From Brooklawnia cerclae (GTDB lineage Bacteria; Actinomycetota; Actinomycetes; Propionibacteriales; Propionibacteriaceae), in contig NZ_JAAMOZ010000001.1 in assembly GCF_011758645.1 (NCBI RefSeq), forward strand, positions 2,046,001-2,110,000: 64,000 nt of DNA, given 5' to 3'. The translations under genes and the position numbers were made by a program. Shown one piece after another: positions 1 to 64,000 of the stretch (positions are counted from its first letter, which is position 1; each line of letters begins with the position of its first letter). The notes below the pieces were generated by a model. The model was not told the origin of the DNA. It saw nothing but the letters and a program-made list of their open reading frames with translations, and searched no databases.

Positions 1-220
1 CCAGGGGGCCCGACGTGATGAACTCCTCGAGTTCGGCGTAGTAGGCCCGGCCGACGTGCTCCGCGTAGTGCTGCCCGGCGAGGTCGGAGCCGATGGTCCG
101 GAGCTCCAGTGCCCGGATCACCAGTCCCTTCGCCTCGTATCGGGCGATGATGCCGCCGACCAGCCCGCGTGCCACGCCGTCGGGCTTCACGAGGACCAGG
201 GTGCGCTCCGAAACGCTCAT
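1..220 (-). CDS. ndk: nucleoside diphosphate kinase, N-terminal part (cut by left edge)
   Basis: The reverse strand encodes 73 residues beginning [20 protein letters not shown], the typical start of nucleoside diphosphate kinase. The enzyme moves the gamma phosphate between NTPs and NDPs through a phosphohistidine. The KPDGV motif (residues 12-16) is part of the nucleotide-binding surface. The catalytic histidine lies beyond the window, so activity cannot be judged. It is transcribed in the same direction as folC, a usual actinobacterial neighbour, with a 199-nt gap filled by repeats. Confidence 0.93.
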
Positions 221-317
221 GGCTGAACCCTACAAGCCTGCCCAACCCGGCAGGCGGGCAACAGGGCACGCCGGTGCCGAACTGTAGGCGTGGATCGGAT
301 CTCGGCCCCAGGAGACT

Positions 318-408
318 CGTTTCGACAAGCTCAACGAGCGCCTTGCGTCGCCCCTTGAGCCCGTCGAAAGGACGGAGTGCGGCCGCCCCTCGAGCCTGTC
401 GAAAGGGC
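318..408. repeat. three copies of a short dispersed repeat (TTGAGCTTGTCGAAA family)
   Basis: Three related copies lie in the gap between folC and ndk. One is inverted (TTTCGACAAGCTCAA, 320-334) and two are direct (around 355-371 and 391-407). The same element recurs at 6020-6224 and 24617-24674. The inverted pairing lets the RNA fold into a hairpin, so it may act as a 3'-end or processing signal. Confidence 0.8.
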
Positions 409-419
409 CGAACCCGCCG

Positions 420-1850
420 TCAGATCTCCATCGGGTCTTCAGGATCCACGTCAGCGCGATACCCCACGGGATCGCCGACCACCACGTCCGGGCGCAGGCG
501 CGTCCCGGTCGGCAGCAACCTGGCACGCACCTCGCCGGCCAGGTACACCGACCCGATCACCAGGACGACCGATTCCGGCCCCGACTGTTCCGCGATCCCC
601 ATGGCGATGTCGACGGCTTCCTCACTCGTGGGAGCCTGCCGCACCCGCGAGGCCCCGAACACGCCGGTGGCGAGTTCGGCGAGATCGTCCACCGGCATCG
701 CCCGCGGCATGTCCGGGATGCCCGTGACGACGATGGTGTCCAGTTCGTCGGCCAGCAGTTCGAGCACCTCCGACACCGCCTTGTCGCCCATCATCGCGAC
801 CACGCCGATCAGCGGCTCAGCGGTGAACCCGTCCCGCAGGCCGGCCAGTGTGGCGCGCACCCCGTGCGGGTTGTGGGCCGTGTCGAGCACGACGGTGGGG
901 TCGTCGTGGACGACCTCCAGCCGAGCCGGCGCGACGACGCTGTCGAACCCCGCCTCGATGATCTTCGGGTCGAGCCCGGTGCCCCCACGAAGCGCCTCGA
1001 CCGCCGCGACCGCGAGCACCGCGTTGTGGGCCATGTGTGCCCCGAGCAGCGGAAGGAACAGATCGCCGACCGGCCCTCCGGCCGTCTCGATGCGCAGCAG
1101 TTGCCCGCCCACGGCGGGCTGCCGGTCGAGCAGGGCGAAGTCGATGCCCTCGCGCACCATCGGTGCGCCCACCTGTGTGCAGCGCTCCATCAGCACCTGG
1201 GCCGCGTCGGCGCTCTGGCCTGCCATGACGGCGATCCCGCCGGGCTTGATGATCCCCGATTTCTCGGTGGCGATCTCGGCGACGGTGTTGCCGAGCAGGT
1301 GCATGTGATCGAGGGCGACCGGGCACACCACCGCCACCGCCGCGTCCGCGACGCTCGTCGCGTCCCAGGTGCCGCCCATGCCGACCTCCACCACGGCCAC
1401 GTCGACGGGCGCGTCCGCGAACGCCGCGTAAGCCATGCCGGTGATGACCTCGAAGAAGGTCATGGGCACCCCGCCGAGGCGCTGCGCGTCCACCATCTCG
1501 ACCATCGGCGAGATCTGCGACCACAGTTCGTCGAAGTACTCGGCGCTGATCGGCTCGCCGTCGATGCAGACGCGCTCGGTGGCGTCCACCAGGTGCGGGG
1601 ACGAGAACCGACCCGTCCGCAGACCCATCGCCCGCAGCAGCGCATCGATCATGATCGCGGTACTGCCCTTGCCGTTGGTCCCCGTGATCTGGATCACCGG
1701 ACACGCGCGCTGCGGATCGCCGAGAAGATCGCACAATGCCGCGATCCGCTCCAGGGAGGGCTGCGGATGGTGCTCCGGCCAGCGCGCGATGAGGGACGCC
1801 ACCAGTTCGGCGTGTCCCGGTGCCGCAGTCGGACTGGGTGTGTTCGTCAC
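420..1850 (-). CDS. folC: dihydrofolate synthase / folylpolyglutamate synthase
   Basis: This is a 476-aa Mur-ligase-family enzyme of folate synthesis. It joins L-glutamate to dihydropteroate and then adds further glutamates to folates, using ATP in the cytoplasm. The P-loop GTNGKGST is at residues 57-64, followed by FSSPHLVDATERVCIDG, the usual FolC segment, and a Mur-type C-terminal domain with DTAHNPHG. The open frame extends 72 codons further upstream, but the GTG at 1850 gives the normal family length and avoids overlap with the divergent gene at 1920. No strong ribosome site is seen, so a leaderless or weakly translated start is possible. Confidence 0.93.
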   Translation of the reverse strand: MTNTPSPTAAPGHAELVASLIARWPEHHPQPSLERIAALCDLLGDPQRACPVIQITGTNGKGSTAIMIDALLRAMGLRTGRFSSPHLVDATERVCIDGEPISAEYFDELWSQISPMVEMVDAQRLGGVPMTFFEVITGMAYAAFADAPVDVAVVEVGMGGTWDATSVADAAVAVVCPVALDHMHLLGNTVAEIATEKSGIIKPGGIAVMAGQSADAAQVLMERCTQVGAPMVREGIDFALLDRQPAVGGQLLRIETAGGPVGDLFLPLLGAHMAHNAVLAVAAVEALRGGTGLDPKIIEAGFDSVVAPARLEVVHDDPTVVLDTAHNPHGVRATLAGLRDGFTAEPLIGVVAMMGDKAVSEVLELLADELDTIVVTGIPDMPRAMPVDDLAELATGVFGASRVRQAPTSEEAVDIAMGIAEQSGPESVVLVIGSVYLAGEVRARLLPTGTRLRPDVVVGDPVGYRADVDPEDPMEI

Positions 1851-1907
1851 AATCGGCCAGCCTACCTGCGCCGTCTCTGGTCCAGCCCGGCTCACAGCGG
1901 GGTTCGT

Positions 1908-1913
1908 TATGAT
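1908..1913 (+). promoter_or_regulatory. -10 element TATGAT of a leaderless promoter for the MauE-like gene
   Basis: TATGAT ends six bases before the GTG at 1920, so transcription should begin at or next to the start codon. There is no ribosome-binding site between them. This is the arrangement of leaderless actinobacterial genes. Confidence 0.55.
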
Positions 1914-1919
1914 GACCGC

Positions 1920-2519
1920 GTGATCTCGTGGACGAGGACTGTGGCGCACGCCCGGGTCTCCCGCGACTGGCGCGACTGGGTCGGTCTGGCGGCCCGCCTC
2001 GTCCTCGGCCTCGGACTGGTGGTCGCGGGCGGCCTCAAGGTCGGGCGCCTGGAGGCCAACGTGCAACAGGTGGCGCTCTACCAGCTGCCACTGCCGGGCT
2101 GGGCCGAGACCGTCGTCGGGTACGCCCAGCCGTTCGTCGAGATCACCGTCGGCCTCCTGCTCGTGGTCGGCCTGTTCACCCGTGTCAGCGCCGCGCTGGG
2201 GACGATCGCCATGGGCGTCTTCATCGCCGGGATCGTGTGGGCGTGGTCGCAGGGTCTGCGCATCGACTGCGGATGCTTCAGCCTCGGCGGTGAACTCGGG
2301 CCGGACGATCGGACGCGCTATACATACGACATCCTGCGCGACCTGGGCTTCATGGCCTGCGGGGTGTGGCTGTGGGCCCGCCCGGCAGCCGTCCTCGCCG
2401 TCGACAACTGGCTACTCGCGCCGGTGGACCTTCCCGGCTCGGGCTCCGACGACGACCTTCCCGACGACCCACCGGACGATTTCCCGGAGGTTTCCGCTCC
2501 CACCACAGCAAAGGGCTGA
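1920..2519 (+). CDS. MauE/DoxX-like integral membrane protein
   Basis: This 199-aa protein has about four hydrophobic helices (first near residues 20-40) and a Pro/Asp-rich cytoplasmic-type tail. The fold and the segment RIDCGCFSLGGELG, with a paired-cysteine CGC motif, match the MauE/DoxX family. In that family such membrane proteins pass electrons to or from a partner thioredoxin-fold protein. The next gene, three bases downstream, encodes exactly such a partner, so the two probably form an envelope disulfide redox pair. The GTG at 1920 was chosen because of the -10 element just before it. The substrate is unknown. Confidence 0.75.
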   Translation: MISWTRTVAHARVSRDWRDWVGLAARLVLGLGLVVAGGLKVGRLEANVQQVALYQLPLPGWAETVVGYAQPFVEITVGLLLVVGLFTRVSAALGTIAMGVFIAGIVWAWSQGLRIDCGCFSLGGELGPDDRTRYTYDILRDLGFMACGVWLWARPAAVLAVDNWLLAPVDLPGSGSDDDLPDDPPDDFPEVSAPTTAKG

Positions 2520-2522
2520 TCG

Positions 2523-3350
2523 ATGAGCAAGAGCAAGCAGAACCAACCGCGTCAACAGGCCGACGCGACCAACCGCGACGCATCGGCCGGTACTTCCCGC
2601 CGGGAACAGTTGCGCGCCCAGCAGCTCGCGGAGGCGAAGAGCGCCCGGACGAGGCGGATCGTCACGGCCGCCGCCATCGTCGTCGCTGTCGCCATCGTCG
2701 TCACGGTCTGTGTCGTGTTGTGGCAGAACCACCAGACCCAGAAGCGGCAGGAGGAGCTCCAGTCGCAGGCCGACCAGATCGTGCCGGCGAGCGCCAACGC
2801 CGACCAGAACGGGATCCTCGTCACGGGGACCGCCTCCGATGCGACTCCGCTCGTGCAGGTGTACGAGGACTTCCAGTGCCCCGGTTGCGCCCAGGCGTCG
2901 GCCTACGTGGAACCGAACCTCGAATCGCTGGCCGAGAAGGGCGAGCTTCGCATCGAATACCACGTCCTGCACGGGCTCGACACCTCACTGGGCACGACGT
3001 ACTCCCAGAAGGCGGCGATCGCCGGGTCGTGTGCGGCCGAGTACGGCAGCTTCTCCGACTACGCCACGCTCGTCTACGCCAATCAGCCCGAGCAGGAGGG
3101 CGACGGCTGGACCGATGAGCAGCTTCGCGAGACGTTCGCCGAGCAGTCCGGCATGACCGGGCAGGCCCTGACCGACTTCCAGGCATGCTTCGACGGCAAC
3201 GCAACCTCGGACTTCGTCGACGCCATGCAGAACTCACGCCCCGACATCGTCACGGCGACCCCGTCGTTCGTCGTCAACGGTCAGCTCGTCGAGTTCAGCA
3301 CCAGCGACACCGAGGACCAGGTGCTGGCCAAGGTGCAGGCCGTCGCCTGA
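2523..3350 (+). CDS. membrane-anchored DsbA-like thioredoxin-fold protein
   Basis: This 275-aa protein has a charged cytoplasmic N-terminus, one membrane helix (about residues 46-67) and an extracellular thioredoxin-fold domain. The active-site motif FQCPGCA has redox cysteines at 119 and 122, and a cis-Pro segment TPSFVVNGQ lies near the C-terminus. This is the DsbA / DSBA-like (PF13462-type) actinobacterial family, which forms or isomerises disulfides in exported proteins. It starts three bases after the MauE-like gene and is surely cotranscribed, which suggests MauE-like reoxidation of the cysteines. Confidence 0.85.
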   Translation: MSKSKQNQPRQQADATNRDASAGTSRREQLRAQQLAEAKSARTRRIVTAAAIVVAVAIVVTVCVVLWQNHQTQKRQEELQSQADQIVPASANADQNGILVTGTASDATPLVQVYEDFQCPGCAQASAYVEPNLESLAEKGELRIEYHVLHGLDTSLGTTYSQKAAIAGSCAAEYGSFSDYATLVYANQPEQEGDGWTDEQLRETFAEQSGMTGQALTDFQACFDGNATSDFVDAMQNSRPDIVTATPSFVVNGQLVEFSTSDTEDQVLAKVQAVA

Positions 3351-3409
3351 CCCGGCGGTTCCACCCCTCACGGCCGGGCTTCGATGTGCTGGTCCCTGCC
3401 CGGACTCGG

Positions 3410-3415
3410 TAGGAT
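3410..3415 (+). promoter_or_regulatory. -10 element TAGGAT of a probable leaderless valS promoter
   Basis: TAGGAT lies seven bases before the ATG at 3423, with no Shine-Dalgarno sequence between them. The spacing repeats that seen at 1908-1920. Confidence 0.45.
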
Positions 3416-3422
3416 GCACCCC

Positions 3423-6002
3423 ATGAGTTCTGCACCGATCCCGTCCGCCGCGCCCTCCGAGCCCTCGGGTTGGCAGGTACCGGACAAGCCGGTGCTCGAG
3501 GGCCTCGAGGACGCCTGGGCCGCACGCTGGGAGGACCGGGCAACCTACGCCTTCGTCCGCCCCGAGACGCGGGAACAGGTCTTCTCGGTCGACACCCCCC
3601 CGCCGACGGTGTCGGGGTCGCTGCACGTCGGGCACGTCTTCAGTTACACCCACACCGACATCGTGGCCCGTTACCAGCGCATGCAGGGCAAGCACGTCTT
3701 CTACCCGATGGGCTGGGACGACAACGGCCTGCCCACCGAGCGGCGCGTCCAGAACTTCTACGGCGTGCGCTGCGATCCGTCGGTTCCCTACGACCCGGAT
3801 TTCCAGCCCCCGGCCAAACCCAATCCGAAGCGGCAGGTGCCGATCAGCCGGCGCAACTTCGTCGAACTGTGCCACGAGTTGACCGAGGTGGACGAGAAGG
3901 TCTTCGAGAGCCTCTGGCGGCGCATCGGCCTGTCGGTCGACTGGAAGCAGCTGTACACGACGATCTCGCCCGAGTCGCAGACCGTGGCCCAGCGGGCGTT
4001 CCTGCACAACTTCGCGCGCGGCGAGGCGTACCTCTCCGAGGCCCCGACGATGTGGGACGTCACGTTCCAGACGGCGGTCGCCCAGGCCGAACTCGAGGCT
4101 CGCGAGTACCCGGGCGCCTACCACCGCGTCGCCTTCCATACGGCCGAGGGGCCCGTCTACATCGAGACCACGCGCCCGGAACTGATCCCCAGCGTCTGCG
4201 CGCTGATCGCCCACCCCGACGACGAGCGTTACCAGCACCTGTTCGGGACGACGGTCACCTCTCCCCTGTTCGGCGTCGAGGTGCCGGTGCTCGCGCACCC
4301 GGCCGCCGAGATGGACAAGGGCGCCGGCATCGCCATGTGCTGTACGTTCGGCGACCTCACCGACGTCCAGTGGTGGCGCGAGCTGCGCCTGCCGACCCGG
4401 GTGATCCTGCAGCGCAACGGGCGTCTGCAGGCCGAGGCGCCCGACTGGCTCGTCGACGCCGCACCGTACGCCGAGTTGGCCGGTAGGACGACACTTCAGG
4501 CACGCGAGGCCATCGTCGAGTTGCTGCGGGCCTCCGGCGATCTCGACGGGGAGCCCCGGCCCACTACCCGCATGGCCAACTTCTACGAGCGTGGCGACAA
4601 GCCGCTCGAGATCGTCTCTACCCGCCAGTGGTACATCACCAACGGCGGCCGCGACGAGAAGCTCCGGGGCGAGTTGCTCGCACGCGGGGACGAGCTCGGC
4701 TGGGTGCCCGAGCACATGCGGTATCGCTACGCCAACTGGGTGAACGGGCTCAACGGCGACTGGCTGATCAGCCGCCAGCGCTTCTTCGGCGTGCCGTTCC
4801 CCATCTGGTACCGGCTCGACGCCGACGGCCAGCCCGACCACTCCGACCCGATCACCGCCGACGAGGCGTCCCTGCCCGTCGACCCGGCGTCCCAACCCGC
4901 CCCCGGCTACACCGAGGACCAGCGCGGCAAGCCCGGCGGCTTCATCGGCGACCCCGACGTCATGGACACCTGGGCGACCTCGTCGCTCACCCCGCAGATC
5001 GCCTGCGGCTGGGAGCGCGACGAGCAGCTGTGGCGCCTCACCTACCCGATGGACGTCGCCCCCGAGGCACACGACATCATCCGGACCTGGCTGTTCAGCC
5101 GCATCGTCCGTAGTCACCTCGAGGAGCATTGCCTACCGTGGCGGCTGGCGACGATCTCCGGGTTCGTCGTCGACCCCGACCGCAAGAAGATGAGCAAGTC
5201 GAAGGGCAACGTGGTCGTCCCCACCGAGATCCTCGACCGGTTCGGCGCCGACGCGGTGCGCTGGCGCGCGGCCATGGCGCGTCCCGGCATGGACTCGCCG
5301 TTCGACGAGACCCAGATGAAGGTCGGACGCCGCCTGGCGATGAAGGTGCTCAACGCATCGAAGTTCGTCCTGGCCATGGGAAGCCCGGCCGGGGCCGAGG
5401 CGATCGTCGAGCCAGACGACCTGGCGATGCTGGAGGCGCTGAAGAACGTCGTCGCCCGCGCGACGGAGGCGTTCGAGGCCTATCAGTACACCGATGCCCT
5501 GGAGGCCACCGAGGCATTCTTCTGGACGTTCTGCGACGACTACGTGGAACTCGTGAAGGAACGCGCCTACGGTGCTCGCGGGCAGGCGGCCGCGGCCTCG
5601 GCCCACGCGGCACTACAACTCGCGCTGTCGATCCTGCTGCGGCTCTTCGCACCCTTCATGCCCTTCGTCACCGAAGAGGTCTGGAGTTGGTGGCAGGAGG
5701 GCTCGGTGCACCACGCCACGTGGCCGACCGTCGAGGAGATCCCGACCAGCGGGGACGTCGCGCTGCTGGACGACATCTCCGCCGCCCTCATAGAGGTGCG
5801 CGGCGTCAAGTCGACCGCGAAGGTGTCGATGAAGACCGAGATCGTGCGAGCGAGCTTCAACGGGCCCGCCGAGACGATCGAACGGCTCAAGCTCGTCACC
5901 GACGATCTCAGGGCTGTCGGACGCATCACCGGCGACCTCGACTGGAATGCCGGAGGCGAGCGACTCTCGCTCGACGCGGAGCTCGCGGCTTCTCAGCGCT
6001 GA
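3423..6002 (+). CDS. valS: valyl-tRNA synthetase
   Basis: This is an 859-aa class I aminoacyl-tRNA synthetase that charges tRNA-Val. The HIGH-type motif is HVGH (68-71) and the KMSKS motif is at 589-593, both intact. Between them lie the CP1 editing domain, which removes mischarged threonine, and an [15 protein letters not shown] segment. A class Ia anticodon-binding domain follows. The protein is on the short side for ValS, with little C-terminal coiled coil. The start at 3423 fits a -10 element at 3410-3415; an in-frame ATG nine bases earlier is the alternative. It converges with thrC across a repeat-filled gap. Confidence 0.97.
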
Positions 6003-6019
6003 CTTCGCGGCCCCGGACG

Positions 6020-6224
6020 CCCTTTCGACAAGCTCAAGGGCCGTTCCGCCCTCGCACCTTTGAGCCTGTCGAAAGCGACTCCCGCCCCTTGAGCCTGTCG
6101 AAAGAAACCCTCGCCCCTTCGAGCCTGTCGAAAGGGACCCTCGCCCCTTGAGCTTGTCGAAAGGGACCCTCGCCCCTTGAGCTTGTCGAAAGGGACCCTC
6201 GCCCCTTGAGCTTGTCGAAAGGGA
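6020..6224. repeat. cluster of seven TTGAGCTTGTCGAAA-type repeats
   Basis: The convergent gap between valS and thrC is filled almost entirely by seven copies of a 15-20-bp core. The first is inverted relative to the rest. The others recur every 29-30 bp, separated by a nearly constant spacer (GGGACCCTCGCC in the last copies). The last three copies are identical, which suggests recent slippage or local duplication. The inverted first copy can pair with any later one to make a transcript-end hairpin for both genes. Confidence 0.88.
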
Positions 6225-6227
6225 CCC

Positions 6228-7667
6228 TCAGCCCTCGGACTGCTCGATGTAGGCCTTCACCTCGTCCGCGTCGTTCGGCAGGTCGACGACGCGACGAGGT
6301 GCGTCCTCGATGCCCGCGAACCGCGGTGGCGTGGGCGGCGGCGCACCGATGGCCTCGCTGATCGTCTCGGCGAACTTGATGGGCAGGGCCGTCTCCAGGA
6401 CGACGATGGGTGCGCTCACGCGACCGATCCACTGGTGGGCCACATGCACACCGTCAGCGGTGTGGGGATCGATCAGGACGCCGGTGTCGCGATGAAGCCC
6501 GCGAATGGTCTCGACGCGATCGGCGTGGGTGGACGAGCCGCTCACGAACCCGTATCGAGTCGCGATCGACTGGAACGCCGGTGTCGCCGAGAGATCGAAC
6601 CCACCGGATCGCGTGATCTCTTCGCCGAACAGACGGCGCACCAACCCGCCGTCGCGTCCGACGAGGTCGAAGACGAACCTCTCGAAGTTGGAGGCCTTGC
6701 TGATGTCCATCGACGGGCTGCTGGTCTCGGCGACCTCGCTGGAGGCCCGCACACGATACCGGCCGGTCGAGAAGAACTCGTGCAGCACGTCGTTCTCGTT
6801 GGTCGCCAGGATGAGCGCGTCGATGGGAAGCCCCATCTCCCGGGCGATGTGCCCGGCACAGATGTTGCCGAAGTTCCCGCTCGGCACCGCGAAGCTGACC
6901 CTCTGGCCGTTGTCGGTCGTCACTCGCAGCCACAGGGCCACGTAGTAGATCACCTGGGCGACGATCCGCGCCCAGTTGATCGAGTTCACCGCCCCGATGC
7001 GATGACGCTCCTTGAAGCCGGCGTCGCGGTTGACCGCCTTGACGATGTCCTGGCAGTCGTCGAAGACCCCGTCGATCGCGATGTTGTGGATGTTGGGATC
7101 GGCCAGACCGAACATCTGTGCCTGCTGGAAGGGGGACATCCGTCCGGCCGGCGTCAACATGTACACGCTCAGACGGCTGCAGCCCCGCAGAGCGTATTCC
7201 GCCGAGCTTCCGGTGTCGCCACTCGTGGCGCCGAGGATCGTGAGCGACTGCCCCCGGCGGTCGAGCTCGTACTCGAACAATTCGCCGAGCAGTTGCATGG
7301 CCATGTCCTTGAACGCTGCCGTCGGCCCGTTCGACAGGTGCCCGATCCACAGCGACCCGTCACCGATGCGGTCGGCCGTCACGATCCGCGGCGACCCGAA
7401 CTTCTCCGCCGTGTACGCGCGTCGGCACGCTCGCAGCAGGTCCTCGGACGGTATGTCGTCGACGAACAGGCTGAGGACGCGGTGAGCGAGAGCCGCGTAG
7501 CCGTCGCCTGCGAGGACGTCACGCCACTCGGCGAGCTGGGACGCGTCGACCCTCGGGTATTCCACCGGCACGTAGAGACCCCCGTCGGCCGCCAGGCCTT
7601 CGAGGAGAATGTCGCTGAAACCGGCCGTCGGAGCCCCGGGCAGCGCCCGCGTTGAGATGTACCGCAC
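6228..7667 (-). CDS. thrC: threonine synthase
   Basis: This is a 479-aa PLP enzyme that turns O-phosphohomoserine into threonine and phosphate. It belongs to the longer enterobacterial/fungal-type ThrC class, judged by length and the N-terminal MRYISTRA start. The PLP lysine is K120 in GPTAAFKDMAMQ, and the phosphate-binding glycine-rich stretch is ATSGDTGSSAEYAL. No other threonine-pathway gene is adjacent. The start is supported by the conserved first residues. Confidence 0.95.
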   Translation of the reverse strand: MRYISTRALPGAPTAGFSDILLEGLAADGGLYVPVEYPRVDASQLAEWRDVLAGDGYAALAHRVLSLFVDDIPSEDLLRACRRAYTAEKFGSPRIVTADRIGDGSLWIGHLSNGPTAAFKDMAMQLLGELFEYELDRRGQSLTILGATSGDTGSSAEYALRGCSRLSVYMLTPAGRMSPFQQAQMFGLADPNIHNIAIDGVFDDCQDIVKAVNRDAGFKERHRIGAVNSINWARIVAQVIYYVALWLRVTTDNGQRVSFAVPSGNFGNICAGHIAREMGLPIDALILATNENDVLHEFFSTGRYRVRASSEVAETSSPSMDISKASNFERFVFDLVGRDGGLVRRLFGEEITRSGGFDLSATPAFQSIATRYGFVSGSSTHADRVETIRGLHRDTGVLIDPHTADGVHVAHQWIGRVSAPIVVLETALPIKFAETISEAIGAPPPTPPRFAGIEDAPRRVVDLPNDADEVKAYIEQSEG

Positions 7668-7788
7668 GCGCTCAGCCTACCGGCCCGCCCACCGACGCCG
7701 CGTCTGGCGAGTCGCCTCGCCTTCGCCCACCGTGAGCCCGCGGCGGCGCTACCATCGGCTTACCGCAGCCGCGCCGACAGGAGGGACG

Positions 7789-8142
7789 ATGGGATACGAG
7801 GTCTCGGTCTCCCCTGAGCAGTTGTTCTCCGGTGCGGACGCCTTGCAGGCCCTGGCAGAGGACTGCGTGGCCGATCAGGTCACCGATTCCTCGCCGGGTT
7901 CGGAGGACGACTCGTGGGCCGATCGCCCTCCCGATGCCCTCGACCAGGCCCGCGGACGGCAGCTCGATGCCTTGTCCGGCGCGGTCGCGCAGTTGGGACG
8001 CACCCTCCAGAAGGCCTCCGACACTCTGAGGGGCTCCGCACGCGATTACCAGCAGACCGAGACCGCAGCCGTCGAGTTGATCGCGCGCACCGTGGGGCAG
8101 ACAGGCGAACGAGGCTTCGGGGGCCCTGATGGGAGCAGATGA
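7789..8142 (+). CDS. EspC-like small helical protein (ESX/type VII associated)
   Basis: This 117-aa acidic protein is predicted to be largely helical, with a conserved-looking N-terminus (YEVSVSPEQLFSGADALQALAE) like DUF2580/EspC secretion-associated proteins. A strong ribosome site, CAGGAGGGA, precedes the ATG. It overlaps the next gene by 14 bases, so the two are translationally coupled. Such pairs usually form heterodimers like ESX substrates. No ESX machinery gene is in the window. Assignment is by general pattern only. Confidence 0.5.
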   Translation: MGYEVSVSPEQLFSGADALQALAEDCVADQVTDSSPGSEDDSWADRPPDALDQARGRQLDALSGAVAQLGRTLQKASDTLRGSARDYQQTETAAVELIARTVGQTGERGFGGPDGSR

Positions 8143-8788
8143 ACTCGACCTGGTGGCCACGCTGAAGCAGTGGCGCGACGACATGTCGCCTGAGGTCCGC
8201 ATGGTCTTCGACGTGAACGACACCTTCACCCGTCTCCTCGGTCTCGCGATGCGGCTGTCGTCCGATCCGGAGGCACTGCGATCCGCCGCGGAGCAGCAGG
8301 CGACGATCGCCCGTCGCATGGAAGAACTGGCCCGTCAGATGGACGGCATGGGCGCTCGGGTCTCCGACTGGGACGGCGCGGCCCGGCGAGCCTTCGACGA
8401 CACGGTCACGACGCTCGGCTCCCGGGCAGGAGAACTCGCGGAACTGGGCACCCAGGGAAGCCATCTGCTGTCGACTGCGGGGCAGGGGTTCCAGGAGAAC
8501 GACCGGCTGCTGGCCGACCTCGTGCGCGACAGCATCGACTACGCCGAGAGGTCCCTGCAGATCGCCAAGACACTGTCGGGACTCACCGGCGGGGCGTCGT
8601 TGTCGACGTGGACGGCGAACAACGTCAGGCAGGTCACCTGCCTCGTGGAACAGTTGCGGCAGGCCACGGAGCGGGTGGGCGTCCTGTTCGCCCAAGTCAC
8701 CTCCCTGGTCACTCAGTTGACCGACACAGCCGACGAACTGCGCGACAACCTCGCCGACGTCGAGCAGCGACTGTCGGACGATCATTGA
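8129..8788 (+). CDS. WXG100-like helical protein
   Basis: This 219-aa, almost entirely helical protein contains DWDGAARRAFDDT (about residues 76-88), a W-x-G turn between two helices as in WXG100 proteins, followed by a longer coiled-coil C-terminus. It is coupled to the EspC-like gene before it and converges with two YbaB-like genes 68 bp away. Together these suggest a small type VII secretion-related locus. There is no toxin domain, and the function is unknown. Confidence 0.55.
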   Translation: MGADELDLVATLKQWRDDMSPEVRMVFDVNDTFTRLLGLAMRLSSDPEALRSAAEQQATIARRMEELARQMDGMGARVSDWDGAARRAFDDTVTTLGSRAGELAELGTQGSHLLSTAGQGFQENDRLLADLVRDSIDYAERSLQIAKTLSGLTGGASLSTWTANNVRQVTCLVEQLRQATERVGVLFAQVTSLVTQLTDTADELRDNLADVEQRLSDDH

Positions 8789-8856
8789 CCCGGTCGGGAT
8801 CGTTCTCGGCCACGGCGGCTCCGACGAGTCCGAACTCCGCTTCGTCCGACAGGCGT

Positions 8857-9243
8857 CTACTGTGACGTGCCCCGTCCGAGGCCGTGCGGCCAATTCCGAC
8901 GCCGTCTTCGGCGCTGGGGCCGGCCCAGGCTCGTCCTCGTCCGCGCGACATCGTCCTCCAGCCCGTCGAGCACCGCGTTGAACTCCGCCACACGCGTGTC
9001 CCTGGCCCGTATGAGGTCGTCGACCGGCATGCCCTCGGCCTTTTCGAGCGCGCGGTTGACGGCCTGGACGATGCCCGTCTCGGCCTCCTCGTGCACACAC
9101 TCCTCCGCCACCACCACACGCAGCACGTCCAGGTGCGCGGACACCGTGGCCCGTACCAGACCGTCGTCGCTACTGGCGCTGAACTCCGTTGCCGGGCTCG
9201 CGTCCTCGTTGGGCCACCTGCCGTCGATCACGGTGGACGTCAC
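8857..9243 (-). CDS. YbaB/EbfC-like small protein
   Basis: This 128-aa protein has a beta-strand region (LVRATVSAHLDVLRVVV) followed by helices (GIVQAVNRALEKAEGMPVDD), the plan of YbaB/EbfC nucleoid-associated proteins. Actinobacterial ESX loci often carry such genes. The tail is strongly basic with a run of arginines, consistent with nucleic-acid binding. The GTG start overlaps the stop of the upstream partner (GTGA), so the pair is coupled. Confidence 0.5.
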   Translation of the reverse strand: MTSTVIDGRWPNEDASPATEFSASSDDGLVRATVSAHLDVLRVVVAEECVHEEAETGIVQAVNRALEKAEGMPVDDLIRARDTRVAEFNAVLDGLEDDVARTRTSLGRPQRRRRRRNWPHGLGRGTSQ

Positions 9244-9533
9244 TGGCCCCCCAACAACAACGCGCGGAGTTGGGGATTGAGCCCGGGCAGGTCGGCGAGT
9301 GCCCGGCGGGTCTCGGCACGAGCCTGTCTCAGGCTCCGCTGGACAGCATCCGTCGCCGACTGCGACAACTCGCCGACGGGATCGGCCACGGCCTCGATGC
9401 TCGCCGAGGTCACCCTCGCCTCCCCCACCGACATCACCGTCACCGCCCCGTCGACGGAGGTGGCCTCATAGGTGCGGCTCAGGATCTCCTGGATCGCGTG
9501 CGCGTACTCGTCCGCACTGCTCCGTGTGGTCAT
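9240..9533 (-). CDS. YbaB/EbfC-like small protein
   Basis: This 97-aa protein has the same order of elements as its downstream partner: a beta hairpin (GAVTVMSVGEARVTSASIEA) and then a helix rich in Ala, Arg and Gln. It is probably the second subunit of a YbaB-like heterodimer. A good ribosome site (AGGAGG) precedes the ATG. It lies 105 bp downstream of clpX in the same direction, so read-through is possible. Confidence 0.5.
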   Translation of the reverse strand: MTTRSSADEYAHAIQEILSRTYEATSVDGAVTVMSVGEARVTSASIEAVADPVGELSQSATDAVQRSLRQARAETRRALADLPGLNPQLRALLLGGQ

Positions 9534-9638
9534 CGTCGCGCCTCCTGACCCCTCATGCTAGCCGTGCAAGAAAGGTTCTCCGTAACGGTGGTCCAGCTGG
9601 GGTCTGGGTGGACGCTCCGGGAGACGCGGATGCCGCGA

Positions 9639-10922
<1,284 letters not shown>

Positions 10923-10993
10923 TGTTCCTCCTCCGCCGAAAATGGTGGCTGTCTGGTGCCCGGTCGGCGCACCACCCCGTGCACCGCCGGGGC

Positions 10994-11031
10994 CTCAACC
11001 ATATCCCCCCTATGGAGGGATTGGGGTTGAG
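10994..11031 (-). terminator. hairpin between clpP2 and clpX
   Basis: CTCAACC (10994-11000) pairs with GGTTGAG (11025-11031), and the inner sequence can extend the stem with mismatches. No T-run follows on the minus strand, so it is an attenuator or processing site rather than a proven terminator. Confidence 0.35.
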
Positions 11032-11061
11032 ACCACCCGGCGTTTGCGCGGTTGTCGCCGC

Positions 11062-11742
11062 TTACTTCCGAGTATCCGACAACGAGGTCAGGATATCGTC
11101 GATGATCCCGTACTCCACGGCCTCAGCCGCGGTCAGGTACTTGTCACGTTCGACATCGTGGCTGACCTTCTCCACCGGCTGTCCGGTGTTGTCGGCCAGC
11201 ATCTGCTCCATCTGGGTGCGGATGCGCATGATCTCGTTGGCCTGGATCTCGAGGTCGGACGACTGGCCGTACGAGCCCTCGCCGGAGATCGCCGGCTGGT
11301 GGATCAGGATCCGCGAGTTCGGCAGAGCGAGACGCTTGCCCTTCGTCCCCGCCGCGAGGATCACGGCGGCGGCCGATGCGGCCTGACCGAGGCAGATGGT
11401 CTCCACCTCGGGCTTGATGTAGCGCATCGTGTCGTAGATGGCGGTCAGCGCGGTGAAGGAGCCACCCGGGGAGTTCAGGTAGATCGACACCTTGCGGTCG
11501 GCGTCCATCGACTGCAGGACGAGCAACTGGGCCATCACGGCGTTCGCGATGTCATCGGTGATCGGGGTGCCGAGGAAGATGATGCGATCCTCGAACAGCT
11601 TGGTGTAGGGGTCGATCCGGCGCACGCCGTAGCTGGTGCGCTCCTCCCACTGGGGGATGATGTAGTCCATCCGCGTGTCGTGGGGGGTGATGCCCTGGGG
11701 CGCGGTGGGCAGGTTGGTGCCCGGGATCATGGTCGGAATCAT
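11062..11742 (-). CDS. clpP2: ClpP2, proteolytic subunit of Clp protease
   Basis: This 226-aa serine peptidase forms, with ClpP1, the mixed tetradecamer typical of actinobacteria. The catalytic serine lies in GQAASAAAVILAAG, the histidine in ILIHQPAI, and the oxyanion glycine motif is NSPGGSFTA. The open frame runs 36 codons further upstream into clpP1. The ATG at 11742 was chosen because it sits 11 nt after the clpP1 stop with a GAGGA ribosome site. Confidence 0.96.
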   Translation of the reverse strand: MIPTMIPGTNLPTAPQGITPHDTRMDYIIPQWEERTSYGVRRIDPYTKLFEDRIIFLGTPITDDIANAVMAQLLVLQSMDADRKVSIYLNSPGGSFTALTAIYDTMRYIKPEVETICLGQAASAAAVILAAGTKGKRLALPNSRILIHQPAISGEGSYGQSSDLEIQANEIMRIRTQMEQMLADNTGQPVEKVSHDVERDKYLTAAEAVEYGIIDDILTSLSDTRK

Positions 11743-11753
11743 GGCTGTCGTCC

Positions 11754-12383
11754 TCACTGGTTGGGCGCGTCGGGAGTGCTGATCTGGGACGCACGCTCGA
11801 ACACGTGGTCGATGAAGCCGTACTCGAGAGCCTCCTGCGCCGTGAACCAACGGTCACGATCGGAGTCTTTCTCGATCTGCTCCACCTTCTGGCCCGTGTG
11901 GTGGGCGATCAGCCCGGCCATCTGCTTCTTCAGGTGCATCGACTGCTCCGCCTGGATGGCGATGTCGGAGGCCGTGCCGCCGAGGCCACCCGAGGGCTGG
12001 TGCATGAGGATTCGGGCGTGCGGGAGGGCGTACCGCTTGCCCTTCGCGCCACCACACAGGAGGAACTGTCCCATGGACGCCGCCAGGCCCATCGCCACCG
12101 TCGCGACGTCGTTGCTGATCCACTGCATGGTGTCGTAGATCGCCATGCCGGAGTCGACCGAACCGCCGGGGGAGTTGATGTACAGGTAGATGTCCTTATT
12201 CGGGTCCTCGGCGTTGAGCAGGAGCATCTGTGCGCAGATGGCATTGGCATTCTCATCGCGCACCTCGGAGCCGAGGAAGACGATCCGATTCACCAGCAGG
12301 GACTGGTAGACATTGTCAGTCAGGCCCGCCGGCGAGGCTGCGGCGGCAGCCGCAGCGCGCAAGGTTGTCATGTCTGGATTCAC
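11754..12383 (-). CDS. clpP1: ClpP1, proteolytic subunit of Clp protease
   Basis: This 209-aa ClpP paralogue has the catalytic serine in [11 protein letters not shown], the histidine in ILMHQPSGG, and [10 protein letters not shown]. It has an Ala-rich N-terminal stretch (residues 9-16) that is unusual but short. It is the first gene of the clpP1-clpP2 pair and lies 79 bp after an AI-2E-family gene. Confidence 0.96.
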
Positions 12384-12462
12384 ACCACGAACCTACCCGG
12401 CTGAGGCAGGAAATACGAAGGGTATCGCCCGTGTTCGCTCGCGGCTTGGCCCGCCGTGCGAC

Positions 12463-13770
12463 TCAACTCTGCCCGGCGGCGCCCCGCACGTCGGGTTCGC
12501 TCGCCAGCAAGGAGTTCACCCAGCGCGCCTTCGGGTCCGCGTCCACCAACAACGCCTTGACGAACAGGGTGCACGGAAGCGCGATGAGCGCGCCGAGCGG
12601 GCCGAAGACCCAGGCCCACAGCAACAGCGAGAGGAGCGCGACCGTCGCGTTGACCCCGACCGCGTTGCCGGTGAACTTGGGCTGCAGGATGCCCTGGACG
12701 ATCCATGTGGTGACGAAGTAGACGGCGAGCAACCAGGCCGCCGTCTGCCAGCCGTTCGCGACCAGTGCCACCACCAGCGGTGGGATGAGCGAGAAGAAGA
12801 AGCCGACGCTCGGCACGTAGGTCATGAGCCACGTGAGCAATGCCCACACCAGCGGAAGAGGGACCCCGAGGATCGCCAACTGGATGTAGTTGAGGGTCGC
12901 CATGATGGCGCCGAACAAGGTCGACACGAGCCAGTAGCGCCGCACGCCGAGGCTGAACTCCCTCATCGCGGCGACCGCACGCGGGTGCGTCGATCCCGCG
13001 GCCGCGACCCTGCGTCCCCAACTCGGCACGTCCAGCATCATCATGATGACCGCGGACAGCACCACCCCGATCACCGCTATCAGGCTGGAGAAGCTGGAGA
13101 ACACGCCCGGCAACGCCCCGAGCAGGCTCGACGGGCTGATCGCCGACAGCATGGCCGCGATCGGGTCCGCCTCCACTCCCCTGCTCACCAGCCAGTCCAG
13201 CGCGGAGTCGTACAACAGGGTCATCTCGGGTATGTACTGCTGCGTCGTCCCGATCATCTCGCTGACGGCCCAGACCGAGACCAGTATGAGGACTGTCAGC
13301 ACCGCGACGAGCGTCAGCCCGGTGAGAGCGATGGCCAGGGCCTTGGGGCAGCCCCGGCGGCGCAGGAAGGTCTGCACCGGGTAGACGACGATGACCAGGT
13401 TGAGCGCGAAGAACATCGGCGCGATCAGCCATGACAGCGTGCGCAGCAGCCACAGGCCACCGGCCAGACCGACCATCGCCAGCAGGATGACCACGAGCCG
13501 CGGCAGTTGTGGTGACTGGCCCAGGTGCGGTCCCTGCGGCACCGCGGCGGGGTCGGCACTGTACGCCATGTTCCAGGCCCGCTGCTCGGCGAGCAGTTCC
13601 AGCCCGGTCGCCCCCGGCCGCGCTGCCCGGACGATGCGCCGGTCGATCGCCGTGGCGCCGGGGCCCTGCGCATCGGGCGGGACGACGGCATCGTTGTCCA
13701 GGCGGACGCGCCGTAGCAGATCCGGGGCGTCAGGACCGTCGAGTTCGGGATCCTTCATCGTCCTGCCCAT
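12463..13770 (-). CDS. AI-2E family (PerM-like) membrane protein
   Basis: This 435-aa protein has a cytoplasmic N-terminal segment of about 85 residues and then seven or eight hydrophobic helices. The C-terminal signature (PKFTGNAVGVNATVALLSL, with PLGALIALP) matches the AI-2E/PerM exporter family. The ATG at 13770 was chosen for its GAGGAC ribosome site; a start at 13806 would overlap the upstream paralogue by 20 nt. It is a paralogue of the next gene and probably cotranscribed. The substrate is unknown, and few members have been shown to move AI-2. Confidence 0.85.
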   Translation of the reverse strand: MGRTMKDPELDGPDAPDLLRRVRLDNDAVVPPDAQGPGATAIDRRIVRAARPGATGLELLAEQRAWNMAYSADPAAVPQGPHLGQSPQLPRLVVILLAMVGLAGGLWLLRTLSWLIAPMFFALNLVIVVYPVQTFLRRRGCPKALAIALTGLTLVAVLTVLILVSVWAVSEMIGTTQQYIPEMTLLYDSALDWLVSRGVEADPIAAMLSAISPSSLLGALPGVFSSFSSLIAVIGVVLSAVIMMMLDVPSWGRRVAAAGSTHPRAVAAMREFSLGVRRYWLVSTLFGAIMATLNYIQLAILGVPLPLVWALLTWLMTYVPSVGFFFSLIPPLVVALVANGWQTAAWLLAVYFVTTWIVQGILQPKFTGNAVGVNATVALLSLLLWAWVFGPLGALIALPCTLFVKALLVDADPKARWVNSLLASEPDVRGAAGQS

Positions 13771-13786
13771 GTTGCGTCCTCGGGTC

Positions 13787-14884
13787 TCAGGTCTCGTGCG
13801 GTTCATCCGCGTCCGCGGGATCGCTCGCGATGAGGGCGTTGACCCATCGAGTACGCGGGTCGACGTCGATGACGAGCGCCTTGACCAGGAGCGTCAGAGG
13901 CAGCGCCAGCAGCGTGCCCATGCCACCGATGACCCCTGTCCACAACAACAGCGAGATGAACGACACCGTGGGCGTCACGCCGACGGACTCCCCGGTGAAG
14001 CGAGGCTGGATGATCGACTGGACGACGAAGTTCAGCACGGAATAGATGACGATCACCAGCACAGCCGCCTGCCAGCCCTTGGCGAACAGCGCGACGAGCG
14101 CGGGAGGAACCAGGCCGACGACGAAGCCGATGTTCGGGATGTAATTGGTGAGGAAGCTGAACAGCGCCCACACCACGGCCAACGGCACACCCATGATAGC
14201 CAGGGCGATGCCGTCGAGGATCGCGACGATGATGCCGAAGATGGTTGTGACGAGCCAGTATCGCCGGACTCCTGCCGCGAAGATCCCCATGGCATGGGCG
14301 ATGCTCGCGCGGTTGGACGCCAGGCGGCGCATGCGGGCCTCCATGCCCGGGGTGTCCATCGCCATGAACACCAGCGCGGCGATGACGACACCCAGCATCG
14401 CGACCAGCCCCGAGGCCCCCGACAGCAGCGACGACGCGGCGCCGAGGATGCTGTTGGGGTCGATGCTGCCCACGAGGCCGCCTATGGCGTCCGTGTTGAA
14501 GTCGAACTGGGCGGCCAGCGCCAGGACCTGCTCGTACAGCTTGTTGAACTCGTCACCGTAGTCCGTGAGCAGCCCGACCATCTCGTTGACCGCCCAGATG
14601 AACCCGACCACCATCGCGATGAGCACGGCGAACACCGTCAGGGCCACGGCCACCGCGGAGAGCCAGCTGGGGGTTCCCTTGCGGACGAGCCATGTGTGCA
14701 CCGGGTAGGCGGTGATCATGAGGTTCAGGGCGAGGAACAGCGGGCCGATCAGATCGGCGAACTGCCTCATCGCGATCAACGCGACCAGCGTGCCCGCGAC
14801 GCCGATGACGATCGAGTTGAACCGGGTTCCCGCCCGGGCGGGCGACGCATCCGCCGGATGGGCGCCGGCTTGGTCCATCGCCAT
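13787..14884 (-). CDS. AI-2E family (PerM-like) membrane protein
   Basis: This 365-aa protein has paired helices at the N-terminus, a long central amphipathic region and the conserved C-terminal block PRFTGESVGVTPTVSFISL. It is clearly related to the downstream gene, and the two look like a tandem duplication that has diverged. They sit between tig and clpP1, where many bacteria have nothing, so they may be coexpressed with protein quality control genes. Confidence 0.85.
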   Translation of the reverse strand: MAMDQAGAHPADASPARAGTRFNSIVIGVAGTLVALIAMRQFADLIGPLFLALNLMITAYPVHTWLVRKGTPSWLSAVAVALTVFAVLIAMVVGFIWAVNEMVGLLTDYGDEFNKLYEQVLALAAQFDFNTDAIGGLVGSIDPNSILGAASSLLSGASGLVAMLGVVIAALVFMAMDTPGMEARMRRLASNRASIAHAMGIFAAGVRRYWLVTTIFGIIVAILDGIALAIMGVPLAVVWALFSFLTNYIPNIGFVVGLVPPALVALFAKGWQAAVLVIVIYSVLNFVVQSIIQPRFTGESVGVTPTVSFISLLLWTGVIGGMGTLLALPLTLLVKALVIDVDPRTRWVNALIASDPADADEPHET

Positions 14885-15014
14885 AGGGATCCTCCAACCA
14901 GAGAGCGGACGCGCAGAAGCCTAGTACATGAGGGCCGCCGACCGTGGTGCCTCGCGGCTGTGTACGGCAACGGCGCCCCCGTCCGGGTGGACGAGAGCGC
15001 CGTTGCGAAACGAA

Positions 15015-16496
15015 TCAGTCCTCGGACTTCGCCGGGGCCTCCTCATCGGGATCCTCGACGGCAGGAGACTCCTCGGTCGGCTCGTCGACCGCCGGGTTCT
15101 CCTCGGTGGTGGGCAGTTCTTCCTCGGCGGGCTCCTCCTCCGTCTCGTCGGAGGGGTCGGACAACGTTCCGTCGGAGTTCAGATGCTCGAGATCGAGGAC
15201 GCTGCCCTCGGCGTCGGTGACGGTGGCCGCGGCGACGATCTGCCCGAGGGCCTTCCCGCGTCGCACCTCCCCCATCCACTCGGCCGCGTGGTCGTGATCC
15301 ATCATGTGCTGGATCTCCTGCTCCGGCGAGGTGCCGTTCTGCTGCGCCTTCGCGAAGATCAGTTCGGTGAGCTCCTGCTGGTTGACCTCGATGTCGGATT
15401 CCTCGGCCAGCTTGTCGAGAATGATCTGCGACCGCAGGCTCTCGACCACGCGCTCGTTGATGTCGTCCCAGAACGCCTCGGGGGTGTCGGCCTCCTCGTC
15501 GCTGTCGGCGAGGTACTGCTCGATCGTCAGGCCGGCGCGGGACAGCTGTCCCTCGATCTCCTGACGGCGGGCATCCTGCTCGGCCGTGATGAGAGCTTCC
15601 GGAAGCTCGAACTCGGTCTGCGACACGAGCGCCCTCAGCACGTTCTCGCGGGCCTGATTGGCCTGATCGAGGCGTGCGAGCCGCACGAGGTTGTCACGCA
15701 GGTCGGCGAGCATCTCCTCGGCCGTGTCGAACTCGCTCACCAACTGAGCGAAGTCATCGTCCACATCAGGCAGATCCTGCTGCTGGACCTTGGAGACCGT
15801 GACCTCGATCTCGGCCTCCTGGTCCTTGTAGCGCCCACCCACCAGAGTGGAGGTGAAGGTCTTGGTCTCCCCGGCCTTCATGCCCACGACGGCGTCGTCC
15901 AGGCCCTCGACGAAACCGCCCGCACCGATCTTGTACTGGACGCCACTGGACTCGGCGTCGTCCAGCACCTTGCCCTCCTGGCGACCGGTCAGGTCGATGG
16001 TCACGACGTCGCCGGTCTCGGCCGCGCGCTCGACCTCCGTGAGCGTCCCGAAGCGCTCACGCAGCAACTGAACGCGCTCGTCTACCTCGGCGTCGGTGAC
16101 CTTGACGACCGGCACCTCGACGCTGATCGCGGAGGCGTCCGGCACCTCGAAGTCGGGACGAACGTCGACTTCGGCCGTGAAGATCACGTTGGTGCCGTCG
16201 TTCAACTCGGTGACGTCGACGCTCGGTTGCATGAGGGGACGCAGGTCATGCTCCTGGACGGCCGCACCGTAGGCCTGCGGGAGCACCGTGTTGATGGCCT
16301 CCTGCAGGACGGCACCGCGTCCGAAACGCTGATCGATCAACCGCGGCGGCACCTTACCCTTGCGGAAGCCTGGGATGTTCACCTGACTGGCGATCTCCTG
16401 GTAGGCCTTGTCGATGGCCGGCGTCAGATCGTCGAAGGGCAAATCGATGGTGAGCTTGACGCGAGTCGGGCTCAACTGCTCGAGGGTGCTGGGCAC
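15015..16496 (-). CDS. tig: trigger factor
   Basis: This 493-aa ribosome-bound chaperone has a ribosome-docking signature, IPGFRKGKVP (about 41-50), a central FKBP-type prolyl isomerase domain (about 155-245) and a helical C-terminal chaperone domain. The last 60 or so residues are a low-complexity Glu/Pro/Asp tail, common in actinobacterial Tig. It is first in the order tig, AI-2E genes, clpP1, clpP2, clpX on this strand. Confidence 0.96.
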   Translation of the reverse strand: MPSTLEQLSPTRVKLTIDLPFDDLTPAIDKAYQEIASQVNIPGFRKGKVPPRLIDQRFGRGAVLQEAINTVLPQAYGAAVQEHDLRPLMQPSVDVTELNDGTNVIFTAEVDVRPDFEVPDASAISVEVPVVKVTDAEVDERVQLLRERFGTLTEVERAAETGDVVTIDLTGRQEGKVLDDAESSGVQYKIGAGGFVEGLDDAVVGMKAGETKTFTSTLVGGRYKDQEAEIEVTVSKVQQQDLPDVDDDFAQLVSEFDTAEEMLADLRDNLVRLARLDQANQARENVLRALVSQTEFELPEALITAEQDARRQEIEGQLSRAGLTIEQYLADSDEEADTPEAFWDDINERVVESLRSQIILDKLAEESDIEVNQQELTELIFAKAQQNGTSPEQEIQHMMDHDHAAEWMGEVRRGKALGQIVAAATVTDAEGSVLDLEHLNSDGTLSDPSDETEEEPAEEELPTTEENPAVDEPTEESPAVEDPDEEAPAKSED

Positions 16497-16616
16497 GGGT
16501 TCTCCTGGCTGATCGGGGCAGAACGCACACGGGCGCCTGCGCTAACCGTTTGATTCTAGCGATCATCGCCGAAGGCGGGCCAAATCGGGTATGCGATCAC
16601 ACACCCCGGTTCACTG

Positions 16617-16690
16617 TGGAGCGGACGACGGGAATCGAACCCGCGTAGCCAGTTTGGAAGACTGGGGCTCTACCATTGAGCTACGTCCGC
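16617..16690 (-). tRNA. tRNA-Gly(TCC)
   Basis: A complete cloverleaf reads from 16690 down. The acceptor stem GCGGACG pairs with CGTCCGC, the D arm holds GCTCAATGGTAGAGC, and the anticodon loop CTTCCAA has TCC between U33 and A37. The T arm is GGGTTCGATTCCC. The discriminator base is T and CCA is encoded (16617-16619). Confidence 0.96.
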
Positions 16691-16762
16691 ACGCCCGCTG
16701 ACGCGGTGGCGGCACCACTGTACCCGATGAGCGGCCCCCTCGCCTCCGGCCTCACGCCGGAC

Positions 16763-16799
16763 GGCCCGGCGGACGATCGTCCAACCGATCCGCCGAGCC
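16763..16799 (-). terminator. GC-rich hairpin ending the first sugar cluster
   Basis: GGCCCGGCGGA (16763-16773) pairs with TCCGCCGAGCC (16789-16799) with one mismatch, downstream of the SDR stop. It resembles the hairpin at 24734-24782. No T-run follows, as is usual for actinobacterial transcript ends. Confidence 0.5.
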
Positions 16800-16890
16800 G
16801 CCACGGTGCGCGATGTGCCCCACACGGCTCATCGCGCCGAACAGGAGCCTTCGGGCGTGTCCCATCGGGACAGACGCCGAACGCGTCCGC

Positions 16891-17676
16891 TCAGACTGTC
16901 GTGGTGAACCCGCCGTCCAGGTTGATCGTCCACCCGTTGACGTAGTCGGACGCCTGGCTCGCGAGGAAGACAGCGGCTCCCATGAGGTCGTCGAGCCGCC
17001 CCCATCGCCCGGCCGGAATGCGATCGGTGATCTTGTTGTAGAACGCCGGGTCCTCCCGGAGCTCGCGATTCACCTCGGTGGCCAGGAATCCCGGGCAGAT
17101 CGCATTGGCCTGAATGTTGTACTGCCCGAGTTCGTTCGCGAAGACCCGGGTCAGGCCGATGATGCCGTGCTTGGCCGTCGTGTAGGGAGGACAACGCTTG
17201 TCCGCCGTGAACGACAGCGCCGACCCGATATTGATGATCTTCCCGCCGCCCTGCTTCTTCATCACCAGAGCGGCGCGCCTGCCGAGGAAGTAGGACACGT
17301 TCAGATCGAGCTCGATGCAGCGCCTGTAGTCCTCGTCCGCGTACGTATCGAAGTCACCGAACTTGCTCATTCCGGCGTTGTTCACGAGGATGTCGATGCG
17401 TCCGTAGGTCGACAGGCAATCGGAGACGACACGATCCATGTAACTCGAATCGGTGAGATCACCCTGTAGGAATGCGACTTTCCGCCCTGCGGATTCCACG
17501 ATCTCGGTGATCTCGGCGACGTCGCCGGTGAAATGCGGAATGTACAGGTCGGCGCCCGCTTTCGCGAAAGCCGCCGCGTATGCCATTCCCAGGCCCATGT
17601 TCGCACCGGTGACGACGGCGACTTTGCCGTCCAACCGGAAATAGTCCATGGAAAAACGGTCAATTTCGTCGTTCAT
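16891..17676 (-). CDS. SDR-family oxidoreductase, 2-deoxy-D-gluconate 3-dehydrogenase (KduD)-like
   Basis: This 261-aa classical short-chain dehydrogenase has the cofactor motif TGANMGLG (23-30), NNAG (99-102) and the catalytic set Ser152, Tyr165 and Lys169. C-terminal PGFLATEVNREL resembles KduD-type sugar dehydrogenases. The ATG at 17676 follows AGGAG and AAGGA ribosome sites. It is last in the operon after the epimerase. It probably oxidises or reduces a sugar intermediate; the exact substrate cannot be read from sequence. Confidence 0.8.
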   Translation of the reverse strand: MNDEIDRFSMDYFRLDGKVAVVTGANMGLGMAYAAAFAKAGADLYIPHFTGDVAEITEIVESAGRKVAFLQGDLTDSSYMDRVVSDCLSTYGRIDILVNNAGMSKFGDFDTYADEDYRRCIELDLNVSYFLGRRAALVMKKQGGGKIINIGSALSFTADKRCPPYTTAKHGIIGLTRVFANELGQYNIQANAICPGFLATEVNRELREDPAFYNKITDRIPAGRWGRLDDLMGAAVFLASQASDYVNGWTINLDGGFTTTV

Positions 17677-17723
17677 TGTCCTTGAACTCCTAATAAGTGG
17701 GATGCGTTGTGGGGACGAGACGG

Positions 17724-18584
17724 TCACTGCCCGGCGTAGACCGAGCGGACGATGTCGACGGCCTCGGCGGCCAGCGCGTGGGGATCGGTGTAGGTCTGCC
17801 GCCAGATGGCCAGGCCGTTGGCACCGCCCGCGGGCAACAACTGCCGGGTGAACGCCTCCAGACCGAACCGGCCCGTGTACCCGGCGTCCTTCGCCGCCTG
17901 CACCGCCCCCCGGATGTCGACGGACCCGGTGAGCAGCGAGCCGCGTCCCGACTGGCCGAGTTCCAGGTAGCCGAGCACGGGCAACGCACTGCGGACGGCC
18001 GCGGGGATGTCGGCCTCCTCGATACCCATGTGATAGCTGTCGAGATGGACGAAGAGGTTGTCGGAGCCGGATTGCCGGACGTAGTCGATCGCCTGAACCG
18101 CGGTGTTGAGCATCGAGGTCTCGTACCGGTTCACGACCTCGAAGGTCATCCGGATCCCGGCGCCCTTGGCGTAGTCCGCGGCCTGACCCACCAGCCGCGC
18201 GGACTCGGCGATGCGCTCCGCGGAGAAGGGCTCCTGGTGGTCGCCGAAGAGCGCGTAGACCACGCCGTTGAGTTGGTCGGCGCCCAGTTCATGGGCGAGG
18301 TCGATGGAAGATTTGAGCAGGTCCAGGCCTTTCGCCCTGACCGCCTCGTCCGGTGAGGAGACGTTGGCGTCCGGTGCCTGGCCCGACATGGGAATGGGGC
18401 GTACCCCGGAGTCGGCGAGGGCCTTTTTGAGCGCGGCCACGTCGAGGTCGTCCTTGGAGAACGGGGACAACGCGATGTGCGAGTACCCCACCCCGGCCAT
18501 GTCGTCGAGGGCGGCGGGCAGATCGGGCGCGTCCGGGCCGGAGCAGTAGACATTGACTCCGCATGCGATTTCGGGACTGTTCAT
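17724..18584 (-). CDS. sugar phosphate isomerase/epimerase, ketose 3-epimerase-like
   Basis: This 286-aa TIM-barrel protein belongs to the xylose-isomerase-like superfamily. Candidate metal ligands are the Glu in MTFEVVNRYET, the Asp and His in HLDSYHMGIEE, and the Glu in FGLEAFTRQ, the pattern of D-tagatose/D-psicose 3-epimerases. It likely interconverts free ketoses at C3. It lies between the split transketolase and the SDR and fits a pathway on unphosphorylated sugars. ATGs at 18590 and 18584 are both possible; the inner one is used here. Confidence 0.75.
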   Translation of the reverse strand: MNSPEIACGVNVYCSGPDAPDLPAALDDMAGVGYSHIALSPFSKDDLDVAALKKALADSGVRPIPMSGQAPDANVSSPDEAVRAKGLDLLKSSIDLAHELGADQLNGVVYALFGDHQEPFSAERIAESARLVGQAADYAKGAGIRMTFEVVNRYETSMLNTAVQAIDYVRQSGSDNLFVHLDSYHMGIEEADIPAAVRSALPVLGYLELGQSGRGSLLTGSVDIRGAVQAAKDAGYTGRFGLEAFTRQLLPAGGANGLAIWRQTYTDPHALAAEAVDIVRSVYAGQ

Positions 18585-18653
18585 CGTCACGTTCCTTCCG
18601 CCGGACGGTGGATCGGAGCACAGCCCCGTCCACCATCCGACTGTCGTTGTTCG

Positions 18654-19610
18654 CTAATGGGCCGCCGCTTCGCGGAGCGCCGAGATCGTGTCCTGCAGGC
18701 CGTAGCCGTACTTCTCACGCAGTTCCTTGTCCTCGCCGAACCCCGCGAAGACCTGAGGGATGCCGAGCCGCTTGAACCAGTCGAGGTGGATCATCTCGTC
18801 GGCGAGCACGTTCGAGATGCACTGGGCGAGACCGCTCGCCATCAGGTGATCCTCCAGGACGAGGAAGCGATTCGTCTCGCCTGCGCACTGCTTGACGAGA
18901 TCGGCATCGATCGGCTTGAGGGTGAACATGTCGACCACGCGCACCGAGATGCCTTCCTCGGCCACCGCCTCGGCCGCCTGGATCGCCTGGACGACCATCT
19001 CTCCGTGGCAGAAGAGCGTGATGTCCGTGCCGTCACGAGCGACGATGCCCTTGCCGATCTGAATGCTGCGCTCGTCGAAGTCGTAGATGACGGTGTCCTT
19101 CTTCCCGACGCCGGTCCGGACGTACAGCGGCCCGGGCAGCGACATCGACTGCTGCAGGATCTCCCTGACCATCATGGGGTCGCTGATGGACACGACCGTC
19201 ATGTTCACCAGGGAGCACATCAGCCCCAGGTCCTCGACGGCGTAGTGGGTGGAGCCGCCGTTTCCCTGCAGCCCGCCGTGCGTGCCGATGATGCGCACGG
19301 GGAGATTCGGGTAACAGACATCGGTACGGATCTGTTCGAGCGCCCGCATGCTCAAGAAGGGCAGCATGCCCGACACCACACAGATGTTGCCCTCGTAGGC
19401 CAGCCCCGAGGCCACGCCCACAGCGGTTTGTTCGGCCAGTCCGACGTCCACGAACCGCTCGGGGAACTTCTCACGGAACTCCACCAGCGTCGCACTGATG
19501 TCCGGGGTGATCGCCCACAGGTTCGGGTTCTCCTCGCCCAGTTCGGCAAGGGTCTGCCCCGTGACCGACCGCGACGAGATGACCACATCGAAGTTGGAGG
19601 TCTCAGGCAT
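18654..19610 (-). CDS. transketolase, C-terminal subunit (cluster 1)
   Basis: This 318-aa protein corresponds to the pyrimidine-binding and C-terminal domains of transketolase. The catalytic Glu lies in VGLAEQTAVGVASGL. With the gene three bases upstream it makes a full two-gene, thiamine-diphosphate transketolase. Such split forms serve special sugar pathways rather than the pentose phosphate cycle. It is 60% or more alike by eye to the cluster 2 copy at 27412. Confidence 0.9.
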   Translation of the reverse strand: MPETSNFDVVISSRSVTGQTLAELGEENPNLWAITPDISATLVEFREKFPERFVDVGLAEQTAVGVASGLAYEGNICVVSGMLPFLSMRALEQIRTDVCYPNLPVRIIGTHGGLQGNGGSTHYAVEDLGLMCSLVNMTVVSISDPMMVREILQQSMSLPGPLYVRTGVGKKDTVIYDFDERSIQIGKGIVARDGTDITLFCHGEMVVQAIQAAEAVAEEGISVRVVDMFTLKPIDADLVKQCAGETNRFLVLEDHLMASGLAQCISNVLADEMIHLDWFKRLGIPQVFAGFGEDKELREKYGYGLQDTISALREAAAH

Positions 19611-19613
19611 TGC

Positions 19614-20495
19614 TCACTTCTCCTTCCTGCTCTTGCTCAGCGAGACCAGGGCTCGCTCGAGGTCGGCCGCACCGAGCGAGCCGGCGTGCCAGCCCAGGTT
19701 GCGTTCCATGAAGTCGACGCCGTTGCCCTTGACGGTCCGGCAGATCACCGCGGTCGGCCGATCGGAGTCCGTCGCAGGCAGGGAGTCGATGGCCTGCACC
19801 AGCGCACTCATGTCGTGGCCGTCGACCTCGATGACGTTCCAGCCGAATGCGCGCCATTTGTCGGCATACGGTTCGAGGACGATGCGGTCCTCGGAGAAAC
19901 TGGTCATCAGCTGACGGTTGCGATCGACGAAGGCCACGAGGTTGCCGAGTTCACGGCTGCGGCCGACGATCGCGCCCTCCCAGACGCTGCCCTCACCCGT
20001 CTCGCCGTCACCCATGAGGACGAAGACGCGGTGGTCCAGCCCGGCCTGCCGGGCATGCAGGGCCAGCCCGACCGCGATCGGCAAGCCGTGCCCCAACGAC
20101 CCGGTGGACGCTTCGACACCGGGCAGTTGCACCTTGCAGGGGTGCATCCCGAAGGCGCTCCCGAGTTTGCCGTAGGTGCGGACGATCTCGTCGTAGTCGA
20201 AGAATCCCCGGATGGCCATGGCGATGTACATGCAGACCGCGGCGTGACCCTTGCTCAGGATGAACCGGTCGCGTCCCGGATTGCCGATGTCCGAGGGATC
20301 GACCCGCATCCCGTACTGGAAGAGCGCTGTCAGGATGTCGGCCACCGACAGGTCGCCGCCGATATGGACGGAGCCCTCGTACGACCCACAGAGCCGCAGC
20401 AGCTTCTCCTTCAGCTCGTATGCGCGGTCTTCGAGCTCCTCGACGGTGATCTCCTGACGCTCGATGGTCTGTGGCCGCTCGATCGTGTTGCTCAT
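19614..20495 (-). CDS. transketolase, N-terminal subunit (cluster 1)
   Basis: This 293-aa thiamine-diphosphate-binding half has the TPP motif GDGETGEGSVWEGA and later VDRNR. The segment SVHIGGDLS supplies substrate- and TPP-contacting residues. The ATG at 20495 follows an AGAGGAGGG ribosome site; the open frame extends 21 codons further but overlaps the upstream gene. It pairs with the C-terminal subunit gene. Confidence 0.9.
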   Translation of the reverse strand: MSNTIERPQTIERQEITVEELEDRAYELKEKLLRLCGSYEGSVHIGGDLSVADILTALFQYGMRVDPSDIGNPGRDRFILSKGHAAVCMYIAMAIRGFFDYDEIVRTYGKLGSAFGMHPCKVQLPGVEASTGSLGHGLPIAVGLALHARQAGLDHRVFVLMGDGETGEGSVWEGAIVGRSRELGNLVAFVDRNRQLMTSFSEDRIVLEPYADKWRAFGWNVIEVDGHDMSALVQAIDSLPATDSDRPTAVICRTVKGNGVDFMERNLGWHAGSLGAADLERALVSLSKSRKEK

Positions 20496-20533
20496 CTGCC
20501 CTCCTCTTGTCCGGGGTGTGGCCGGTTCACCGG

Positions 20534-21592
20534 TCACTCCCCCTCGATCTGGTTGCAACGGATAAGGACCTTCGGGTACTTGCCGGAGACCTGGGCCTCG
20601 AAGGCCTCCACGGCGTCGTCGAGGTCGAAGACGGCCTCGGTCAGCGCCGCGAGGTCCAGTCGCGGCATCACCTGTGCGGCTCGCGGGTAGGCGTACGGCG
20701 AGATGTACAGGCCGGTGATCGTCAACTCGTTCAGGTAGCAGTACTGGTGGATGTTCAGCGGGAACTCGTAGCCCCCGGGGTACATGGCGGCGAAGATGAG
20801 CCGCCCGCCCCGAGCGGTGATCCGGGGAAGCGGCTGGATTCCGCGAACCGATCCCGAGCAGTCGATGACGACGTCGTAGCCGAGACCGTTGGTCAGCTCC
20901 CGGGCAGTGGCGACGACGTCCTGCGTGGTGGGATCGATGGTGTGGTCGGCCCCGTAGGACGTGGCCAACTCGCGCCGCTCGGCGATGGGCTCGATGAGCG
21001 TCAGGCTCGTGGCACCCATGATCTTGATCAACTGGAGTGTCAGCAGGCCGATCGGGCCCGCGCCGCAGATGGCGACTCGTTCACCGACCCTCGGACGCAC
21101 CTTGTCCATCACCCGCACGGCCACCGACGTGGGCTCCAGCAGGCAGCCGACCCGCAGCGGCACGTCGTCCGGCAGTTTGTAGACCTGGGACTCGTGCCAC
21201 ACGATCGTCTCGGCCATGCCCGGGCGGTTGTACTCCTGGAGGGACTCGCAGAACTGCTGCTGCCCGTTCTGGCAGTAGTAACAGGTGCCGCAGAAGCGGA
21301 CGAAGTTCCCGGCGACGCGGTCGCCGACCTTGAGCCCTTTCTTGGTCGCCTTCGGGCCGAGTTCGGCGATGACACCCGACAGCTCGTGGCCGATGCCGAT
21401 GGGTACGTCGGTTCCGAAGATCCCCTCGACCAGATGGGGGTCGGAGCCGCAGATCGAGCAGTAGGCGACCTTGATCCGGACGTCCTCGTCACCGAGCGGC
21501 TGCTCGGGGATGTCGAGGACGCCGACGGCGCCCCGGGTCTGGGGATCGGGGTCCCTCAGACTGCCGATCTTCACTACGTTGACACACTTCAT
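20534..21592 (-). CDS. zinc-dependent alcohol (polyol) dehydrogenase (cluster 1)
   Basis: This 352-aa medium-chain dehydrogenase has catalytic zinc ligands in CSICGSD and GHE. The structural zinc loop is FCGTCYYCQNGQQQFC with four cysteines, and the NAD-binding motif is GAGPIG. It belongs to the sorbitol/threonine dehydrogenase group and probably oxidises a polyol or sugar to a ketose. Its start overlaps the stop of the transporter gene (ATGA), so they are coupled. It is close to the enzyme at 24794. Confidence 0.88.
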   Translation of the reverse strand: MKCVNVVKIGSLRDPDPQTRGAVGVLDIPEQPLGDEDVRIKVAYCSICGSDPHLVEGIFGTDVPIGIGHELSGVIAELGPKATKKGLKVGDRVAGNFVRFCGTCYYCQNGQQQFCESLQEYNRPGMAETIVWHESQVYKLPDDVPLRVGCLLEPTSVAVRVMDKVRPRVGERVAICGAGPIGLLTLQLIKIMGATSLTLIEPIAERRELATSYGADHTIDPTTQDVVATARELTNGLGYDVVIDCSGSVRGIQPLPRITARGGRLIFAAMYPGGYEFPLNIHQYCYLNELTITGLYISPYAYPRAAQVMPRLDLAALTEAVFDLDDAVEAFEAQVSGKYPKVLIRCNQIEGE

Positions 21593-23175
21593 TTCTGGGA
21601 GTCCTCCGTTGTCTCGCGTTCGTCAGGGGGATCGATTGTCGATAGAGGTGCCGGCTCGGCTCCCCGCTGTGGGGCGTGGTCGTGATTTCGAGCCGCACGC
21701 AGCGCTTCGCCTTCGGCCACGAGCGCGCGTTCCTCGTCGTTCACAGGCTCGACCAGCCCGTCCCTGACCGCGATCTTGTGCTGGATCTCCGCCACCTTCT
21801 CCTCGGAGAGGTCGTAGGAGAGCCCGAAGATGATCAGGGTGACGATGAGGATGCCCGCGGGCAGCCAGGACGACATGAGATGGATGCCGTTCAACGACTG
21901 CTGGGTCTGCTGCGCGACGCCGGGCGCGTAGTCGACCACGTCGAGGATCAGGGTGGGGATGACGCCGCCGAGCAGCATCGAGAACTTGAGCCCCAGCCCG
22001 ATGAGCGTCATGACGATCGCGGTGAGCCGGCGTCCGGTGTGCAGGTCGCCGTATTCGACCGGGTCGGTGATGATCGCCCACAGAACGCCCATCAAGATGC
22101 CGTAGCCGAACGAGCTGACACCGCGGAAGGCCAGCATCAAGACGATGCTCGACGGTGGCAGCAGACCGAGCAGCAAGGCACCGGCGGCACCGATCGCCAG
22201 CCCGAGCAACACGGTGCCCTTCTTGCGTATCCGCTTGACCAGCCACGGAACGATCGGGACGCCGATCACCGACGGCAGCACGTTCATCATCGAGAACCAG
22301 GCGACCATGTCGGGCCGCTGGGCGTAGTAGGTCATGTAGTAGACACCGGACGACGACTGGACGGTGTTGAAGCCGTAGACGCCGAAGAAGAGGAGGAACA
22401 TCATGACCACGTACTTGTTGTGGGTCAGCTGATAGATCACGTCCTTGAATCCCGGCGGATCCTCGTGGGAGGTGACCTTGATCCGCTCCACCACCTGGGT
22501 GGACGCCCAGAACAGCGTGGCGACCATGATGACGGCCAGGAAGACCGTCGTGGTCATGTAGCTGCTCTGCAGGGACAGGAACCTCGACAGCCAGCCGCTG
22601 ACCAGCGGCAGCGCCAGGGCCACGATGACGCCGCCGCTCTGCGCACACATCATGCGGATGCTCTGGAGCTTGGTGCGCTGCGTCGGATCTGCGGTCATCA
22701 CGCTTGCCAGCGAGATGTAGGGGTTGATGATGACCGAGTACAGGATGTTCAACAGGTTGTACGTCACGTACGCCCAGACGATCTTCATCCCGTAGCTGAG
22801 GTCCGGGGTGGTGTAGGTCAGGACGGCCATCAGTCCGAACGGAACCGCACCGAAGACCACCCACGACTTGTACTTGCCCTTGGGCGGATTGGATCGTTCC
22901 GCGATCGTCCCCATCAGCGGATCGGCGAAGGCATCGACGAACCTCGACAGCAAGAACATCAGAGTCACGTCCGCTACCCGCAGTCCGAAGATGTCGGTGT
23001 AGAAGAAAGTGATGTACATCATGATCGCCTGGAACACCAGGTTCATGGCGAAATCGACAGATGAATAGCCGAGTATTTCTCTTGATCTGAGCCGGTAATA
23101 TCCCGGCTCGGCGCCTGACATCTCCCATTTGGATTTGTCTGGAGTGGCAGCCGAAAGCGCATTCTGATAGCTCAC
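21589..23175 (-). CDS. GPH-family (MelB-like) sugar transporter (cluster 1)
   Basis: This 528-aa membrane protein has twelve predicted helices. The N-terminal MFS/GPH signature includes DPLMGTIAERSNPPKGKYKSW, and a longer hydrophilic tail (about residues 470-528) is rich in Glu and Arg. GPH carriers move sugars with H+ or Na+. First gene of the leftward operon, it lies opposite a LacI regulator, which suggests induction by its substrate. Confidence 0.88.
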   Translation of the reverse strand: MSYQNALSAATPDKSKWEMSGAEPGYYRLRSREILGYSSVDFAMNLVFQAIMMYITFFYTDIFGLRVADVTLMFLLSRFVDAFADPLMGTIAERSNPPKGKYKSWVVFGAVPFGLMAVLTYTTPDLSYGMKIVWAYVTYNLLNILYSVIINPYISLASVMTADPTQRTKLQSIRMMCAQSGGVIVALALPLVSGWLSRFLSLQSSYMTTTVFLAVIMVATLFWASTQVVERIKVTSHEDPPGFKDVIYQLTHNKYVVMMFLLFFGVYGFNTVQSSSGVYYMTYYAQRPDMVAWFSMMNVLPSVIGVPIVPWLVKRIRKKGTVLLGLAIGAAGALLLGLLPPSSIVLMLAFRGVSSFGYGILMGVLWAIITDPVEYGDLHTGRRLTAIVMTLIGLGLKFSMLLGGVIPTLILDVVDYAPGVAQQTQQSLNGIHLMSSWLPAGILIVTLIIFGLSYDLSEEKVAEIQHKIAVRDGLVEPVNDEERALVAEGEALRAARNHDHAPQRGAEPAPLSTIDPPDERETTEDSQK

Positions 23176-23530
23176 GAAGCCATCCTTCCTGGACTGAATC
23201 CCAGAGCTGGCTCAGGCATCGTTGCCCGCAACGACCAGCTAGGCGCTAGTCACTATATGACACGTATCACCTCGATTGGAAGAGCCTGACCGAAAGAAAG
23301 AAGCCACGTGTCACCTGAACGGCTTTGGGGGGGCGCGCGTCCGCATCCGAGTCACCTAGTGACGGCTGATTGGCGCACGGTGGTGACCCAGGACGAAGCG
23401 ACCCGCGGGCGCAAGACGCGCCGGCTACACGAGCCGGGTGCTCTAGCATTGGTCTTCAGCGAAGCCAGCCTCGGGTGCATCGTGGCGCGGCAACCGATCC
23501 CGGACGCTCGGTCGCCTGGTAGTCGAAGGA
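23176..23530. promoter_or_regulatory. divergent promoter region with two GTCAC/GTGAC palindromes
   Basis: This 355-bp gap separates the cluster 1 transporter from its LacI-type regulator. GTCACTATATGAC (23249-23261) and GTCACCTAGTGAC (23350-23362) are palindromes about 101 bp apart, a spacing that allows looping. On the minus strand, TTCCAA (23276-23281) and TATAGT (23252-23257) with an 18-bp spacer form a promoter that the first palindrome covers. A related direct pair, CACGTATCACCT (23261) and CACGTGTCACCT (23305), also occurs. No binding data are available. Confidence 0.5.
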
Positions 23531-24586
23531 GTGTTCGAATTGTCGTCCAGAACCCCCGGCCGGAACCCCACCAGGGCGGACGTCGCGCTGCGCGCCCAGA
23601 CCTCGCCGGCCACGGTGAGCTACGTCGTCAACAACGGACCCAAGTTCGTCTCCGACGAGACTCGGCAGCGAGTGCTGCGCGCGATCGAGGAACTCGGGTA
23701 CCAGCCGGATCCGGTGGCCCTGTCCTTCCGGGGCTCCGACTCGAACGCCATCGGGATGCTCGTCCCCAATTTCAACGGCCCCTTCTTCTCCGATCTCGTC
23801 GCCGAGGTGGAACGTCAGGCGTCCAGGCGCGGCAAGGTCGTGCTCGTCGGGTCGACCGGCTATCACCCCTCCGCCGAGCGGGACATGCTGCAGACCTTCC
23901 GGAACCGGCGGGTCCAGGCCGTGCTGGTGATCGGGCCCACCTCACACGTCGGCACCTCACTGTCCACGTCGTCCGTCGTGCACGGGGCCGTCAACGTGCT
24001 GCGGTTCGACACCACCCGGGACGTCGTCCCGGTGGGTATCGCACAGCGCGCCGCAGCCCGGGAAGCGGCCAGGCACCTGCTGGGGCATGGCAGGCGACGA
24101 GTCGCCGCCGTCTTCGGTCCGGTCGCCCATGACGTCTTCAACATCCGTTACCGCGGCTGGCGAGACGCGACGGCCTACACCGCGGCGCAGACGAAGGACC
24201 TCGTCCGCCGCGCCGAGTACTCCTTCCAGGGCGGCTTCGACGCGACCATGGACCTCTTCACCCAATCGATCCTGCCGGACGCGCTCTTCGTCTCGAACGA
24301 CACGCAGGCGATCGGGGCGCTCAGTGCGCTCCACCGGCTCGGCCTCACCGTGCCCGACGACGTGGCCGTGGTCTCCATCGACGCCACCGAACTGAGCCCG
24401 TTCCTGATTCCCCCGCTCACCTCCGTGCGTCAGCCCACCGACCTGATCGCCGAAGCGGCGCTCGACATCGTCGACAGCCCCGAGCACTCGCTTCCCAAGG
24501 ACGTCCGTGTGCCCTTCTCGCTCGAACTGCGTGAGTCGTGCGGATGCCCTCCGCCCGCTGCGACGACGCCTCGGGCAGACGACTAA
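23531..24586 (+). CDS. LacI-family transcriptional regulator (cluster 1)
   Basis: This 351-aa regulator has an N-terminal helix-turn-helix (about residues 14-60; ADVALRAQTSPATVSYVVNN) and a hinge helix, followed by a periplasmic-binding-protein-like sugar-sensing domain ending in SLELRESCG. The GTG at 23531 follows GAAGGA. It is divergent from the GPH transporter operon and probably represses it in the absence of the sugar. Confidence 0.9.
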   Translation: MFELSSRTPGRNPTRADVALRAQTSPATVSYVVNNGPKFVSDETRQRVLRAIEELGYQPDPVALSFRGSDSNAIGMLVPNFNGPFFSDLVAEVERQASRRGKVVLVGSTGYHPSAERDMLQTFRNRRVQAVLVIGPTSHVGTSLSTSSVVHGAVNVLRFDTTRDVVPVGIAQRAAAREAARHLLGHGRRRVAAVFGPVAHDVFNIRYRGWRDATAYTAAQTKDLVRRAEYSFQGGFDATMDLFTQSILPDALFVSNDTQAIGALSALHRLGLTVPDDVAVVSIDATELSPFLIPPLTSVRQPTDLIAEAALDIVDSPEHSLPKDVRVPFSLELRESCGCPPPAATTPRADD

Positions 24587-24616
24587 GGAATCACTGATCA
24601 ATGTGGGCAACGCTGG

Positions 24617-24674
24617 CTGAGCCTGTCGAAGCCCGTTGCCGGACGGCAGTTCCACGACCCTTCGACAGGCTCAG
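24617..24674. repeat. inverted pair of the dispersed CGACAGGCTCA repeat
   Basis: CTGAGCCTGTCGAAG (24617-24631) and CTTCGACAGGCTCAG (24660-24674) are perfect inverted copies of the element seen at 318 and 6020. They form a 15-bp stem with a 28-nt loop after the LacI gene. Confidence 0.8.
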
Positions 24675-24733
24675 GGATCGTTGATCAGCGTTTCCCTAAG
24701 CAAACGGAGGGCCGCGTCCCCCCTGCCGGAATG

Positions 24734-24782
24734 CCCGACGGCCCGGCGGGACGATACGGGATCGCTCCGCCGGGCCGTCGGG
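24734..24782. terminator. bidirectional hairpin between convergent genes
   Basis: CCCGACGGCCCGGCGG (24734-24749) pairs perfectly over 16 bp with its complement at 24767-24782, leaving a 17-nt loop. It lies between the ends of the LacI gene and the dehydrogenase, so it can end transcription from both sides. Confidence 0.7.
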
Positions 24783-24793
24783 TGGTGGGCCGG

Positions 24794-25846
24794 TCAGTTC
24801 AGTTCATTGCACTGGACGATGACCTTCGGGTAGGCCCCCGACATGTGGACCTCGAACGCCTCGGTCGCCCGTTCCAGCGGGAAGACCGCCTGGGTGAAGA
24901 CGTCCAGGTCGAGCTCAGGAAGCAGTTGGAGCGCCCGTGGAAACGCATAGGGCGACACGAACAGGCCCGAGATCGTCAGCTCGTTGAAGTAGCAGATCTT
25001 GGCGATGTTGAACGGCATCTCGAACTCGTTGGGGTACATGGCCCCGTAGATGAGCGTGCCGCCCCTCGCGGTCACGAGAGGAAGCGTCGGCGCGGCCCTG
25101 ACCGACCCGGACGCGTCCAGGACGACGTCGTACCCCAGCCCGCCGGTGATCTCACGGGCCGCTTCCACGACGTCGACGGCGGTGGGGTCGATGACATGGA
25201 CGGCACCGAATCCCTTGGCCAGCTCCCGGCGCGCGGCGATCGGCTCCACCATCGTCAGCGACGTCGCCCCGTAGCGTGCGAGCAACTGGGTGGCGATCTG
25301 GCCGATCGGCCCGCCACCGCACACCAGGACGCGATCACCCGCCTTCGGCTTGAGCTTGTCCATCATCCGCACGCCCACCGAGACCGGCTCGAGCAGGCAG
25401 CCCTTCAGCAGGCCGACCGAGTCGGGCAGCTTGTACACCTGCGACTCGTGCCAGACCACGTACTCCGCCATGCCCGGGCGCTGATACTGCGACACCTCGG
25501 TGCAGAACTGCTGGCGTCCCGTACGGCACCAGTGGCACGTCCCACAGAAACGGAGGAAGTTGCAGGCCACGCGGTCGCCCACTTTCAGGCCGTTGACGGT
25601 GGCCCGGGGGCCGATCTCCTCGACGATCCCCGAGACCTCATGGCCGAGCCCCTGCGGAACGTCCCAGGAAAAGGCCCCCTCGGCCAGGTGCGGGTCGGAG
25701 CCGCAGATCGCGGCGTAGGCCAGCCGGATCTTGACGTCCTCGGGGCCGACCTCCTGCTCGGGGAAGTCGATCACCTCAACCTTGCCGCGCTGATCCAGGT
25801 CGGGGTGGTTGAGCCGACCCATCTTCGTGATGGCGACAGTGCGCAT
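24794..25846 (-). CDS. zinc-dependent alcohol (polyol) dehydrogenase (cluster 2)
   Basis: This 350-aa medium-chain dehydrogenase is closely related to the one at 20534. It has CGSD catalytic-zinc and GHEVSG segments, a structural zinc loop FCGTCHWCRTGRQQFC, and the nucleotide-binding motif CGGGPIG. It is the last gene of the second cluster, ending at the shared terminator. The recurring PYAFPRALQLLPELDLD and PYAYPRAAQVMPRLDLA segments show that the two genes are paralogues. Confidence 0.88.
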   Translation of the reverse strand: MRTVAITKMGRLNHPDLDQRGKVEVIDFPEQEVGPEDVKIRLAYAAICGSDPHLAEGAFSWDVPQGLGHEVSGIVEEIGPRATVNGLKVGDRVACNFLRFCGTCHWCRTGRQQFCTEVSQYQRPGMAEYVVWHESQVYKLPDSVGLLKGCLLEPVSVGVRMMDKLKPKAGDRVLVCGGGPIGQIATQLLARYGATSLTMVEPIAARRELAKGFGAVHVIDPTAVDVVEAAREITGGLGYDVVLDASGSVRAAPTLPLVTARGGTLIYGAMYPNEFEMPFNIAKICYFNELTISGLFVSPYAFPRALQLLPELDLDVFTQAVFPLERATEAFEVHMSGAYPKVIVQCNELN

Positions 25847-25880
25847 GACTATTCCCTTTCTCCGTTGACCTCGGACGCGC

Positions 25881-27278
25881 TCACAGCTTCTCGACGACCT
25901 GGTCGTCGCCCTGCTGGGCCAACTCGTCCACGATCTTGTTGTACGTCGACTTGTCGAGTTTGTAGAAGCGGAGGCAGAGGGCGCCGACCAGCATCAGGAC
26001 ACCGACGAAGATGTGCGCACTGAAGTTGATCCAGAACAGCGCGTTCGAGGTCTGCTCGGCGTTCGCCTCGTACCCGATCCAGCTGAGAACCCAACCGGAG
26101 GCGGCCGTCGAGAAGGCCGTACCGATCTTCATGGCGAAGGTGGTGAAAGCCGACACGAATCCGGCCGCGTGCACCTTGTACCGCGAGATCGTGAACTCCG
26201 TGGTGTCGGGCACCATGCCGAACAGGCTGGCCAGGATCATCCCTTGTCCGATGCCGATGAACACGCTCATCGCGTAGTATCCCCAGATGCCGGTCTGGGT
26301 CTGTATCGGTAGGAAGAAGCACACGATGCAGGCGATGCCAGCCACTACGAACCCGATCATCGGCAAGGTGCGTTTATTGCGCACCTTGACCACGAGCGCA
26401 GAGATCGAGAAGGCGCCGACGACGCTGAGGATCGATTGGATAGTGGTGTTGTCCGCGAACAGAAGCTGGTTGCCCGCGTTGTAGGTGAAGTAGTAGAGCC
26501 TCATCGACATGCCGCCCTGGAGGATTCCCCAGGCGGCGAACGCTCCCACCAGCGCCCACACCGGGATGTTTCCGCGCAACGCGCCGAACAGGTGCTTGTA
26601 TCGCACCTTCACGTACGGGACCTCGACGACCTCCTTGTTCGAGAAGAACGCGATGAGATAGAAGGGGAAGGCGATCAGGGAGAAGATTACGGCCGCCCGC
26701 TGATAGCCCAGCGCGGAGTTGCCCTGTCCTGCCCATTCCACGACCCGGATCAGGCCGAAGGACAGGATCGTCGTCGCGAGGAAGGCCCCGGTCATCCGGT
26801 AGCTCGCGAGGCTCGAGCGCTCGTTGGCGTCCCGGGTCAGGGCGGCCGGAAGGGCGCTGTAGGGGATGTTCACCAGGGAGTACAGCACCACCAGGGTGAT
26901 GTAGGTTCCCGTGGCCCACATGAACCTGCCGCGATCGCTCCAATCGGGGAACGTCGAGAACGTCAGGATGTTCATGATCAGCATCGGCACACAGGCGAAC
27001 AGGATGTACGGCCGGTAGCGGCCCCAACGGGTCTTGGTGCGATCAGCCATGCTCCCGATGAACGGGTCGATGATCGCGTCGAACGCCTTCGGAACCATGA
27101 GCATCGTCCCGACCGCTGCTGCAGAGAGCAGGGCGACGTCGGTCAGGAAGTACATCAGGTAGCCGCTGACCAGCGACCAGCTCATGTTGTTGGCAAAATC
27201 ACCGGAGGCGTACCCCATACGCCTCCATACGGAAAGCGATACTCGCTTGCTTGTCTCAGGCACCGTGGCAACGGCCAT
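25881..27278 (-). CDS. GPH-family (MelB-like) sugar transporter (cluster 2)
   Basis: This 465-aa, twelve-helix carrier has the GPH motif IIDPFIGSMADRTKTRWGRY near the N-terminal third. The ATG at 27278 was chosen for its GGAGGG ribosome site; the frame extends ten codons further upstream. It lacks the long acidic tail of the cluster 1 transporter. It lies between the transketolase pair and the dehydrogenase and is probably part of the same transcript. Confidence 0.88.
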   Translation of the reverse strand: MAVATVPETSKRVSLSVWRRMGYASGDFANNMSWSLVSGYLMYFLTDVALLSAAAVGTMLMVPKAFDAIIDPFIGSMADRTKTRWGRYRPYILFACVPMLIMNILTFSTFPDWSDRGRFMWATGTYITLVVLYSLVNIPYSALPAALTRDANERSSLASYRMTGAFLATTILSFGLIRVVEWAGQGNSALGYQRAAVIFSLIAFPFYLIAFFSNKEVVEVPYVKVRYKHLFGALRGNIPVWALVGAFAAWGILQGGMSMRLYYFTYNAGNQLLFADNTTIQSILSVVGAFSISALVVKVRNKRTLPMIGFVVAGIACIVCFFLPIQTQTGIWGYYAMSVFIGIGQGMILASLFGMVPDTTEFTISRYKVHAAGFVSAFTTFAMKIGTAFSTAASGWVLSWIGYEANAEQTSNALFWINFSAHIFVGVLMLVGALCLRFYKLDKSTYNKIVDELAQQGDDQVVEKL

Positions 27279-27411
27279 CGTGTGACCCTCCATTCGCTGA
27301 CGCTTCATTGCGTCGTCGGAGATTGGAACGTGGAGTTACGGGGGCCCGCATCTGATCGGCGGCCCCCCGACGGGGCAGCACGGAACCCGATCCGCGCCGC
27401 CCCGGTCCGGA

Positions 27412-28362
27412 TTACGCCAGCTGGCGCACGGCCTCGATGGTCGCGGCAAGGCCGAAACCGTACTTGTCTCGCAACTCGTCGGGCCCGCCGAAGCCGGCGT
27501 AGACCTGGGGAATGCCCAGCCGCCGGAATGCTCGCGGGGCCACGCCCTCGTCCACCAGAGTGTCACTGACGATGCTCGCCAGACCGCCGTAGGCGAGGTG
27601 ATCCTCCACGACCACGATGCCGTTGGTCTCCTCGGCCGCCGCGAGGATGGCCGCCCTGTCCACCGGCTTGAGCGTGAACATGTCGATCACCCGCGCCGAG
27701 ATCCCGTCCGCGGCGAGGGCCTCGGCCGCGTCCAGGCACTGGGCGACCAACTCACCGTAGGTGATCAGTGTCACATCGCTGCCCTCGCGAGCGGTGATCG
27801 ATCGGCCGATCGTGTAGTCCTGCTCCCCGGGCTGGTAGAGCACCTGGTCGGCCTTGCCCTGCGACAGCCTGATGTACAGGGGGCCGGGGACGTCGATGGA
27901 CTGTGTGAGGAGGTCACGCACCATGTTCGGGTCGCTCACCGCCGTCACCGTCATGTTCACGATCGAGGTCATCAGCGCGATGTCCTCGATCATGTAGTGG
28001 GTGGCACCGCCACCGGAGACCATGCCACCGTGGGTCGAGATGATCCGCACCGGGAGGTTCGGGTAACCGATGTCGGTGCGGCACTGCTCGAAAGCACGCA
28101 TCGTCAGGAACATGCCCATGCCGACGACCATCGGGATGGCCCCCTCGTAGGCCAGGCCGGCGGCCACGGACATGCAGTTCTGCTCGGCGATGCCGACGTC
28201 GATGAACCGATCCGGATGGTTGCGCTTGAACTCGTTGAGGGACTGGCCGATGTCGGGGGTGAGTGCCCACACGTTGTCATGGGCCGCTCCCAGCGCGTCC
28301 AGCGTGTCGCCCATCACCGAGCGGGCCGACAGCATGTCTCGGAAGTTGAATGTGACAGGCAT
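27412..28362 (-). CDS. transketolase, C-terminal subunit (cluster 2)
   Basis: This 316-aa subunit has the catalytic Glu in VGIAEQNCMSVAAGLA and a conserved C-terminal domain ending IEAVRQLA. Its ATG directly follows the TAG stop of the N-terminal subunit gene, so the two proteins are made in step. It parallels the copy at 18654. Confidence 0.9.
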   Translation of the reverse strand: MPVTFNFRDMLSARSVMGDTLDALGAAHDNVWALTPDIGQSLNEFKRNHPDRFIDVGIAEQNCMSVAAGLAYEGAIPMVVGMGMFLTMRAFEQCRTDIGYPNLPVRIISTHGGMVSGGGATHYMIEDIALMTSIVNMTVTAVSDPNMVRDLLTQSIDVPGPLYIRLSQGKADQVLYQPGEQDYTIGRSITAREGSDVTLITYGELVAQCLDAAEALAADGISARVIDMFTLKPVDRAAILAAAEETNGIVVVEDHLAYGGLASIVSDTLVDEGVAPRAFRRLGIPQVYAGFGGPDELRDKYGFGLAATIEAVRQLA

Positions 28363-29214
28363 CTACTTCACCAGTTCCTCTCGCCCCGCGCGCAACGACG
28401 CCAGCGCCCGCTCGAGATCCCGCTGATTGACCGATCCGGCGTGCCAGCCGATGTCTCCCTCCATGAAATCCACGCCCTTGCCCTTCACCGTGTGGCAGAC
28501 CACGGCGGTGGGCAGGCCCGAGCCGGACGACGGCAGGGCGTCGACGGCGTCGACGAGCTGGGACATGTCGTGGCCGTCGATCTCGATGACGTTCCAGCCG
28601 AAGGCGCGCCATTTGTCCTCGTACGGTTCGAGGACGACACGCTGCTCCGACATCTGGGTCATGAACTGCTTGTTGCGATCGATGAACGCCACCAGGTTGC
28701 CGAGGCCGAGGCTGCGGGCAGAGATGGCCGCTTCCCAGACCGATCCCTCGCACGACTCGCCGTCACCGATCAGCGTGAAGACCCGGTGGCTGCGGCCCTG
28801 CTGGCGCGCCCACGCCGCCATGCCGACGGCGAGGCCCAGCCCGTGCCCGAGCGATCCGGTCGAGCACTCCACGCCTGGCAACTGCACCTTGCAGGGATGC
28901 ATGCCGTAGGCGCTGTCGAGCTGTCCGTACGTTCGGACGATCTCGTCGTAGTCGAAGAAGCCGCGGATCGCCATGGCGATGTACATGCATACCGCCGCGT
29001 GGCCCTTGCTGAGCACGAACCGGTCGCGCTCGGGCATGCGGATGTCGTCCGGATCGACGTTCATGGCGTATTCGTAGAGGACGGTGAAGATATCGGCCGC
29101 CGACAGGTCGCCGCCGATGTGCACCGCCCCCTCGTAGGTGCCGCAGAGCTGGACGAGCTTCACCCGTAGCTCGTAGGCGAGATCCTCGAGCCGTGCTGTC
29201 TCAGCTGTGGTCAT
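28363..29214 (-). CDS. transketolase, N-terminal subunit (cluster 2)
   Basis: This 283-aa protein has the TPP-binding motif GDGESCEGSVWEAA and FIDRNK. AVHIGGDLSAADIFTVLYEY mirrors the cluster 1 copy. It lies 24 bp from the third dehydrogenase and is coupled to the C-terminal subunit. Confidence 0.9.
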   Translation of the reverse strand: MTTAETARLEDLAYELRVKLVQLCGTYEGAVHIGGDLSAADIFTVLYEYAMNVDPDDIRMPERDRFVLSKGHAAVCMYIAMAIRGFFDYDEIVRTYGQLDSAYGMHPCKVQLPGVECSTGSLGHGLGLAVGMAAWARQQGRSHRVFTLIGDGESCEGSVWEAAISARSLGLGNLVAFIDRNKQFMTQMSEQRVVLEPYEDKWRAFGWNVIEIDGHDMSQLVDAVDALPSSGSGLPTAVVCHTVKGKGVDFMEGDIGWHAGSVNQRDLERALASLRAGREELVK

Positions 29215-29238
29215 GTCATCTCCTTTCTGTGGTGGGCA

Positions 29239-30255
29239 CTACTTCGTGCAGTCGAGGATGATCTTCGGGTACTGACCCGAGTGGAAGAGTTCCACGCCTT
29301 CCAGCGCTCGGCTGAGCGGGATGACCGGGCCGATGATGTGATCCAGCGCGAGACGCGGGACCAGGTTGATGGCCCGCGGGAACAGGTCGGGATTCGTGAA
29401 GACGGTGTGGATGGAGGCCTCCTTCGAGTAGAGCTCGTAGAGGTTGAGCCCCAGTTCGTAGTCCGGCGGGTAGACGGCGAAGTAGACGACTCGCCCGCAC
29501 TTGGCCACGCTGTCCAACGCGGGACGGGCCGCACGCGGCGAGCCGGACGCCTCGAAGACGACGTCGAAGCCCAGACCGTCGGTGATCCTGGTGGCCTCGG
29601 CGACGACGTCCTGGGTCGTCGGATCGATGGCGTGACTGGCCCCGAGTTCGAGAGCCATCTGCCGCTTCGCGGCCACGGGCTCGATCACGGTGATCTTCGC
29701 CGCCCCGGACAGCAGGATGGCGTTCATGAGGATCGCGCCGATGCCGCCGATGCCTGAGATGGCCACCGTCTGCCCGTGCTTGATCGGGACGAGATCCATC
29801 GCCCGGACGGCGCAGACCGTCGGCTCGGTGATGGTGAACGACTTCAGGTCGGCGTCCGCAGGCAGCGGGAAGACGCTGTTGACCGACGTCACGTAATACT
29901 CGCTGAACCCGCCGAAAGGCGCCGCGTTGAGGCAGTACTGGGGCATGCCGCTCTTGCAGTTGCGGCACTGGCCGCACACGGCGACGGGGAAGGACGTCAC
30001 CTTGTCGCCCACCTTCAGCCCGCTCGCCTCGGTTCCGGGCCCCAGTTCCACGACGGTGCCGCTGGTCTCGTGTCCCAGAGGCATCGGCGGCTTGGCGCCC
30101 AGCACTCCCTGCGTGACCTGGTGGATGTCGGTGGCGCAGATCGAGGCGAACGCGGTCTTGACCTTCACCTCCCCCGGACCAGGTGTCGGGACGTCGACGT
30201 CCCATAGTTCGATCTCGTTCTCACGAGCGAAGTACAACGACTTCATCCCGGGCAT
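29239..30255 (-). CDS. zinc-dependent alcohol dehydrogenase, more distant member (cluster 2)
   Basis: This 338-aa medium-chain dehydrogenase has ICATDIHQVTQG (catalytic zinc Cys), GHETSG and the structural loop VCGQCRNCKSGMPQYC. The cofactor motif is GIGGIG. It differs clearly from the other two dehydrogenases in the area, so a different substrate is likely. It is first in the cluster 2 operon and divergent from the LacI regulator at 30569. ATGs at 30255 and 30246 are both usable. Confidence 0.85.
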   Translation of the reverse strand: MPGMKSLYFARENEIELWDVDVPTPGPGEVKVKTAFASICATDIHQVTQGVLGAKPPMPLGHETSGTVVELGPGTEASGLKVGDKVTSFPVAVCGQCRNCKSGMPQYCLNAAPFGGFSEYYVTSVNSVFPLPADADLKSFTITEPTVCAVRAMDLVPIKHGQTVAISGIGGIGAILMNAILLSGAAKITVIEPVAAKRQMALELGASHAIDPTTQDVVAEATRITDGLGFDVVFEASGSPRAARPALDSVAKCGRVVYFAVYPPDYELGLNLYELYSKEASIHTVFTNPDLFPRAINLVPRLALDHIIGPVIPLSRALEGVELFHSGQYPKIILDCTK

Positions 30256-30333
30256 CTCGCACTCTCTTCTTCCTCGAAAACAGCACCGTCCGCTCCATGT
30301 CACGACCTCAGGCCTTCATTGGCCTCGACTCTT

Positions 30334-30345
30334 CGAAATGTTTCG
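30334..30345. promoter_or_regulatory. probable LacI-type operator CGAAATGTTTCG
   Basis: This 12-bp site has perfect 5-bp arms (CGAAA / TTTCG) around a TG centre. It lies upstream of the dehydrogenase-led operon. An almost identical site in the other orientation is at 30540. Confidence 0.7.
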
Positions 30346-30539
30346 CAACATCTGGTCTCGGAGCGCGAGGAGAATAGGACCGCGCTCCGGAACTGTCAAC
30401 ACCGGGCACGCGCGCGGGTCGGCGAGCGTTCGAGCCGCGTCACTCACCATCACTTCCTGCCGCTGTGGGAGCCTCGCCGCTAACGATCGTCCGCGGCGAG
30501 GCTCCTCCGAGTGCGCCGCTTGACCCAGGTCTCGGAACC

Positions 30540-30551
30540 TGAAACATTTCG
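30540..30551. promoter_or_regulatory. second copy of the operator, TGAAACATTTCG
   Basis: It shares 11 of 12 bases with the reverse complement of the site at 30334 and lies directly before the AAGGAG ribosome site (30557-30562) of the regulator gene. This placement implies autoregulation. The two sites are 206 bp apart; the rest of the 313-bp gap shows no other clear signal. Confidence 0.7.
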
Positions 30552-30568
30552 GTAGGAAGGAGCCGACA

Positions 30569-31582
30569 GTGACACGCACCACTCTCAAGGACGTCGCTCA
30601 GCGGGCAGGTGTGTCGACCGCGACCGCGTCCAAGGCACTCAGCGGACGCGGCGAGATCGCCGAGCAGACACGCCAGGCCGTCGTCCAGGCCGCCGACGAT
30701 CTCGCGTACATGCCACAGCGTCGCCCAGGGGCCGAGCAGGGACGCGCGACCGCCGCCCTCATCACCGACTCGATCGACTCCTACTACGGCGTCGAGATCC
30801 TGCGCGGACTGGTCGAGGAAGGCTTCCGGAGAGGCATCGACATCGTCCCCCACATCGAATCCCATCAATCGCCCCAACGGCTGTCGGCGATCGAGTGGGA
30901 ACGCGCCTACCTGCGCCCGGCGACCATCGGAATCGTGACAGTCGTGTACGCGGTGGAGGGCCCGGTGTTCGAGGTCGCGCGCAGGCGCAGGATCCCGGTC
31001 ATCGCCATCGATCCCTACCTCATCTCACGGAACGCCACCGTCACCATCAGCTCGACGAACTGGGAGGGCGGCCGGACCGCCACGGAGCACCTCATCGATC
31101 TCGGGCATCGCAGGATCGCCCTCATCAACGGGACCCCCAGCTTCATCCCGGGCATCGACAGGTACCACGGCTACCGCGCAGGCCTGGCCGATGCCGGGAT
31201 CGAGCCGGACGACTCCCTCCTCTTCGACGGCCAGTACACGTTCGGATCGGGCTTCGACGCCGCCGAGCGCATCCTGGAACTGCCGAACCGTCCGACCGCG
31301 GTCTTCGCCCTGAGCGACCGCATGGCGCTGGGCGCGATCCGGGCCTTCGAGTCCCACGGTGTGCGCGTCCCGGCGGACATCTCGGTCATCGGCTTCGACA
31401 ACTCGCCGGGCACCGAACTCATGACGCCCGCACTGACCACCATCCGCCAGCCGATGGCCGACATGGGCCGACTCGCCGTCCAGGTACTCCAGAACATCGC
31501 GGCCGGCAATCCCAGTCACCTGCAGCGCATCAAGCTGGCGGCCACGCTCGTGGTCAGGTCGAGCACCGCGCCGCCCCGGTGA
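30569..31582 (+). CDS. LacI-family transcriptional regulator (cluster 2)
   Basis: This 337-aa regulator has a textbook LacI helix-turn-helix (TTLKDVAQRAGVSTATASKA, residues 4-23) and a sugar-binding domain with the C-terminal IRQPMADMGRLAVQ. The GTG at 30569 follows AAGGAG. It is divergent from the cluster 2 operon with matching palindromes near both starts. It converges with larC only 12 bp away. Confidence 0.93.
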   Translation: MTRTTLKDVAQRAGVSTATASKALSGRGEIAEQTRQAVVQAADDLAYMPQRRPGAEQGRATAALITDSIDSYYGVEILRGLVEEGFRRGIDIVPHIESHQSPQRLSAIEWERAYLRPATIGIVTVVYAVEGPVFEVARRRRIPVIAIDPYLISRNATVTISSTNWEGGRTATEHLIDLGHRRIALINGTPSFIPGIDRYHGYRAGLADAGIEPDDSLLFDGQYTFGSGFDAAERILELPNRPTAVFALSDRMALGAIRAFESHGVRVPADISVIGFDNSPGTELMTPALTTIRQPMADMGRLAVQVLQNIAAGNPSHLQRIKLAATLVVRSSTAPPR

Positions 31583-31594
31583 TCGGGGCGCGTC

Positions 31595-32944
31595 TCAGCT
31601 CGATCCCTCCACCCGTCGTCGTGCCTCGTCCAGAGTCACACCCTCGTCGCGCGCGAGCGTGGCGAGGTCGTCGTACTCGGCCTTGGCCCGCGTGACGCCC
31701 CATCCCGAGGCGCGCTTCACTCGCACGGTCCGCTCGCCGACCCGCCTGTCCTCCACCGCTCGCTCCAGCGTCCACCGGTCGTGCGGCGTGCCGCGCACAC
31801 CGAGCGTGCTGGTGTGCCGGAACAGCGTCGCGATCAGGTCGTCCCGGCGCGACAGGTCGCACAGGCACGACAACACCACTGCCGGGCGCCCCTTCTTCAT
31901 TCCGATCGGGGATGTCCAGACATCGAGCGCGCCCGCCGCGAACAGTTCCTCGACGGCGAACCCGATGGCCTCCCCGGTCATGTCGTCCAGATTCACGGCC
32001 AGCTCGATGACGGTCCCGGGGCCTCCCGCATGCCCTCCGAGCATCGCTCGCACGCAGTTCGCCGCCGCAAAGTCCTTGGAGCCCATGCCATAGCCGATCC
32101 GCTCCACAGCCATCGTCGGTTGTGGCTCGAACCTGTCGACGAAATGCCGCAAAAGGGCCGCACCGGTCGGCGTACAGAGCTCGCCGCGGATCTCGCCGCC
32201 GTAGGTCGGTATCCCGCGCAGCAGATACGCGGTGGCGGGAGCCGGCACCGGGACGAGCCCGTGGGCACACCACACCTGACCGCTGCCCACGTGCACCGGG
32301 GACGCGACGACCTCGTCGGGCGACAGCTCGTGCATGAGTAGGCTCACCCCCACCACGTCCGCGATCGCGTCCAGCGTCCCGACCTCGTGGAAGTGCACCT
32401 CGTCGACCGGGCGACGGTGCACGTGTGCCTCCGCCTCCGCGATGAGCTGGTAGACGGCCAGGGCGTCGTCCCGTACCTCCTCGGGCAGGCCGAGACCCGA
32501 GATGATCTCGCTCACCGCGGGCAGGCTCGAGTGGGTGTGGGTGTGGCTCTGTGCGCCCGGGTCGTGGTGATGATCCGGCGCGCCGTCGTGCTCGTGGTGG
32601 TCGTGATCGTGGCGGTCACCCTGGTCGTAGTGGTCATGTTCGTGGTGATCGTGATCATCGTGACGCGTGTGCTCGTGACCGTGGTGGTGCACGTCGTGGT
32701 CGCCATGATCGTGAACGTCCACGGCGTCGAGGCTCTGTTCCTCCCGGCCGCCGACCAGGACGCGCATGTGGGTGCCCGCGATGCCGCACTTCTCGGATGC
32801 CAGTGCCTCGATCTCGACACCGGCGACCGTCAACCCGCTCAACCCGGCGAGGAATCCTCGCTTGTCGTCCGCCAGTTCGTAGAGGGCACCCATGAGCATG
32901 TCACCCGCGGCGCCCATGCCGCAGTCGAGGTACAGGATGGTCAC
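31595..32944 (-). CDS. larC: LarC, nickel-pincer cofactor metal insertase
   Basis: This 449-aa protein makes the CTP-dependent nickel insertion into the pyridinium-3,5-bisthiocarboxylic acid mononucleotide cofactor. The N-terminus [17 protein letters not shown] is typical of the family. A strongly His/Asp-rich insert at about residues 78-138 is a likely nickel store. LarC1 and LarC2 parts are in one uninterrupted frame, whereas some lactobacilli need a frameshift. The GTG at 32944 overlaps the larB stop (GTGA); the frame extends upstream but inside larB. Confidence 0.95.
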
Positions 32945-33708
32945 GAGCCCGACCTCCGGTGATTGATCATGCTGGCCAGATACCCGGCGCCGAATCCGTT
33001 GTCGATGTTCACCACGCTCACGCCGCTGGCGCACGAGTTCAGCATCGTCAACAGCGCGGCCACCCCACCGAACGAGGCTCCGTAGCCGACGCTCGTGGGC
33101 ACCGCGATCACCGGGCAATCGGCCAGCCCGCCGACGACACTCGCCAGCGCGCCCTCCATACCCGCGATCGCGATCACCACTTCGGCCCGCATGATCTCCT
33201 CAGTGTGCGCCAGCAGGCGATGCAGGCCTGAGACACCGACGTCGTACACACGCGTCACCTGGTTGCCGAGAGCTTCGGCGGTCACGGCGGCCTCCTCGGC
33301 GACGGACTGATCGCTCGTCCCCGCCGTGACCACGACCACCGTTCCCGAGCCGTCGGCCTTCGGGCCTTCTCCCACGACCGCGATCCTGCCGAGTTCGGAG
33401 TACTCGACCGGCAGCGCCGCTCCGATGGCCTCCGCCGTCTCGGGGCCGATCCTGGTGACGAGGATCGTCCGTTGCCCTCGCTCCCACATGGCCGAGGCGA
33501 TCCGCGTGATCTGATCGACGGTCTTCCCCGCCCCGTAGATGACCTCCGCGACCCCTTGCCGGACGCCGCGATGGTCGTCCAACGTGGCGAAGCCAAGATC
33601 CGTGAACGGCGCCATGCGCAGCCGGAGCAGAGCGTCGTCCACACTCGATCTGCCCTCGGCCACCTCCTGGAGCAGCCGCCGGACCTCGGCCTGATCCACG
33701 CCGCTCAC
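32941..33708 (-). CDS. larB: LarB, pyridinium-3,5-biscarboxylic acid mononucleotide synthase
   Basis: This 255-aa enzyme carboxylates and hydrolyses nicotinic acid adenine dinucleotide in the first step of the nickel-pincer pathway. The PurE-like C-terminal half contains [15 protein letters not shown] and [14 protein letters not shown]. It overlaps larE and larC by four bases on each side, so the three are translationally coupled. Confidence 0.95.
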
Positions 33709-34472
33709 CTGCCGGCGAGGTCGAGCAGGACCACCGAGAAGTGCGGTTTCAAGGCCTCGGTGATCTCCTGCCGCAGTGTGATCGCCTGGGACATCTGGTC
33801 GACCGGCACCTGGACGCGGGCGTAGTCCCCGTCCAGCCGGACGCGCACGTCGCTGAAACCGAGGCCGCGCAGCGCCGCCTCGGCGCCCTCGACGCGCCGG
33901 AGGTTGTCGAAGGTGATCTCGATACCCGTGGGCACGCGGCTCGCCAGGCAGGCGTATGCGGGCTTGTCCCAGGTGAACAGGCCGGCCTCGTGCGACAGAT
34001 CACGGATCCGTTGCTTGGTGAGACCCGCCTCGCGCAACGGCGAACGCACCTCCAGTTGAGCGAGGGCCTTCATGCCCGGACGATCGGACGCGTCGTCGCT
34101 CGCGTTGGTGCCGTCCACCATCACGGTGAACCCGTCCTCGCTCGCCCGGGTCGCGATCAGCTGGAAAGTGCCGAGCTTGCAGAAATAGCACCGGTTCGAG
34201 GGGTTCGAGGCGATCGATCTGACGGCCAACGCGTCACGTTCGAGGACGATGAGCTCGACGTTCAGCTCATCGGTCAGCCGCACGGCATCGTTGAACTCGA
34301 ACTGCGAAGTCAGGGCGGTCTTCACGTAGTAGGGCTTGATGTCGGCACCGCAGGCGAGCCCCGCGTACAGCAGATAGGACGAGTCCACCCCACCCGAGAA
34401 ACCGAGTGCGACATGCCGATTCCGGTCGAAGAACTCCGCCAGGCCCGCGTCGACGGCCACCGTGGTCGTCAC
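33705..34472 (-). CDS. larE: LarE, pincer-cofactor sulfur transferase
   Basis: This 255-aa PP-loop ATPase (SGGVDS, residues 26-31) thiolates the biscarboxylate. The cysteines C95 and C98 (CYFC) and C175 (YACLASR) match the three-cysteine arrangement reported for [4Fe-4S] LarE enzymes. Single-cysteine LarE instead sacrifices its own sulfur. The GTG at 34472 overlaps the stop of the small membrane gene upstream. Confidence 0.94.
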
Positions 34473-34750
34473 CGCACCGCCTCCACTCCGCGGCGCCCGA
34501 GGCGGGCCACCACGGCCCACATCGCCAGGCCGGCAGCCACGACTAGGAGCCCAAGAAGGGCATCGGACGTTCCCAGATCCAGTGGCGGCTCGCCGGCGAT
34601 CGCACTGGCGACCACGTCCACCGACCACATGAGCGCGGCGCCCCAATAGGTCAGGACGAGCACACCGAGGCGAGCGGCGCGAAGCGCCGGGCTGCGCCAC
34701 CACAGCCAGGTGGTGACGACGGCGGCGGCAATCGTGATGATCCAGCACAT
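34469..34750 (-). CDS. small membrane protein in the lar operon
   Basis: This 93-aa protein has three predicted membrane helices (near residues 1-18, 25-45 and 62-85) and a positively charged end. It overlaps larE by four bases and is therefore made with it. I do not recognise a family. Nickel or lactate transport support is a guess from location. Confidence 0.6.
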   Translation of the reverse strand: MCWIITIAAAVVTTWLWWRSPALRAARLGVLVLTYWGAALMWSVDVVASAIAGEPPLDLGTSDALLGLLVVAAGLAMWAVVARLGRRGVEAVR

Positions 34751-34754
34751 GCCG

Positions 34755-35132
34755 TCAGTTCACCGCCGTCTCGACGTGAGCAGCTGCTTTCGCACGACGC
34801 GTGCTGACGGCAACCATGATCGCCCACACCGCCGTGACGAGGACAGCCATGGACACCCCGACTGTTGCCATCTCGTGGAGCATCTCGCTGGTCGCGACCG
34901 GACTGTTCATCGCGGTGAGGAAGGGAGGCCATGGCACCACTTCCCCGTGCCAGATGTGCTCAATGGCCAGAAGGAAGCTGCCGCCCCACAACAGGTTCGA
35001 CAGCCACGCGAGAGCCTGCGGCCAGAACACCCCCCCGAACTCCTGCTGCTCAGAACCCTGCCGCTTGGCCACACGCCGTCGGATCACAGTGACGACAACC
35101 GCTTCCGCGGCCGGCACCAGAAAACAAGCCAT
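34755..35132 (-). CDS. membrane protein at the head of the lar operon
   Basis: This 125-aa protein begins MACFLVPAAEAVVVTVI and has three helices plus a WLSNLLWGGSFLLAIEHIWHGE segment with histidines. The ATG at 35132 follows AGAGG; the frame extends further upstream without support. It lies four bases from the next small membrane gene. The pair may form a small transporter or sensor for the lar pathway; no established function. Confidence 0.55.
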   Translation of the reverse strand: MACFLVPAAEAVVVTVIRRRVAKRQGSEQQEFGGVFWPQALAWLSNLLWGGSFLLAIEHIWHGEVVPWPPFLTAMNSPVATSEMLHEMATVGVSMAVLVTAVWAIMVAVSTRRAKAAAHVETAVN

Positions 35133-35376
35133 TGCGCTCAACCTCTCATTCGCACCAGAACGGCACAGCCCGATCACGCGAACGCGAGCCGACGCTGGCA
35201 ACGACCTCGCCACAACCTTCATGAATGTGGCGACGACCTATTCGCTACCGCCCTGGTCTTGCCTGACGAAGAAGCAGCTTCAGCCGCATCCGCTGGTCCT
35301 GCCAACGGCTTTTCGCCTACAGGATAGTTGCCCAGCAGGGCTTCGTCCACACGCGGCACGAGCCGACGCGGCCGGA

Positions 35377-35457
35377 ACGCAAGAGAATCTGACGCCAGAT
35401 ATCACCTTGGACGGTATCCAGGCCGAAATCGCGATCCGCCGTCAGATTCTCTTGCGT
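35377..35457. repeat. perfect 18-bp inverted repeat, 45-bp spacer
   Basis: ACGCAAGAGAATCTGACG (35377-35394) is repeated in perfect inverse at 35440-35457. The 81-bp unit lies in the 334-bp gap between the lar operon head and the DUF3842 gene. It could be a terminal-inverted-repeat mini-element or a long hairpin. The rest of the gap shows no gene. Confidence 0.85.
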
Positions 35458-35466
35458 CGCGCCTGA

Positions 35467-35871
35467 CTACAGCGCCCCGATCGCCACGACAGCCTCCTCG
35501 ATGAGGCTCGCCATCGAGGCATCCGTGCTCAGGCCGACGATCACGTTGTCGCATCGGTTCATGGGGATGAGCACCCGTACGGCCTCGCTTTGACCGATGG
35601 CCACTGCCATAGCCGGGGTTATCTCGCCGATGAGGGAATCGGCGACGACGATGCCGACCGGCCCGGCGATCACGTCCGCACGCCTGCTGCTGGCGACGAC
35701 GGCGTTCTCCCCCGTCGCGGCGCGGTCGGCGCCCGCCCGCAGCATCGCATTGGTCGCCGAGACATTGGTGCCGATCGCCGTTACCTCATGGTCGGGGTAC
35801 GCGGCCTTAATCGCGGTGACCAGCTGCTTGCCTATGCCGCCACCCTGGCCGTCGACCACCAGGATCCTCAT
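35467..35871 (-). CDS. DUF3842 family protein
   Basis: This 134-aa protein starts MRILVVDGQGGGIGKQLVTA, with a glycine-rich nucleotide-type loop, and continues as a small Rossmann-like domain. This matches DUF3842, a family without known function. The ATG at 35871 follows GAGGAGGG; the open frame extends 28 codons further upstream. It is the last host gene before the prophage junction. Confidence 0.8.
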   Translation of the reverse strand: MRILVVDGQGGGIGKQLVTAIKAAYPDHEVTAIGTNVSATNAMLRAGADRAATGENAVVASSRRADVIAGPVGIVVADSLIGEITPAMAVAIGQSEAVRVLIPMNRCDNVIVGLSTDASMASLIEEAVVAIGAL

Positions 35872-35988
35872 CGTCCCGCCCTCCTCATGTGTTCTCTGCG
35901 CGTGCATCACAAGCTCCAACGACGGCACGTCATAGGCGTCGAACGATTCCGACAACGACGGACAACAGCGGACCGGCCTCTGACAAGT

Positions 35989-36038
35989 TGGTCGGGGCGA
36001 CAGGACTCGAACCTGCGGTCTCCTGCTCCCAAAGCAGG
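35989..36038 (-). other. attL: 3' fragment of tRNA-Pro(TGG) at the prophage left end
   Basis: Read on the minus strand, CCTGCTTTGGGAGCAGG forms a complete anticodon arm with TGG. It is followed by the T arm GCAGGTTCGAGTCCTGT, the acceptor 3' side and CCA. The D arm and 5' acceptor strand are absent. The integrase starts 48 bp away. The phage therefore integrated into a tRNA-Pro gene, and the restored complete tRNA should lie at the right end, outside the window. Confidence 0.88.
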
Positions 36039-36085
36039 TTCCAGCCCTAGTCGTGCCCGTGCGGTAAATCCTGGGTAAATCCCGA

Positions 36086-37162
36086 TCACCCTTTCAGCAC
36101 CCGCCGATTCATCCGATCGGACACCGCGTCCAGCCCAGAATCCCAGAGGTGACCGTAAACGTCCAGCGTGGTCGTCGCGGACTTGTGCCCCGCCATGCGC
36201 TGCACCGCCTTGACGTCCGCGCCGTCGGCGATCGCCCACGAGATCGCCGTGTGCCGCAGATCGTGGATGCGCAGCTCCGAATCGTCCATGCCGGACGCCT
36301 TGAGCGCCTTCGTCCACGCCCGCGCCCGGAAGGTGTCCTTCCTGATCCTGTGTCCGAGCGGCGTCACGAACAGCGGATCGGTCTTCGGCCTGTCGAGATT
36401 CAGCATTGCCACCACCTTCGCAGGAACGGGCACGTCACGCGGCCTCTCGGACTTCGAGACGACGATTCGAGCCCTCCACACATCTTTTCCCTTGACCTTG
36501 CGCCGCACGACGCTGCCGACGTCGAGCGCCACCACCTCGCCGATGCGCGCTGCGGTGGTCGCCATGAACCAGATCATCGGCGCGTACCAGCCATCTAGCC
36601 GCTTGTCCGCGCGACGGTCCCGCCCCCAACCGTGACAGTTGGACGCGATCGCTCCAACCTGCTCCCGTGTCAGATAGACGGGCTCGTGAGGCTCCTCTGC
36701 CGGAGTCGTCAGGTCGACGCACGGAGAGGTCTCGATGGACTTGCGCCGCACCGCGATGGCCATCGCTCCCCCGAGACACTGCGAGAGCTTGTGCAGCCGG
36801 GACGGCGAGCCCGTCTCCGCGTTGAGCCATGCCTGGACGGCGGACTGCTCCACATCGGCCACCAGCATGCTCCCCCACCTGCTGCGGACGGCGCGAGCAG
36901 CGTCCCTCGCAGCCTCGACGCTCTTCGGCGCGAGGCTCCGTTTGGACTCCAGCCACAGGTCGATCATGTCGCCCACGGTGTCGCTGGACTTCGGCGTCGG
37001 CGGCCCGTCGGCGATCCGCCGGGCGTTGACGTACTCCGCCTCCCTGTAGGTGCGGTGCGACGTGTCTCGGTAGCCCTCGACGCGCACGCGGTACCGCATG
37101 CCCCGGCCGTGACGCTTGGTCGGAGTGCCGTCCTTGCGTGTCCACAGGTCGTCGATGGCCAT
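36086..37162 (-). CDS. int: phage tyrosine integrase
   Basis: This 358-aa tyrosine recombinase has an N-terminal arm-binding domain, a SAM-like core-binding domain (about 60-150) and a catalytic domain. Catalytic residues are visible in TAARIGEV (Arg), HDLRHT (His-x-x-Arg), the GHKS segment (His) and LDVYGH (Tyr nucleophile). It lies next to the tRNA-Pro attachment site and drives integration and, with an excision factor, excision. Confidence 0.96.
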   Translation of the reverse strand: MAIDDLWTRKDGTPTKRHGRGMRYRVRVEGYRDTSHRTYREAEYVNARRIADGPPTPKSSDTVGDMIDLWLESKRSLAPKSVEAARDAARAVRSRWGSMLVADVEQSAVQAWLNAETGSPSRLHKLSQCLGGAMAIAVRRKSIETSPCVDLTTPAEEPHEPVYLTREQVGAIASNCHGWGRDRRADKRLDGWYAPMIWFMATTAARIGEVVALDVGSVVRRKVKGKDVWRARIVVSKSERPRDVPVPAKVVAMLNLDRPKTDPLFVTPLGHRIRKDTFRARAWTKALKASGMDDSELRIHDLRHTAISWAIADGADVKAVQRMAGHKSATTTLDVYGHLWDSGLDAVSDRMNRRVLKG

Positions 37163-37168
37163 CGGATA

Positions 37169-37678
37169 CTAGTCGTCGAGGTATGCCGACGTGACCCGCT
37201 GCGCCTTCGCGCCGTCCAGGTCCATCGTCACGGTGCACGACCACTGGGTGCGAATCAGCGCGCCGAAGCTGTTCTGTGCGTCCACCGCCCCGCTCACTCG
37301 CGCCTCACTGCCGGACCACAGCACCGATTCATCGTCGAACTCGGCGGTCCTGGGGGCTTTGAGCTGGTCCTTGATAGCGTCGCGGCATGCGACGATCGCG
37401 GCGGCCCTCGCATCGTCCTGCCTGTCGCCGACACTCTTGGGCTTCGACGATGTGACCGCGAAGACGATGATCGCAGCCAGCACCAGCACCCCGAACAGCG
37501 AGATGAGGAAGATGCGGTTGAACTTCCTCCCCCTCTCCCAGCGTTCCATCAGCGTGAGAACGCGGGCGCGTTCGTCCAGGCACTCGTCCTCCGTGATCTG
37601 TCCAGACGCCGCCATGCGATCCAGCGCCGCGAGATACTCCCTCGCCTCCGCGTCGTTCGTGATCCTGTCGCTAGCCAT
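37169..37678 (-). CDS. membrane protein with SHOCT-like N-terminus
   Basis: This 169-aa protein has a cytoplasmic helical part (LAALDRMAASGQITEDEC) like SHOCT or DUF1707-type segments, one membrane helix (about 56-76), and an extracytoplasmic domain with two cysteines. Expressed with the lysogeny genes, it may alter the host surface or exclude other phages. That is inference from position. Confidence 0.55.
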   Translation of the reverse strand: MASDRITNDAEAREYLAALDRMAASGQITEDECLDERARVLTLMERWERGRKFNRIFLISLFGVLVLAAIIVFAVTSSKPKSVGDRQDDARAAAIVACRDAIKDQLKAPRTAEFDDESVLWSGSEARVSGAVDAQNSFGALIRTQWSCTVTMDLDGAKAQRVTSAYLDD

Positions 37679-38084
37679 CGCCCAATCTCCTTGTCAGGTA
37701 AGCCCTCTCGGCCGGATGCAAGTGCTCCAGCCGTATCAGAAGGGTCTCACAGTCCACCCACAGCTCGTCGGCGGCCTCGTCCACATCGTGCGCCCACGCG
37801 AGGGCCTCGCCCAGGTCGTGGATGTCGATCAACAGGCGGGCGGCTGCGTCCTCGACTGCGGATTCCTCCCGGGCTGCGAGCACCGGCTCGTCCGGCGCCG
37901 GCCCCCGCATGGCGTGCACGAGTTCATGGGTGAGGGCTGACCGGCGCTGCGCCTGCCCGAGTCGGCAGTCGATCGTGACCGTGCGCGTTCCCCAGCACGT
38001 CTCACCCCACTGTCCGGGCGGGAGCGGGCGCATCTCAAGCGTCCACGCCTCCTGGTCTCGGAGCGCCCGCCACGGGTGCCACAT
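37671..38084 (-). CDS. ImmA/IrrE-like metallopeptidase
   Basis: This 137-aa protein has the zinc-peptidase motif HELVH (53-57) with a downstream Glu in EESAVEDAAARLL. ImmA-type proteins cleave the partner phage repressor to trigger induction. The repressor gene is three bases upstream, so an ImmR/ImmA-style switch is likely instead of RecA-driven self-cleavage. Confidence 0.8.
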   Translation of the reverse strand: MWHPWRALRDQEAWTLEMRPLPPGQWGETCWGTRTVTIDCRLGQAQRRSALTHELVHAMRGPAPDEPVLAAREESAVEDAAARLLIDIHDLGEALAWAHDVDEAADELWVDCETLLIRLEHLHPAERAYLTRRLGDG

Positions 38085-38087
38085 GGA

Positions 38088-38555
38088 TCACAGGTTGTCA
38101 GGCGGGTCGGACATTTCACCGAGCTTCGGCCGCCGACGGCGCTGTGCCGCTGTCGGAAGCTCGATCACCTCGCCCGCGTCCGGGCCGCTCAGGCTCTTCT
38201 CTCCCGGCTCGTCTGTGCCAGCACTGCTCCCACCCTCTCGCATCCTTCGATCCACCTCGCGCAGCAGATCTTCGTTCGACAACCTGGACAGGTACGGCGC
38301 CGCCGGCGGATCGTCCCCGACGTCTTCTGGAGCGACGATCCCCGCCGCCATGAGAGCTTCGAGCACCGGCTGCCTATACCCCTTGGCGAACGCCGCCACC
38401 GACGCGGGGTCAGGTGTTGACCCTTTGAACCACCGGCTGACGCTGCCTTGATTGAGCCCGGTACGGCGTGCGATCTCGGAGTTGATGTCCGATGTAGTTG
38501 CGCGGACGTAGGCGGGCCATCCCATGGCTCTTATGTTCTCGCTACTTGCGTTCAC
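38088..38555 (-). CDS. phage immunity repressor (XRE-type HTH)
   Basis: This 155-aa protein has an N-terminal helix-turn-helix (SEIARRTGLNQGSVSRWFKG, residues 26-45) and a flexible charged C-terminus. There is no LexA-like protease domain, which agrees with the adjacent ImmA peptidase. It is divergent from the Cro-like gene. A GTG at 38555 is used; an ATG at 38525 would also keep the DNA-binding part. Confidence 0.8.
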   Translation of the reverse strand: MNASSENIRAMGWPAYVRATTSDINSEIARRTGLNQGSVSRWFKGSTPDPASVAAFAKGYRQPVLEALMAAGIVAPEDVGDDPPAAPYLSRLSNEDLLREVDRRMREGGSSAGTDEPGEKSLSGPDAGEVIELPTAAQRRRRPKLGEMSDPPDNL

Positions 38556-38632
38556 GCATCAATCCTTAGGCACTACTGAGTTTCGCGCAAGCACCCTAGC
38601 CACGAGTTACACCGATGTCGTTTCGCTTGTGT

Positions 38633-38711
38633 ATGCGCATAGGCCGTGGTCGAGCGTTATCGAATCGTTATCTCTTGCGTCTTGCACATGCGCATAGGCC
38701 ACGCGCATAAT
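38633..38711 (+). promoter_or_regulatory. genetic-switch region: rightward early promoter and operator repeats
   Basis: TTGCAC (38682-38687) and CATAAT (38706-38711) with an 18-bp spacer form a good promoter. The ATG at 38718 follows six bases later, so the mRNA is probably leaderless. The 13-bp sequence ATGCGCATAGGCC occurs at 38633-38645 and 38688-38700, 55 bp apart. The second copy lies between -35 and -10. Its core ATGCGCAT is a palindrome, and a partial third copy is at 38703. These are the likely binding sites of the repressor and Cro-like protein. Confidence 0.7.
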
Positions 38712-38717
38712 TGAGAC

Positions 38718-38948
38718 ATGAGCAAGCCGAACATCCGCATCAGGCAGGACCGAGTGGCCCTCCTGCGACAGATGCGCGAGCTCGACACGGACTACGCGCT
38801 GGCGAAGGCCATGGGCATGAGCCAGGGCAACGTGTCGCGCACCCTCCGCAACAAGCAGAGCCCGGGCCCCAGATTCATCGCGGGCATCTGCGTAGCCCTC
38901 GGGGCAACCCAAAACGATCTCTTCGAGGTCGTCGACAACGCGGCCTAG
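38718..38948 (+). CDS. Cro-like XRE-family DNA-binding protein
   Basis: This 76-aa protein has one helix-turn-helix (YALAKAMGMSQGNVSRTLRN, about residues 26-45) and little else. It lies divergent from the repressor at the start of the rightward early operon, the position of Cro. A leaderless start is inferred from the promoter just upstream. Confidence 0.8.
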   Translation: MSKPNIRIRQDRVALLRQMRELDTDYALAKAMGMSQGNVSRTLRNKQSPGPRFIAGICVALGATQNDLFEVVDNAA

Positions 38949-39239
38949 CCGCCCGACTTAGCCGCCCTCACGCGGGCGCAGCGCATGACAACTCCACACA
39001 GCTGACCGATGAAGATATGCCGCCCACACCACTCGTCCTCGGGTGGGCAGGCAATCACGCGAGGGAGCGACCCAGGACGGGGACCGGCCTTCGCAGGGAA
39101 CGGAATCGGGCAGCGGTCAATGGTCGCCGGGTCGATCCCCGGTTGGAACCATCCACAACTTTGTGGCCGCCACTGAAAGGCTCACTGCCCGTTCGAGTCG
39201 GGCTGGCGGACGACACAAGCCACAGTGAAAGGACCCCCG
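38949..39239 (+). other. gene-free leader with a tRNA T-arm-like hairpin
   Basis: No convincing gene lies in these 291 bases. A hairpin GCCCG-TTCGAGT-CGGGC (39187-39203) is an exact tRNA T arm with a canonical 7-nt loop, and CCACA/TGTGG upstream can pair. No matching acceptor strand is found, so this is a fragment or a tRNA-mimicking leader. Confidence 0.4.
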
Positions 39240-39509
39240 ATGAGCACAACCCCGACCACCACCACGGCCACCAGCATCACCCTGATGATCTCGATGCGCG
39301 CCCCCGACGGCGCGCCCGAGGGCATCACCGACGTTATCTGGAGCGCCAACGCCACCACAACCAGCAGCGAGAGGTGGTGCACCGCGTTCGCCGGCGATCG
39401 CATCCTCCACCAGTGGTGCCTCGACGAGGTCCCCGAGTGGGTGCCCGAGCCCGACACCGACACGGCGATCGACGTCACGTCGGCCCTCTGCCTGGACGCC
39501 CGGCGATGA
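39240..39509 (+). CDS. phage protein of unknown function
   Basis: This 89-aa protein has a Thr-rich N-terminus followed by a compact part with GITDVIWSANATTTSSERWC and an acidic C-terminus. An AAAGGAC ribosome site precedes the ATG. No family is recognised. It is an early gene, so host takeover or defence inhibition are possible roles. Confidence 0.55.
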   Translation: MSTTPTTTTATSITLMISMRAPDGAPEGITDVIWSANATTTSSERWCTAFAGDRILHQWCLDEVPEWVPEPDTDTAIDVTSALCLDARR

Positions 39510-39793
39510 GCATGACGCCCGGCTACGGGCACTGAACTTTCGCGGCCTGGCAGGGCTAGGCAAGGCGTGGCACGGCAGGGCACGGCAGGGCAAGGCATGG
39601 CATGGAAGGTCGCCAGAGCGGCACACTCCGGGGTTCGGGTCCCCGGCTGGCACTGTCCTGGGCATGGCACGCCAGGGCTGGCCCCGGCAGCGGCTCGGCT
39701 GGCCGCCGCAGGGCGAGGCAAGGCAAGGCAAGGAACCAAACGAAGGCCCGGCGCTCGCAACGCCGGGCCTTCACATTGTCGAAAGGAAACCCC
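39510..39793 (+). other. gene-free region with GGCA-type low complexity and a strong hairpin
   Basis: About 60 bases from 39548 consist of GGCAx units in tandem (GGCACGGCAGGGCACGGCAG and similar), and again near 39715-39735. A tRNA T-arm-like hairpin CGGGG-TTCGGGT-CCCCG is at 39629-39645, preceded by a D-arm-like GCCAGAGCGGC. A perfect 12-bp stem follows: GAAGGCCCGGCG (39742-39753) with its complement at 39761-39772. It lies just before the next ribosome site and may be a terminator or attenuator. Confidence 0.6.
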
Positions 39794-40369
39794 ATGAAGA
39801 AGTTCGTCCTCACGATCAACGGTACGGCCCCCCTCCTTCATCACAACAGCAGACTCGCTGACAAGCTCGACCCCATCACCCGCGCGAAGGCTGTCGTGTC
39901 CGGGAAACGGAAGAAGACCGACGAAGACGACCTCGAGCTGTCCCGGCTCGAATGGCTCGGCGGACTCTACTTCGACAGCGAGGTTGGACCCTATCTGCCC
40001 GGCGACAACGTCTTCAAGGCGTTGGTCGAGGCAGCCCGTAAGTCCAAGCAAGGCAAGCAAGTCGAGCAGGGGTTGTTCGTCACCACCGACGTGAACCCGC
40101 TCGCCTACCACGGGCCGCGTGACACCGATTCCCTGTGGGCCGACGAGAACTTCGTCTTCCGTAGGACCGTCAAGCAGCAGATGAGCCGAATCACCAGGAC
40201 GCGTCCGATCTTCCGGGAGTGGGCGACTGAGGTTGAGGGGGCTTATGACCCGGCGATCCTCGACTTGCGAGACGTGGCCGCATTCGCTGAGACCGCCGGC
40301 GCATACATCGGTGTCGGTGACTGGCGTCCGCGTTACGGACGCTTCGTCGCGACCGTGAGGGAGGCGTGA
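39794..40369 (+). CDS. conserved phage protein, possible RAMP-like fold
   Basis: This 191-aa protein belongs to a type common in actinophages, with TINGTAPLLHHNSRLADKLD at the start, GPYLPGDNVFKALVEAARK in the middle and IGVGDWRPRYGRF at the end. The plan of strand, Pro-Gly helix start and C-terminal glycine-rich loop resembles the RRM-based RAMP fold of Cas5/Cas7. This is inferred from pattern only. A GAAAGGAAA ribosome site fixes the start. Function is unknown; RNA or DNA binding is plausible. Confidence 0.6.
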   Translation: MKKFVLTINGTAPLLHHNSRLADKLDPITRAKAVVSGKRKKTDEDDLELSRLEWLGGLYFDSEVGPYLPGDNVFKALVEAARKSKQGKQVEQGLFVTTDVNPLAYHGPRDTDSLWADENFVFRRTVKQQMSRITRTRPIFREWATEVEGAYDPAILDLRDVAAFAETAGAYIGVGDWRPRYGRFVATVREA

Positions 40370-40371
40370 GC

Positions 40372-40989
40372 ATGCCCCCATTCGAGCCCCTCGGCGAGTT
40401 CTCGCGCCGCAATCTCGCTCTCGGCGTCCTGCGCGGGCACGCGACCGGCGATGTGGTCGGCTACGACGAGTTCGGAGACGCTCTCGACCTGCATCCAGAT
40501 GTCAACCGCAAAGTCATTCAGGACGCCGTCCGAGCAGCCGGTACCGAGTTCTTGGATGTGGACAGGCAGGCGCTGGAGGCCGTGCCGAACGTCGGCTACC
40601 GCATTGTCCCAGCGAGCGAGCACGTGCGGCTTGCGCGTGGCTTGCAGCGCCAATCGTCACGCGCGCTGGTTCGCGGGCACACAGTCGTTGCGAAGGTCGA
40701 CTACAACGCGCTGAGCCCGGAGGTCCGCGCGCTCACCGAAGCCACCGCGCGGGCGTTCGCCGCGCAGATCGAGTTCAACCGCCGCATGGACGTGCGGCAA
40801 CAGCGCCTCGAAGAGGCCGTGGCAACGGTCGCCACCAAGCAAGAGCGATCGGACGACGAAGTTGCCGAGCTGCGCGAGCGGCTCGCGCGACTGGAGGCAT
40901 CCATCGCGGGAGAACAGGAGCATAGCAATGACACTCATCCCATTCGACTACAGCGGCCAGCAGGTCCGCGTCATCAATCTCCACGGTGA
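40372..40989 (+). CDS. phage protein with winged-helix-like N-terminus and coiled coil
   Basis: This 205-aa protein has an N-terminal part (residues 1-85) that looks like a small nucleic-acid-binding domain, then a long helical coiled coil (about 115-185). A GAGGGAGG site supports the ATG at 40372 over the GTG at 40366. Its end overlaps the antirepressor gene by 62 bases in another frame. No known family. Confidence 0.55.
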   Translation: MPPFEPLGEFSRRNLALGVLRGHATGDVVGYDEFGDALDLHPDVNRKVIQDAVRAAGTEFLDVDRQALEAVPNVGYRIVPASEHVRLARGLQRQSSRALVRGHTVVAKVDYNALSPEVRALTEATARAFAAQIEFNRRMDVRQQRLEEAVATVATKQERSDDEVAELRERLARLEASIAGEQEHSNDTHPIRLQRPAGPRHQSPR

Positions 40990-41752
40990 GCCCTGGTTCG
41001 TCGCCAAGGACGTGTGCGAGATCCTTGACATCCGCACCGATACGTTGCGGTACATCCTCGACTCTGACGAGGTGCGAAGCATCAACCCCAACAGTATTGG
41101 GGTTGCTCAGACGGGCGGCAAGGACCCGCTCATTGTGTCCGAGCCTGGCGCATACAGTCTCATTGCTCGCAGCCGCAAGCCAGAGGCCAAGCCGTTCAAG
41201 CGCTGGGTCAACCACGAGGTGCTCCCCTCGATCCGCCGGACCGGCTCATACGGCACGCCCGCGCTGTCCGAGGACGAGATCGTGCACCAGGCGCTCGCGA
41301 TCACAGCCAAGCGGGTCGAGGCCTTGACCGCCACCGTCGAGCACCAGGAACGGCGTCTGCGCCTCGTCGAGCCGAAGGCCGCCGCGTTCGACCGGTGGCT
41401 GTCGTCGAACGTCAACTACGCGGTCGACCGGGTCGCGAAAGCGCTCCGGGCCGCAGGTGCTATCACCGGCCGCAATCGCCTGCTCGACCACATGGGCACG
41501 CGGAAGAAGGACGGCGGGCTGGAGTGGATCTTCCGCGACGCCCGTGGGCAGTGGACGCCGTTCCAGGCGCAGGTCGAGTGTGGACGCCTCGCCGTGAAGT
41601 TCGGCAGCTACGAGGACTCGAAGACCGGCGAGCAGGTAGGCACCACGACCGTGCGCATCACCCCGAAGGGAGCGGCGAGGCTCGCCGCCGTCTACAACGT
41701 CTCGCCCGAAACCATCGCCGACGAGCTCGAAAGGGACGCCGATGCTGCCTGA
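40928..41752 (+). CDS. phage antirepressor (Bro-N plus KilA-C)
   Basis: This 274-aa protein has an N-terminal Bro-N domain (VINLHGEPWFVAKDVCEIL) and a C-terminal KilA-C-type domain with LLDHMGTRKKDGGLEWIF and TTVRITPKGAARLA. Such proteins disable the repressor or bind DNA during lytic growth. The ATG at 40928 follows a GGGAGAACAGGAG leader. It supplies a second input to the lysogeny decision besides ImmA. Confidence 0.88.
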   Translation: MTLIPFDYSGQQVRVINLHGEPWFVAKDVCEILDIRTDTLRYILDSDEVRSINPNSIGVAQTGGKDPLIVSEPGAYSLIARSRKPEAKPFKRWVNHEVLPSIRRTGSYGTPALSEDEIVHQALAITAKRVEALTATVEHQERRLRLVEPKAAAFDRWLSSNVNYAVDRVAKALRAAGAITGRNRLLDHMGTRKKDGGLEWIFRDARGQWTPFQAQVECGRLAVKFGSYEDSKTGEQVGTTTVRITPKGAARLAAVYNVSPETIADELERDADAA

Positions 41753-41993
41753 ACGCCTGGACCTGACCGGATTCGCCGAGATCCCCGGCGATCCCGCCTA
41801 CCGCATCCACCCCGACGGCAGGGTGGCCAGCCTCAAGAAGACGCTTCCCGCAGTGCTCACCGAGCGCAGGGCGTCCAATCCGAGACTGTCCACCGTCCGC
41901 CTCGGCGGCGTCGACGTGCGAGTCCGCGACCTGCTCGTCGCCGTCTTCGGGACCGCCCACGACTACTACGAACGGATCGAGGACTGGTCATGA
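41742..41993 (+). CDS. small phage protein with NUMOD4-like segment
   Basis: This 83-aa protein contains EIPGDPAYRIHPDGRVASLKK, similar to NUMOD4 motifs found in homing-type HNH nucleases. No nuclease domain follows, so it may be a stand-alone DNA-binding module. It overlaps the antirepressor gene and the next gene. Confidence 0.55.
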   Translation: MLPERLDLTGFAEIPGDPAYRIHPDGRVASLKKTLPAVLTERRASNPRLSTVRLGGVDVRVRDLLVAVFGTAHDYYERIEDWS

Positions 41994-42091
41994 CCCCCCT
42001 CGAACGCCTGATCTACGACCTCGGCTGGCACCTCCAGCACTGGGCCAGCCTGCACGTCGAACGGCGCAAGCGGGCGCGAGGGAGGGCCTGA
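41990..42091 (+). CDS. tiny phage protein (33 aa)
   Basis: An ATG that overlaps the previous stop (ATGA) opens a 33-codon frame starting MTPLERLIYDLGWHLQHWA and ending in basic residues. Its stop overlaps the next ATG (TGATG). The perfect coupling on both sides supports real translation. Function is unknown. Confidence 0.5.
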   Translation: MTPLERLIYDLGWHLQHWASLHVERRKRARGRA

Positions 42092-42318
42092 TGCCAACCG
42101 CACCCGACCTGGAGTCAATCGGCCCCTGGTACCGGGCGGCGCAGGCCGCCCCGATGGTCGGCACGAGCCCCCGGGATTTCTGGAAGCTGTGCGCCACCGG
42201 ACAGATCGCCTGCATGCCCGTCATGTGCCGCGACGGCCGGACGGTCCACCACTACAAGGTATCCGCCCAAGCCATCCGCGCCTACCTCGCCAAGCACACC
42301 CAGCCCGTACGCAACTGA
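42091..42318 (+). CDS. small helix-turn-helix protein (excisionase-like)
   Basis: This 75-aa protein has a winged-helix/MerR-type pattern (MVGTSPRDFWKLCATGQIACM) with the recognition part HHYKVSAQAIRAYLAKH. Such small proteins often serve as excisionase or regulatory factors, so it is the best candidate for the directionality factor here. Confidence 0.55.
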   Translation: MPTAPDLESIGPWYRAAQAAPMVGTSPRDFWKLCATGQIACMPVMCRDGRTVHHYKVSAQAIRAYLAKHTQPVRN

Positions 42319-42337
42319 CCCGCAAAGGACCCTCACC

Positions 42338-42493
42338 ATGACCATCACGACCACTACCGACGACACCGACCCCGCAGTCGAGGACACCTACACACCCCGC
42401 CGCGCCGTCAGCCCCGACGTGCAGTTCTGGAACGACATGCTCGGCAGCCTGCACGCCCCCGCCCGCCGGGCGCTCACCGAGGACAACCGGTGA
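42338..42493 (+). CDS. small phage protein (51 aa)
   Basis: A 51-codon frame starts after an AAAGGA ribosome site and ends with GTGA overlapping the next gene. The N-terminus is rich in Thr and Asp, and the C-terminus (SPDVQFWNDMLGSLHAPARR) looks helical. Unknown function. Confidence 0.45.
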   Translation: MTITTTTDDTDPAVEDTYTPRRAVSPDVQFWNDMLGSLHAPARRALTEDNR

Positions 42494-42732
42494 GCTACAC
42501 CGCAGAGGACCGGGCCTTCGATGCCCAGTGGGAGGACCTGACCGACCGGGCACGCGGCGCCGAGCAAGAGGAGGCCCGGCTCGACGAGATCGCGGCCATG
42601 CACCGCCAGACGTGCCTGGTCTGCCACGGCACCGGGCACGTCCTCGTCGAGATCGGCGACGGCGGCATGTGGTACGACCCGTGCCCCGTGCTGGAGGACG
42701 AGGCGATCGCGAGCAGCAGGAGGCGGAGGTGA
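42490..42732 (+). CDS. small zinc-ribbon-like phage protein
   Basis: This 80-aa protein has a helical first half and a CLVCHGTGHV motif plus a later Cys (CPVL), which could bind zinc. It is translationally coupled to the RecE-like gene that follows, so it may belong to the recombination set. Confidence 0.5.
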   Translation: MSYTAEDRAFDAQWEDLTDRARGAEQEEARLDEIAAMHRQTCLVCHGTGHVLVEIGDGGMWYDPCPVLEDEAIASSRRRR

Positions 42733-43607
42733 GCACCCTCATCGACGCGCCGGGCGTCTACGACGGCCTGGACGAGGAGGTCTACCACGCCGATCCGGTG
42801 CCGTCCGGCTCTCTGTCGTGCACGTGGGCCAAGCAGATCGTCAAGCCCGGCGGCCCGGCGAAGTGGAAGTGGGACTGCGAGCACCCCCGCCCGCCAAAGA
42901 AGGAGTTCGACCTCGGGCACGCCGCTCACAAGCTCGTCCTGGGCGTCGGCGCGCCTCTCACCGTGATCCCCTACGACGAGTGGCGCACCAAGGAGGTGAA
43001 GGCGGAGGTCGCCGAAGCTCGCGCGCGCGGAGAGATCCCCCTCAAGCCCGCCGAGTACGAGCAGGTGCAGCGGATGGCCGAGCAGATCGCCGCGCACCAG
43101 CTGGCCATGAGCCTGCTCGACGGAGCGCGGCATGAGGTGTCGGCGTTCCGTGTGGACGAGCAGACCGGGGTGTGGCTCCGGTGCCGGTGGGACTCGATCA
43201 AGGCGGACGGGATCGCCGACTACAAGACCGCCGTCTCCGCCGACCCGGCAGAGTTCGCCCGGCAGGCCGTCAAGCTCGGCTACCACCAGCAGGACGCGTG
43301 GTACTGCGACATGGCGCGCGCCCACGGCGTCACCGATGGGCCTTTCCGGTTCATCGTCCAGGAGAAGGCGGCTCCGTACCTGGTGTCCGTGATCGAGCTC
43401 GACGAGGACACCGAGCGGCTCGGCAGGCGCATGAATCGCCAAGCCATCGACACCTACGCCAACTGCCGGGCCACCGACCAGTGGCCCGGCTATCCGCCGG
43501 TCGTGAACATCGTCTCCGCTCCGCCATGGGCCTTCGAGACTCCCGACACGCTCGACCCCGACACCGAACAAGAACTCCTTGACCTTTTGGAGGGACCCCA
43601 GTCATGA
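42729..43607 (+). CDS. RecE-like PD-(D/E)XK exonuclease
   Basis: This 292-aa protein matches phage exodeoxyribonuclease VIII-like (DUF3799/PDDEXK) enzymes. The start VYHADPVPSGSLSCTWAKQI and the block DLGHAAHKLVLG are typical. WDSIKADGIADYKTA carries the metal-binding Asp and the catalytic D-x-K. It chews one strand of duplex DNA so that RecT can anneal the other. Its stop overlaps the recT start. Confidence 0.85.
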   Translation: MSTLIDAPGVYDGLDEEVYHADPVPSGSLSCTWAKQIVKPGGPAKWKWDCEHPRPPKKEFDLGHAAHKLVLGVGAPLTVIPYDEWRTKEVKAEVAEARARGEIPLKPAEYEQVQRMAEQIAAHQLAMSLLDGARHEVSAFRVDEQTGVWLRCRWDSIKADGIADYKTAVSADPAEFARQAVKLGYHQQDAWYCDMARAHGVTDGPFRFIVQEKAAPYLVSVIELDEDTERLGRRMNRQAIDTYANCRATDQWPGYPPVVNIVSAPPWAFETPDTLDPDTEQELLDLLEGPQS

Positions 43608-44422
43608 CCACCGCAACCAATCTTCCGGCACAGCAGCACGGCCGCCCGAAGCCGCCGTCCGTCGCCTCGACGATCGTCGCCAACAAGCAGCTGATCGCCG
43701 AAGCCCTGCCGCGCGGGCTCGACCCCGACCGATTCACCCGGCTCGCCCTCACCACACTCCGCAAGACTCCGAAGCTCCAGGACTGCGACCCGCAGTCCTT
43801 TATCGGCTCACTGCTCACCGCATCGGCACTCGGACTGGAGCCCGACGTGCTCGGCGAATGCTACCTCGTCCCCTACAAGCGGGAATGCACTCTCATCGTC
43901 GGCTACCAGGGCCTCGCAAAGCTGTTCTGGCAGTCGCCAATGGCCGCACAACTCGAATCCGGGTACGTGTGCGAGCGTGACGAGTTCGAGTTCGCCAAGG
44001 GCACCAGCCCCTACCTGCGGCACACCCCGGCGCTGGGCGAGGATCGCGGCAAGCTGATCGCCTACTACGCCATCGTCGGGCTGAAGAGCGGGGCGACATG
44101 GTTCGAGGTCTTCACCCCCGCCCAGATCGCGGCACTGCGCGCAACCAGCCGGAAGAGTGACATACGCGACCCGGAACACTGGATGGAACGCAAGACCGCC
44201 CTCAAGCAGGTCCTCAAGATGGCTCCGAAATCCACCAGGCTCGCCCAGACCTACACGCTGGACGAGAAGCCCGCCACGATCACACAGGCGGTGCAGGTCG
44301 CCCACGATGAGCCGCTGGACGACGGCGAGCGCATCGACGAGCAGACCGGTGAGGTCTTCGACGGCGAACTGATCGACGACGAGCCCGCCGACGGTGCCAT
44401 GTTCGCCCAGGAGCCCCGATGA
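43604..44422 (+). CDS. recT: RecT-family single-strand annealing protein
   Basis: This 272-aa protein has the RecT core (QSFIGSLLTASALGLEPDVLG; YQGLAKLFW; EHWMERKTALKQVLK) and an acidic, variable C-terminus. It anneals complementary single strands and promotes strand invasion in phage recombination. It is coupled by ATGA overlaps to the exonuclease before and the DnaQ-like gene after. Confidence 0.93.
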   Translation: MTTATNLPAQQHGRPKPPSVASTIVANKQLIAEALPRGLDPDRFTRLALTTLRKTPKLQDCDPQSFIGSLLTASALGLEPDVLGECYLVPYKRECTLIVGYQGLAKLFWQSPMAAQLESGYVCERDEFEFAKGTSPYLRHTPALGEDRGKLIAYYAIVGLKSGATWFEVFTPAQIAALRATSRKSDIRDPEHWMERKTALKQVLKMAPKSTRLAQTYTLDEKPATITQAVQVAHDEPLDDGERIDEQTGEVFDGELIDDEPADGAMFAQEPR

Positions 44423-45165
44423 CCTGGCACGGCTGGCGCGACTCCCAGATCATCGGCTTCGATACCGAGACCGACGGCGCCGACCCCGAGTCAGCGCGCA
44501 TCATCACCGCGACCGTCGGCACGACCCAGTCGGCCGTCTGGGACCCGACGAGTTGGCTCGTCAAGCCGGAACGCCCGATCCCCGAGGCGGCGACAGCGGT
44601 GCATGGCATCACCACCGAGCATGCCAAGGAGAAGGGCCGCTGGCGTCCGGAGGCCGTCGCGGAGATCGCCGGGCACCTGAACGCGGCATGGCTCGCCGGA
44701 GCCGTGGTAGTGGCCTACAACGCGTCCTTCGACATGACCGTACTGGACCGCGAGCTTCGGCGTCTCAGTCTCGACCCGCTCGTGGTCGGGGGCATGGTGA
44801 TCGACCCGTTCATCATCGACAAGGCCATCGACCGGTACCGGCGCGGCTCCCGCAAGCTCGCCGACGTGTGCCGACACTACGACATCCTGCTGACCAGCGC
44901 GCACGACGCGGGAGCCGACGCACTCGCAGCCGCACGGCTCGCATGGAAGCTCGCACCGAACCTTCCGGTCGTCGCCGGCGACCCTGCCGCGTCCGCCCGG
45001 CTCGCCATGGCCCAGCAGGAGGAATGGCACCGCGAGCAGAAGCTCGGGCTCGCCGACTTCCGGCGCAAGAAAGGTGACCCCGAGACTGCCGCGAAGATCG
45101 AGGCCGAAGCCGAGTCCGGCTGGCCTCTGCACGTGTGGATCGGACAGGAAGGGATGGTGGCATGA
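44419..45165 (+). CDS. DnaQ-like 3'-5' exonuclease
   Basis: This 248-aa DEDD-family nuclease has Exo I at GFDTETDG (Asp15, Glu17), Exo II at AYNASFDMTVL and Exo III at SAHDAGADALAA. The C-terminal third is extra and helical. It may proofread, trim recombination ends, or degrade host nucleic acid. Confidence 0.88.
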   Translation: MTWHGWRDSQIIGFDTETDGADPESARIITATVGTTQSAVWDPTSWLVKPERPIPEAATAVHGITTEHAKEKGRWRPEAVAEIAGHLNAAWLAGAVVVAYNASFDMTVLDRELRRLSLDPLVVGGMVIDPFIIDKAIDRYRRGSRKLADVCRHYDILLTSAHDAGADALAAARLAWKLAPNLPVVAGDPAASARLAMAQQEEWHREQKLGLADFRRKKGDPETAAKIEAEAESGWPLHVWIGQEGMVA

Positions 45166-45368
45166 CCCGCCTGCCCCTCCGCCCCAGCGACCGCCCCACG
45201 CCACCCCCGGCGTGGGGCGCACTGTTCCCGGGCCTGGCGGTCCTCGCCGTGGCCTCTGCCGTCCTGGGCCTGCACGGCCTCACCGTGGCCGCGTGTGTGG
45301 CTCTCATCCTCGCTGCCAGCCTGCACGGGCTGGCGACTGATCCCCGAACCGAAAGGACCCCGAAGTGA
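45162..45368 (+). CDS. small phage membrane protein
   Basis: This 68-aa protein has two hydrophobic helices (about 18-36 and 39-57) and charged ends. It overlaps its neighbours on both sides by four bases. Unknown function. Confidence 0.5.
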   Translation: MTRLPLRPSDRPTPPPAWGALFPGLAVLAVASAVLGLHGLTVAACVALILAASLHGLATDPRTERTPK

Positions 45369-46384
45369 AGGCCTACAAGGGATTTTCTAAAGACATGACG
45401 TGCCGTGGCTTCCAGTACGCAGAGGGCGAGACTTACACCACCGACCGCGCCGTCCTGTGCGAGACCGGCTTCCACGCCTGCCCGGAGCCGCTGGACGTGC
45501 TGGGCTTCTACAAGCCGGGAAAGAGCGTCTATCACGAGGTCGAGCTGGGTGACGACGCCAAGCTGGATGGCAGCAAGGCCGTCTCGACGGCGATTTACAT
45601 CGGCGCGAAGATCAGCATCGCCGGACTCGTGAAGGCGCACATCGATATCGCGTGGAAGCGGGCGAACAAAGAGCCCAAGAATACGACCTCGGGCTACTAC
45701 TCGACGGCTGCGACCTCGGGCTACTCCTCGACGGCTGCGACCTCGGGCAACGACTCGACGGCTGCGACCTCGGGCAACGACTCGACGGCTGCGACCTCGG
45801 GCCACTCCTCGACGGCTGCGACCTCGGGCAACGACTCGACGGCTGCGACCTCGGGCAACGACTCGACGGCTGCGACCTCGGGCTACTACTCGACGGCTGC
45901 GACCTCGGGCAACTCCTCGACGGCTGCGACCTCGGGCTACTACTCGACGGCTGCGACCTCGGGCTACTACTCGACGGCTGCGACCTCGGGCCACTACTCG
46001 ACGGCTGCGACCTCGGGCTACTCCTCGACGGCTGCGGCCTCGGGCTACTACTCGACTGCTGCGGCCTCGGGCTACTCCTCGACGGCTGCGACCTCGGGCT
46101 ACTCCTCGACGGCTGCGACCTCGGGCAACGACTCGACGGCTGCGACCTCGGGCCACTACTCGACTGCTGCGACCTCGGGCGATGAGTCTGTCGCCGTCGC
46201 CGCCGGATACCAGTGCTCGGCCAAAGGCACGGCAGGAAACTGGCTCGTGCTCGTCGAACGCGACACCACGGGCCACATCCTCGGCGTCGTGTCGGTCAAG
46301 ATCGGCTCCAAACGCAAAGGCAAGCGGATCAAGCCCGACACCGCATACATGCTCGTCGGCGGAGAGCTGGTGGAGCGGCCATGA
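45365..46384 (+). CDS. DUF7666-type protein with 18 nine-residue repeats
   Basis: This 339-aa protein has three parts. Residues 1-109 (KAYKGFSKDMTCRGFQYAEG) match the DUF7666 type of phage protein. Residues 110-271 are 18 units of GxxSTAATS. The C-terminal part AGYQCSAKGTAGNWLVLVER closes the repeat stack. The repeat resembles a beta-solenoid with Tyr/Asn/His at the variable spots. It probably forms a rigid rod or binding surface. Function unknown; the repeats are nearly identical at DNA level. Confidence 0.75.
   Translation: MKAYKGFSKDMTCRGFQYAEGETYTTDRAVLCETGFHACPEPLDVLGFYKPGKSVYHEVELGDDAKLDGSKAVSTAIYIGAKISIAGLVKAHIDIAWKRANKEPKNTTSGYYSTAATSGYSSTAATSGNDSTAATSGNDSTAATSGHSSTAATSGNDSTAATSGNDSTAATSGYYSTAATSGNSSTAATSGYYSTAATSGYYSTAATSGHYSTAATSGYSSTAAASGYYSTAAASGYSSTAATSGYSSTAATSGNDSTAATSGHYSTAATSGDESVAVAAGYQCSAKGTAGNWLVLVERDTTGHILGVVSVKIGSKRKGKRIKPDTAYMLVGGELVERP
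45692..46177 (+). repeat. 18 tandem copies of a 27-bp repeat
   Basis: The unit is GGCTACTACTCGACGGCTGC followed by GACCTCG. Copies differ mainly at the two codons after GGC (TAC TAC, TAC TCC, AAC GAC, CAC TAC and so on), while the silent positions of the rest stay the same. This points to recent expansion by slippage or recombination. Units 13 and 14 carry GCC in place of ACC. Confidence 0.95.
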
Positions 46385-46575
46385 GAACCGTCACCACCAC
46401 ATATCAGCCCGTCTACGTCCGTGCGGAAAAGACCCCGTACGTCGCGGTCAAGAACGGCCGCCAAGGCCTATCCGTCGAACTGAAACGCTCCTACTGGGAA
46501 GAGGCGACCCGCGTCATGGAAGACCTCGACTACCAACTCGGCATTCCGTCCCTGTTCGACGGAGGTGCCGCATGA
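46381..46575 (+). CDS. small phage protein (64 aa)
   Basis: A 64-codon frame is coupled to both neighbours (ATGA overlaps). It has a beta-rich start (VTTTYQPVYVRAEKTPYVAV) and a helical end. No family is recognised. Confidence 0.5.
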   Translation: MRTVTTTYQPVYVRAEKTPYVAVKNGRQGLSVELKRSYWEEATRVMEDLDYQLGIPSLFDGGAA

Positions 46576-47111
46576 TCCGCCCCATCGAGGTCACGCTGCG
46601 AGGCCCGTGGAAAGGCCGCGACCAGGATTGGACGCTCGCGAAATGGACAGGCAGCAAACACCCGGTCGACGCGCAGACCATCGAGGCGCTGGTCCATCAC
46701 CACAGCGGAGGCCAGGGAATCTTCCGGCTGCCTGACCTGCCGGCGATGCTCGCCTGGTGCCGCAAGGCCGCCAGGCGTCCCGACGGCATCGCCGGGCTGA
46801 ACCTGCTCGCACGGGTCGCGATCTTCTCGCAACTGCCGCTGGCCGACGCGATCTGGCTCCAGTGCTGGATGGTCGACCTCAAGCCGCCATCCGAGCTTGT
46901 CACGGTCAGCGAATGGCGTGCGGTCGGTGTCCTCGACGTGGACGCGCTGCAAGCCAGATGGGGCACACGGCTGGCCGGGGCCCGCGAGATCGCCGAGCTG
47001 CGGACGCTCCGGGACACGCTCGCCGCCATCGAGATCGACATCGCTGCCGCGCAAATCGACGCGGCACGAGCCGCGCTCACAGCCCGCCAGACATGCAGGG
47101 CAGCATCATGA
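46572..47111 (+). CDS. phage protein, paralogue of the gene at 53709
   Basis: This 179-aa protein shares its central block with the gene at 53709: GIFRLPDLPAMLAWCRKAAR here against WQVFTLPPMPEACAWVLKAS there, followed by similar helices. The two copies flank the CRISPR-like cassette. The C-terminus is a helical coiled coil. Function unknown. Confidence 0.6.
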   Translation: MIRPIEVTLRGPWKGRDQDWTLAKWTGSKHPVDAQTIEALVHHHSGGQGIFRLPDLPAMLAWCRKAARRPDGIAGLNLLARVAIFSQLPLADAIWLQCWMVDLKPPSELVTVSEWRAVGVLDVDALQARWGTRLAGAREIAELRTLRDTLAAIEIDIAAAQIDAARAALTARQTCRAAS

Positions 47112-47233
47112 CCGCCACCCGCCACTGTAGCAGCCCAGTCGTCATCCCGGAGGCCGTCGTCTATCCGCCCGGCTCCGACGTCGACGGCGCACCCATATAC
47201 GCGACGACGGTCTGGGCGCTGCGCGTGCACTGA
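47108..47233 (+). CDS. tiny phage protein (41 aa)
   Basis: A 41-codon frame starts in an ATGA overlap with the gene before it. It has a PEAVVYPPGSDVDGAPIYAT core. There is little else to support it. Confidence 0.35.
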   Translation: MTATRHCSSPVVIPEAVVYPPGSDVDGAPIYATTVWALRVH

Positions 47234-47284
47234 TGCGGTCCGCGCGACCAGGACGGTGACACCCGATCGGTCGGCGGATGGTGC

Positions 47285-47473
47285 GTGAGGAGATCCGGCG
47301 AATGCGAGCTGTCCCGCGCCGGGAGGTGGGGCAGCCCGGAGCGCTACCAGCGCTGGCAATACCGGTTCGCCAGCTATCCGGAAGCACTCGCGGCGGCACG
47401 ATCGGCGTCCACGTCGATGGTCGTCAACGGCATGACGTGGGACGAGTACAAGGCGTGGGCAGAAAGCCGATGA
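47285..47473 (+). CDS. small phage protein (up to 62 aa), start uncertain
   Basis: The frame has a convincing C-terminus (YQRWQYRFASYPEALAAARS and a WDEYKAWAESR tail) but only a weak GTG start without a ribosome site, so the true N-terminus may differ. It overlaps the next gene by four bases. Confidence 0.4.
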   Translation: MRRSGECELSRAGRWGSPERYQRWQYRFASYPEALAAARSASTSMVVNGMTWDEYKAWAESR

Positions 47474-47685
47474 CCAGCCAGCCATGGGCGGACGCCGTCC
47501 GCGAACTGCGCGTCCATGTCGAGGAGATCGCCGACATGCTCGGCCCGCTCGACGCCTGCAAGCCGATCGAGATCTACGCCACGCAGCCGGACCTCGGCAT
47601 CTACCGCGCGCAGGGCTGGCGGTGCGAGCGGTTCGACACCTGCCCGGAATGCCTAGCCAAGGAGGAACGATGGCTGATTACGTGA
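47470..47685 (+). CDS. small phage protein (71 aa)
   Basis: This 71-aa protein has a helical first half and a later CERFDTCPECLAKEE with three cysteines that could bind zinc. It is coupled upstream and overlaps the next gene by 16 bases. Confidence 0.5.
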   Translation: MTSQPWADAVRELRVHVEEIADMLGPLDACKPIEIYATQPDLGIYRAQGWRCERFDTCPECLAKEERWLIT

Positions 47686-47906
47686 GCTACTACACGCCGA
47701 CCGACGATGAGATCCGGGCGTCCACGACGAGGCTCGGCGCATGGAGCGGGGACGCCTACGACCGGTGGCTGGCCGCCCACGACGCTGCACTACGGAAGTC
47801 GATCGCGGCGGCCATCGAGGACTGCAACGACCACTGCCACGACCAATGGGACGAAGCGATCACCCTCGCCGCCAGCATCGCTAGGGGTGAGCCGCCGACC
47901 ACATGA
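47670..47906 (+). CDS. small phage protein (78 aa)
   Basis: The ATG at 47670 follows AAGGAGG. The 78-aa product is helical with many Asp and His residues (IEDCNDHCHDQWDEAI). Its stop overlaps the ATG of the DUF4406-like remnant. Unknown function. Confidence 0.5.
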   Translation: MADYVSYYTPTDDEIRASTTRLGAWSGDAYDRWLAAHDAALRKSIAAAIEDCNDHCHDQWDEAITLAASIARGEPPTT

Positions 47907-47992
47907 TCACCTACATCGCAGGACCCATGACAGGCCTCCCGGACCTCAACCGGGAGGCCTTTTTCGTGGCCGACCAGAGAAAGGAGACAAGC
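47903..47992 (+). pseudogene. 5' remnant of a DUF4406-like (deoxyribosyltransferase-related) gene
   Basis: The first 30 codons read MITYIAGPMTGLPDLNREAF, the typical start of phage DUF4406 proteins, but then run in frame into the Cas6e-like gene. The rest of a DUF4406 domain is missing. This suggests that the CRISPR-like cassette replaced or interrupted such a gene. A translational fusion adding 30 residues to Cas6e is the alternative. Confidence 0.55.
47933..47964 (+). terminator. intrinsic terminator at the left edge of the type IV cassette
   Basis: GGCCTCCCGG (47933-47942) and CCGGGAGGCC (47950-47959) form a perfect 10-bp stem with a 7-nt loop, followed by TTTTT. It lies 29 bp before the Cas6e start, which would set the cassette apart from upstream transcription. 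Confidence 0.8.
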
Positions 47993-48589
47993 GTGGACGG
48001 CATCGTCCTGACAAGACTGTCCCTCACGCCACAAGGCATGCGCGTGCCGATCAGGGAATGGCACACCGTCATCGCCACCTCATCGAAGAACACGTCCGGG
48101 GACAGAGCACTGTGGGCGTGGCCCGACCGGGCCACCATCCTCGTGCAATCCCCGGCGCCGGGCATGCTCACCGACATGCTCACCGGCCTGGCGACCGTCA
48201 CAGCCAGCGAGCCACGCCGCACCGCGTTCCCGGCCGGGGCCAGAGTCCGGGTGTCCGGGCTCCTCAACCCGACGAAGACGAAGTGGGTGTACAACGACGA
48301 GCGCGTCCGGGTGAAGATGGCGCGCGGGCTGGTTCCCGAGAGTGAGTGGCCCGAGTGGGTTGCTGCTCGTCTCGATGGGGCACTGTCCGGGCTCGACGTC
48401 ACCTGCCAGCGACTGCCCACGGTGCGGGCCGTCAAGCCGGGCCACGTCATCACCATGGCCAGGATGGCGTTCAGCGGCACCGCCACCGTGGATGACCCGG
48501 TCGTCCTCGACCGCCTGATCCGCGCCGGTATCGGCAAGGAGAAGGCGTACGGGTGCGGCCTGATCCTGGTCGACGGGGTGACGCCATGA
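47993..48589 (+). CDS. Cas6e-like CRISPR RNA endoribonuclease
   Basis: This 198-aa protein follows the CasE/Cas6e plan: VLTRLSLTPQG at the N-terminus, a candidate catalytic His24 in REWHTVIA, LVQSPAP, RVSGLLNPTKTKW, and the C-terminal glycine-rich loop GIGKEKAYGCG (179-189) before GLILV. In type I-E, Cas6e cuts the repeat hairpin to make guide RNAs. The GTG at 47993 follows AGAAAGGAGA at good spacing. It overlaps the next gene by four bases. Classic type IV-B loci usually have no Cas6. Confidence 0.88.
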   Translation: MDGIVLTRLSLTPQGMRVPIREWHTVIATSSKNTSGDRALWAWPDRATILVQSPAPGMLTDMLTGLATVTASEPRRTAFPAGARVRVSGLLNPTKTKWVYNDERVRVKMARGLVPESEWPEWVAARLDGALSGLDVTCQRLPTVRAVKPGHVITMARMAFSGTATVDDPVVLDRLIRAGIGKEKAYGCGLILVDGVTP

Positions 48590-49347
48590 CCGAGACCTCG
48601 TCCACACGGCTCGTCTGGGATCTGGCCGGGCGACCGCGGATCACCGCACCGGGGACGGCCGCACACCTCAAGGACTCCCCGGGCGTGTGCGCGATGTGCG
48701 GCCACGACTCGCCGGTCACAGCGAACGCGGACCGGGCGCTCGGGAAGAACTTCTCCGACCAGGGGCATCTCCAGCGCCACGACAGCCCGGACATCTGCCC
48801 GGCATGCCTGTGGTGCGCATCTGGCAAGCCGCCGAACACGCTTCGGATGTGGACGATCGTCGCCTCACCTGGAGCCGATCTCCCGGACTCGCAGCCCAAG
48901 GCGTTCCTCCAGGACACTCCCGGGCTGTGCCTCACCTCACGGGCCAGCACGCGGCCGGTCATCGACATACTGGCCGACCCGCCGTCCGGGGACTGGCTCG
49001 TCTCTGTGGCGCTGTCCGGGCAGAAGCATGTGCTGCCGTTCGCTGCGGTCAACCACGGCAGCGGACAGTGGACGGTGCGGGTCGAGGACCACAGCGTCAC
49101 CGCCACCCCGGCCCAATGGCGCCAGGTCCACGCCTGCACCCTCGGCCTGCGCAGACTCGGCGTCCCAGCCGAGGCCGTCATGGCCGGGGAACCCCAGTAC
49201 GTCAAGACCCCCGACCAGCTCGCCGCATGGCGGGACCTCAACGCCGGGCTGCTGCCGTGGCTCGGCTCACCACTCCTGGAGCTCGCGCTCTGGACGATCA
49301 CGAAGGACATCACCAATGACACAGCCACTTACCCTGCTGACCGCTGA
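48586..49347 (+). CDS. csf1: Csf1-like zinc protein (type IV large-subunit analogue)
   Basis: This 253-aa protein has a four-cysteine zinc site, C35-x2-C38 (CAMCGH) and C71-x2-C74 (CPACLWC), separated by about 32 residues. This is the signature of Csf1, the reduced Cas8-like subunit of type IV. The assignment rests on this motif, the size and the gene order (cas6-csf1-cas11-csf2-csf3). The remainder is mixed alpha/beta. The end overlaps cas11 by 32 bases. Confidence 0.75.
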   Translation: MTETSSTRLVWDLAGRPRITAPGTAAHLKDSPGVCAMCGHDSPVTANADRALGKNFSDQGHLQRHDSPDICPACLWCASGKPPNTLRMWTIVASPGADLPDSQPKAFLQDTPGLCLTSRASTRPVIDILADPPSGDWLVSVALSGQKHVLPFAAVNHGSGQWTVRVEDHSVTATPAQWRQVHACTLGLRRLGVPAEAVMAGEPQYVKTPDQLAAWRDLNAGLLPWLGSPLLELALWTITKDITNDTATYPADR

Positions 49348-49720
49348 CGACCTCGACGACATCACCGTCGACCTGGTCTTTGCCCTGCGCGACTCCCTCA
49401 CCGAGGATGTGTCCCGCCTCGACTTCTGGCAGGGACGCGCAGCCACCGCCATCGAGACCGCAGCCGCCGGTGGAGAGGCGTGGCCCCAGGCTGTCACGAT
49501 CGCCGCCCGCAAGCTCCAGATCCCCCAGCTCGCGCTGGAGGCATCCAAGACCATCACCAAGCTCGGCGGGCGCATCGAGGGCCACTACAGCCAGTGGCAG
49601 GCCCACGTTGCCCGCAACCTCGTCTACATCGTCGCCCTGGCCAGAGTCGAGAACACCAGCCGCAAAACCCCCAAGCCCGACCCCGAACCGACCACCGACA
49701 CCGAAGAGGCAATCTTCTGA
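49316..49720 (+). CDS. cas11: Cas11-like small subunit
   Basis: This 134-aa, almost wholly helical protein has four to five helices (DDLDDITVDLVFALRDSL; WPQAVTIAARKLQIPQLALE; YSQWQAHVARNLVYIVALAR) and a disordered Pro/Thr/Glu tail. Small subunits are very variable, so this call leans on position between csf1 and csf2. In the known IV-B complex, Cas11 lines the Cas7 filament. Confidence 0.65.
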   Translation: MTQPLTLLTADDLDDITVDLVFALRDSLTEDVSRLDFWQGRAATAIETAAAGGEAWPQAVTIAARKLQIPQLALEASKTITKLGGRIEGHYSQWQAHVARNLVYIVALARVENTSRKTPKPDPEPTTDTEEAIF

Positions 49721-50598
49721 TGACCACCACCATCATCCCTGCCCAGCAGGAGACCATCAACTACACCGCCACACTGCTGTCGCCGTTCCACCACGGTGCC
49801 GGGAACTCCGGAAACACCGCCCTTCTGCGCACCCAGGACGTCGCCCAGCCCGACGGGACGGTCGCCCAGGTGCCGTTCCTGTCGGCCGCCTCCATCCGCC
49901 ACGCCCTGCGCGACCGGATCGCCTGGCATCTCGTGTCCACCCTCGACCTGCGCCCGCCGGCGGTCGTGTGGTCGAAGCTCGGCGTCGATCTGCTGTGGAC
50001 CGGCGGGTCAGTCACCTCCACCGGCGCTGAGGTCGACCTCGGCATGGCCCGGCGTGTTGAGGAGGTCTTCCCGGCGCTCGCCCTGTTCGGGTACTCGGCG
50101 CACTCCGACATCGTGTCCGGGACGCTGCGGGCCTCCGACGCCATCCTGGTGTGCCGGGAAAACCAGTGGCGGATCCCTGGAGCGCCGGACACCAAGCCCG
50201 CCGCAGCATGGCGGGGCGAGGAGTTCGGCACCCGCCACGACGTGGCATCCACGCCCGTCGCCACCCTGCTGGAGCAGGCCGACACCCTGCTCGGCTCCAC
50301 CGTGAAGACCACCCAGATGATCTTCGACACCCAGGTGCTCATCGCCGGGGCGTCGCTGTCGGGACAACTCGCCCTCCAGCACGGAGCCACCGCCGCACAC
50401 CGCACGGTCCTGGGTGCCGCGCTCGCACTGTGGGCCCCCGGCGGCGAGGCGCTCCTCGGCGCCAAGACCGCCCAGGGATACGGCCGGGCTGCCATCGCCG
50501 GGCTGCCCGATACCAGCGCCGACCTGGCGGCGTGGACCGCCCACATCGCCGACCGGCGTGACGACATCCTCCAGCTGGTCGAGGACCTCACGAGATGA
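49720..50598 (+). CDS. csf2: Csf2, Cas7-like backbone protein of type IV
   Basis: This 292-aa RAMP protein has the Cas7 start LLSPFHHGAGN (20-29) and the PFLSAASIRHALRD block (52-65), equivalent to the IPGSSLRGALR motif of Cas7/Csm3. Next come ALFGYSAHSDIVSGTLRAS and a C-terminal glycine-rich stretch, GGEALLGAKTAQGYGRA. It should polymerise along a guide RNA. Its ATG shares a base with the cas11 stop. It is the clearest Cas gene in the locus with Cas6e. Confidence 0.85.
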   Translation: MTTTIIPAQQETINYTATLLSPFHHGAGNSGNTALLRTQDVAQPDGTVAQVPFLSAASIRHALRDRIAWHLVSTLDLRPPAVVWSKLGVDLLWTGGSVTSTGAEVDLGMARRVEEVFPALALFGYSAHSDIVSGTLRASDAILVCRENQWRIPGAPDTKPAAAWRGEEFGTRHDVASTPVATLLEQADTLLGSTVKTTQMIFDTQVLIAGASLSGQLALQHGATAAHRTVLGAALALWAPGGEALLGAKTAQGYGRAAIAGLPDTSADLAAWTAHIADRRDDILQLVEDLTR

Positions 50599-51221
50599 GC
50601 GAGGCCCAGCCGATGGCCATCACCGCGTTCCTCACGAGCGCGGTGGTGGGCCTGGAGCGCGGCGTCATTCTCGACGGCCCGCTGTCGTACACGTGGGCGG
50701 CTCTGGCGGCTGCGTCGGGCCGCCCCCTGCCTCCGATCCGGGACGACTTCGTTGCTCCCATCCCGATGCCGTTCCGGCGGTGGGAGATGGGGGGCACATG
50801 GGGGTGGTGCTGCTCGAAGGGCACCGAGCACATCCTCAAGTGGACCGCCGTCGAGGTCCGCCGCAAGCCCGCCACCGACGCCATGGCCATCTTCACCGAC
50901 CTCGCGAAGCATCACGCCGGACTCGGCCCGACCAAGGCCCGCAACACGACCCTGTCGGCCCGGATCGCCACAACGATCCGCTGGGACGCGCTGGTCACCG
51001 ACCAGGCCGAGCTGCACCGGCTGCTGGCGGCGACCACCAACATTTCCGCCCGCCACCGCAACGGGTTCGGGCAGGTGGTCAAGTGGCTCGTCGAGCCGTC
51101 CCACGATACGGACGGATGGCGCAGACGGCCCCTGCCCGCACCGGGCGGGGAGATGCTGCCCGTCCGCCCGCCCTACTGGCACCGCACCACCTGGGCGCCC
51201 TGCGAAAGCCCTGCGGCATGA
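50595..51221 (+). CDS. csf3: Csf3, Cas5-like protein of type IV
   Basis: This 208-aa protein starts with the Csf3-like motif GVILDGPLSYTWAALAA (23-39), followed by PIPMPFRRWE. It ends with a glycine loop, RHRNGFGQVVKWLVE (153-167). Csf3 caps the guide RNA 5' handle. It overlaps csf2 by four bases. Confidence 0.8.
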   Translation: MSEAQPMAITAFLTSAVVGLERGVILDGPLSYTWAALAAASGRPLPPIRDDFVAPIPMPFRRWEMGGTWGWCCSKGTEHILKWTAVEVRRKPATDAMAIFTDLAKHHAGLGPTKARNTTLSARIATTIRWDALVTDQAELHRLLAATTNISARHRNGFGQVVKWLVEPSHDTDGWRRRPLPAPGGEMLPVRPPYWHRTTWAPCESPAA

Positions 51222-51454
51222 CCGTCCGCCAGCAGATATGGGACTGGCTGCCCGCACGCCGGGACCGGCGCCGCACCACCGTCGCGCCGGTGATCGCCGC
51301 CGAACTCGGCCTGCCGGTCAGCCTCGTGGCCGCCACCCTCCTCGACATGGAGCGTGGCGGCCACGTCGTCCACGACCGGCGTGGCTCCTGGCACCGGGGC
51401 GTGCCGCTCACCAAACCAGCACCAGACCAACCGGAGGAGGGATTGTGGGACTGA
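51218..51454 (+). CDS. winged-helix DNA-binding protein within the type IV cassette
   Basis: This 78-aa basic protein starts MTVRQQIWDWLPARRDRRRT and has a winged-helix pattern (VAPVIAAELGLPVSLVAATLLDMERGG and a GSWHRG wing). It lies between csf3 and the CysH-like gene, with overlaps on both sides. It could regulate the cassette or be an accessory subunit. No standard type IV name applies. Confidence 0.6.
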   Translation: MTVRQQIWDWLPARRDRRRTTVAPVIAAELGLPVSLVAATLLDMERGGHVVHDRRGSWHRGVPLTKPAPDQPEEGLWD

Positions 51455-52215
51455 TCGACTCGCCAAGATTCAAGCCCCAAGACCTCGCAGCGTGGAAGAA
51501 GCTCGAACGCTACGACGCGGCATTCTCGGCTTTGCCGTCATGGGCCGGGCGCGAAGAAAGAGCCCGTAAGACGATACGAGATTTCGCGTCGGCGGGCGGA
51601 TGTTACGCGTCGACGTCTTGGGGGAAAGACTCGACATGTGTCGCATTTCTGGTGGCAACCAGCGGCGTAAGGTTACCGCTGGTCTATGTGCGTATGCGGG
51701 CCTGGGAATCTCCGGAATGCCTCCAGGTCAGAGACGCGTTCTTGGCACGATACGGCGACGCGGTCGACTATCACGAATACGTCGTGGACGGCGGCATCCG
51801 CTGGTGGCAGACCGCCGAGGCGTCAGCCTTGAAAAGGCGCAGTGGTTCCCATGTCGGCGGCCAGTTCTCCGAGCCGGAGGGCGAGTTCGGGGCTCGGCAT
51901 ATCACCGGAATACGGGCCGAAGAATCGGATATCCGCGACCTCGTCGTCAGGCGGTGGGGCGAGGCCGGGCCGAATGCTTGCCGTCCCATAGCGCGCTGGA
52001 CCGCAATCGATGTGTTCGCGTTCCTGCACCGTCACGACCTGCCTATCCATCCTGCCTATGCCATGAGTTTCGGCGGGCTCATGGATCGGCGATGGCTCCG
52101 AGTTTCCCCCATCGGCGGAATCAGCGCAGCGCACAAGAAGCGCGCCGACTGGGAATCCGCCTACTACCCCGACATCGTGCGCAAAACCCCCGAAGAGATC
52201 GGAGACATGTCATGA
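51445..52215 (+). CDS. CysH-like (PAPS reductase family) protein of the type IV-B cassette
   Basis: This 256-aa PP-loop ATPase-superfamily protein has the STSWGKDS motif (56-63), GIRAEESDIRD and ARWTAIDVFAFLHRHDLP, all typical of the CysH fold. The Cys-rich ends of assimilatory sulfonucleotide reductases (ECGLH or CCxxRK types) are not evident. Type IV-B loci nearly always carry such a gene, with unknown function. The GTG at 51445 follows GGAGGAGGG. Confidence 0.85.
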   Translation: MGLIDSPRFKPQDLAAWKKLERYDAAFSALPSWAGREERARKTIRDFASAGGCYASTSWGKDSTCVAFLVATSGVRLPLVYVRMRAWESPECLQVRDAFLARYGDAVDYHEYVVDGGIRWWQTAEASALKRRSGSHVGGQFSEPEGEFGARHITGIRAEESDIRDLVVRRWGEAGPNACRPIARWTAIDVFAFLHRHDLPIHPAYAMSFGGLMDRRWLRVSPIGGISAAHKKRADWESAYYPDIVRKTPEEIGDMS

Positions 52216-52535
52216 GATGCTCACTGCGCGGCTGCGGAAGAGCCGCGTTCAACCGCGGCCTCTGCCACACCCACTGGAACAAGGTCCGGGACCAGCGCTA
52301 CACCACCGCACAGCTCCTGGAAGACGCGGCCTGGCTGTGCGGCACGGACGATCCGGACAGAGTCGCCAACCGGCTCGGCTACCAGACATTCGAGTCCCTG
52401 CGCGGCACCCTCAACCGGTTCGGGGCAACCACACTCGCCCAGGCCATCTACTGGCAGGTCCCGCTGCCCATCTACACCGACGACGCGGGCAACTGCCACG
52501 CCGTATGGCAGGAGCGGGGGGAGGTGGCCGCATGA
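52212..52535 (+). CDS. zinc-knuckle phage protein, short paralogue
   Basis: This 107-aa protein has one zinc knuckle (C-x4-C-x8-11-C-x2-H at residues 3-21) and a C-terminal domain LLEDAAWLCGTDDPDRVANR shared with the next gene. It overlaps the CysH-like gene by four bases and so is probably translated with the cassette. Similar zinc proteins occur in actinophages; function unknown. Confidence 0.6.
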   Translation: MRCSLRGCGRAAFNRGLCHTHWNKVRDQRYTTAQLLEDAAWLCGTDDPDRVANRLGYQTFESLRGTLNRFGATTLAQAIYWQVPLPIYTDDAGNCHAVWQERGEVAA

Positions 52536-53197
52536 CCTGGACCCCAGGCGAGCAGGCCGCGCACATGGCTGAGCTGAAGGCCACCGTGAGGGAGTGCTCG
52601 GTGGACGGATGCGGCGGCGTCGTGCACGGGCACGGTCTGTGCCGGACGCATTACCGCGAGTGGTGGGATCACGAGCACCGCCGGCGGTGTGCGATCGCCG
52701 GATGCACACAGCCGGTGCGCAAGGACGGCCTGTGCAAGGCGCACGCCGTCAACCCGGACGCTCCCGCGAAGCCGGAGTGCGCACAGCCCGGCTGTCACCG
52801 CGTCGCTGGCCGTGCGGGCCTGTGCTCGGCGCACCGGCCGGAGATGTTCGACCAGTGCACCATCGACGGCTGCACCGGGAGGATCGTGGCGCACGAGCTG
52901 TGCCAGACCCACTACGGCCGGTGGCGTCGCGGCACGACCATCGACGCACCCGTCAAGCCGTCCTCCATGCACGCCCTCCTGGAGGACGCCGCATGGCTCG
53001 CCGGGACCGACGAGCCCGACAGTATCGCCCACAGGCTCGGCTACGCCCGCTGGATGGACGGGCTGCGCAGGCGGCTCCTGTCGGTCGGCGCCACCACCCT
53101 GGTGTGGCACATCGAGCACCGCGCCGAACTGCCGCGCACGGTCGGCGCGGACGGATGCCTGCACGCGGTGTGGCAGGCCGAGAGCGAGGCGGCGTGA
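52532..53197 (+). CDS. protein with four tandem zinc knuckles, long paralogue
   Basis: This 221-aa protein has four repeats of the pattern C-x4-C-...-GLC-x2-H at about residues 22-40, 53-71, 83-101 and 109-127. The same C-terminal domain as the upstream gene follows (LLEDAAWLAGTDEPDSIAHR). It likely binds nucleic acid. It is coupled to neighbours on both sides and lies within the terminator-bounded cassette. Confidence 0.6.
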   Translation: MTWTPGEQAAHMAELKATVRECSVDGCGGVVHGHGLCRTHYREWWDHEHRRRCAIAGCTQPVRKDGLCKAHAVNPDAPAKPECAQPGCHRVAGRAGLCSAHRPEMFDQCTIDGCTGRIVAHELCQTHYGRWRRGTTIDAPVKPSSMHALLEDAAWLAGTDEPDSIAHRLGYARWMDGLRRRLLSVGATTLVWHIEHRAELPRTVGADGCLHAVWQAESEAA

Positions 53198-53643
53198 TGG
53201 GCGGCTTACAGGACGCGCTGGTCCCGCTGGAGCCGGAGGCGGTGGTCATCCCCGCCAAGTCCGATCCGCTGGCAGGTGTCGACATGTCCGCGCTGTCCGG
53301 GCTGGCGTTCTGCTACACGGTTGGGATGCGCGGAGGTGGGGATCGGGGAATCCGGTTCGGCTGCACCGTCGCCGACGCCATGACGTGGTGCTCATCGCCA
53401 GTGTCGGCCGGATCGTTCCTCGGCAATCCGTGGGCCTACCTGTGGACGTCGGTGGCCCGCTTCGTCGAGACCTTCGGCCCGGAGATCAGCCTCAAGGGGC
53501 TGTCCGACGACGGGCGCTGGGACGAGCGGATCGCAGACGCCGGGGTCGCGGAGATCCACCTGTGGGACTTTCCGGAATGGCTGGAGCCGCACGGTCTCCG
53601 GGTGGCCGACGTGCCCGGGCGGCCGAAACGGAGGGCGGCATGA
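53197..53643 (+). CDS. phage protein of unknown function (148 aa)
   Basis: This 148-aa protein has a middle part MTWCSSPVSAGSFLGNPWAY and an FVETFGPEISLKGLSDDGRW segment. It is the last gene before the 53664 terminator. No family recognised. Confidence 0.5.
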   Translation: MGGLQDALVPLEPEAVVIPAKSDPLAGVDMSALSGLAFCYTVGMRGGGDRGIRFGCTVADAMTWCSSPVSAGSFLGNPWAYLWTSVARFVETFGPEISLKGLSDDGRWDERIADAGVAEIHLWDFPEWLEPHGLRVADVPGRPKRRAA

Positions 53644-53663
53644 GACAGCAAAGACGGCAAGGC

Positions 53664-53692
53664 GGCCCCTCCGGTGATCCGGGGGGCCTTTT
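53664..53692 (+). terminator. intrinsic terminator at the right edge of the type IV cassette
   Basis: GGCCCCTCCGG (53664-53674) pairs with CCGGGGGGCC (53679-53688), with one bulged base and a TGAT loop, followed by TTTT. It mirrors the terminator at 47933. Confidence 0.75.
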
Positions 53693-53708
53693 CGACGAGG
53701 AGGACGAG

Positions 53709-54377
53709 ATGAGCGGTCGCGCCGCACCGCGCCGACGCCGACCCACCAGCAGGATGGCCGAGCGTCGCCGGATCGTCGCCGCTGAGCTGTCCATCGACGC
53801 CTGGCGCGCCGAGTCGGCACAGGCCGCGCCGAGGTGGGACCGCGAGCCCGTGGCGATCACGCTGCCCGTCCTCCGGAAGGGGCGTGACTGGCACCGGGCG
53901 CTCGCCGACATGGGCGTGCCGCCACGGCTGGACGACCTCGACGTAGTCGTGCATCTCCCGCGCGGAGGATGGCAGGTCTTCACGCTGCCGCCGATGCCGG
54001 AGGCCTGCGCCTGGGTGCTCAAGGCGTCCAGGCATCCCGACGCCGCCGTGTGGCTGACCGCCATCGCCAGGATCGGGCTGCACTCGCAGCTCACGCTGTC
54101 TGAGGCGCTCGCCCTGGCCGCCGAGTGCGCGCGGCTCGACCCGAGAGCGGAGAACGCGCCGCGGAACGCCGCCGACGAGTGGGCATGGGTGGGGATCTGC
54201 GCTGTCAGCGTGTGGCAGGCGCGTGGCGCGGGCGGAGAGGGTGTGGGCGACCCCGTGCGGTGCGCCGAGCTGCTCGCAGGCCTCCGCACCGTGTGCGCCG
54301 GGTGGCAGGTCGCACAGCTGGAAACCGATCTTGAGCGGGCGAGAGCCCGGCTGAGAGACGAGAGGAGGTGGAGATGA
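53709..54377 (+). CDS. phage protein, paralogue of the gene at 46572
   Basis: This 222-aa protein has a basic N-terminus, then the shared central block (WQVFTLPPMPEACAWVLKAS; AIARIGLHSQLTLSEALALA) and a coiled-coil C-terminus. The ATG at 53709 follows a GAGGAGGACGAG leader. The frame runs upstream through the terminator, which is unlikely to be translated. Confidence 0.55.
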   Translation: MSGRAAPRRRRPTSRMAERRRIVAAELSIDAWRAESAQAAPRWDREPVAITLPVLRKGRDWHRALADMGVPPRLDDLDVVVHLPRGGWQVFTLPPMPEACAWVLKASRHPDAAVWLTAIARIGLHSQLTLSEALALAAECARLDPRAENAPRNAADEWAWVGICAVSVWQARGAGGEGVGDPVRCAELLAGLRTVCAGWQVAQLETDLERARARLRDERRWR

Positions 54378-54607
54378 GCCAGACCGCTGAGACGCTGCGG
54401 CGAGCTGATCCTGAGCCCCACCGAGTGAGCCGCGAGTCCGACTGCTGCGCCAACGGGCATCGCTGGACACCTGACACCACCCGCTGGCGATTCCGGGCTC
54501 GCGGCGGGCGGCACGGCTCCGGATGGGAGCGGGACTGCCTCGTGTGCAAAGCCGTGTCCGAGGGGAGACGACGGAAACTGCGCGTCGGGGAAAGGACTTA
54601 CCAGTGA
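54374..54607 (+). CDS. small zinc-ribbon-like phage protein
   Basis: This 77-aa protein has paired cysteines (ESDCCANGH and DCLVCKAV) around a basic middle, so it is probably zinc-bound, possibly related to HNH-type folds without their catalytic core. It is coupled to RusA. Confidence 0.5.
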   Translation: MSQTAETLRRADPEPHRVSRESDCCANGHRWTPDTTRWRFRARGGRHGSGWERDCLVCKAVSEGRRRKLRVGERTYQ

Positions 54608-54990
54608 CCCAGACCTTCACCCTCGACATACCGCGCGCGTGGTGGCTGTCGTCCAACCAGCGAATCCACTGGGCCACCCGGGCACGCCGCACGGCCACGC
54701 TCCGCCAGCTCGCCTGGGCGCAGGCCAAGGCCCAGCGGATCAGGCCCGCCGACGGCAGGGTCCGCATCACCGCGACCATCCATAGCAAGACCGGCGGTCG
54801 CTTCGATCCCGCGAACGCGTATCCGACGATCAAAGCGCTAGTTGACGGTTTAACCGACGCGGGAGTGCTGGTGGACGACAGCTCCCGCTACGTCGTCGGG
54901 CCGGATATGAGAGCCGGGGAGGCCATGCGGGAGTTGGCCGCCGGATGGCACCGCGTCGTGCTCACCATCGAGCCGTGGGAGGAAGCATGA
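54604..54990 (+). CDS. rusA: RusA-family Holliday junction resolvase
   Basis: This 128-aa protein shows the RusA pattern: Asp68 and Asn71 in RFDPANAYPTIKA, Lys77, Asp81 in VDGLTDAG and Asp91/92 in VDDSSRYV. Phage RusA cuts branched DNA during replication and packaging. The GTG start overlaps the stop of the gene upstream. Confidence 0.85.
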   Translation: MTQTFTLDIPRAWWLSSNQRIHWATRARRTATLRQLAWAQAKAQRIRPADGRVRITATIHSKTGGRFDPANAYPTIKALVDGLTDAGVLVDDSSRYVVGPDMRAGEAMRELAAGWHRVVLTIEPWEEA

Positions 54991-55310
54991 GCCCGCAACG
55001 CATCCAGCGAAAGCGCACGAAAGGCTGGCGCGCCCCCGAGGGCGCCGTCTATGTGGGGCGCGGGAGTAAGTGGGGGAATCCGTACCGGGTGACCGGCGCG
55101 ACAACCGCTGTTGATGCCGTCGAGCTGTTCCGCGACTTCTTGCGCCGTGCGCCTATCGGTGAGGACGGCGCGACCGTCTATGACGACATTCGCCGCGAGT
55201 TGCACGGCAAAGACCTCATGTGCTGGTGCGCGCTCGAAGACGGACACGGCAATCGAGCGCCCTGCCACGCCGATGTCCTGCTTTCCATTGCCAACGAGGA
55301 GGAATCATGA
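54987..55310 (+). CDS. DUF4326 family protein
   Basis: This 107-aa protein matches DUF4326, with VYVGRGSKWGNPYRVTG at the start and LMCWCALEDGHGNRAPCHADVL at the end. The conserved Trp-Gly-Asn-Pro and His/Cys residues suggest an enzyme on nucleotides or nucleic acid. The family is widespread in phages; function unknown. Confidence 0.75.
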   Translation: MSPQRIQRKRTKGWRAPEGAVYVGRGSKWGNPYRVTGATTAVDAVELFRDFLRRAPIGEDGATVYDDIRRELHGKDLMCWCALEDGHGNRAPCHADVLLSIANEEES

Positions 55311-55516
55311 CGCGTTCGCCTACCCGCAGGCTCGTGTGGACATGGTACTGCGACCGCTGCGGCCGTGGGAGCGAGGACTTGGCGTGGGAACAAGGCGGGC
55401 TTCCGAGACCGGACGAGATGCGCAAGCGCGGATGGTACATCGCGCCGAAGTGGGGCGACCTCTGCCCCGACTGCGCCGTCAAATTCCCGGGGTGGTACCG
55501 GAGCTGGGACGAGTGA
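55307..55516 (+). CDS. small zinc-ribbon phage protein
   Basis: This 69-aa protein has CDRCGR and CPDCA pairs about 37 residues apart, which make a zinc ribbon, plus several Trp residues. It overlaps neighbours on both sides. Confidence 0.55.
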   Translation: MTRSPTRRLVWTWYCDRCGRGSEDLAWEQGGLPRPDEMRKRGWYIAPKWGDLCPDCAVKFPGWYRSWDE

Positions 55517-55710
55517 CCGCCACCAGAGCCCCCCGCCCCGCCATCCTCGCCATCGAGCCAGGCGACCTGTGGGCAGCGGCAGCCATCGTCCGGGTGGCCG
55601 GGCACAGCAGAGGCGTGGGGCACCTCGTACGGCTCGCGGAACGGCTCCAGGAGGCGGGCGACCGGGTGTGGGAGCAGGGCGGGTACGGGCGTGTGGAAGA
55701 GGAGGATTGA
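55513..55710 (+). CDS. small phage protein (65 aa)
   Basis: This 65-aa helical protein (LAIEPGDLWAAAAIVRVAGH) starts with a GTG overlapping the previous stop and ends next to the replication gene. Unknown function. Confidence 0.45.
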   Translation: MTATRAPRPAILAIEPGDLWAAAAIVRVAGHSRGVGHLVRLAERLQEAGDRVWEQGGYGRVEEED

Positions 55711-56532
55711 ATGCGCATCAGATCAACCAAGCCGGAGTTCTGGCGGTCGAGGCGGATTGGCTCGGTGAGCTGGGACGCGAGGCTCGTACTCAAGGGTCTT
55801 GAGTCTTACGTGGACGACAACGGGGTGGGCCGCGACGACGTGGCACTGATCGTCGGAGAGGTGTTTCCTCGCGACATGCTCGCGAGCCCTCGCGAGACTG
55901 TCGCGAGGGTGTCCGAAGCAATTTCCGAGCTTCGGAAGGCCGGTCTGCTGTGGCGTTACCAAGCTGGAGACGACGACCTGCTGTTCATCTCCTTCTGGGA
56001 AGAGGTGCAGCGCATCGACAAAGCCAGCAAGGGGCGTTTGCCCAGGCCAGACGGCACTTTCGATTATGGCGAGTCAGAGATTCGCGAGAGTGTCGCGAGC
56101 CCTCGCGAGACCCTCGCGCCTGGAACAGGGGAACAGGGGAACAGGGGAACAGAGGAACAGGGTAAAAAGACTCTTGCTCAACCCGAGGTTGAGCGCTTGC
56201 TCGATCCCGGCCGATTCGACGACTTCTGGACCGCCTACCCCCGCAAGGTCGGCAAGCAGAAAGCCCGGGCCAAGTTCGCCGCCGCCACCAGGCGCGCCCC
56301 CGCCGATGCCGTCATCGCCGGCGCCCAGTCCCTCGCCGCAGATCCCAACCTGCCGCCCGAGCAGTACATCCCGCACCCGTCGACGTGGCTCGAACGCAAC
56401 GGCTGGGAAGACCCGCCCCTGCCGCAACGCCACGACAGACCAGCCCAACTCGTCGGCGGACTCGATGCCGACGGCTGGGCGGCCATGCACGCCAACGCCG
56501 TCGCCCACGCCAGCGAAAGGACGCCCCAATGA
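55711..56532 (+). CDS. phage replication initiation protein
   Basis: This 273-aa protein has a winged-helix/DnaD-like N-terminal domain (about 1-110; LVLKGLESYVDDNGVGRDDV), a linker and a helical C-terminal domain (about 165-230; FDDFWTAYPRKVGKQKARAK) as in phage replisome organisers. The linker and part of the domain carry repeated DNA sites (see 55869-56161), so the gene probably contains its own origin, like lambda O. Confidence 0.78.
   Translation: MRIRSTKPEFWRSRRIGSVSWDARLVLKGLESYVDDNGVGRDDVALIVGEVFPRDMLASPRETVARVSEAISELRKAGLLWRYQAGDDDLLFISFWEEVQRIDKASKGRLPRPDGTFDYGESEIRESVASPRETLAPGTGEQGNRGTEEQGKKTLAQPEVERLLDPGRFDDFWTAYPRKVGKQKARAKFAAATRRAPADAVIAGAQSLAADPNLPPEQYIPHPSTWLERNGWEDPPLPQRHDRPAQLVGGLDADGWAAMHANAVAHASERTPQ
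55869..56161. other. candidate replication origin: phased TCGCGA iterons and direct repeats
   Basis: TCGCGA occurs at 55869, 55880, 55890 and 55901, then at 56082, 56093 and 56103, with TCGCGC at 56114. In both groups the spacing is 11-10-11 bp, about one helical turn. The 19-bp sequence TCGCGAGCCCTCGCGAGAC is repeated exactly at 55880 and 56093. Five 8-bp GGAACAGG units (56122-56161) follow, then an A-rich stretch and an inverted repeat GCTCAACC/GGTTGAGC (56176-56194). This is iteron-like origin architecture. Confidence 0.65.
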
Positions 56533-57029
56533 CCCCGGACGACATCGTCACCCTCATCGCATACGTGTCCGCGCTCTGCCCCGGGCAGAAGGCCAACACC
56601 ATGGTCGGCGCGGCATGGCTCGACGCGCTCGGAGACATCCCGCTGCCGCTGGCCAAGCGGGCCGCCTGCGAGGTCGCCAAGCGTCAGCCTTTCGTCGCCG
56701 TCGCCGACATCCGGTCGATGCTCACCCGGATGCGCAAGGCAGCCAGCCCCCACGTCAGGGCGGCGGTCAACGAGATCGAGGGCGCCTACCCCAGAGATCC
56801 GGACGTGGACTGGCCCGGCTGGTGCAGGTGGCGCAACCAGCGGGTCGCGGCACTCGTCGACGGGGCCATCGTGCGGGACCTCGTCCGCTTCAGCGAGGAG
56901 ATCCGCGAGAGCACCACGACGGTGGACGCCGACGCGCTGCCGCTCAGGGCAGTCGAGACTGCGCCGACAGTGGACCGACGCGCAGAGCTTGCCGAGATGC
57001 TGCACACGCCGAGGGAGATCGCCGGATGA
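56529..57029 (+). CDS. putative replication partner / helicase-loader-like protein
   Basis: This 166-aa helical protein directly follows the initiator gene (ATGA overlap). The start DDIVTLIAYVSALCPGQKAN and RAACEVAKRQPFVAVADIRS resemble phage loader-type proteins that recruit host helicase. The call rests mostly on location. Confidence 0.45.
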   Translation: MTPDDIVTLIAYVSALCPGQKANTMVGAAWLDALGDIPLPLAKRAACEVAKRQPFVAVADIRSMLTRMRKAASPHVRAAVNEIEGAYPRDPDVDWPGWCRWRNQRVAALVDGAIVRDLVRFSEEIRESTTTVDADALPLRAVETAPTVDRRAELAEMLHTPREIAG

Positions 57030-57055
57030 CAGCACGCAGCAGCAACCACACCCAC

Positions 57056-57081
57056 AGGCCCGCCATCGCGCGGGCCTTTTT
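57056..57081 (+). terminator. intrinsic terminator before the packaging genes
   Basis: AGGCCCGC (57056-57063) pairs with GCGGGCCT (57070-57077) over a 6-nt loop, followed by a T-run to 57081. It separates replication genes from terminase. Confidence 0.75.
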
Positions 57082-57099
57082 CGTGCCCGAGGAGGCGTG

Positions 57100-57744
57100 A
57101 TGACAGGAGACGAGATGGGCCAGAGCATCGTGACAGGCGGAGACGAGCCCCAGCGTCGTGTCTGCGGGGCCAGAAAGCGGCAGGGCGACGGGACCTGCGC
57201 GAGACCGGCCGGATGGGGCACCGACCATGTAGGGATCGGCTCGTGCAAACTCCACGGGGGCTCGACTCCGATGCAGCGCCAGAGGGCCGCGCTCATCCGT
57301 GCCGAGCGTGACGTGACCGCGTTCGGTGGCCGCCTGGATGTGACGGCTCCCGAGGCCCTGCTGGAGCTGGTGCAGACGAAGGCGGCGGAGGTCGCCTACT
57401 GGGACCAGCGGGTGTCCCTGCTCGACGACGACGAGCGCGCGGGCCTGCTGGTCGCGCAGACCGACAGGGGGTCCGGGCCGATGGGTCCGGTGGATACGAC
57501 GACGAGCAAGGCGGGTGCGCACGTCTACGTCGTGATGCTCCACAAGGCGCAGGACCAGCTGGCCGCCTACGCTGCCGCCGCGATCCGTGCCGGGGTCGAC
57601 GAGGCCATGGTGCAGATCGCGACAATGCAGGCGGCGTGGCTGATCCCGCACAGCCTGCGCGTGGCCCGGCTGGCGCGGCTGCACCCGGATGCCGACGAGC
57701 AGACGATCGTGCGGATGGCCATCGAGGACGGGAGGCAGGGGTGA
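57100..57744 (+). CDS. terminase small subunit-like protein
   Basis: This 214-aa protein begins with a zinc-finger-like block CGARKRQGDGTCARPAGWGT and GSCKLHGG, as in actinophage small terminases, followed by long helices. It binds the packaging site and hands DNA to the large subunit. The ATG overlaps an upstream TGATG and follows GAGGAGG. It is separated from terL by seven small elements. Confidence 0.75.
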   Translation: MTGDEMGQSIVTGGDEPQRRVCGARKRQGDGTCARPAGWGTDHVGIGSCKLHGGSTPMQRQRAALIRAERDVTAFGGRLDVTAPEALLELVQTKAAEVAYWDQRVSLLDDDERAGLLVAQTDRGSGPMGPVDTTTSKAGAHVYVVMLHKAQDQLAAYAAAAIRAGVDEAMVQIATMQAAWLIPHSLRVARLARLHPDADEQTIVRMAIEDGRQG

Positions 57745-58679
57745 GCGACCGCAGGCGTGAGCCGTGGGACTACCAGGACCTGCACTACTTCGGGCGGGCC
57801 GACGTGCCGGTCCTGGACTCGGGGACGGTGTGTGCGTGCGGACGTTTCGCCGGGGACGCGTTCTGCTGCCCCAGGTGCGCCGACGACCTGGAGCGCTGCC
57901 TGGGTGACGTGCCCGCCCTGGTCGAGGACCTGGAGGTCGCGGCCCAGAGACGCGCGAGAGTGACGATCGCGGCCCCGCCGCGGACGGTCCGCCGGGACTC
58001 GCCGCACCTGCTGGACGCCGAGCCGCACTGGTGGCGCTGGCCCGCCGACGCGCAGGACGTACCGGCCGCCGAGGCCATACGTCGCCGCACAGCCTCAATT
58101 CTGGCCTCAGGACGGCCTGATAACCCCAGGGCGGCACAAGTGCTAGCCCAGCTTCATGCGAGCCTCACAGGGGCCATTTTGGCCCTCCTGGAGCCCATCG
58201 GGAAAACCTACGACGGCGACCCGTCCACCGTCGGCATGTCCCGCTGGCTGCTCGCCACCGCCGCCTCGGTGCCCCTCAGCCCCGCCGGACCCGACATCGT
58301 CCACGACATCGTCGGCGTCCACGACCAGGCCCTCCGCCTGATCGACAACGCCGCAGAGCGCACCGACTGGGGACCCTGCGAATGCGGCTCCCCGGTGCTC
58401 ATCCCCCACGGCCTGCGCTACTGGCGATGCTCGTGCGACGCGTGGTACGACACCGAGCAGCTGGAGGCCGACCGCGCCGGGCGCATCACCGCATGGGCAG
58501 CCGACAAGGTGCTGACCATCAGCGAGATCGCGGCGGTCACAGGCGCCAAGCCCAAGACCGTCCGCAAGCGCATCGACCGCGCCGGGCTGGTGCCGTCCGG
58601 ACGCGTCGAGGTCGAGGGCCGGACGGTCGCCATCTACGCCATGGCCGACTACCTCGCCGCGACACGCAAGGGTGCTTGA
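57741..58679 (+). CDS. phage protein with two zinc ribbons and a C-terminal HTH
   Basis: This 312-aa protein has CACGRFAGDAFCCPRC (zinc) near residues 29-45, a helical middle, CECGSPVLIPHGLRYWRCSC (second zinc ribbon), and a C-terminal helix-turn-helix (LTISEIAAVTGAKPKTVRKR). Similar proteins lie by actinophage terminases. DNA binding at packaging or late regulation are possible roles. Confidence 0.6.
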   Translation: MSDRRREPWDYQDLHYFGRADVPVLDSGTVCACGRFAGDAFCCPRCADDLERCLGDVPALVEDLEVAAQRRARVTIAAPPRTVRRDSPHLLDAEPHWWRWPADAQDVPAAEAIRRRTASILASGRPDNPRAAQVLAQLHASLTGAILALLEPIGKTYDGDPSTVGMSRWLLATAASVPLSPAGPDIVHDIVGVHDQALRLIDNAAERTDWGPCECGSPVLIPHGLRYWRCSCDAWYDTEQLEADRAGRITAWAADKVLTISEIAAVTGAKPKTVRKRIDRAGLVPSGRVEVEGRTVAIYAMADYLAATRKGA

Positions 58680-58753
58680 CACGCCTGTCGCACCAGGGTG
58701 TGCTACGCTATCGGCGTCTAGCCGGAACTGTGGAACCCACGGGACCGGCTTTT
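58676..58753 (+). promoter_or_regulatory. possible late promoter followed by a hairpin
   Basis: TTGACA (58676-58681) overlaps the stop of the previous gene, and TGCTACGCT (58702-58709) could be an extended -10. The 22-bp spacing is longer than usual. Just after it, AGCCGG (58720-58725) pairs with CCGGCT (58745-58750) and an inner GTGG/CCAC stem, followed by TTTT. It may make a short RNA or a controlled late leader. The gene-free stretch 58680-59261 also holds the tRNA-like element and nothing else recognised. Confidence 0.4.
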
Positions 58754-59136
58754 CTCACGCCCCCCGCCGCCCTTGGGGCAAACGAGGTTCAGCGGCGGAG
58801 GCAAAAGCTACCCACAATAGCGGCCTGGCGACGATCGCGCCGGGCACAAACACGCCGCCACGGTCAAGCGTGGATCGGGCGTCATAGCGCGCAGCACCCC
58901 GGCACTGACTCACCGCTGGCCACGGCGAGCAGTGCCGGGAGGCTGCGGCACACGGGCCGCATGGGCATTCGGCTGGCCGAGAGGCTGGCGTCATCCGCGT
59001 TCGACTCGCGGGCGGTCCACCCACGTCGGAGCGAGCTGATCCCTCGCGGCAGCAACGAGCCGGTACGCACAGCCGACGGTGCAGGCCGGACGCGGTGATC
59101 GGCGCGGAACCGATCGACCACAAGCGTCGTGCGGTG

Positions 59137-59208
59137 ACAGGTGTGGGCCAGCCTGGTCAGATGCCGCCCTCATCGAGGGAGACGCCCGTTCAAATCGGGT
59201 CACCTGTC
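59137..59208 (+). tRNA. tRNA-like element with an abnormal anticodon loop
   Basis: A 7-bp acceptor (ACAGGTG / CACCTGT), a D arm with GGT in the loop and a perfect T arm (GCCCG-TTCAAAT-CGGGT) are present. The anticodon arm CCCTC-ATC-GAGGG leaves only three loop bases; opening it to TCATCGA leaves a 3-bp stem with C at position 33. No CCA is encoded. It is either a decayed phage tRNA or a tRNA mimic. Confidence 0.5.
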
Positions 59209-59261
59209 GCTGCACGCAACCTCAATCCAACCCGCCCGCGATGGGCAGGCAGGAGCGCGTG

Positions 59262-59606
59262 ATGCCGAAGGAACGCCAGTACGACAACAGCCAGTCCGTC
59301 GAGGTCGGATGGGCCAAAGACGGCCAGCTCGTCACCGTCAGGATCGACGAGACCGTGACCGTCCAGACCGTGCCCGGAGACGCGCAGCGGACCGAGCCCG
59401 CCATAGCCATGTGGCAGGCAACCAGCGCCGACCAGGTGGACGCGCTCATCGAAGCGCTACGCCGAGCCAAGCGGCAGGCGTTCGGGGTGAGCGAACCTCA
59501 GCCGGTCGTCAACGTCGCCCACGTGAACGTCGACGCCCGCCACGTCGAGGAGTCCATCCGGCGAGCGGTCGGCGTCGTCACCTGCGGCGACGGCGTCACC
59601 AGCTAA
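59262..59606 (+). CDS. phage protein of unknown function (114 aa)
   Basis: This 114-aa protein has a beta-rich first half (SVEVGWAKDGQLVTVRIDET) and helices after. A CAGGAG ribosome site precedes the ATG. Similar small proteins precede terL in actinophages. Unknown role. Confidence 0.55.
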   Translation: MPKERQYDNSQSVEVGWAKDGQLVTVRIDETVTVQTVPGDAQRTEPAIAMWQATSADQVDALIEALRRAKRQAFGVSEPQPVVNVAHVNVDARHVEESIRRAVGVVTCGDGVTS

Positions 59607-59700
59607 CCCCACACACGTCCCGCCCGGGTCGATCACGCGCCGCATCGGGGTCGGCGCGAGTGCAGAATCCCCGGGCGGGGCTCAAACCCAGGAGGCCGCT

Positions 59701-59946
59701 GTGAGCGCTGAGACCAAGGCCCGCCTGCAAGAGGCGATCCACGAGCACATGGCCGACGAGTACGACGCCCAGTGCGTCGGGGCATGGCTGGTCATCGCGG
59801 ACACCTCCGACGTCGACGACCTCACCAAGGGCAACGCCCAGGTGCAGATCGAGTTCGCCGGATCGATGTTCACCATCCGGGGGCTCGCCGAGGCCTACCG
59901 CGCGCTCGACGACCGGACCTGGAACCAGCCCGACCCGGACGACTGA
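59701..59946 (+). CDS. small phage protein (81 aa)
   Basis: This 81-aa protein starts with a GTG after AGGAGG. It has a helical start (AETKARLQEAIHEHMADEYD) and a following beta sheet. Unknown function. Confidence 0.55.
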   Translation: MSAETKARLQEAIHEHMADEYDAQCVGAWLVIADTSDVDDLTKGNAQVQIEFAGSMFTIRGLAEAYRALDDRTWNQPDPDD

Positions 59947-59949
59947 CGT

Positions 59950-60132
59950 GTGCACTTCGTCACCCTCGACGCACTGCTCGCACACCTCGCGACCTTCGAG
60001 GAGCACGTGACACCCGACTGCGTGATCCCCACCAACCGCGAACCCGTGCCCGATTGCCCACGATGCGGCTGTCCCATGGTCGGCAGGCCCTGGCGGTGCC
60101 CGATGTGCGAGGCATCGAGGGACTGGGACTAG
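59950..60132 (+). CDS. small zinc-ribbon phage protein
   Basis: This 60-aa protein has CPRCGC and CPMCEA separated by 11 residues, a classical zinc ribbon. It starts with a GTG four bases after the previous stop. A 164-nt gap without a recognised gene lies between it and terL. Confidence 0.55.
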   Translation: MHFVTLDALLAHLATFEEHVTPDCVIPTNREPVPDCPRCGCPMVGRPWRCPMCEASRDWD

Positions 60133-60296
60133 AGCTTGGCTGACCGGCGTCAACGGGCGCGGGCAAGGCACCAACCGAAAATGCCCGAAGGTTGCCCAGG
60201 GGGTTTCACGCCCGTCCTTTCGCCCCCGCACACGACATCCTGCGCCGGTCAGCCACACATGCGACAGCGGGAGGAGCACCAGCCGGGAGGTGACCC

Positions 60297-61781
60297 GTGT
60301 CGATCCCCTCGGCCACCGCCGACGCCATGCTCGGCATGCTCGACGCGGCCCAGCACGCCGACGCCCTCACCCCCGGTCAGATCGCCACGCTCATCGACCC
60401 CCGCACCGTGCAGACTCCGGCACTCGACCTCATCGACGCCGAGCTGGATCGGCTGCTCGCCACACCTGACGGGCGGCTCGGGATCTCGATGCCGCCGCAG
60501 GAAGGCAAGACAACTCGCGTCGTCCGCGACTTCGTCATCCGCGCACTGGAGCGCAACCCCGACACCCGCGTCGTCGCCGGCGCCTACAACCAGAGCCTCG
60601 CCAACCGCAACGGCCTGATGATCCGCCGTGCTATCAGCTCGGTGCCTCAACTCGGGCTCGCGATCTCCCGCGACAACGGCTCCAAGCACGAGTGGGAGCT
60701 GGAGGGCCATCGCGGCGGCGTCCTGTCTGTCGGACGCGGCGCCGGTGTCGACGGTCGGCCAGCCGACATGATCGTCATCGACGATCCGGTGAGCCGCACC
60801 GAGGCCGACTCGGAGCTGGCCCGCGACGACTGCTGGGACTGGTGGACCGAGTCGCTGTCCGCCCGCCTCGCCCCCGGCGCACCCGTCGTCGTCATCATGA
60901 CCCGCTGGCATGAGGACGACCTCATCGGCCGCCTGGTCGAGCGCGACACGCACGCGGGCTGGCGCATCGTCAACATCCCCGCCCAGTGCGAGGACCCGGC
61001 CACCGACCCGCTCGGACGCCAGGCGGGCGAGTACATGATCTCCGCCCGGCGCAACAGGGACGGCACGCCCCGCACCCGCGAGCAGTGGGAGAGCAGGAAG
61101 CGCACCGTCGGGTCGCGCGTCTGGAGTGCCATGTACCAGGGCCACCCGAGCCCGGCCGAAGGCGGACTGCTCAAGCGGGACTGGTGGAAGCGCTACTTCA
61201 CCCCGCTGTGGACGACCCGGGACGACGGGTCGTGCTGGGCGATCGGCTTCGACGAGCTGCTTATCTCCGCAGACCTCGCGTTCAAGGGCACAACCACCTC
61301 CGACTATGTCGCGATCGGCGTGTGGGGCAGGCGCGTGAATGACGCCTACCTCCTCGACCAGGTCCGCGAACAGCTCGATTTCGTCGGCACGCTGCACCAC
61401 CTGGTCGCCCTGTGCGCCAAATGGCCACAGGCGACCCTCAAGCTCGTCGAGGACAAAGCCAACGGTCCGGCGCTCATCTCGATGCTGGCCAAGCGGATCG
61501 TCGGAATCGTCCCCATCAACCCGACCGCCGGGAAGGTGCAGCGCGCCGAAGCGTGGGCGCCACTGGCCGAGTCCGGGCACGTGTGGCTGCCGTCCGACGA
61601 GATCGCTCCATGGGTCGGCGACTACATCGAAGAGCTGGCCGGATTCCCGAACGCGGCCCACGACGACCAGGTCGACCAGACGTCGATGGCTCTCGACCGG
61701 ATGATCCTGCGCCCACTGCTCGACGAGGGCCGCGAGATCGACGCGACCGACGACTACGACGACTACCGGATCGGGTACTGA
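60297..61781 (+). CDS. terL: terminase large subunit
   Basis: This 494-aa packaging motor has an N-terminal ATPase with a Walker-A-like PPQEGKT (66-72) and Walker B MIVIDDP (158-164), and a C-terminal RNase-H-like nuclease with acidic residues in ISADLAFKGTT and AAHDDQVDQ. It cuts and pumps DNA into the prohead. The GTG at 60297 follows GGGAGGTG. It lies directly before the portal gene. Confidence 0.95.
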   Translation: MSIPSATADAMLGMLDAAQHADALTPGQIATLIDPRTVQTPALDLIDAELDRLLATPDGRLGISMPPQEGKTTRVVRDFVIRALERNPDTRVVAGAYNQSLANRNGLMIRRAISSVPQLGLAISRDNGSKHEWELEGHRGGVLSVGRGAGVDGRPADMIVIDDPVSRTEADSELARDDCWDWWTESLSARLAPGAPVVVIMTRWHEDDLIGRLVERDTHAGWRIVNIPAQCEDPATDPLGRQAGEYMISARRNRDGTPRTREQWESRKRTVGSRVWSAMYQGHPSPAEGGLLKRDWWKRYFTPLWTTRDDGSCWAIGFDELLISADLAFKGTTTSDYVAIGVWGRRVNDAYLLDQVREQLDFVGTLHHLVALCAKWPQATLKLVEDKANGPALISMLAKRIVGIVPINPTAGKVQRAEAWAPLAESGHVWLPSDEIAPWVGDYIEELAGFPNAAHDDQVDQTSMALDRMILRPLLDEGREIDATDDYDDYRIGY

Positions 61782-61791
61782 GGAGGGCGGA

Positions 61792-63276
61792 ATGGCGAAG
61801 CACGCAAATCAGTCCCCCACCCTGGACGACCTCGCCGCAGGCTACGAGTCGACGATCGCCGTCCTCCAGGAATCCCTGGCCGATGTGCAGCGCGTCATGG
61901 ACCGCGACAATCTCGGCTGGATGGAGCTGTCCGTCCTCAACGACGGCGGCTTCGACGCCGACTTCCGCCGTAGGCAGGCGGCACGCATCCTCGTCGCCGC
62001 CACCGCGAACCCGATCATCAAGCGCGGCCTCGCGCTGCGCGGGGCGTTCGTGTGGGGCGGCGGGGCGGCCATCACCGTCCGCGACACTCCAGACCAGGGG
62101 CAGGACGTCGGAGCCGTCGTGCAGGCGTTCCTCGACGACCCGCAGAACCTCCCCGTGATCGTCGACACCGACGCCCGCATCGGGCTCGAACGCGACCTCG
62201 GGATCGTCGGTGAGGTCGTGCTGTGCCTGCCGACCGATCCGGTCACCGGACGCGTCCGCGTCCGCAAGATCAAGCCCGACCAGATCACCGGCATCCGGGT
62301 CGACCCCGAGGACGACGCCGCCGAGCAGCTGTATCTTCGCCAGTGGTCCACCGCGGGCACCGCCCAGCCGATGAAGGCATGGTACCCGGCGATCAACTAC
62401 CATCCGTCCCAGCAGCCCGGCGAGATCGATGGCGCACCGGTCATGTGGGACCAGCCGATCAGATTCGTCCGTGTGAATCAGGTGGGAGACCGTGGCGTCG
62501 GCGACGCGTTCGCCGCCGTGCCGTGGGCCGACGCCTACAAGCGCTTCCTGGAGGACTGGGCGCAACTCATGCGCTCACTGTCCCGCATCGCCGTCCAGCT
62601 CCGCACCCGGGGCGACAAGACCGCGCAGGCTGCCGCCCGCCTCGCCAGATCCGCGCAGGGCGACGCCGGGCAGGGTGTAGCCCTCGACCCGACCAGCCAG
62701 CTCGAAGCCGTCTCCACCTCAGGTGCCCGGTTCGACGCCGACTCCGGCCGCCCGCTCGCGGTTATGGCTGCCGCAGCCCTCGACCTGCCTGTCACCACGC
62801 TGCTCGGCGATCCTGGCGTCACCGGTGCCCGGGCGGTTGCCGAGCAGGTGTCCGACGACTCCTGGGCGGCGTTCGACGTGCGCCGCGACCTGTGGCGCAA
62901 CGTCCTGCGCGACATCTGCGGATACGTCATCGACTCAGCGGTGACCGCGCCTGCGGGACCGCTGCGCGGCACCGTCACCCGTGACGGGGACCGCCAGCGC
63001 ATCGAGCTTCCCGACGGCGACGGGTGCACCGTCGAGATCGAGTTCCCGAAGCGGGTCAGCGATTCGGTCCTTGACCGCATGAAGGCGATCCAGATCGCCG
63101 GACAGTCCGAGACGCTGCCGCCGCTGCACGAGCTGCGCATGTACCTCCAGGCCCTGGACGTCAAGGACGCCGACGAGATCATCGACGCCGTCACCGACGA
63201 GGACGGGAACTTCATCCCCCTCGACGTGCTCGACTCCCGCGTCCGCCAGATGATGACCGAGCGGGGCGAAGCGTGA
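61792..63276 (+). CDS. phage portal protein
   Basis: This 494-aa protein lies between terL and the head morphogenesis gene, the usual portal slot. It has a wing-like N-terminus, LARSAQGDAGQGVALDP and a conserved GDPGVTGARAVAEQVSDDSW block before the C-terminal helices. Portal rings form the DNA entry and exit gate. The call combines location and motif pattern. Confidence 0.8.
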   Translation: MAKHANQSPTLDDLAAGYESTIAVLQESLADVQRVMDRDNLGWMELSVLNDGGFDADFRRRQAARILVAATANPIIKRGLALRGAFVWGGGAAITVRDTPDQGQDVGAVVQAFLDDPQNLPVIVDTDARIGLERDLGIVGEVVLCLPTDPVTGRVRVRKIKPDQITGIRVDPEDDAAEQLYLRQWSTAGTAQPMKAWYPAINYHPSQQPGEIDGAPVMWDQPIRFVRVNQVGDRGVGDAFAAVPWADAYKRFLEDWAQLMRSLSRIAVQLRTRGDKTAQAAARLARSAQGDAGQGVALDPTSQLEAVSTSGARFDADSGRPLAVMAAAALDLPVTTLLGDPGVTGARAVAEQVSDDSWAAFDVRRDLWRNVLRDICGYVIDSAVTAPAGPLRGTVTRDGDRQRIELPDGDGCTVEIEFPKRVSDSVLDRMKAIQIAGQSETLPPLHELRMYLQALDVKDADEIIDAVTDEDGNFIPLDVLDSRVRQMMTERGEA

Positions 63277-64000
63277 GCGTCAACGCCGCCACCGTCAGGC
63301 AGGCGCGCGCCGCCCGGATCGCCCTCGACGACACAGTCGACGCCGCCACCCGGGCGCTCGCCTCGGCGTGGGCGTCGGCATGGGAGGAGATCGTCGACGA
63401 GTGGTCGGCGGCTGTCGACGAGGCGATCGGAATGAGTGACGGCGGCTGGCCCGCACGCGGCCCGATCCTGCGGGCACGCCGCGCCACCCGCGCACTCCAG
63501 CACACCGCCGAGCAGCTCGAAGAACTCGCCCGGCAGAACAACGCGACCATCACCGGCGACCTGCGGGGCCTCGCGGACCTCGCCGACGAATGGGATCGCA
63601 AGCTCATCGTCACCCAACTGCCGGACTCCTCGGTGTCGGCCGTGTGGGAGCGTACGAACCCCAAGGCCCTCAGCACGATCGTCAAGCGCACCACCCAGCA
63701 GGTCGAAAGCCTCACCCGACCGCTGCCAGCCCAGCAGCGCGCCGTCATGAGGTCGACTCTCATCCGGGGTGTCGCGATCGGGCAGAACCCGCTCGACGCC
63801 GCCGACCTGATGTTGGAGCGCCTCCACGGATCGTTCCTCGGTGGGCTGCACCGGGCAGAGGTGATCGCCCGCACCGAGATGCTTGACGCCTGGCGCGCGT
63901 CCGGTACACAGTCCCGGCTCACGGTCGGCACCGACGTCCTGGATGCCGTCATGTGGTCCGCGCAGAAGTCAGGCAAGACGTGCCCGGCGTGCCTCGCGAT
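63273..64000 (+). CDS. phage head morphogenesis protein (Mu gpF-like), cut by right edge
   Basis: A GTG overlapping the portal stop (GTGA) opens a frame that runs off the window (at least 242 codons). It starts VSVNAATVRQARAARIALDD. The region HRAEVIARTEMLDAWRASGTQ followed by KTCPACLA matches the conserved part of Mu gpF-like minor head proteins. Rest of the protein and downstream capsid genes are not in view. Confidence 0.8.
   Translation, partial: MSVNAATVRQARAARIALDDTVDAATRALASAWASAWEEIVDEWSAAVDEAIGMSDGGWPARGPILRARRATRALQHTAEQLEELARQNNATITGDLRGLADLADEWDRKLIVTQLPDSSVSAVWERTNPKALSTIVKRTTQQVESLTRPLPAQQRAVMRSTLIRGVAIGQNPLDAADLMLERLHGSFLGGLHRAEVIARTEMLDAWRASGTQSRLTVGTDVLDAVMWSAQKSGKTCPACLA

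Follow-up and report, generated by a model that had tools for sequence, protein, structure and literature searches.

A prophage-borne type IV-B-like CRISPR cassette with its own Cas6e, a candidate anti-CRISPR made of Cas proteins

In published descriptions, type IV-B CRISPR systems have no enzyme of their own for crRNA processing (PMC8175902). Their function is called unknown, and sponging of crRNAs or small RNAs has been put forward as a hypothesis only (PMC8175902, PMC7937560). Recombinant IV-B complexes take up small RNAs without sequence preference, and in one tested plasmid complex, from a system without its own Cas6e, co-expressed type I-E crRNAs were not enriched (PMC7937560). Other CRISPR parts carried by phages are RNA anti-CRISPRs (Racr) and RuvC-less Cas9, the latter of which may sequester crRNA (reviewed in PMC11656645).

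The locus described here lies in the window, that is, the whole 64,000-nt stretch of Brooklawnia cerclae DNA that was analysed. It is a single plus-strand operon (47993-52215) with the order cas6e-csf1-cas11-csf2-csf3-small winged-helix-like gene-cysH, in which the end of each open reading frame overlaps the start of the next and none of the seven has an internal stop.

47993..48589, plus strand: cas6e, I-E-type crRNA endoribonuclease, 198 aa (profile and AlphaFold)
48586..49347, plus strand: csf1, type IV Cas8-like large subunit with a four-cysteine region (profile)
49316..49720, plus strand: cas11, type IV small subunit (profile PDLC01187)
49720..50598, plus strand: csf2, type IV-B Cas7 backbone (profile), homologue of the solved IV-B Csf2 (PDB 7jhy)
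50595..51221, plus strand: csf3, type IV Cas5 (profile)
51218..51454, plus strand: gene of a small winged-helix-like protein, 78 aa, with homologues in relatives
51445..52215, plus strand: cysH-like PP-loop ATPase gene, SWGKDS motif, PAPS_reduct match

All seven overlapping genes are present where the original prediction had placed them, and profile searches bear out its naming of Cas6e (PF08798, 7.5e-18; PADLOC Cas6e, 1.3e-21), Csf1 (Csf1_0_IV, 1.6e-36), Cas11 (PDLC01187, 2.5e-44), Csf2 (1.6e-93), Csf3 (9.2e-26) and the CysH-like last product (PAPS_reduct, 3.6e-8). It had staked itself on the Cas6e, Cas7 and Cas5 profiles, and all three matched significantly. The CysH-like protein lacks the C-terminal ECG motif, and its PP-loop motif residues are invariant across relatives. 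The sixth gene, foreseen as encoding a winged-helix protein, is indeed there and conserved by homology (in locus L001 and Cutibacterium porci), but its 78-aa product gave no significant family match in profile searches. An HTH_3 protein takes its place in the cassette of Phytoactinopolyspora limicola.

The phage Cas6e starts at a GTG (47993) preceded by AAAGGAG; an in-frame ATG further upstream, at 47903, would add a DUF4406-like remnant. The AlphaFold check proposed earlier was run for this protein, and the model (pLDDT 91) found as its top structure matches only Cas6e/Cse3 and other Cas6-type proteins (4dzd, E 1.2e-12). His24 aligns with the catalytic His26 of Thermus thermophilus Cse3, and the C-terminus holds the glycine-rich loop GIGxxKAYGCGL, so that the fold, the catalytic His and the loop of a Cas6e are all in place. 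Identity between the phage Cas6e and the I-E Cas6e of the hosts is only about 22%, and in the tree the phage proteins form one group, separate from the host proteins (support 100/100). This split rejects a recent capture of cas6e from the host's own I-E system. Because of the low identity, recognition of the host repeat by the phage Cas6e is only putative.

By gene content, the cassette follows type IV-B in most respects: csf1, cas11, csf2 (cas7) and csf3 (cas5) stand together in one operon, a cysH-like gene is present, DinG, Cas1 and Cas2 are matched by none of the seven products, and there is no CRISPR array. Type IV-B is described as having no crRNA-processing enzyme (PMC8175902), and since Cas6e is present here, we class the cassette as a IV-B variant and not as a typical member. 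It is not type IV-A, which has a DinG helicase and its own array, nor type I-E, whose operon holds Cas3, Cse1, Cse2, Cas7e and Cas5e; Cas6e alone is I-E-like.

The operon had also been predicted to sit in an integrated tailed phage, and this is confirmed by the integrase, RecE/RecT, terminase, portal and att repeats. The prophage is 49.2 kb long (35990-85232), and is integrated in tRNA-Pro.

35990..36038, no strand: attL, 49-bp repeat paired with attR
36086..37162, minus strand: tyrosine integrase of the prophage (PF00589, 1.5e-17)
60297..61781, plus strand: terminase large subunit, upstream of the portal gene
61792-63276: portal protein, downstream of the terminase large subunit
85184-85232, beyond the 64,000-nt window: attR, 49-bp repeat, the 3' end of tRNA-Pro

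The cas6e-csf1-cas11-csf2-csf3-cysH cassette recurs in a second prophage of the same genome, in C. porci and in P. limicola, and the same cas6e-bearing cassette is found on at least 14 IMG/VR viral contigs. It is conserved while the phage backbones differ, and its genes are the only ones common to all five elements compared. In C. porci, a run of Gs within csf2 is one G too long and shifts the reading frame, which is either real or an assembly error. Several relatives have a DNA methyltransferase gene between csf3 and cysH. A plasmid origin of the clade was rejected, as Csf1 had no match among 72,556 plasmid records. A single-sequence Csf2 scan of genome contigs found nothing, and a search of them with a CysH alignment found two. 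A Streptomycetaceae-like sample (395 genomes) gave distant Csf2 only, and a search of the family of P. limicola gave no member beyond P. limicola itself.

What RNA could such a complex carry? Neither the prophage nor any cassette-bearing phage locus searched contains a CRISPR array or mini-array, although a control array was detected, so a guide array of its own is rejected. A single host-repeat mimic of the Racr kind is rejected too, since the best match has 8-9 mismatches, the level of shuffled repeats. The host, on the other hand, has a complete type I-E system elsewhere in its genome, with 169 repeats and 167 spacers. Ten of these spacers match the cassette prophage at 33/33 with an AA PAM, and all ten are within the 20 most leader-proximal.

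36306..36338, minus strand: protospacer of host spacer 19, 33/33, PAM GAA
39537..39569, plus strand: protospacer of host spacer 20, 33/33, PAM GAA
40413..40445, plus strand: protospacer of host spacer 17, 33/33, PAM CAA
41162..41194, minus strand: protospacer of host spacer 11, 33/33, PAM GAA
41837..41869, plus strand: protospacer of host spacer 16, 33/33, PAM CAA
43569..43601, plus strand: protospacer of host spacer 13, 33/33, PAM GAA
59731..59763, plus strand: protospacer of host spacer 12, 33/33, PAM CAA
63084..63116, plus strand: protospacer of host spacer 10, 33/33, PAM GAA
68763 and 68938, beyond the 64,000-nt window: protospacers of host spacers 1 and 2

The second cassette prophage of B. 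cerclae has one perfect AA-PAM match to a host spacer. C. porci has one perfect AA-PAM spacer against its cassette prophage; P. limicola has three, and two more with one mismatch. Thus, perfect self-targeting of the cassette-bearing prophage occurs in 3/3 hosts tested. Chance matching is rejected by reversed or shuffled spacers and by 400 kb of other chromosome, both of which gave none. Several B. cerclae spacers also match related prophages in part. A complete I-E system is present in all three hosts, with the HD, Walker A and DEVH motifs of Cas3 intact, whereas I-E is found in only 43/198 genomes of the family. A broken host I-E is therefore rejected, its eight genes being all full length. 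Among hosts of IV-B systems without Cas6, six of eight have no PF08798 protein at all, and the other two have no spacer within two mismatches of their IV-B contigs. I-E is accordingly present in 3/3 Cas6e-bearing hosts versus 2/8 Cas6-less ones (Fisher p about 0.06, computed by hand).

With an intact I-E and perfect AA-PAM spacers, self-targeting should kill the cell unless I-E is inhibited, and its tolerance in three hosts is the genomic signature of an anti-CRISPR. Self-targeting has been reported for roughly 7-18% of CRISPR-bearing genomes (reviewed in PMC6990116), so that it is not rare enough for proof. Still, the lack of phage guides together with a complete, perfectly self-targeting I-E in every host tested points in the first place to counter-defence against the host I-E. 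From this we infer that the cassette may be a phage-encoded anti-CRISPR of Cas proteins that withholds I-E crRNA from the host, a reading to which we give an even chance. The phage Cas6e would bind, and probably cleave, the repeat hairpins of host I-E pre-crRNA. Csf2, Cas11, Csf3 and Csf1 would then build a complex around this crRNA, one for which no effector nuclease is known. Cascade-Cas3 would thereby be deprived of host crRNAs, and the prophage would survive in a cell whose array targets it. This is favoured by a Cas6e of the I-E kind, with its catalytic His, in phage loci that have no array, by the sharing of the cassette among all five elements, and by the unselective loading of small RNAs by recombinant IV-B complexes (PMC7937560). 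The small number of hosts, three, counts against it, as do the frameshifted csf2 in one of them (C. porci), the low identity of phage and host Cas6e, and the lack of I-E crRNA enrichment in the plasmid IV-B complex (PMC7937560), a system that has no Cas6e.

That frameshift would fit the possible, though somewhat doubtful, alternative that each prophage tolerates self-targeting through an unrelated small anti-CRISPR, or that I-E is transcriptionally silent, while the cassette does something else. Small Acrs are common in prophages, and it was through self-targeting genomes that Acrs of Listeria and Moraxella (reviewed in PMC6990116), as well as of Xanthomonas albilineans (PMC10810201), came to light. 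However, the cassette genes alone are common to the five elements, and an array-less Cas6e in hosts that all have I-E would be left unexplained. The original prediction had the IV-B-like effector, its Cas6e and the tailed phage right, but its suggestion of a phage weapon or an RNA regulator is not the best supported, given the missing phage guides and the self-targeted I-E hosts.

Another reading is offensive use of host I-E crRNAs, with IV-B binding and silencing the DNA or RNA of other phages or plasmids to exclude superinfection, much as IV-A on plasmids acts through guides that it encodes itself. Repression by IV-A acts on transcription of the target and involves no cleavage, and Cas6 allows CASTs to take up crRNAs of the host (both reviewed in PMC11656645); the 167 host spacers, several with partial matches to related prophages, would supply guides. 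We regard this as unlikely, since the host I-E already owns such guides plus a nuclease, and survival of perfect self-targets would require that host crRNAs also be withdrawn, as in the sequestration favoured above. Rather unlikely, too, is that host crRNAs are not only hidden but also used: the complex, loaded with the self-targeting host crRNAs, would bind the prophage protospacers, shield them from Cascade by occupancy or by CysH-linked (in relatives perhaps methyltransferase-linked) modification, and silence related superinfecting phages. Host immune memory would in that event supply the guides that protect the phage against which it is directed. It is quite improbable that the complex modifies nucleic acid or regulates RNA independently of host CRISPR, the CysH-like ATPase (in relatives, the DNA methyltransferase) acting on bound RNA or DNA. 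Its invariant PP-loop motif, the methyltransferase gene of several relatives and the loading of non-CRISPR RNA by plasmid IV-B (PMC7937560) agree with such a role, but it would explain neither why an I-E-type Cas6e, catalytic His included, has been kept nor why 3/3 hosts are self-targeting.

If sequestration is correct, host crRNAs explain where a Cas complex that has no array obtains its guides, and the recurrent Cas6e plus IV-B prophage cassette in self-targeting I-E hosts is a concrete candidate for the sponging role of IV-B. Among known systems, the Csf complex of Mycobacterium sp. JS623 (IV-B, PDB 7jhy; PMC7937560, PMC8175902) shares csf1, cas11, csf2, csf3 and a cysH-like gene and likewise has neither DinG nor an array (Csf2 clade profile against 7jhy, E 4.3e-14), whereas the present cassette has Cas6e and resides on prophages. 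Skermania phage SPI1 (KR011061) also carries csf1-cas11-csf2-csf3 and a cysH-like gene on a phage, but cas6e is undetectable there and its Csf2 is about 30% identical. The phage Cas6e resembles I-E Cas6e/Cse3 of T. thermophilus and E. coli in fold, catalytic His position and glycine-rich loop, and differs in its own place in the tree and in having no adjoining Cascade genes or array. Like Racr and RuvC-less phage Cas9 (PMC11656645), the cassette would, as proposed, tie up host crRNA or Cas components unproductively by means of a CRISPR part that the phage encodes; unlike them, it is a Class 1 complex of several subunits, brings its own Cas6e and contains no lone repeat unit similar to that of the host.

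The key new fact about the cassette is that its host, Brooklawnia cerclae (G000), has a complete type I-E system with perfect spacers against the resident prophage. The I-E operon comprises cas3, cse1, cse2, cas7, cas5, cas6e, cas1 and cas2, followed by 169 repeats. The window corresponds to G000:C1:2046001-2110000; the array and the landmarks of the prophage are as follows.

G000:C1:2496461-2506777, the 169-repeat I-E array
35990-36038 and 85184-85232 of the window's numbering, 49-bp direct repeat, the end of a tRNA-Pro gene
36086-37162, tyrosine integrase of the prophage

Since the repeats bound the prophage and equal the tRNA-Pro end, its length is about 49.2 kb. It also encodes RecE-like and RecT-like proteins, RusA, a replication initiator, terminase, portal, amidase and holin. 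Ten spacers, all within the first 20 of 167 (p 5e-11), match this prophage at 33/33 positions, and every target has an adjacent 5'-AA (AA frequency 2%); two targets (68763 and 68938) lie just past the window, still within the prophage. The spacer-match controls gave zero. Spacers 121 and 96 match imperfectly within the cassette itself, in csf1 and cas11.

Profile searches found the seven genes as predicted at 47993-52215: Cas6e (PF08798, 7.5e-18), Csf1 (1.6e-36), Cas11 (2.5e-44), Csf2 (1.6e-93), Csf3 (9.2e-26) and a CysH-like protein (PAPS_reduct, 3.6e-8). The remaining product, of 78 aa, exists and is winged-helix-like, but has no significant profile match. Overlaps of a few bases join neighbouring genes, which by their anatomy form one transcription unit. 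The cas6e frame extends upstream to 47903, and this extension carries a short DUF4406-like remnant; we infer that the real start is GTG 47993, which AAAGGAG precedes. The remnant of a DUF4406 gene start (47903-47992) is common to both G000 prophages and possibly marks the cassette insertion site. Just upstream, gene 45365-46384 contains many 9-residue repeats (S-G-x-x-S-T-A-A-T), which look like a tandem array yet are coding.

The second copy in G000 lies in another phage-like region (G000:C3:225971-230289, L015/L016), with 90% nucleotide identity over the cassette and largely different surroundings. Identity is uneven (csf1-cas11-csf2 99-100%, csf3 81%, cysH 74%), which suggests recombination within the cassette. 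In the C3 prophage, one I-E target is perfect and several more are nearly so. Older spacers match it with mismatches, documenting that related phages were met repeatedly. The same gene order is found in Cutibacterium porci WCA-380-WT-3A, of the same family as G000, in an IMG/VR phage and in Phytoactinopolyspora limicola. This order also occurs among 18 IMG/VR contigs that carry the Csf2 clade, a set including the proviruses of P. limicola (L065) and C. porci (L067). Cas6e adjoins Csf1 in 14/18; two end at the contig edge, and in two Cas6e was not detected. A search of the cassette loci revealed no CRISPR array, and Csf1 of this clade had no match in the plasmid collection. The cassette is genuine and recurs in prophages as a Cas6e-bearing variant of type IV-B. 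In one relative, L062, a longer N-terminal domain precedes the winged-helix-like protein (11423-12208) in a fusion of 261 aa without Pfam match.

A profile built only from phage Cas6e sequences matches Cse3 structures (9e-14), and the conserved His aligns with His26 of Thermus thermophilus Cse3. The AlphaFold model (pLDDT 91) has Cas6e/Cse3 as top structural matches. Phage and host Cas6e form separate groups in the tree (100/100 support), so Cas6e travels with the cassette. The CysH-like protein has a PP-loop enzyme fold nearest to CysH, with a conserved SWGKDS motif and without the C-terminal ECG motif. Several relatives carry a DNA methyltransferase gene inside the cassette, often between csf3 and cysH, or directly after it (the Pfam test covered L061, L062, L064, L022 and L048), which may hint at crRNA-linked DNA modification.

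Within the cassette, D12 type: L061, L063
Within the cassette, N6/N4 type: L062, L064, L066, L075
After cysH: L022, L048

Self-targeting recurs in the other hosts. In C. porci, I-E is complete among the queried genes (all but Cas2), and spacer 3 matches 33/33 with PAM TAA at C12:80317, inside the cassette-bearing IMG/VR provirus (computed span about 60468-123408). P. limicola has a complete I-E, with three perfect and two one-mismatch spacer matches, all with an AA PAM, at C1:63410-84526 inside its own IMG/VR provirus (computed span about 35791-96940). All three hosts have a Cas3 with intact motifs, and I-E is present in 43/198 genomes of G000's family. Among eight Cas6-less IV-B genomes, six had no Cas6e-family protein, and no spacer of the other two matched their IV-B contigs with two mismatches or fewer. 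The contrast, 3/3 against 2/8, is suggestive only. The association covers three hosts.

It is possible that unrelated anti-CRISPRs account for the tolerated self-targeting. When all ORFs were compared, only cassette genes occurred in all five elements (L001, the IMG/VR phage, as a 20.9 kb piece only; C. porci Cas6e linked through L001 and by tblastn), and structural genes were common weakly and to subsets. C. porci csf2 (L022, about 10450-10470) has a frameshift from a single additional G within a run of Gs, which may be a real mutation, phase variation or an assembly error. The best reading, about evenly balanced in our judgement, is that the cassette is an anti-CRISPR made of Cas proteins and aimed at host type I-E. 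Its I-E-type Cas6e would give the IV-B complex access to host I-E crRNA, with host-repeat recognition as part of the putative mechanism; most simply, the loaded complex would act as a decoy, withdrawing crRNA from Cascade.

In the papers searched, which did not include the main type IV survey, no account of a prophage IV-B with Cas6e came up; this is no proof of novelty. Skermania phage SPI1 (KR011061, L027) carries IV-B; its unannotated operon (18367-22500) is distant from the cassette clade, with no detectable cas6e; a short partial csf1 duplicate (73% identical) lies at 18176-18322. Type IV-B complexes are loaded with small RNA and have no known nuclease (PMC7937560), and CASTs are a precedent for Cas6-mediated recruitment of host crRNA (reviewed in PMC11656645). 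Against this, a plasmid IV-B did not enrich co-expressed I-E crRNA (PMC7937560). However, that plasmid system had no Cas6e of its own, whereas the phage cassette has a dedicated one, which would be expected to change this outcome.

Follow-up and report, generated by a model that had tools for sequence, protein, structure and literature searches.

Cas6e at the head of a prophage-borne type IV-B operon: a possible means of capturing the type I-E guides of the host

Type IV-B CRISPR-Cas loci are described as having neither an array nor a crRNA-processing enzyme (PMC8175902, PMC7937560). The function of the subtype and the RNA it carries have been open questions since its description, and a role as sponge or scavenger was already proposed (PMC8175902). 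For the only IV-B complex that has been tested, that of Mycobacterium sp. JS623, which has no Cas6 of its own, no enrichment of I-E crRNAs was reported with I-E Cas6 supplied (PMC7937560). Here we describe a phage-borne operon of this kind which begins with a gene for Cas6e. The stretch of 64,000 nucleotides of Brooklawnia cerclae DNA that was analysed is called the window, and its features are collected in Table 1.

The operon is carried by a 49.2-kb prophage on contig C1, which is bounded at both ends by a 49-bp direct repeat, is integrated in tRNA-Pro and also encodes terminase, portal, tape-measure and endolysin proteins. A second prophage with the same operon is found on contig C3. The proteins from Cas6e to Csf2 are 98-100% identical between the two copies. 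The comparison of the C3 copy (G000:C3:227597-230199) with window positions 47993-52215 gives only 74-81% identity for csf3, the small gene and cysH, a contrast that suggests recent recombination within the operon. At the right end of the C1 prophage several small ORFs adjoin HTH_31 and ROS/MUCR genes (L029:17584-19919, equal to C1:2127584-2129919), a type of position that is typical of acr-aca cassettes.

Table 1. Features of the csf-bearing prophage within the window. Mismatches and the dinucleotide directly 5' of the site are given for the protospacers.
Feature	Position	Strand	Remarks
Left attachment repeat, 49 bp	35990..36038	+	right copy C1:2131184 in tRNA-Pro, beyond window
Prophage integrase	36086..37162	-	phrog_1 3e-53
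Protospacer of spacer 19, in integrase gene	36306..36338	-	0 mismatches, AA
Protospacer of spacer 20	39537..39569	+	0 mismatches, AA
Protospacer of spacer 17	40413..40445	+	0 mismatches, AA
Protospacer of spacer 11	41162..41194	-	0 mismatches, AA
Protospacer of spacer 16	41837..41869	+	0 mismatches, AA
Protospacer of spacer 13	43569..43601	+	0 mismatches, AA
Protospacer of spacer 4	46537..46569	+	2 mismatches, AA
Terminator-like hairpin and T run, in DUF4406 gene remnant	47933..47959	+	differs from I-E repeat
cas6e, divergent Cas6e endoribonuclease	47993..48589	+	GTG start with RBS; Pfam/PADLOC, alignment, model and fold search
csf1 (Cas8-like large subunit, type IV)	48586..49347	+	PADLOC typeIV_Cas8 1.6e-36, TIGR03114 7e-7
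Protospacer of older spacer 121, in csf1; matches C3 prophage alike	48871..48903	-	2 mismatches, AA
Protospacer of older spacer 96, csf1/cas11 junction; matches C3 prophage alike	49317..49349	+	3 mismatches, AA
cas11-like small subunit, type IV-B/C	49319..49720	+	PADLOC typeIV_Cas11 2.5e-44
csf2 (Cas7 backbone)	49714..50598	+	PADLOC typeIV_Cas7 1.7e-93
csf3 (Cas5-like)	50595..51221	+	PADLOC typeIV_Cas5 9e-26, TIGR03116 4e-12
Small operon gene	51218..51454	+	weak winged-helix similarity
cysH-like PAPS-reductase-family gene, type IV-B hallmark	51442..52215	+	Pfam PF01507 3.8e-8
Protospacer of spacer 12	59731..59763	+	0 mismatches, AA
Protospacer of spacer 10, in portal gene	63084..63116	+	0 mismatches, AA

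The first gene encodes a genuine Cas6e, supported alike by family profiles, by the predicted fold and by the catalytic histidine, and the reading of this ORF given in an earlier note, made from the letters of the window, is thereby borne out. The protein matches the Pfam family CRISPR_assoc (PF08798) with 66 bits at a cut-off of 25 and the PADLOC Cas6e profile with 1.3e-21. It reaches only 31.9 bits against the NCBIfam equivalog TIGR01907, which is below the curated cut-off of 45.2, and is therefore regarded as a divergent member. The AlphaFold model has a pLDDT of 88, and its best Foldseek matches are the Cas6e/Cse3 proteins of E. coli and T. thermophilus (E 5.9e-13, TM 0.72). In the alignment His24, Gly179, Gly181, Ala185, Gly187 and Gly189 are invariant in all eight phage Cas6e proteins, and the same histidine and loop residues are also invariant in comparison with one host type I-E Cas6e. 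His24 and the glycine-rich loop, which the earlier note had seen as retained, are thus kept throughout the phage proteins, and a loss of catalytic residues is not seen in the alignment. The predicted activity is the cutting of RNA at a repeat hairpin of the I-E type. Since the phage protein is only about 25% identical to the I-E Cas6e of its host, recognition of the host repeat is to be regarded as putative. That the phage recently acquired the cas6e of its present host is rejected, as phage and host proteins group separately in the tree.

The GTG at 47993 is preceded by the ribosome-binding site AGAAAGGAG. The upstream in-frame ATG at 47903 is part of the remnant of a DUF4406 gene and not the start of cas6e; the first approximately 25 codons of that gene (window 47903-47975) are fused in frame to cas6e, as is likewise the case in the C3 prophage.

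Seven tightly packed genes in the order cas6e-csf1-cas11-csf2-csf3-small gene-cysH make up the operon (47993-52215). The csf2 product matches Csf2 of the JS623 IV-B complex (PDB 7jhy, 8e-7). The cysH-like product contains the PP-loop SWGKDST in the alignment, and the position of its gene 3' of csf3 is conserved in the relatives. PHROGs knows only Csf2, Csf3 and CysH among the operon genes. Profile searches recognised no nuclease among the operon genes and gave no match to DinG among the operon proteins searched. With csf1, csf2, csf3, cas11, a cysH-like gene and no array, the locus corresponds to type IV-B; the stated absence of a crRNA-processing enzyme from that subtype (PMC8175902) does not apply, because the operon begins with cas6e both here and in its relatives. 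The operon is therefore regarded as a variant of IV-B, judged by its gene content probably a new one, and Cas6 may have been mentioned in connection with IV-B before. Neither a DinG match among the operon proteins nor an own array of the phage was found, which rules out type IV-A, and an own type I-E system of the phage is ruled out because I-E Cas7e and Cas1 are confined to the host locus.

The earlier note had found no CRISPR array in the phage part of the window, and we likewise found none in the whole window. Nor does the remainder of the prophage contain one, which speaks against an array elsewhere in the phage as the source of guides. The sole short-period repeats in the prophage are coding, with a tandem unit of 27 bp at about 45.7-46.2 kb; they lie in a gene (45365-46384) with about 18 tandem repeats of nine residues (TSGYYSTAA), which adjoins an exonuclease gene and matches phrog_4433, a family of unassigned function in PHROGs. 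The hairpin 5' of cas6e at 47933-47959 had been named as another possible guide source. It consists of an 11-bp stem with a T run directly behind it, is unlike an I-E repeat and is not conserved 5' of other cas6e genes. Being terminator-like and not conserved, it was rejected in that role. It falls inside the conserved GLPDLNREAF motif of the DUF4406 remnant.

Single repeats resembling those of the host were also searched for. The best candidate in the window prophage differs from the host repeat at 10 or more of 28 nt, and in four prophages, each compared with its own host (L090 left out), no unit with fewer than 8 mismatches per 28 nt was found. A solitary host-like repeat of the Racr type in the prophage is ruled out by this search. 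In L090, another csf phage, the 5' end of cas6e has a hairpin similar to an I-E repeat, GTGTTCCCCGCCATCATGCGGGGCTAAAACCC (L090:7407-7438), whose score is the highest of its kind among all csf loci scanned. It is possible that this is an autoregulatory or Racr-like element.

Approximately 0.4 Mb from the prophage, on the same contig, the host encodes a type I-E locus with cas3, cse1, cse2, cas7e, cas5e, cas6e, cas1 and a cas2-like frame, which is followed by the array. The genes from cas3 to cas1 are full length, which on the sequence appears to rule out a broken host system. The array (C1:2496461-2506777; L025/L026) comprises about 170 repeats of GTGCTCCCCGCGTAGGCGGGGATGATCC and 169 spacers; host repeats have the I-E stem-loop in common. 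Spacers 90/100 and 102/103 are apparent duplicates, judged by identical match lists, and several spacers are directed against the C3 prophage. The search beyond the window that the earlier note had proposed thus led to a host array on the same contig and to no dedicated phage array. Its suggestion that the guides come in trans from a host I-E array is now favoured by the complete locus and by the presence of I-E in four of the four examined hosts with csf and Cas6e; the use of this array by the phage is what we infer. The earlier note had missed the complete csf operon (48586-52215), the large host array and the self-targeting described below.

The spacers were compared with the genome stretches taken, at a limit of four mismatches. 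Nineteen of them match the region of the C1 prophage, 12 without any mismatch, and all the matched sites are located between window position 36306 and C1:2129704, that is within the prophage. Each of the 12 perfect protospacers has the PAM AA directly on its 5' side, a dinucleotide with a frequency of 1.8%. The 12 perfect spacers are all among the 21 nearest to cas2 out of 169 (p about 4e-13), and because of this clustering spacer acquisition is considered active and recent. Matches of older spacers to the prophage are either imperfect or next to a wrong PAM, and two fall within csf1 or at the end of this gene. On contig C3, 12 host spacers find a match and one of these is perfect. A 100-kb chromosome stretch and shuffled spacers, which served as controls, gave no matches at the same limit, and none were obtained at up to five mismatches in 80 kb surrounding another terminase gene in a prophage-like region. 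The pattern resembles what primed adaptation would leave behind, with old imperfect spacers and a later burst of perfect ones.

At least one self-targeting spacer is present in about 20% of CRISPR-bearing bacteria (PMC10810201), a background frequency that counts against a special explanation. Here the prophage persists with its protospacers and PAMs intact next to unbroken host cas genes. Unless the I-E system is silent, interference must be blocked in trans by something. If the assembly represented a mixture of strains, array and prophage could be placed in different cells; both are on one shared 2.9-Mb contig of a 6-contig assembly, which speaks against this. With regard to the same concern, the genomes of Cutibacterium porci and Phytoactinopolyspora limicola discussed below carry strain names.

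Relatives were reached via alignments of Csf1 and CysH; neither tblastn with Cas6e in phage records nor scanning IMG/VR for Cas6e returned any. The combination of csf genes and Cas6e is present in a prophage of C. porci (L061/L076), in P. limicola (L075/L079), in the host genome G575 and in the viral contigs L030/L078, L077, L090 and L091. No array was found beside the operon in those relatives that were examined. One I-E spacer of C. porci perfectly matches its own csf prophage, with an AA PAM and on the cas2 side. Three spacers of P. limicola match its own csf prophage without mismatch and a further two differ from it at one position; all five have the AA PAM and are on the cas2 side. Both genomes encode almost full-length relatives of cas3 to cas1. 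None of the 10 readable spacers of G575, whose array is situated in assembly gaps, match. Perfect self-targeting of a prophage with csf and Cas6e is therefore tolerated in three hosts.

The elements of C1, C3, C. porci, P. limicola and G575 have in common the csf operon proteins and one small gene of the virion region (68065-68424, counted from the window start). In this five-element comparison the small gene of the operon was recognised by similarity in the prophages of C3 and C. porci and not found in P. limicola and G575; L030 has a similar gene as well. The tape-measure protein is common to all compared elements except G575. Cas6e is the least conserved operon protein, with 23-30% identity outside C3 versus 45-71% for CysH, which fits a tracking of differing host repeats and is only suggestive. 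I-E Cas7e is encoded in all four genomes with csf and Cas6e versus 43 of the 197 genomes of the window's family, and the four family members with csf and without detectable Cas6e (4/4) have neither I-E Cas7e nor Cas1. For this association of Cas6e with I-E, Fisher's test gives p = 0.03, a value uncorrected for relatedness. A counter-example is Mycobacterium JS623, which combines a Cas6-less IV-B with I-E (PMC7937560).

The csf operon and the self-targeting together point to counter-defence. We propose, with belief and doubt in balance, that the array-less IV-B complex uses its Cas6e to take guides which the host I-E array supplies in trans and thereby blocks I-E. In the lysogen the phage Cas6e would bind and probably cut the I-E repeat hairpins of the host, and Csf1, Cas11, Csf2 and Csf3 would assemble on the crRNAs so produced. 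These crRNAs would be diverted from host Cascade, which would be starved, into a complex without a recognised nuclease, so that the host I-E system would be unable to destroy the prophage in spite of its perfect spacers. The operon would then be an anti-CRISPR made from a whole CRISPR effector. This presumed anti-CRISPR role is suggested by a genomic signature, the perfect and tolerated self-targeting in three hosts. The JS623 result mentioned above counts against capture; a dedicated Cas6e that could hand over crRNAs is what the JS623 operon lacks. The wider statement, that in a family of temperate actinobacterial phages a complete, nuclease-free IV-B complex with its own Cas6e captures I-E crRNAs and so makes the host memory harmless or protective, which would be the first IV-B function and the first whole-effector anti-CRISPR, is made tentatively, with doubt slightly ahead of belief.

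The main rival to crRNA capture is that every prophage has a small Acr of its own. In Xanthomonas albilineans the explanation given for extensive self-targeting by intact type I systems was the presence of small Acr proteins (PMC10810201), and at the right end of our prophage the small ORFs next to the HTH_31 and ROS/MUCR genes are candidates for such genes; however, no match to an Acr family was obtained among those scanned, and only the csf genes and the small virion-region gene are common to all compared phages. If each prophage carried an unrelated conventional Acr, or if the I-E system was silent, csf and Cas6e would do something else, such as non-specific RNA binding, as the binding of heterogeneous RNA by the JS623 IV-B complex might indicate (PMC7937560), or a CysH-dependent modification. 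The kept-active Cas6e and its association with I-E hosts would then be left unexplained, and we consider this whole explanation rather unlikely. A different benefit would arise if the complex used I-E crRNAs to silence rival phages and plasmids without a nuclease, to the advantage of host and prophage, the tolerance of self-targeting being incidental. Type IV-A complexes silence their targets without a nuclease and CRISPR-associated transposons (CASTs) take host crRNAs in trans (PMC11656645), and the host spacers are mostly directed against mobile elements. The known IV-A silencing needs DinG, however, for which the searched operon genes gave no match, and with many host guides matching the prophage the complex would bind its own genome too, so that silencing of competitors appears distinctly improbable.

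It is also conceivable that Csf proteins loaded with self-matching crRNAs occupy the protospacers of the prophage and block Cascade and Cas3, in which case the most self-targeting spacers would protect best. That perfect, PAM-intact protospacers are kept unmutated and that the operon has no recognised nuclease would agree with such shielding, but it requires a putative binding of dsDNA by Csf at the same PAM, and the IV-B complex resembles a type III complex (PMC7937560); we give it little credence. No better is the chance that the main substrate of Cas6e is a hairpin in phage RNA and not host crRNA, either for autoregulation or as a solitary-repeat RNA anti-CRISPR. Hairpins are located 5' of cas6e in the window and, in a form resembling an I-E repeat, at the 5' end of the L090 gene, but the former is terminator-like, unlike the repeat and missing in most relatives, and the tested prophages contain nothing closer than 8 mismatches to the host repeat.

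Capture of host guides, if true, would explain the missing guides of type IV-B and add a new kind of anti-CRISPR, a CRISPR effector turned by evolution into an anti-CRISPR weapon. The combination of an active-looking Cas6e with IV-B, I-E hosts and survived self-targeting in three genomes constitutes a natural test case for the scavenger hypothesis.

Among known systems, the operon is most like the IV-B locus of JS623 (PDB 7JHY), with csf1, cas11, csf2, csf3 and a cysH-like gene and without array, adaptation genes or a recognised nuclease. It differs in starting with Cas6e, which is kept in eight phages or elements, and in being phage-borne and not megaplasmid-borne. Plasmid type IV-A3 systems with Cas6e likewise combine Csf proteins with a Cas6-type maturase and need the host I-E in trans, in their case the adaptation machinery; they have an own array and DinG, neither of which is present here, whereas Cas11 and CysH are found here. 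The virus-borne IV-B of the archaeal Fuxiviridae also has CysH, was proposed to act in counter-defence and is targeted by a host spacer (PMC10848311). That locus includes a mini-array, in contrast to ours, and PMC10848311 mentions no Cas6. Racr RNA anti-CRISPRs (PMC10651486) interfere at the step of Cas6/Cas7 and repeat RNA, as is proposed here. They act as decoy repeat RNA, while in our case a protein complex would take host RNA and the prophage has no repeat unit. The Cas-derived anti-CRISPRs AcrIB3 and AcrVIA2 (Katz 2024, as far as covered by the review PMC13131331) are Cas homologues encoded by phages which inactivate the CRISPR system of the host, in one case by crRNA depletion. Those are single proteins, whereas the operon described here encodes a putative whole multi-subunit effector together with its maturase.
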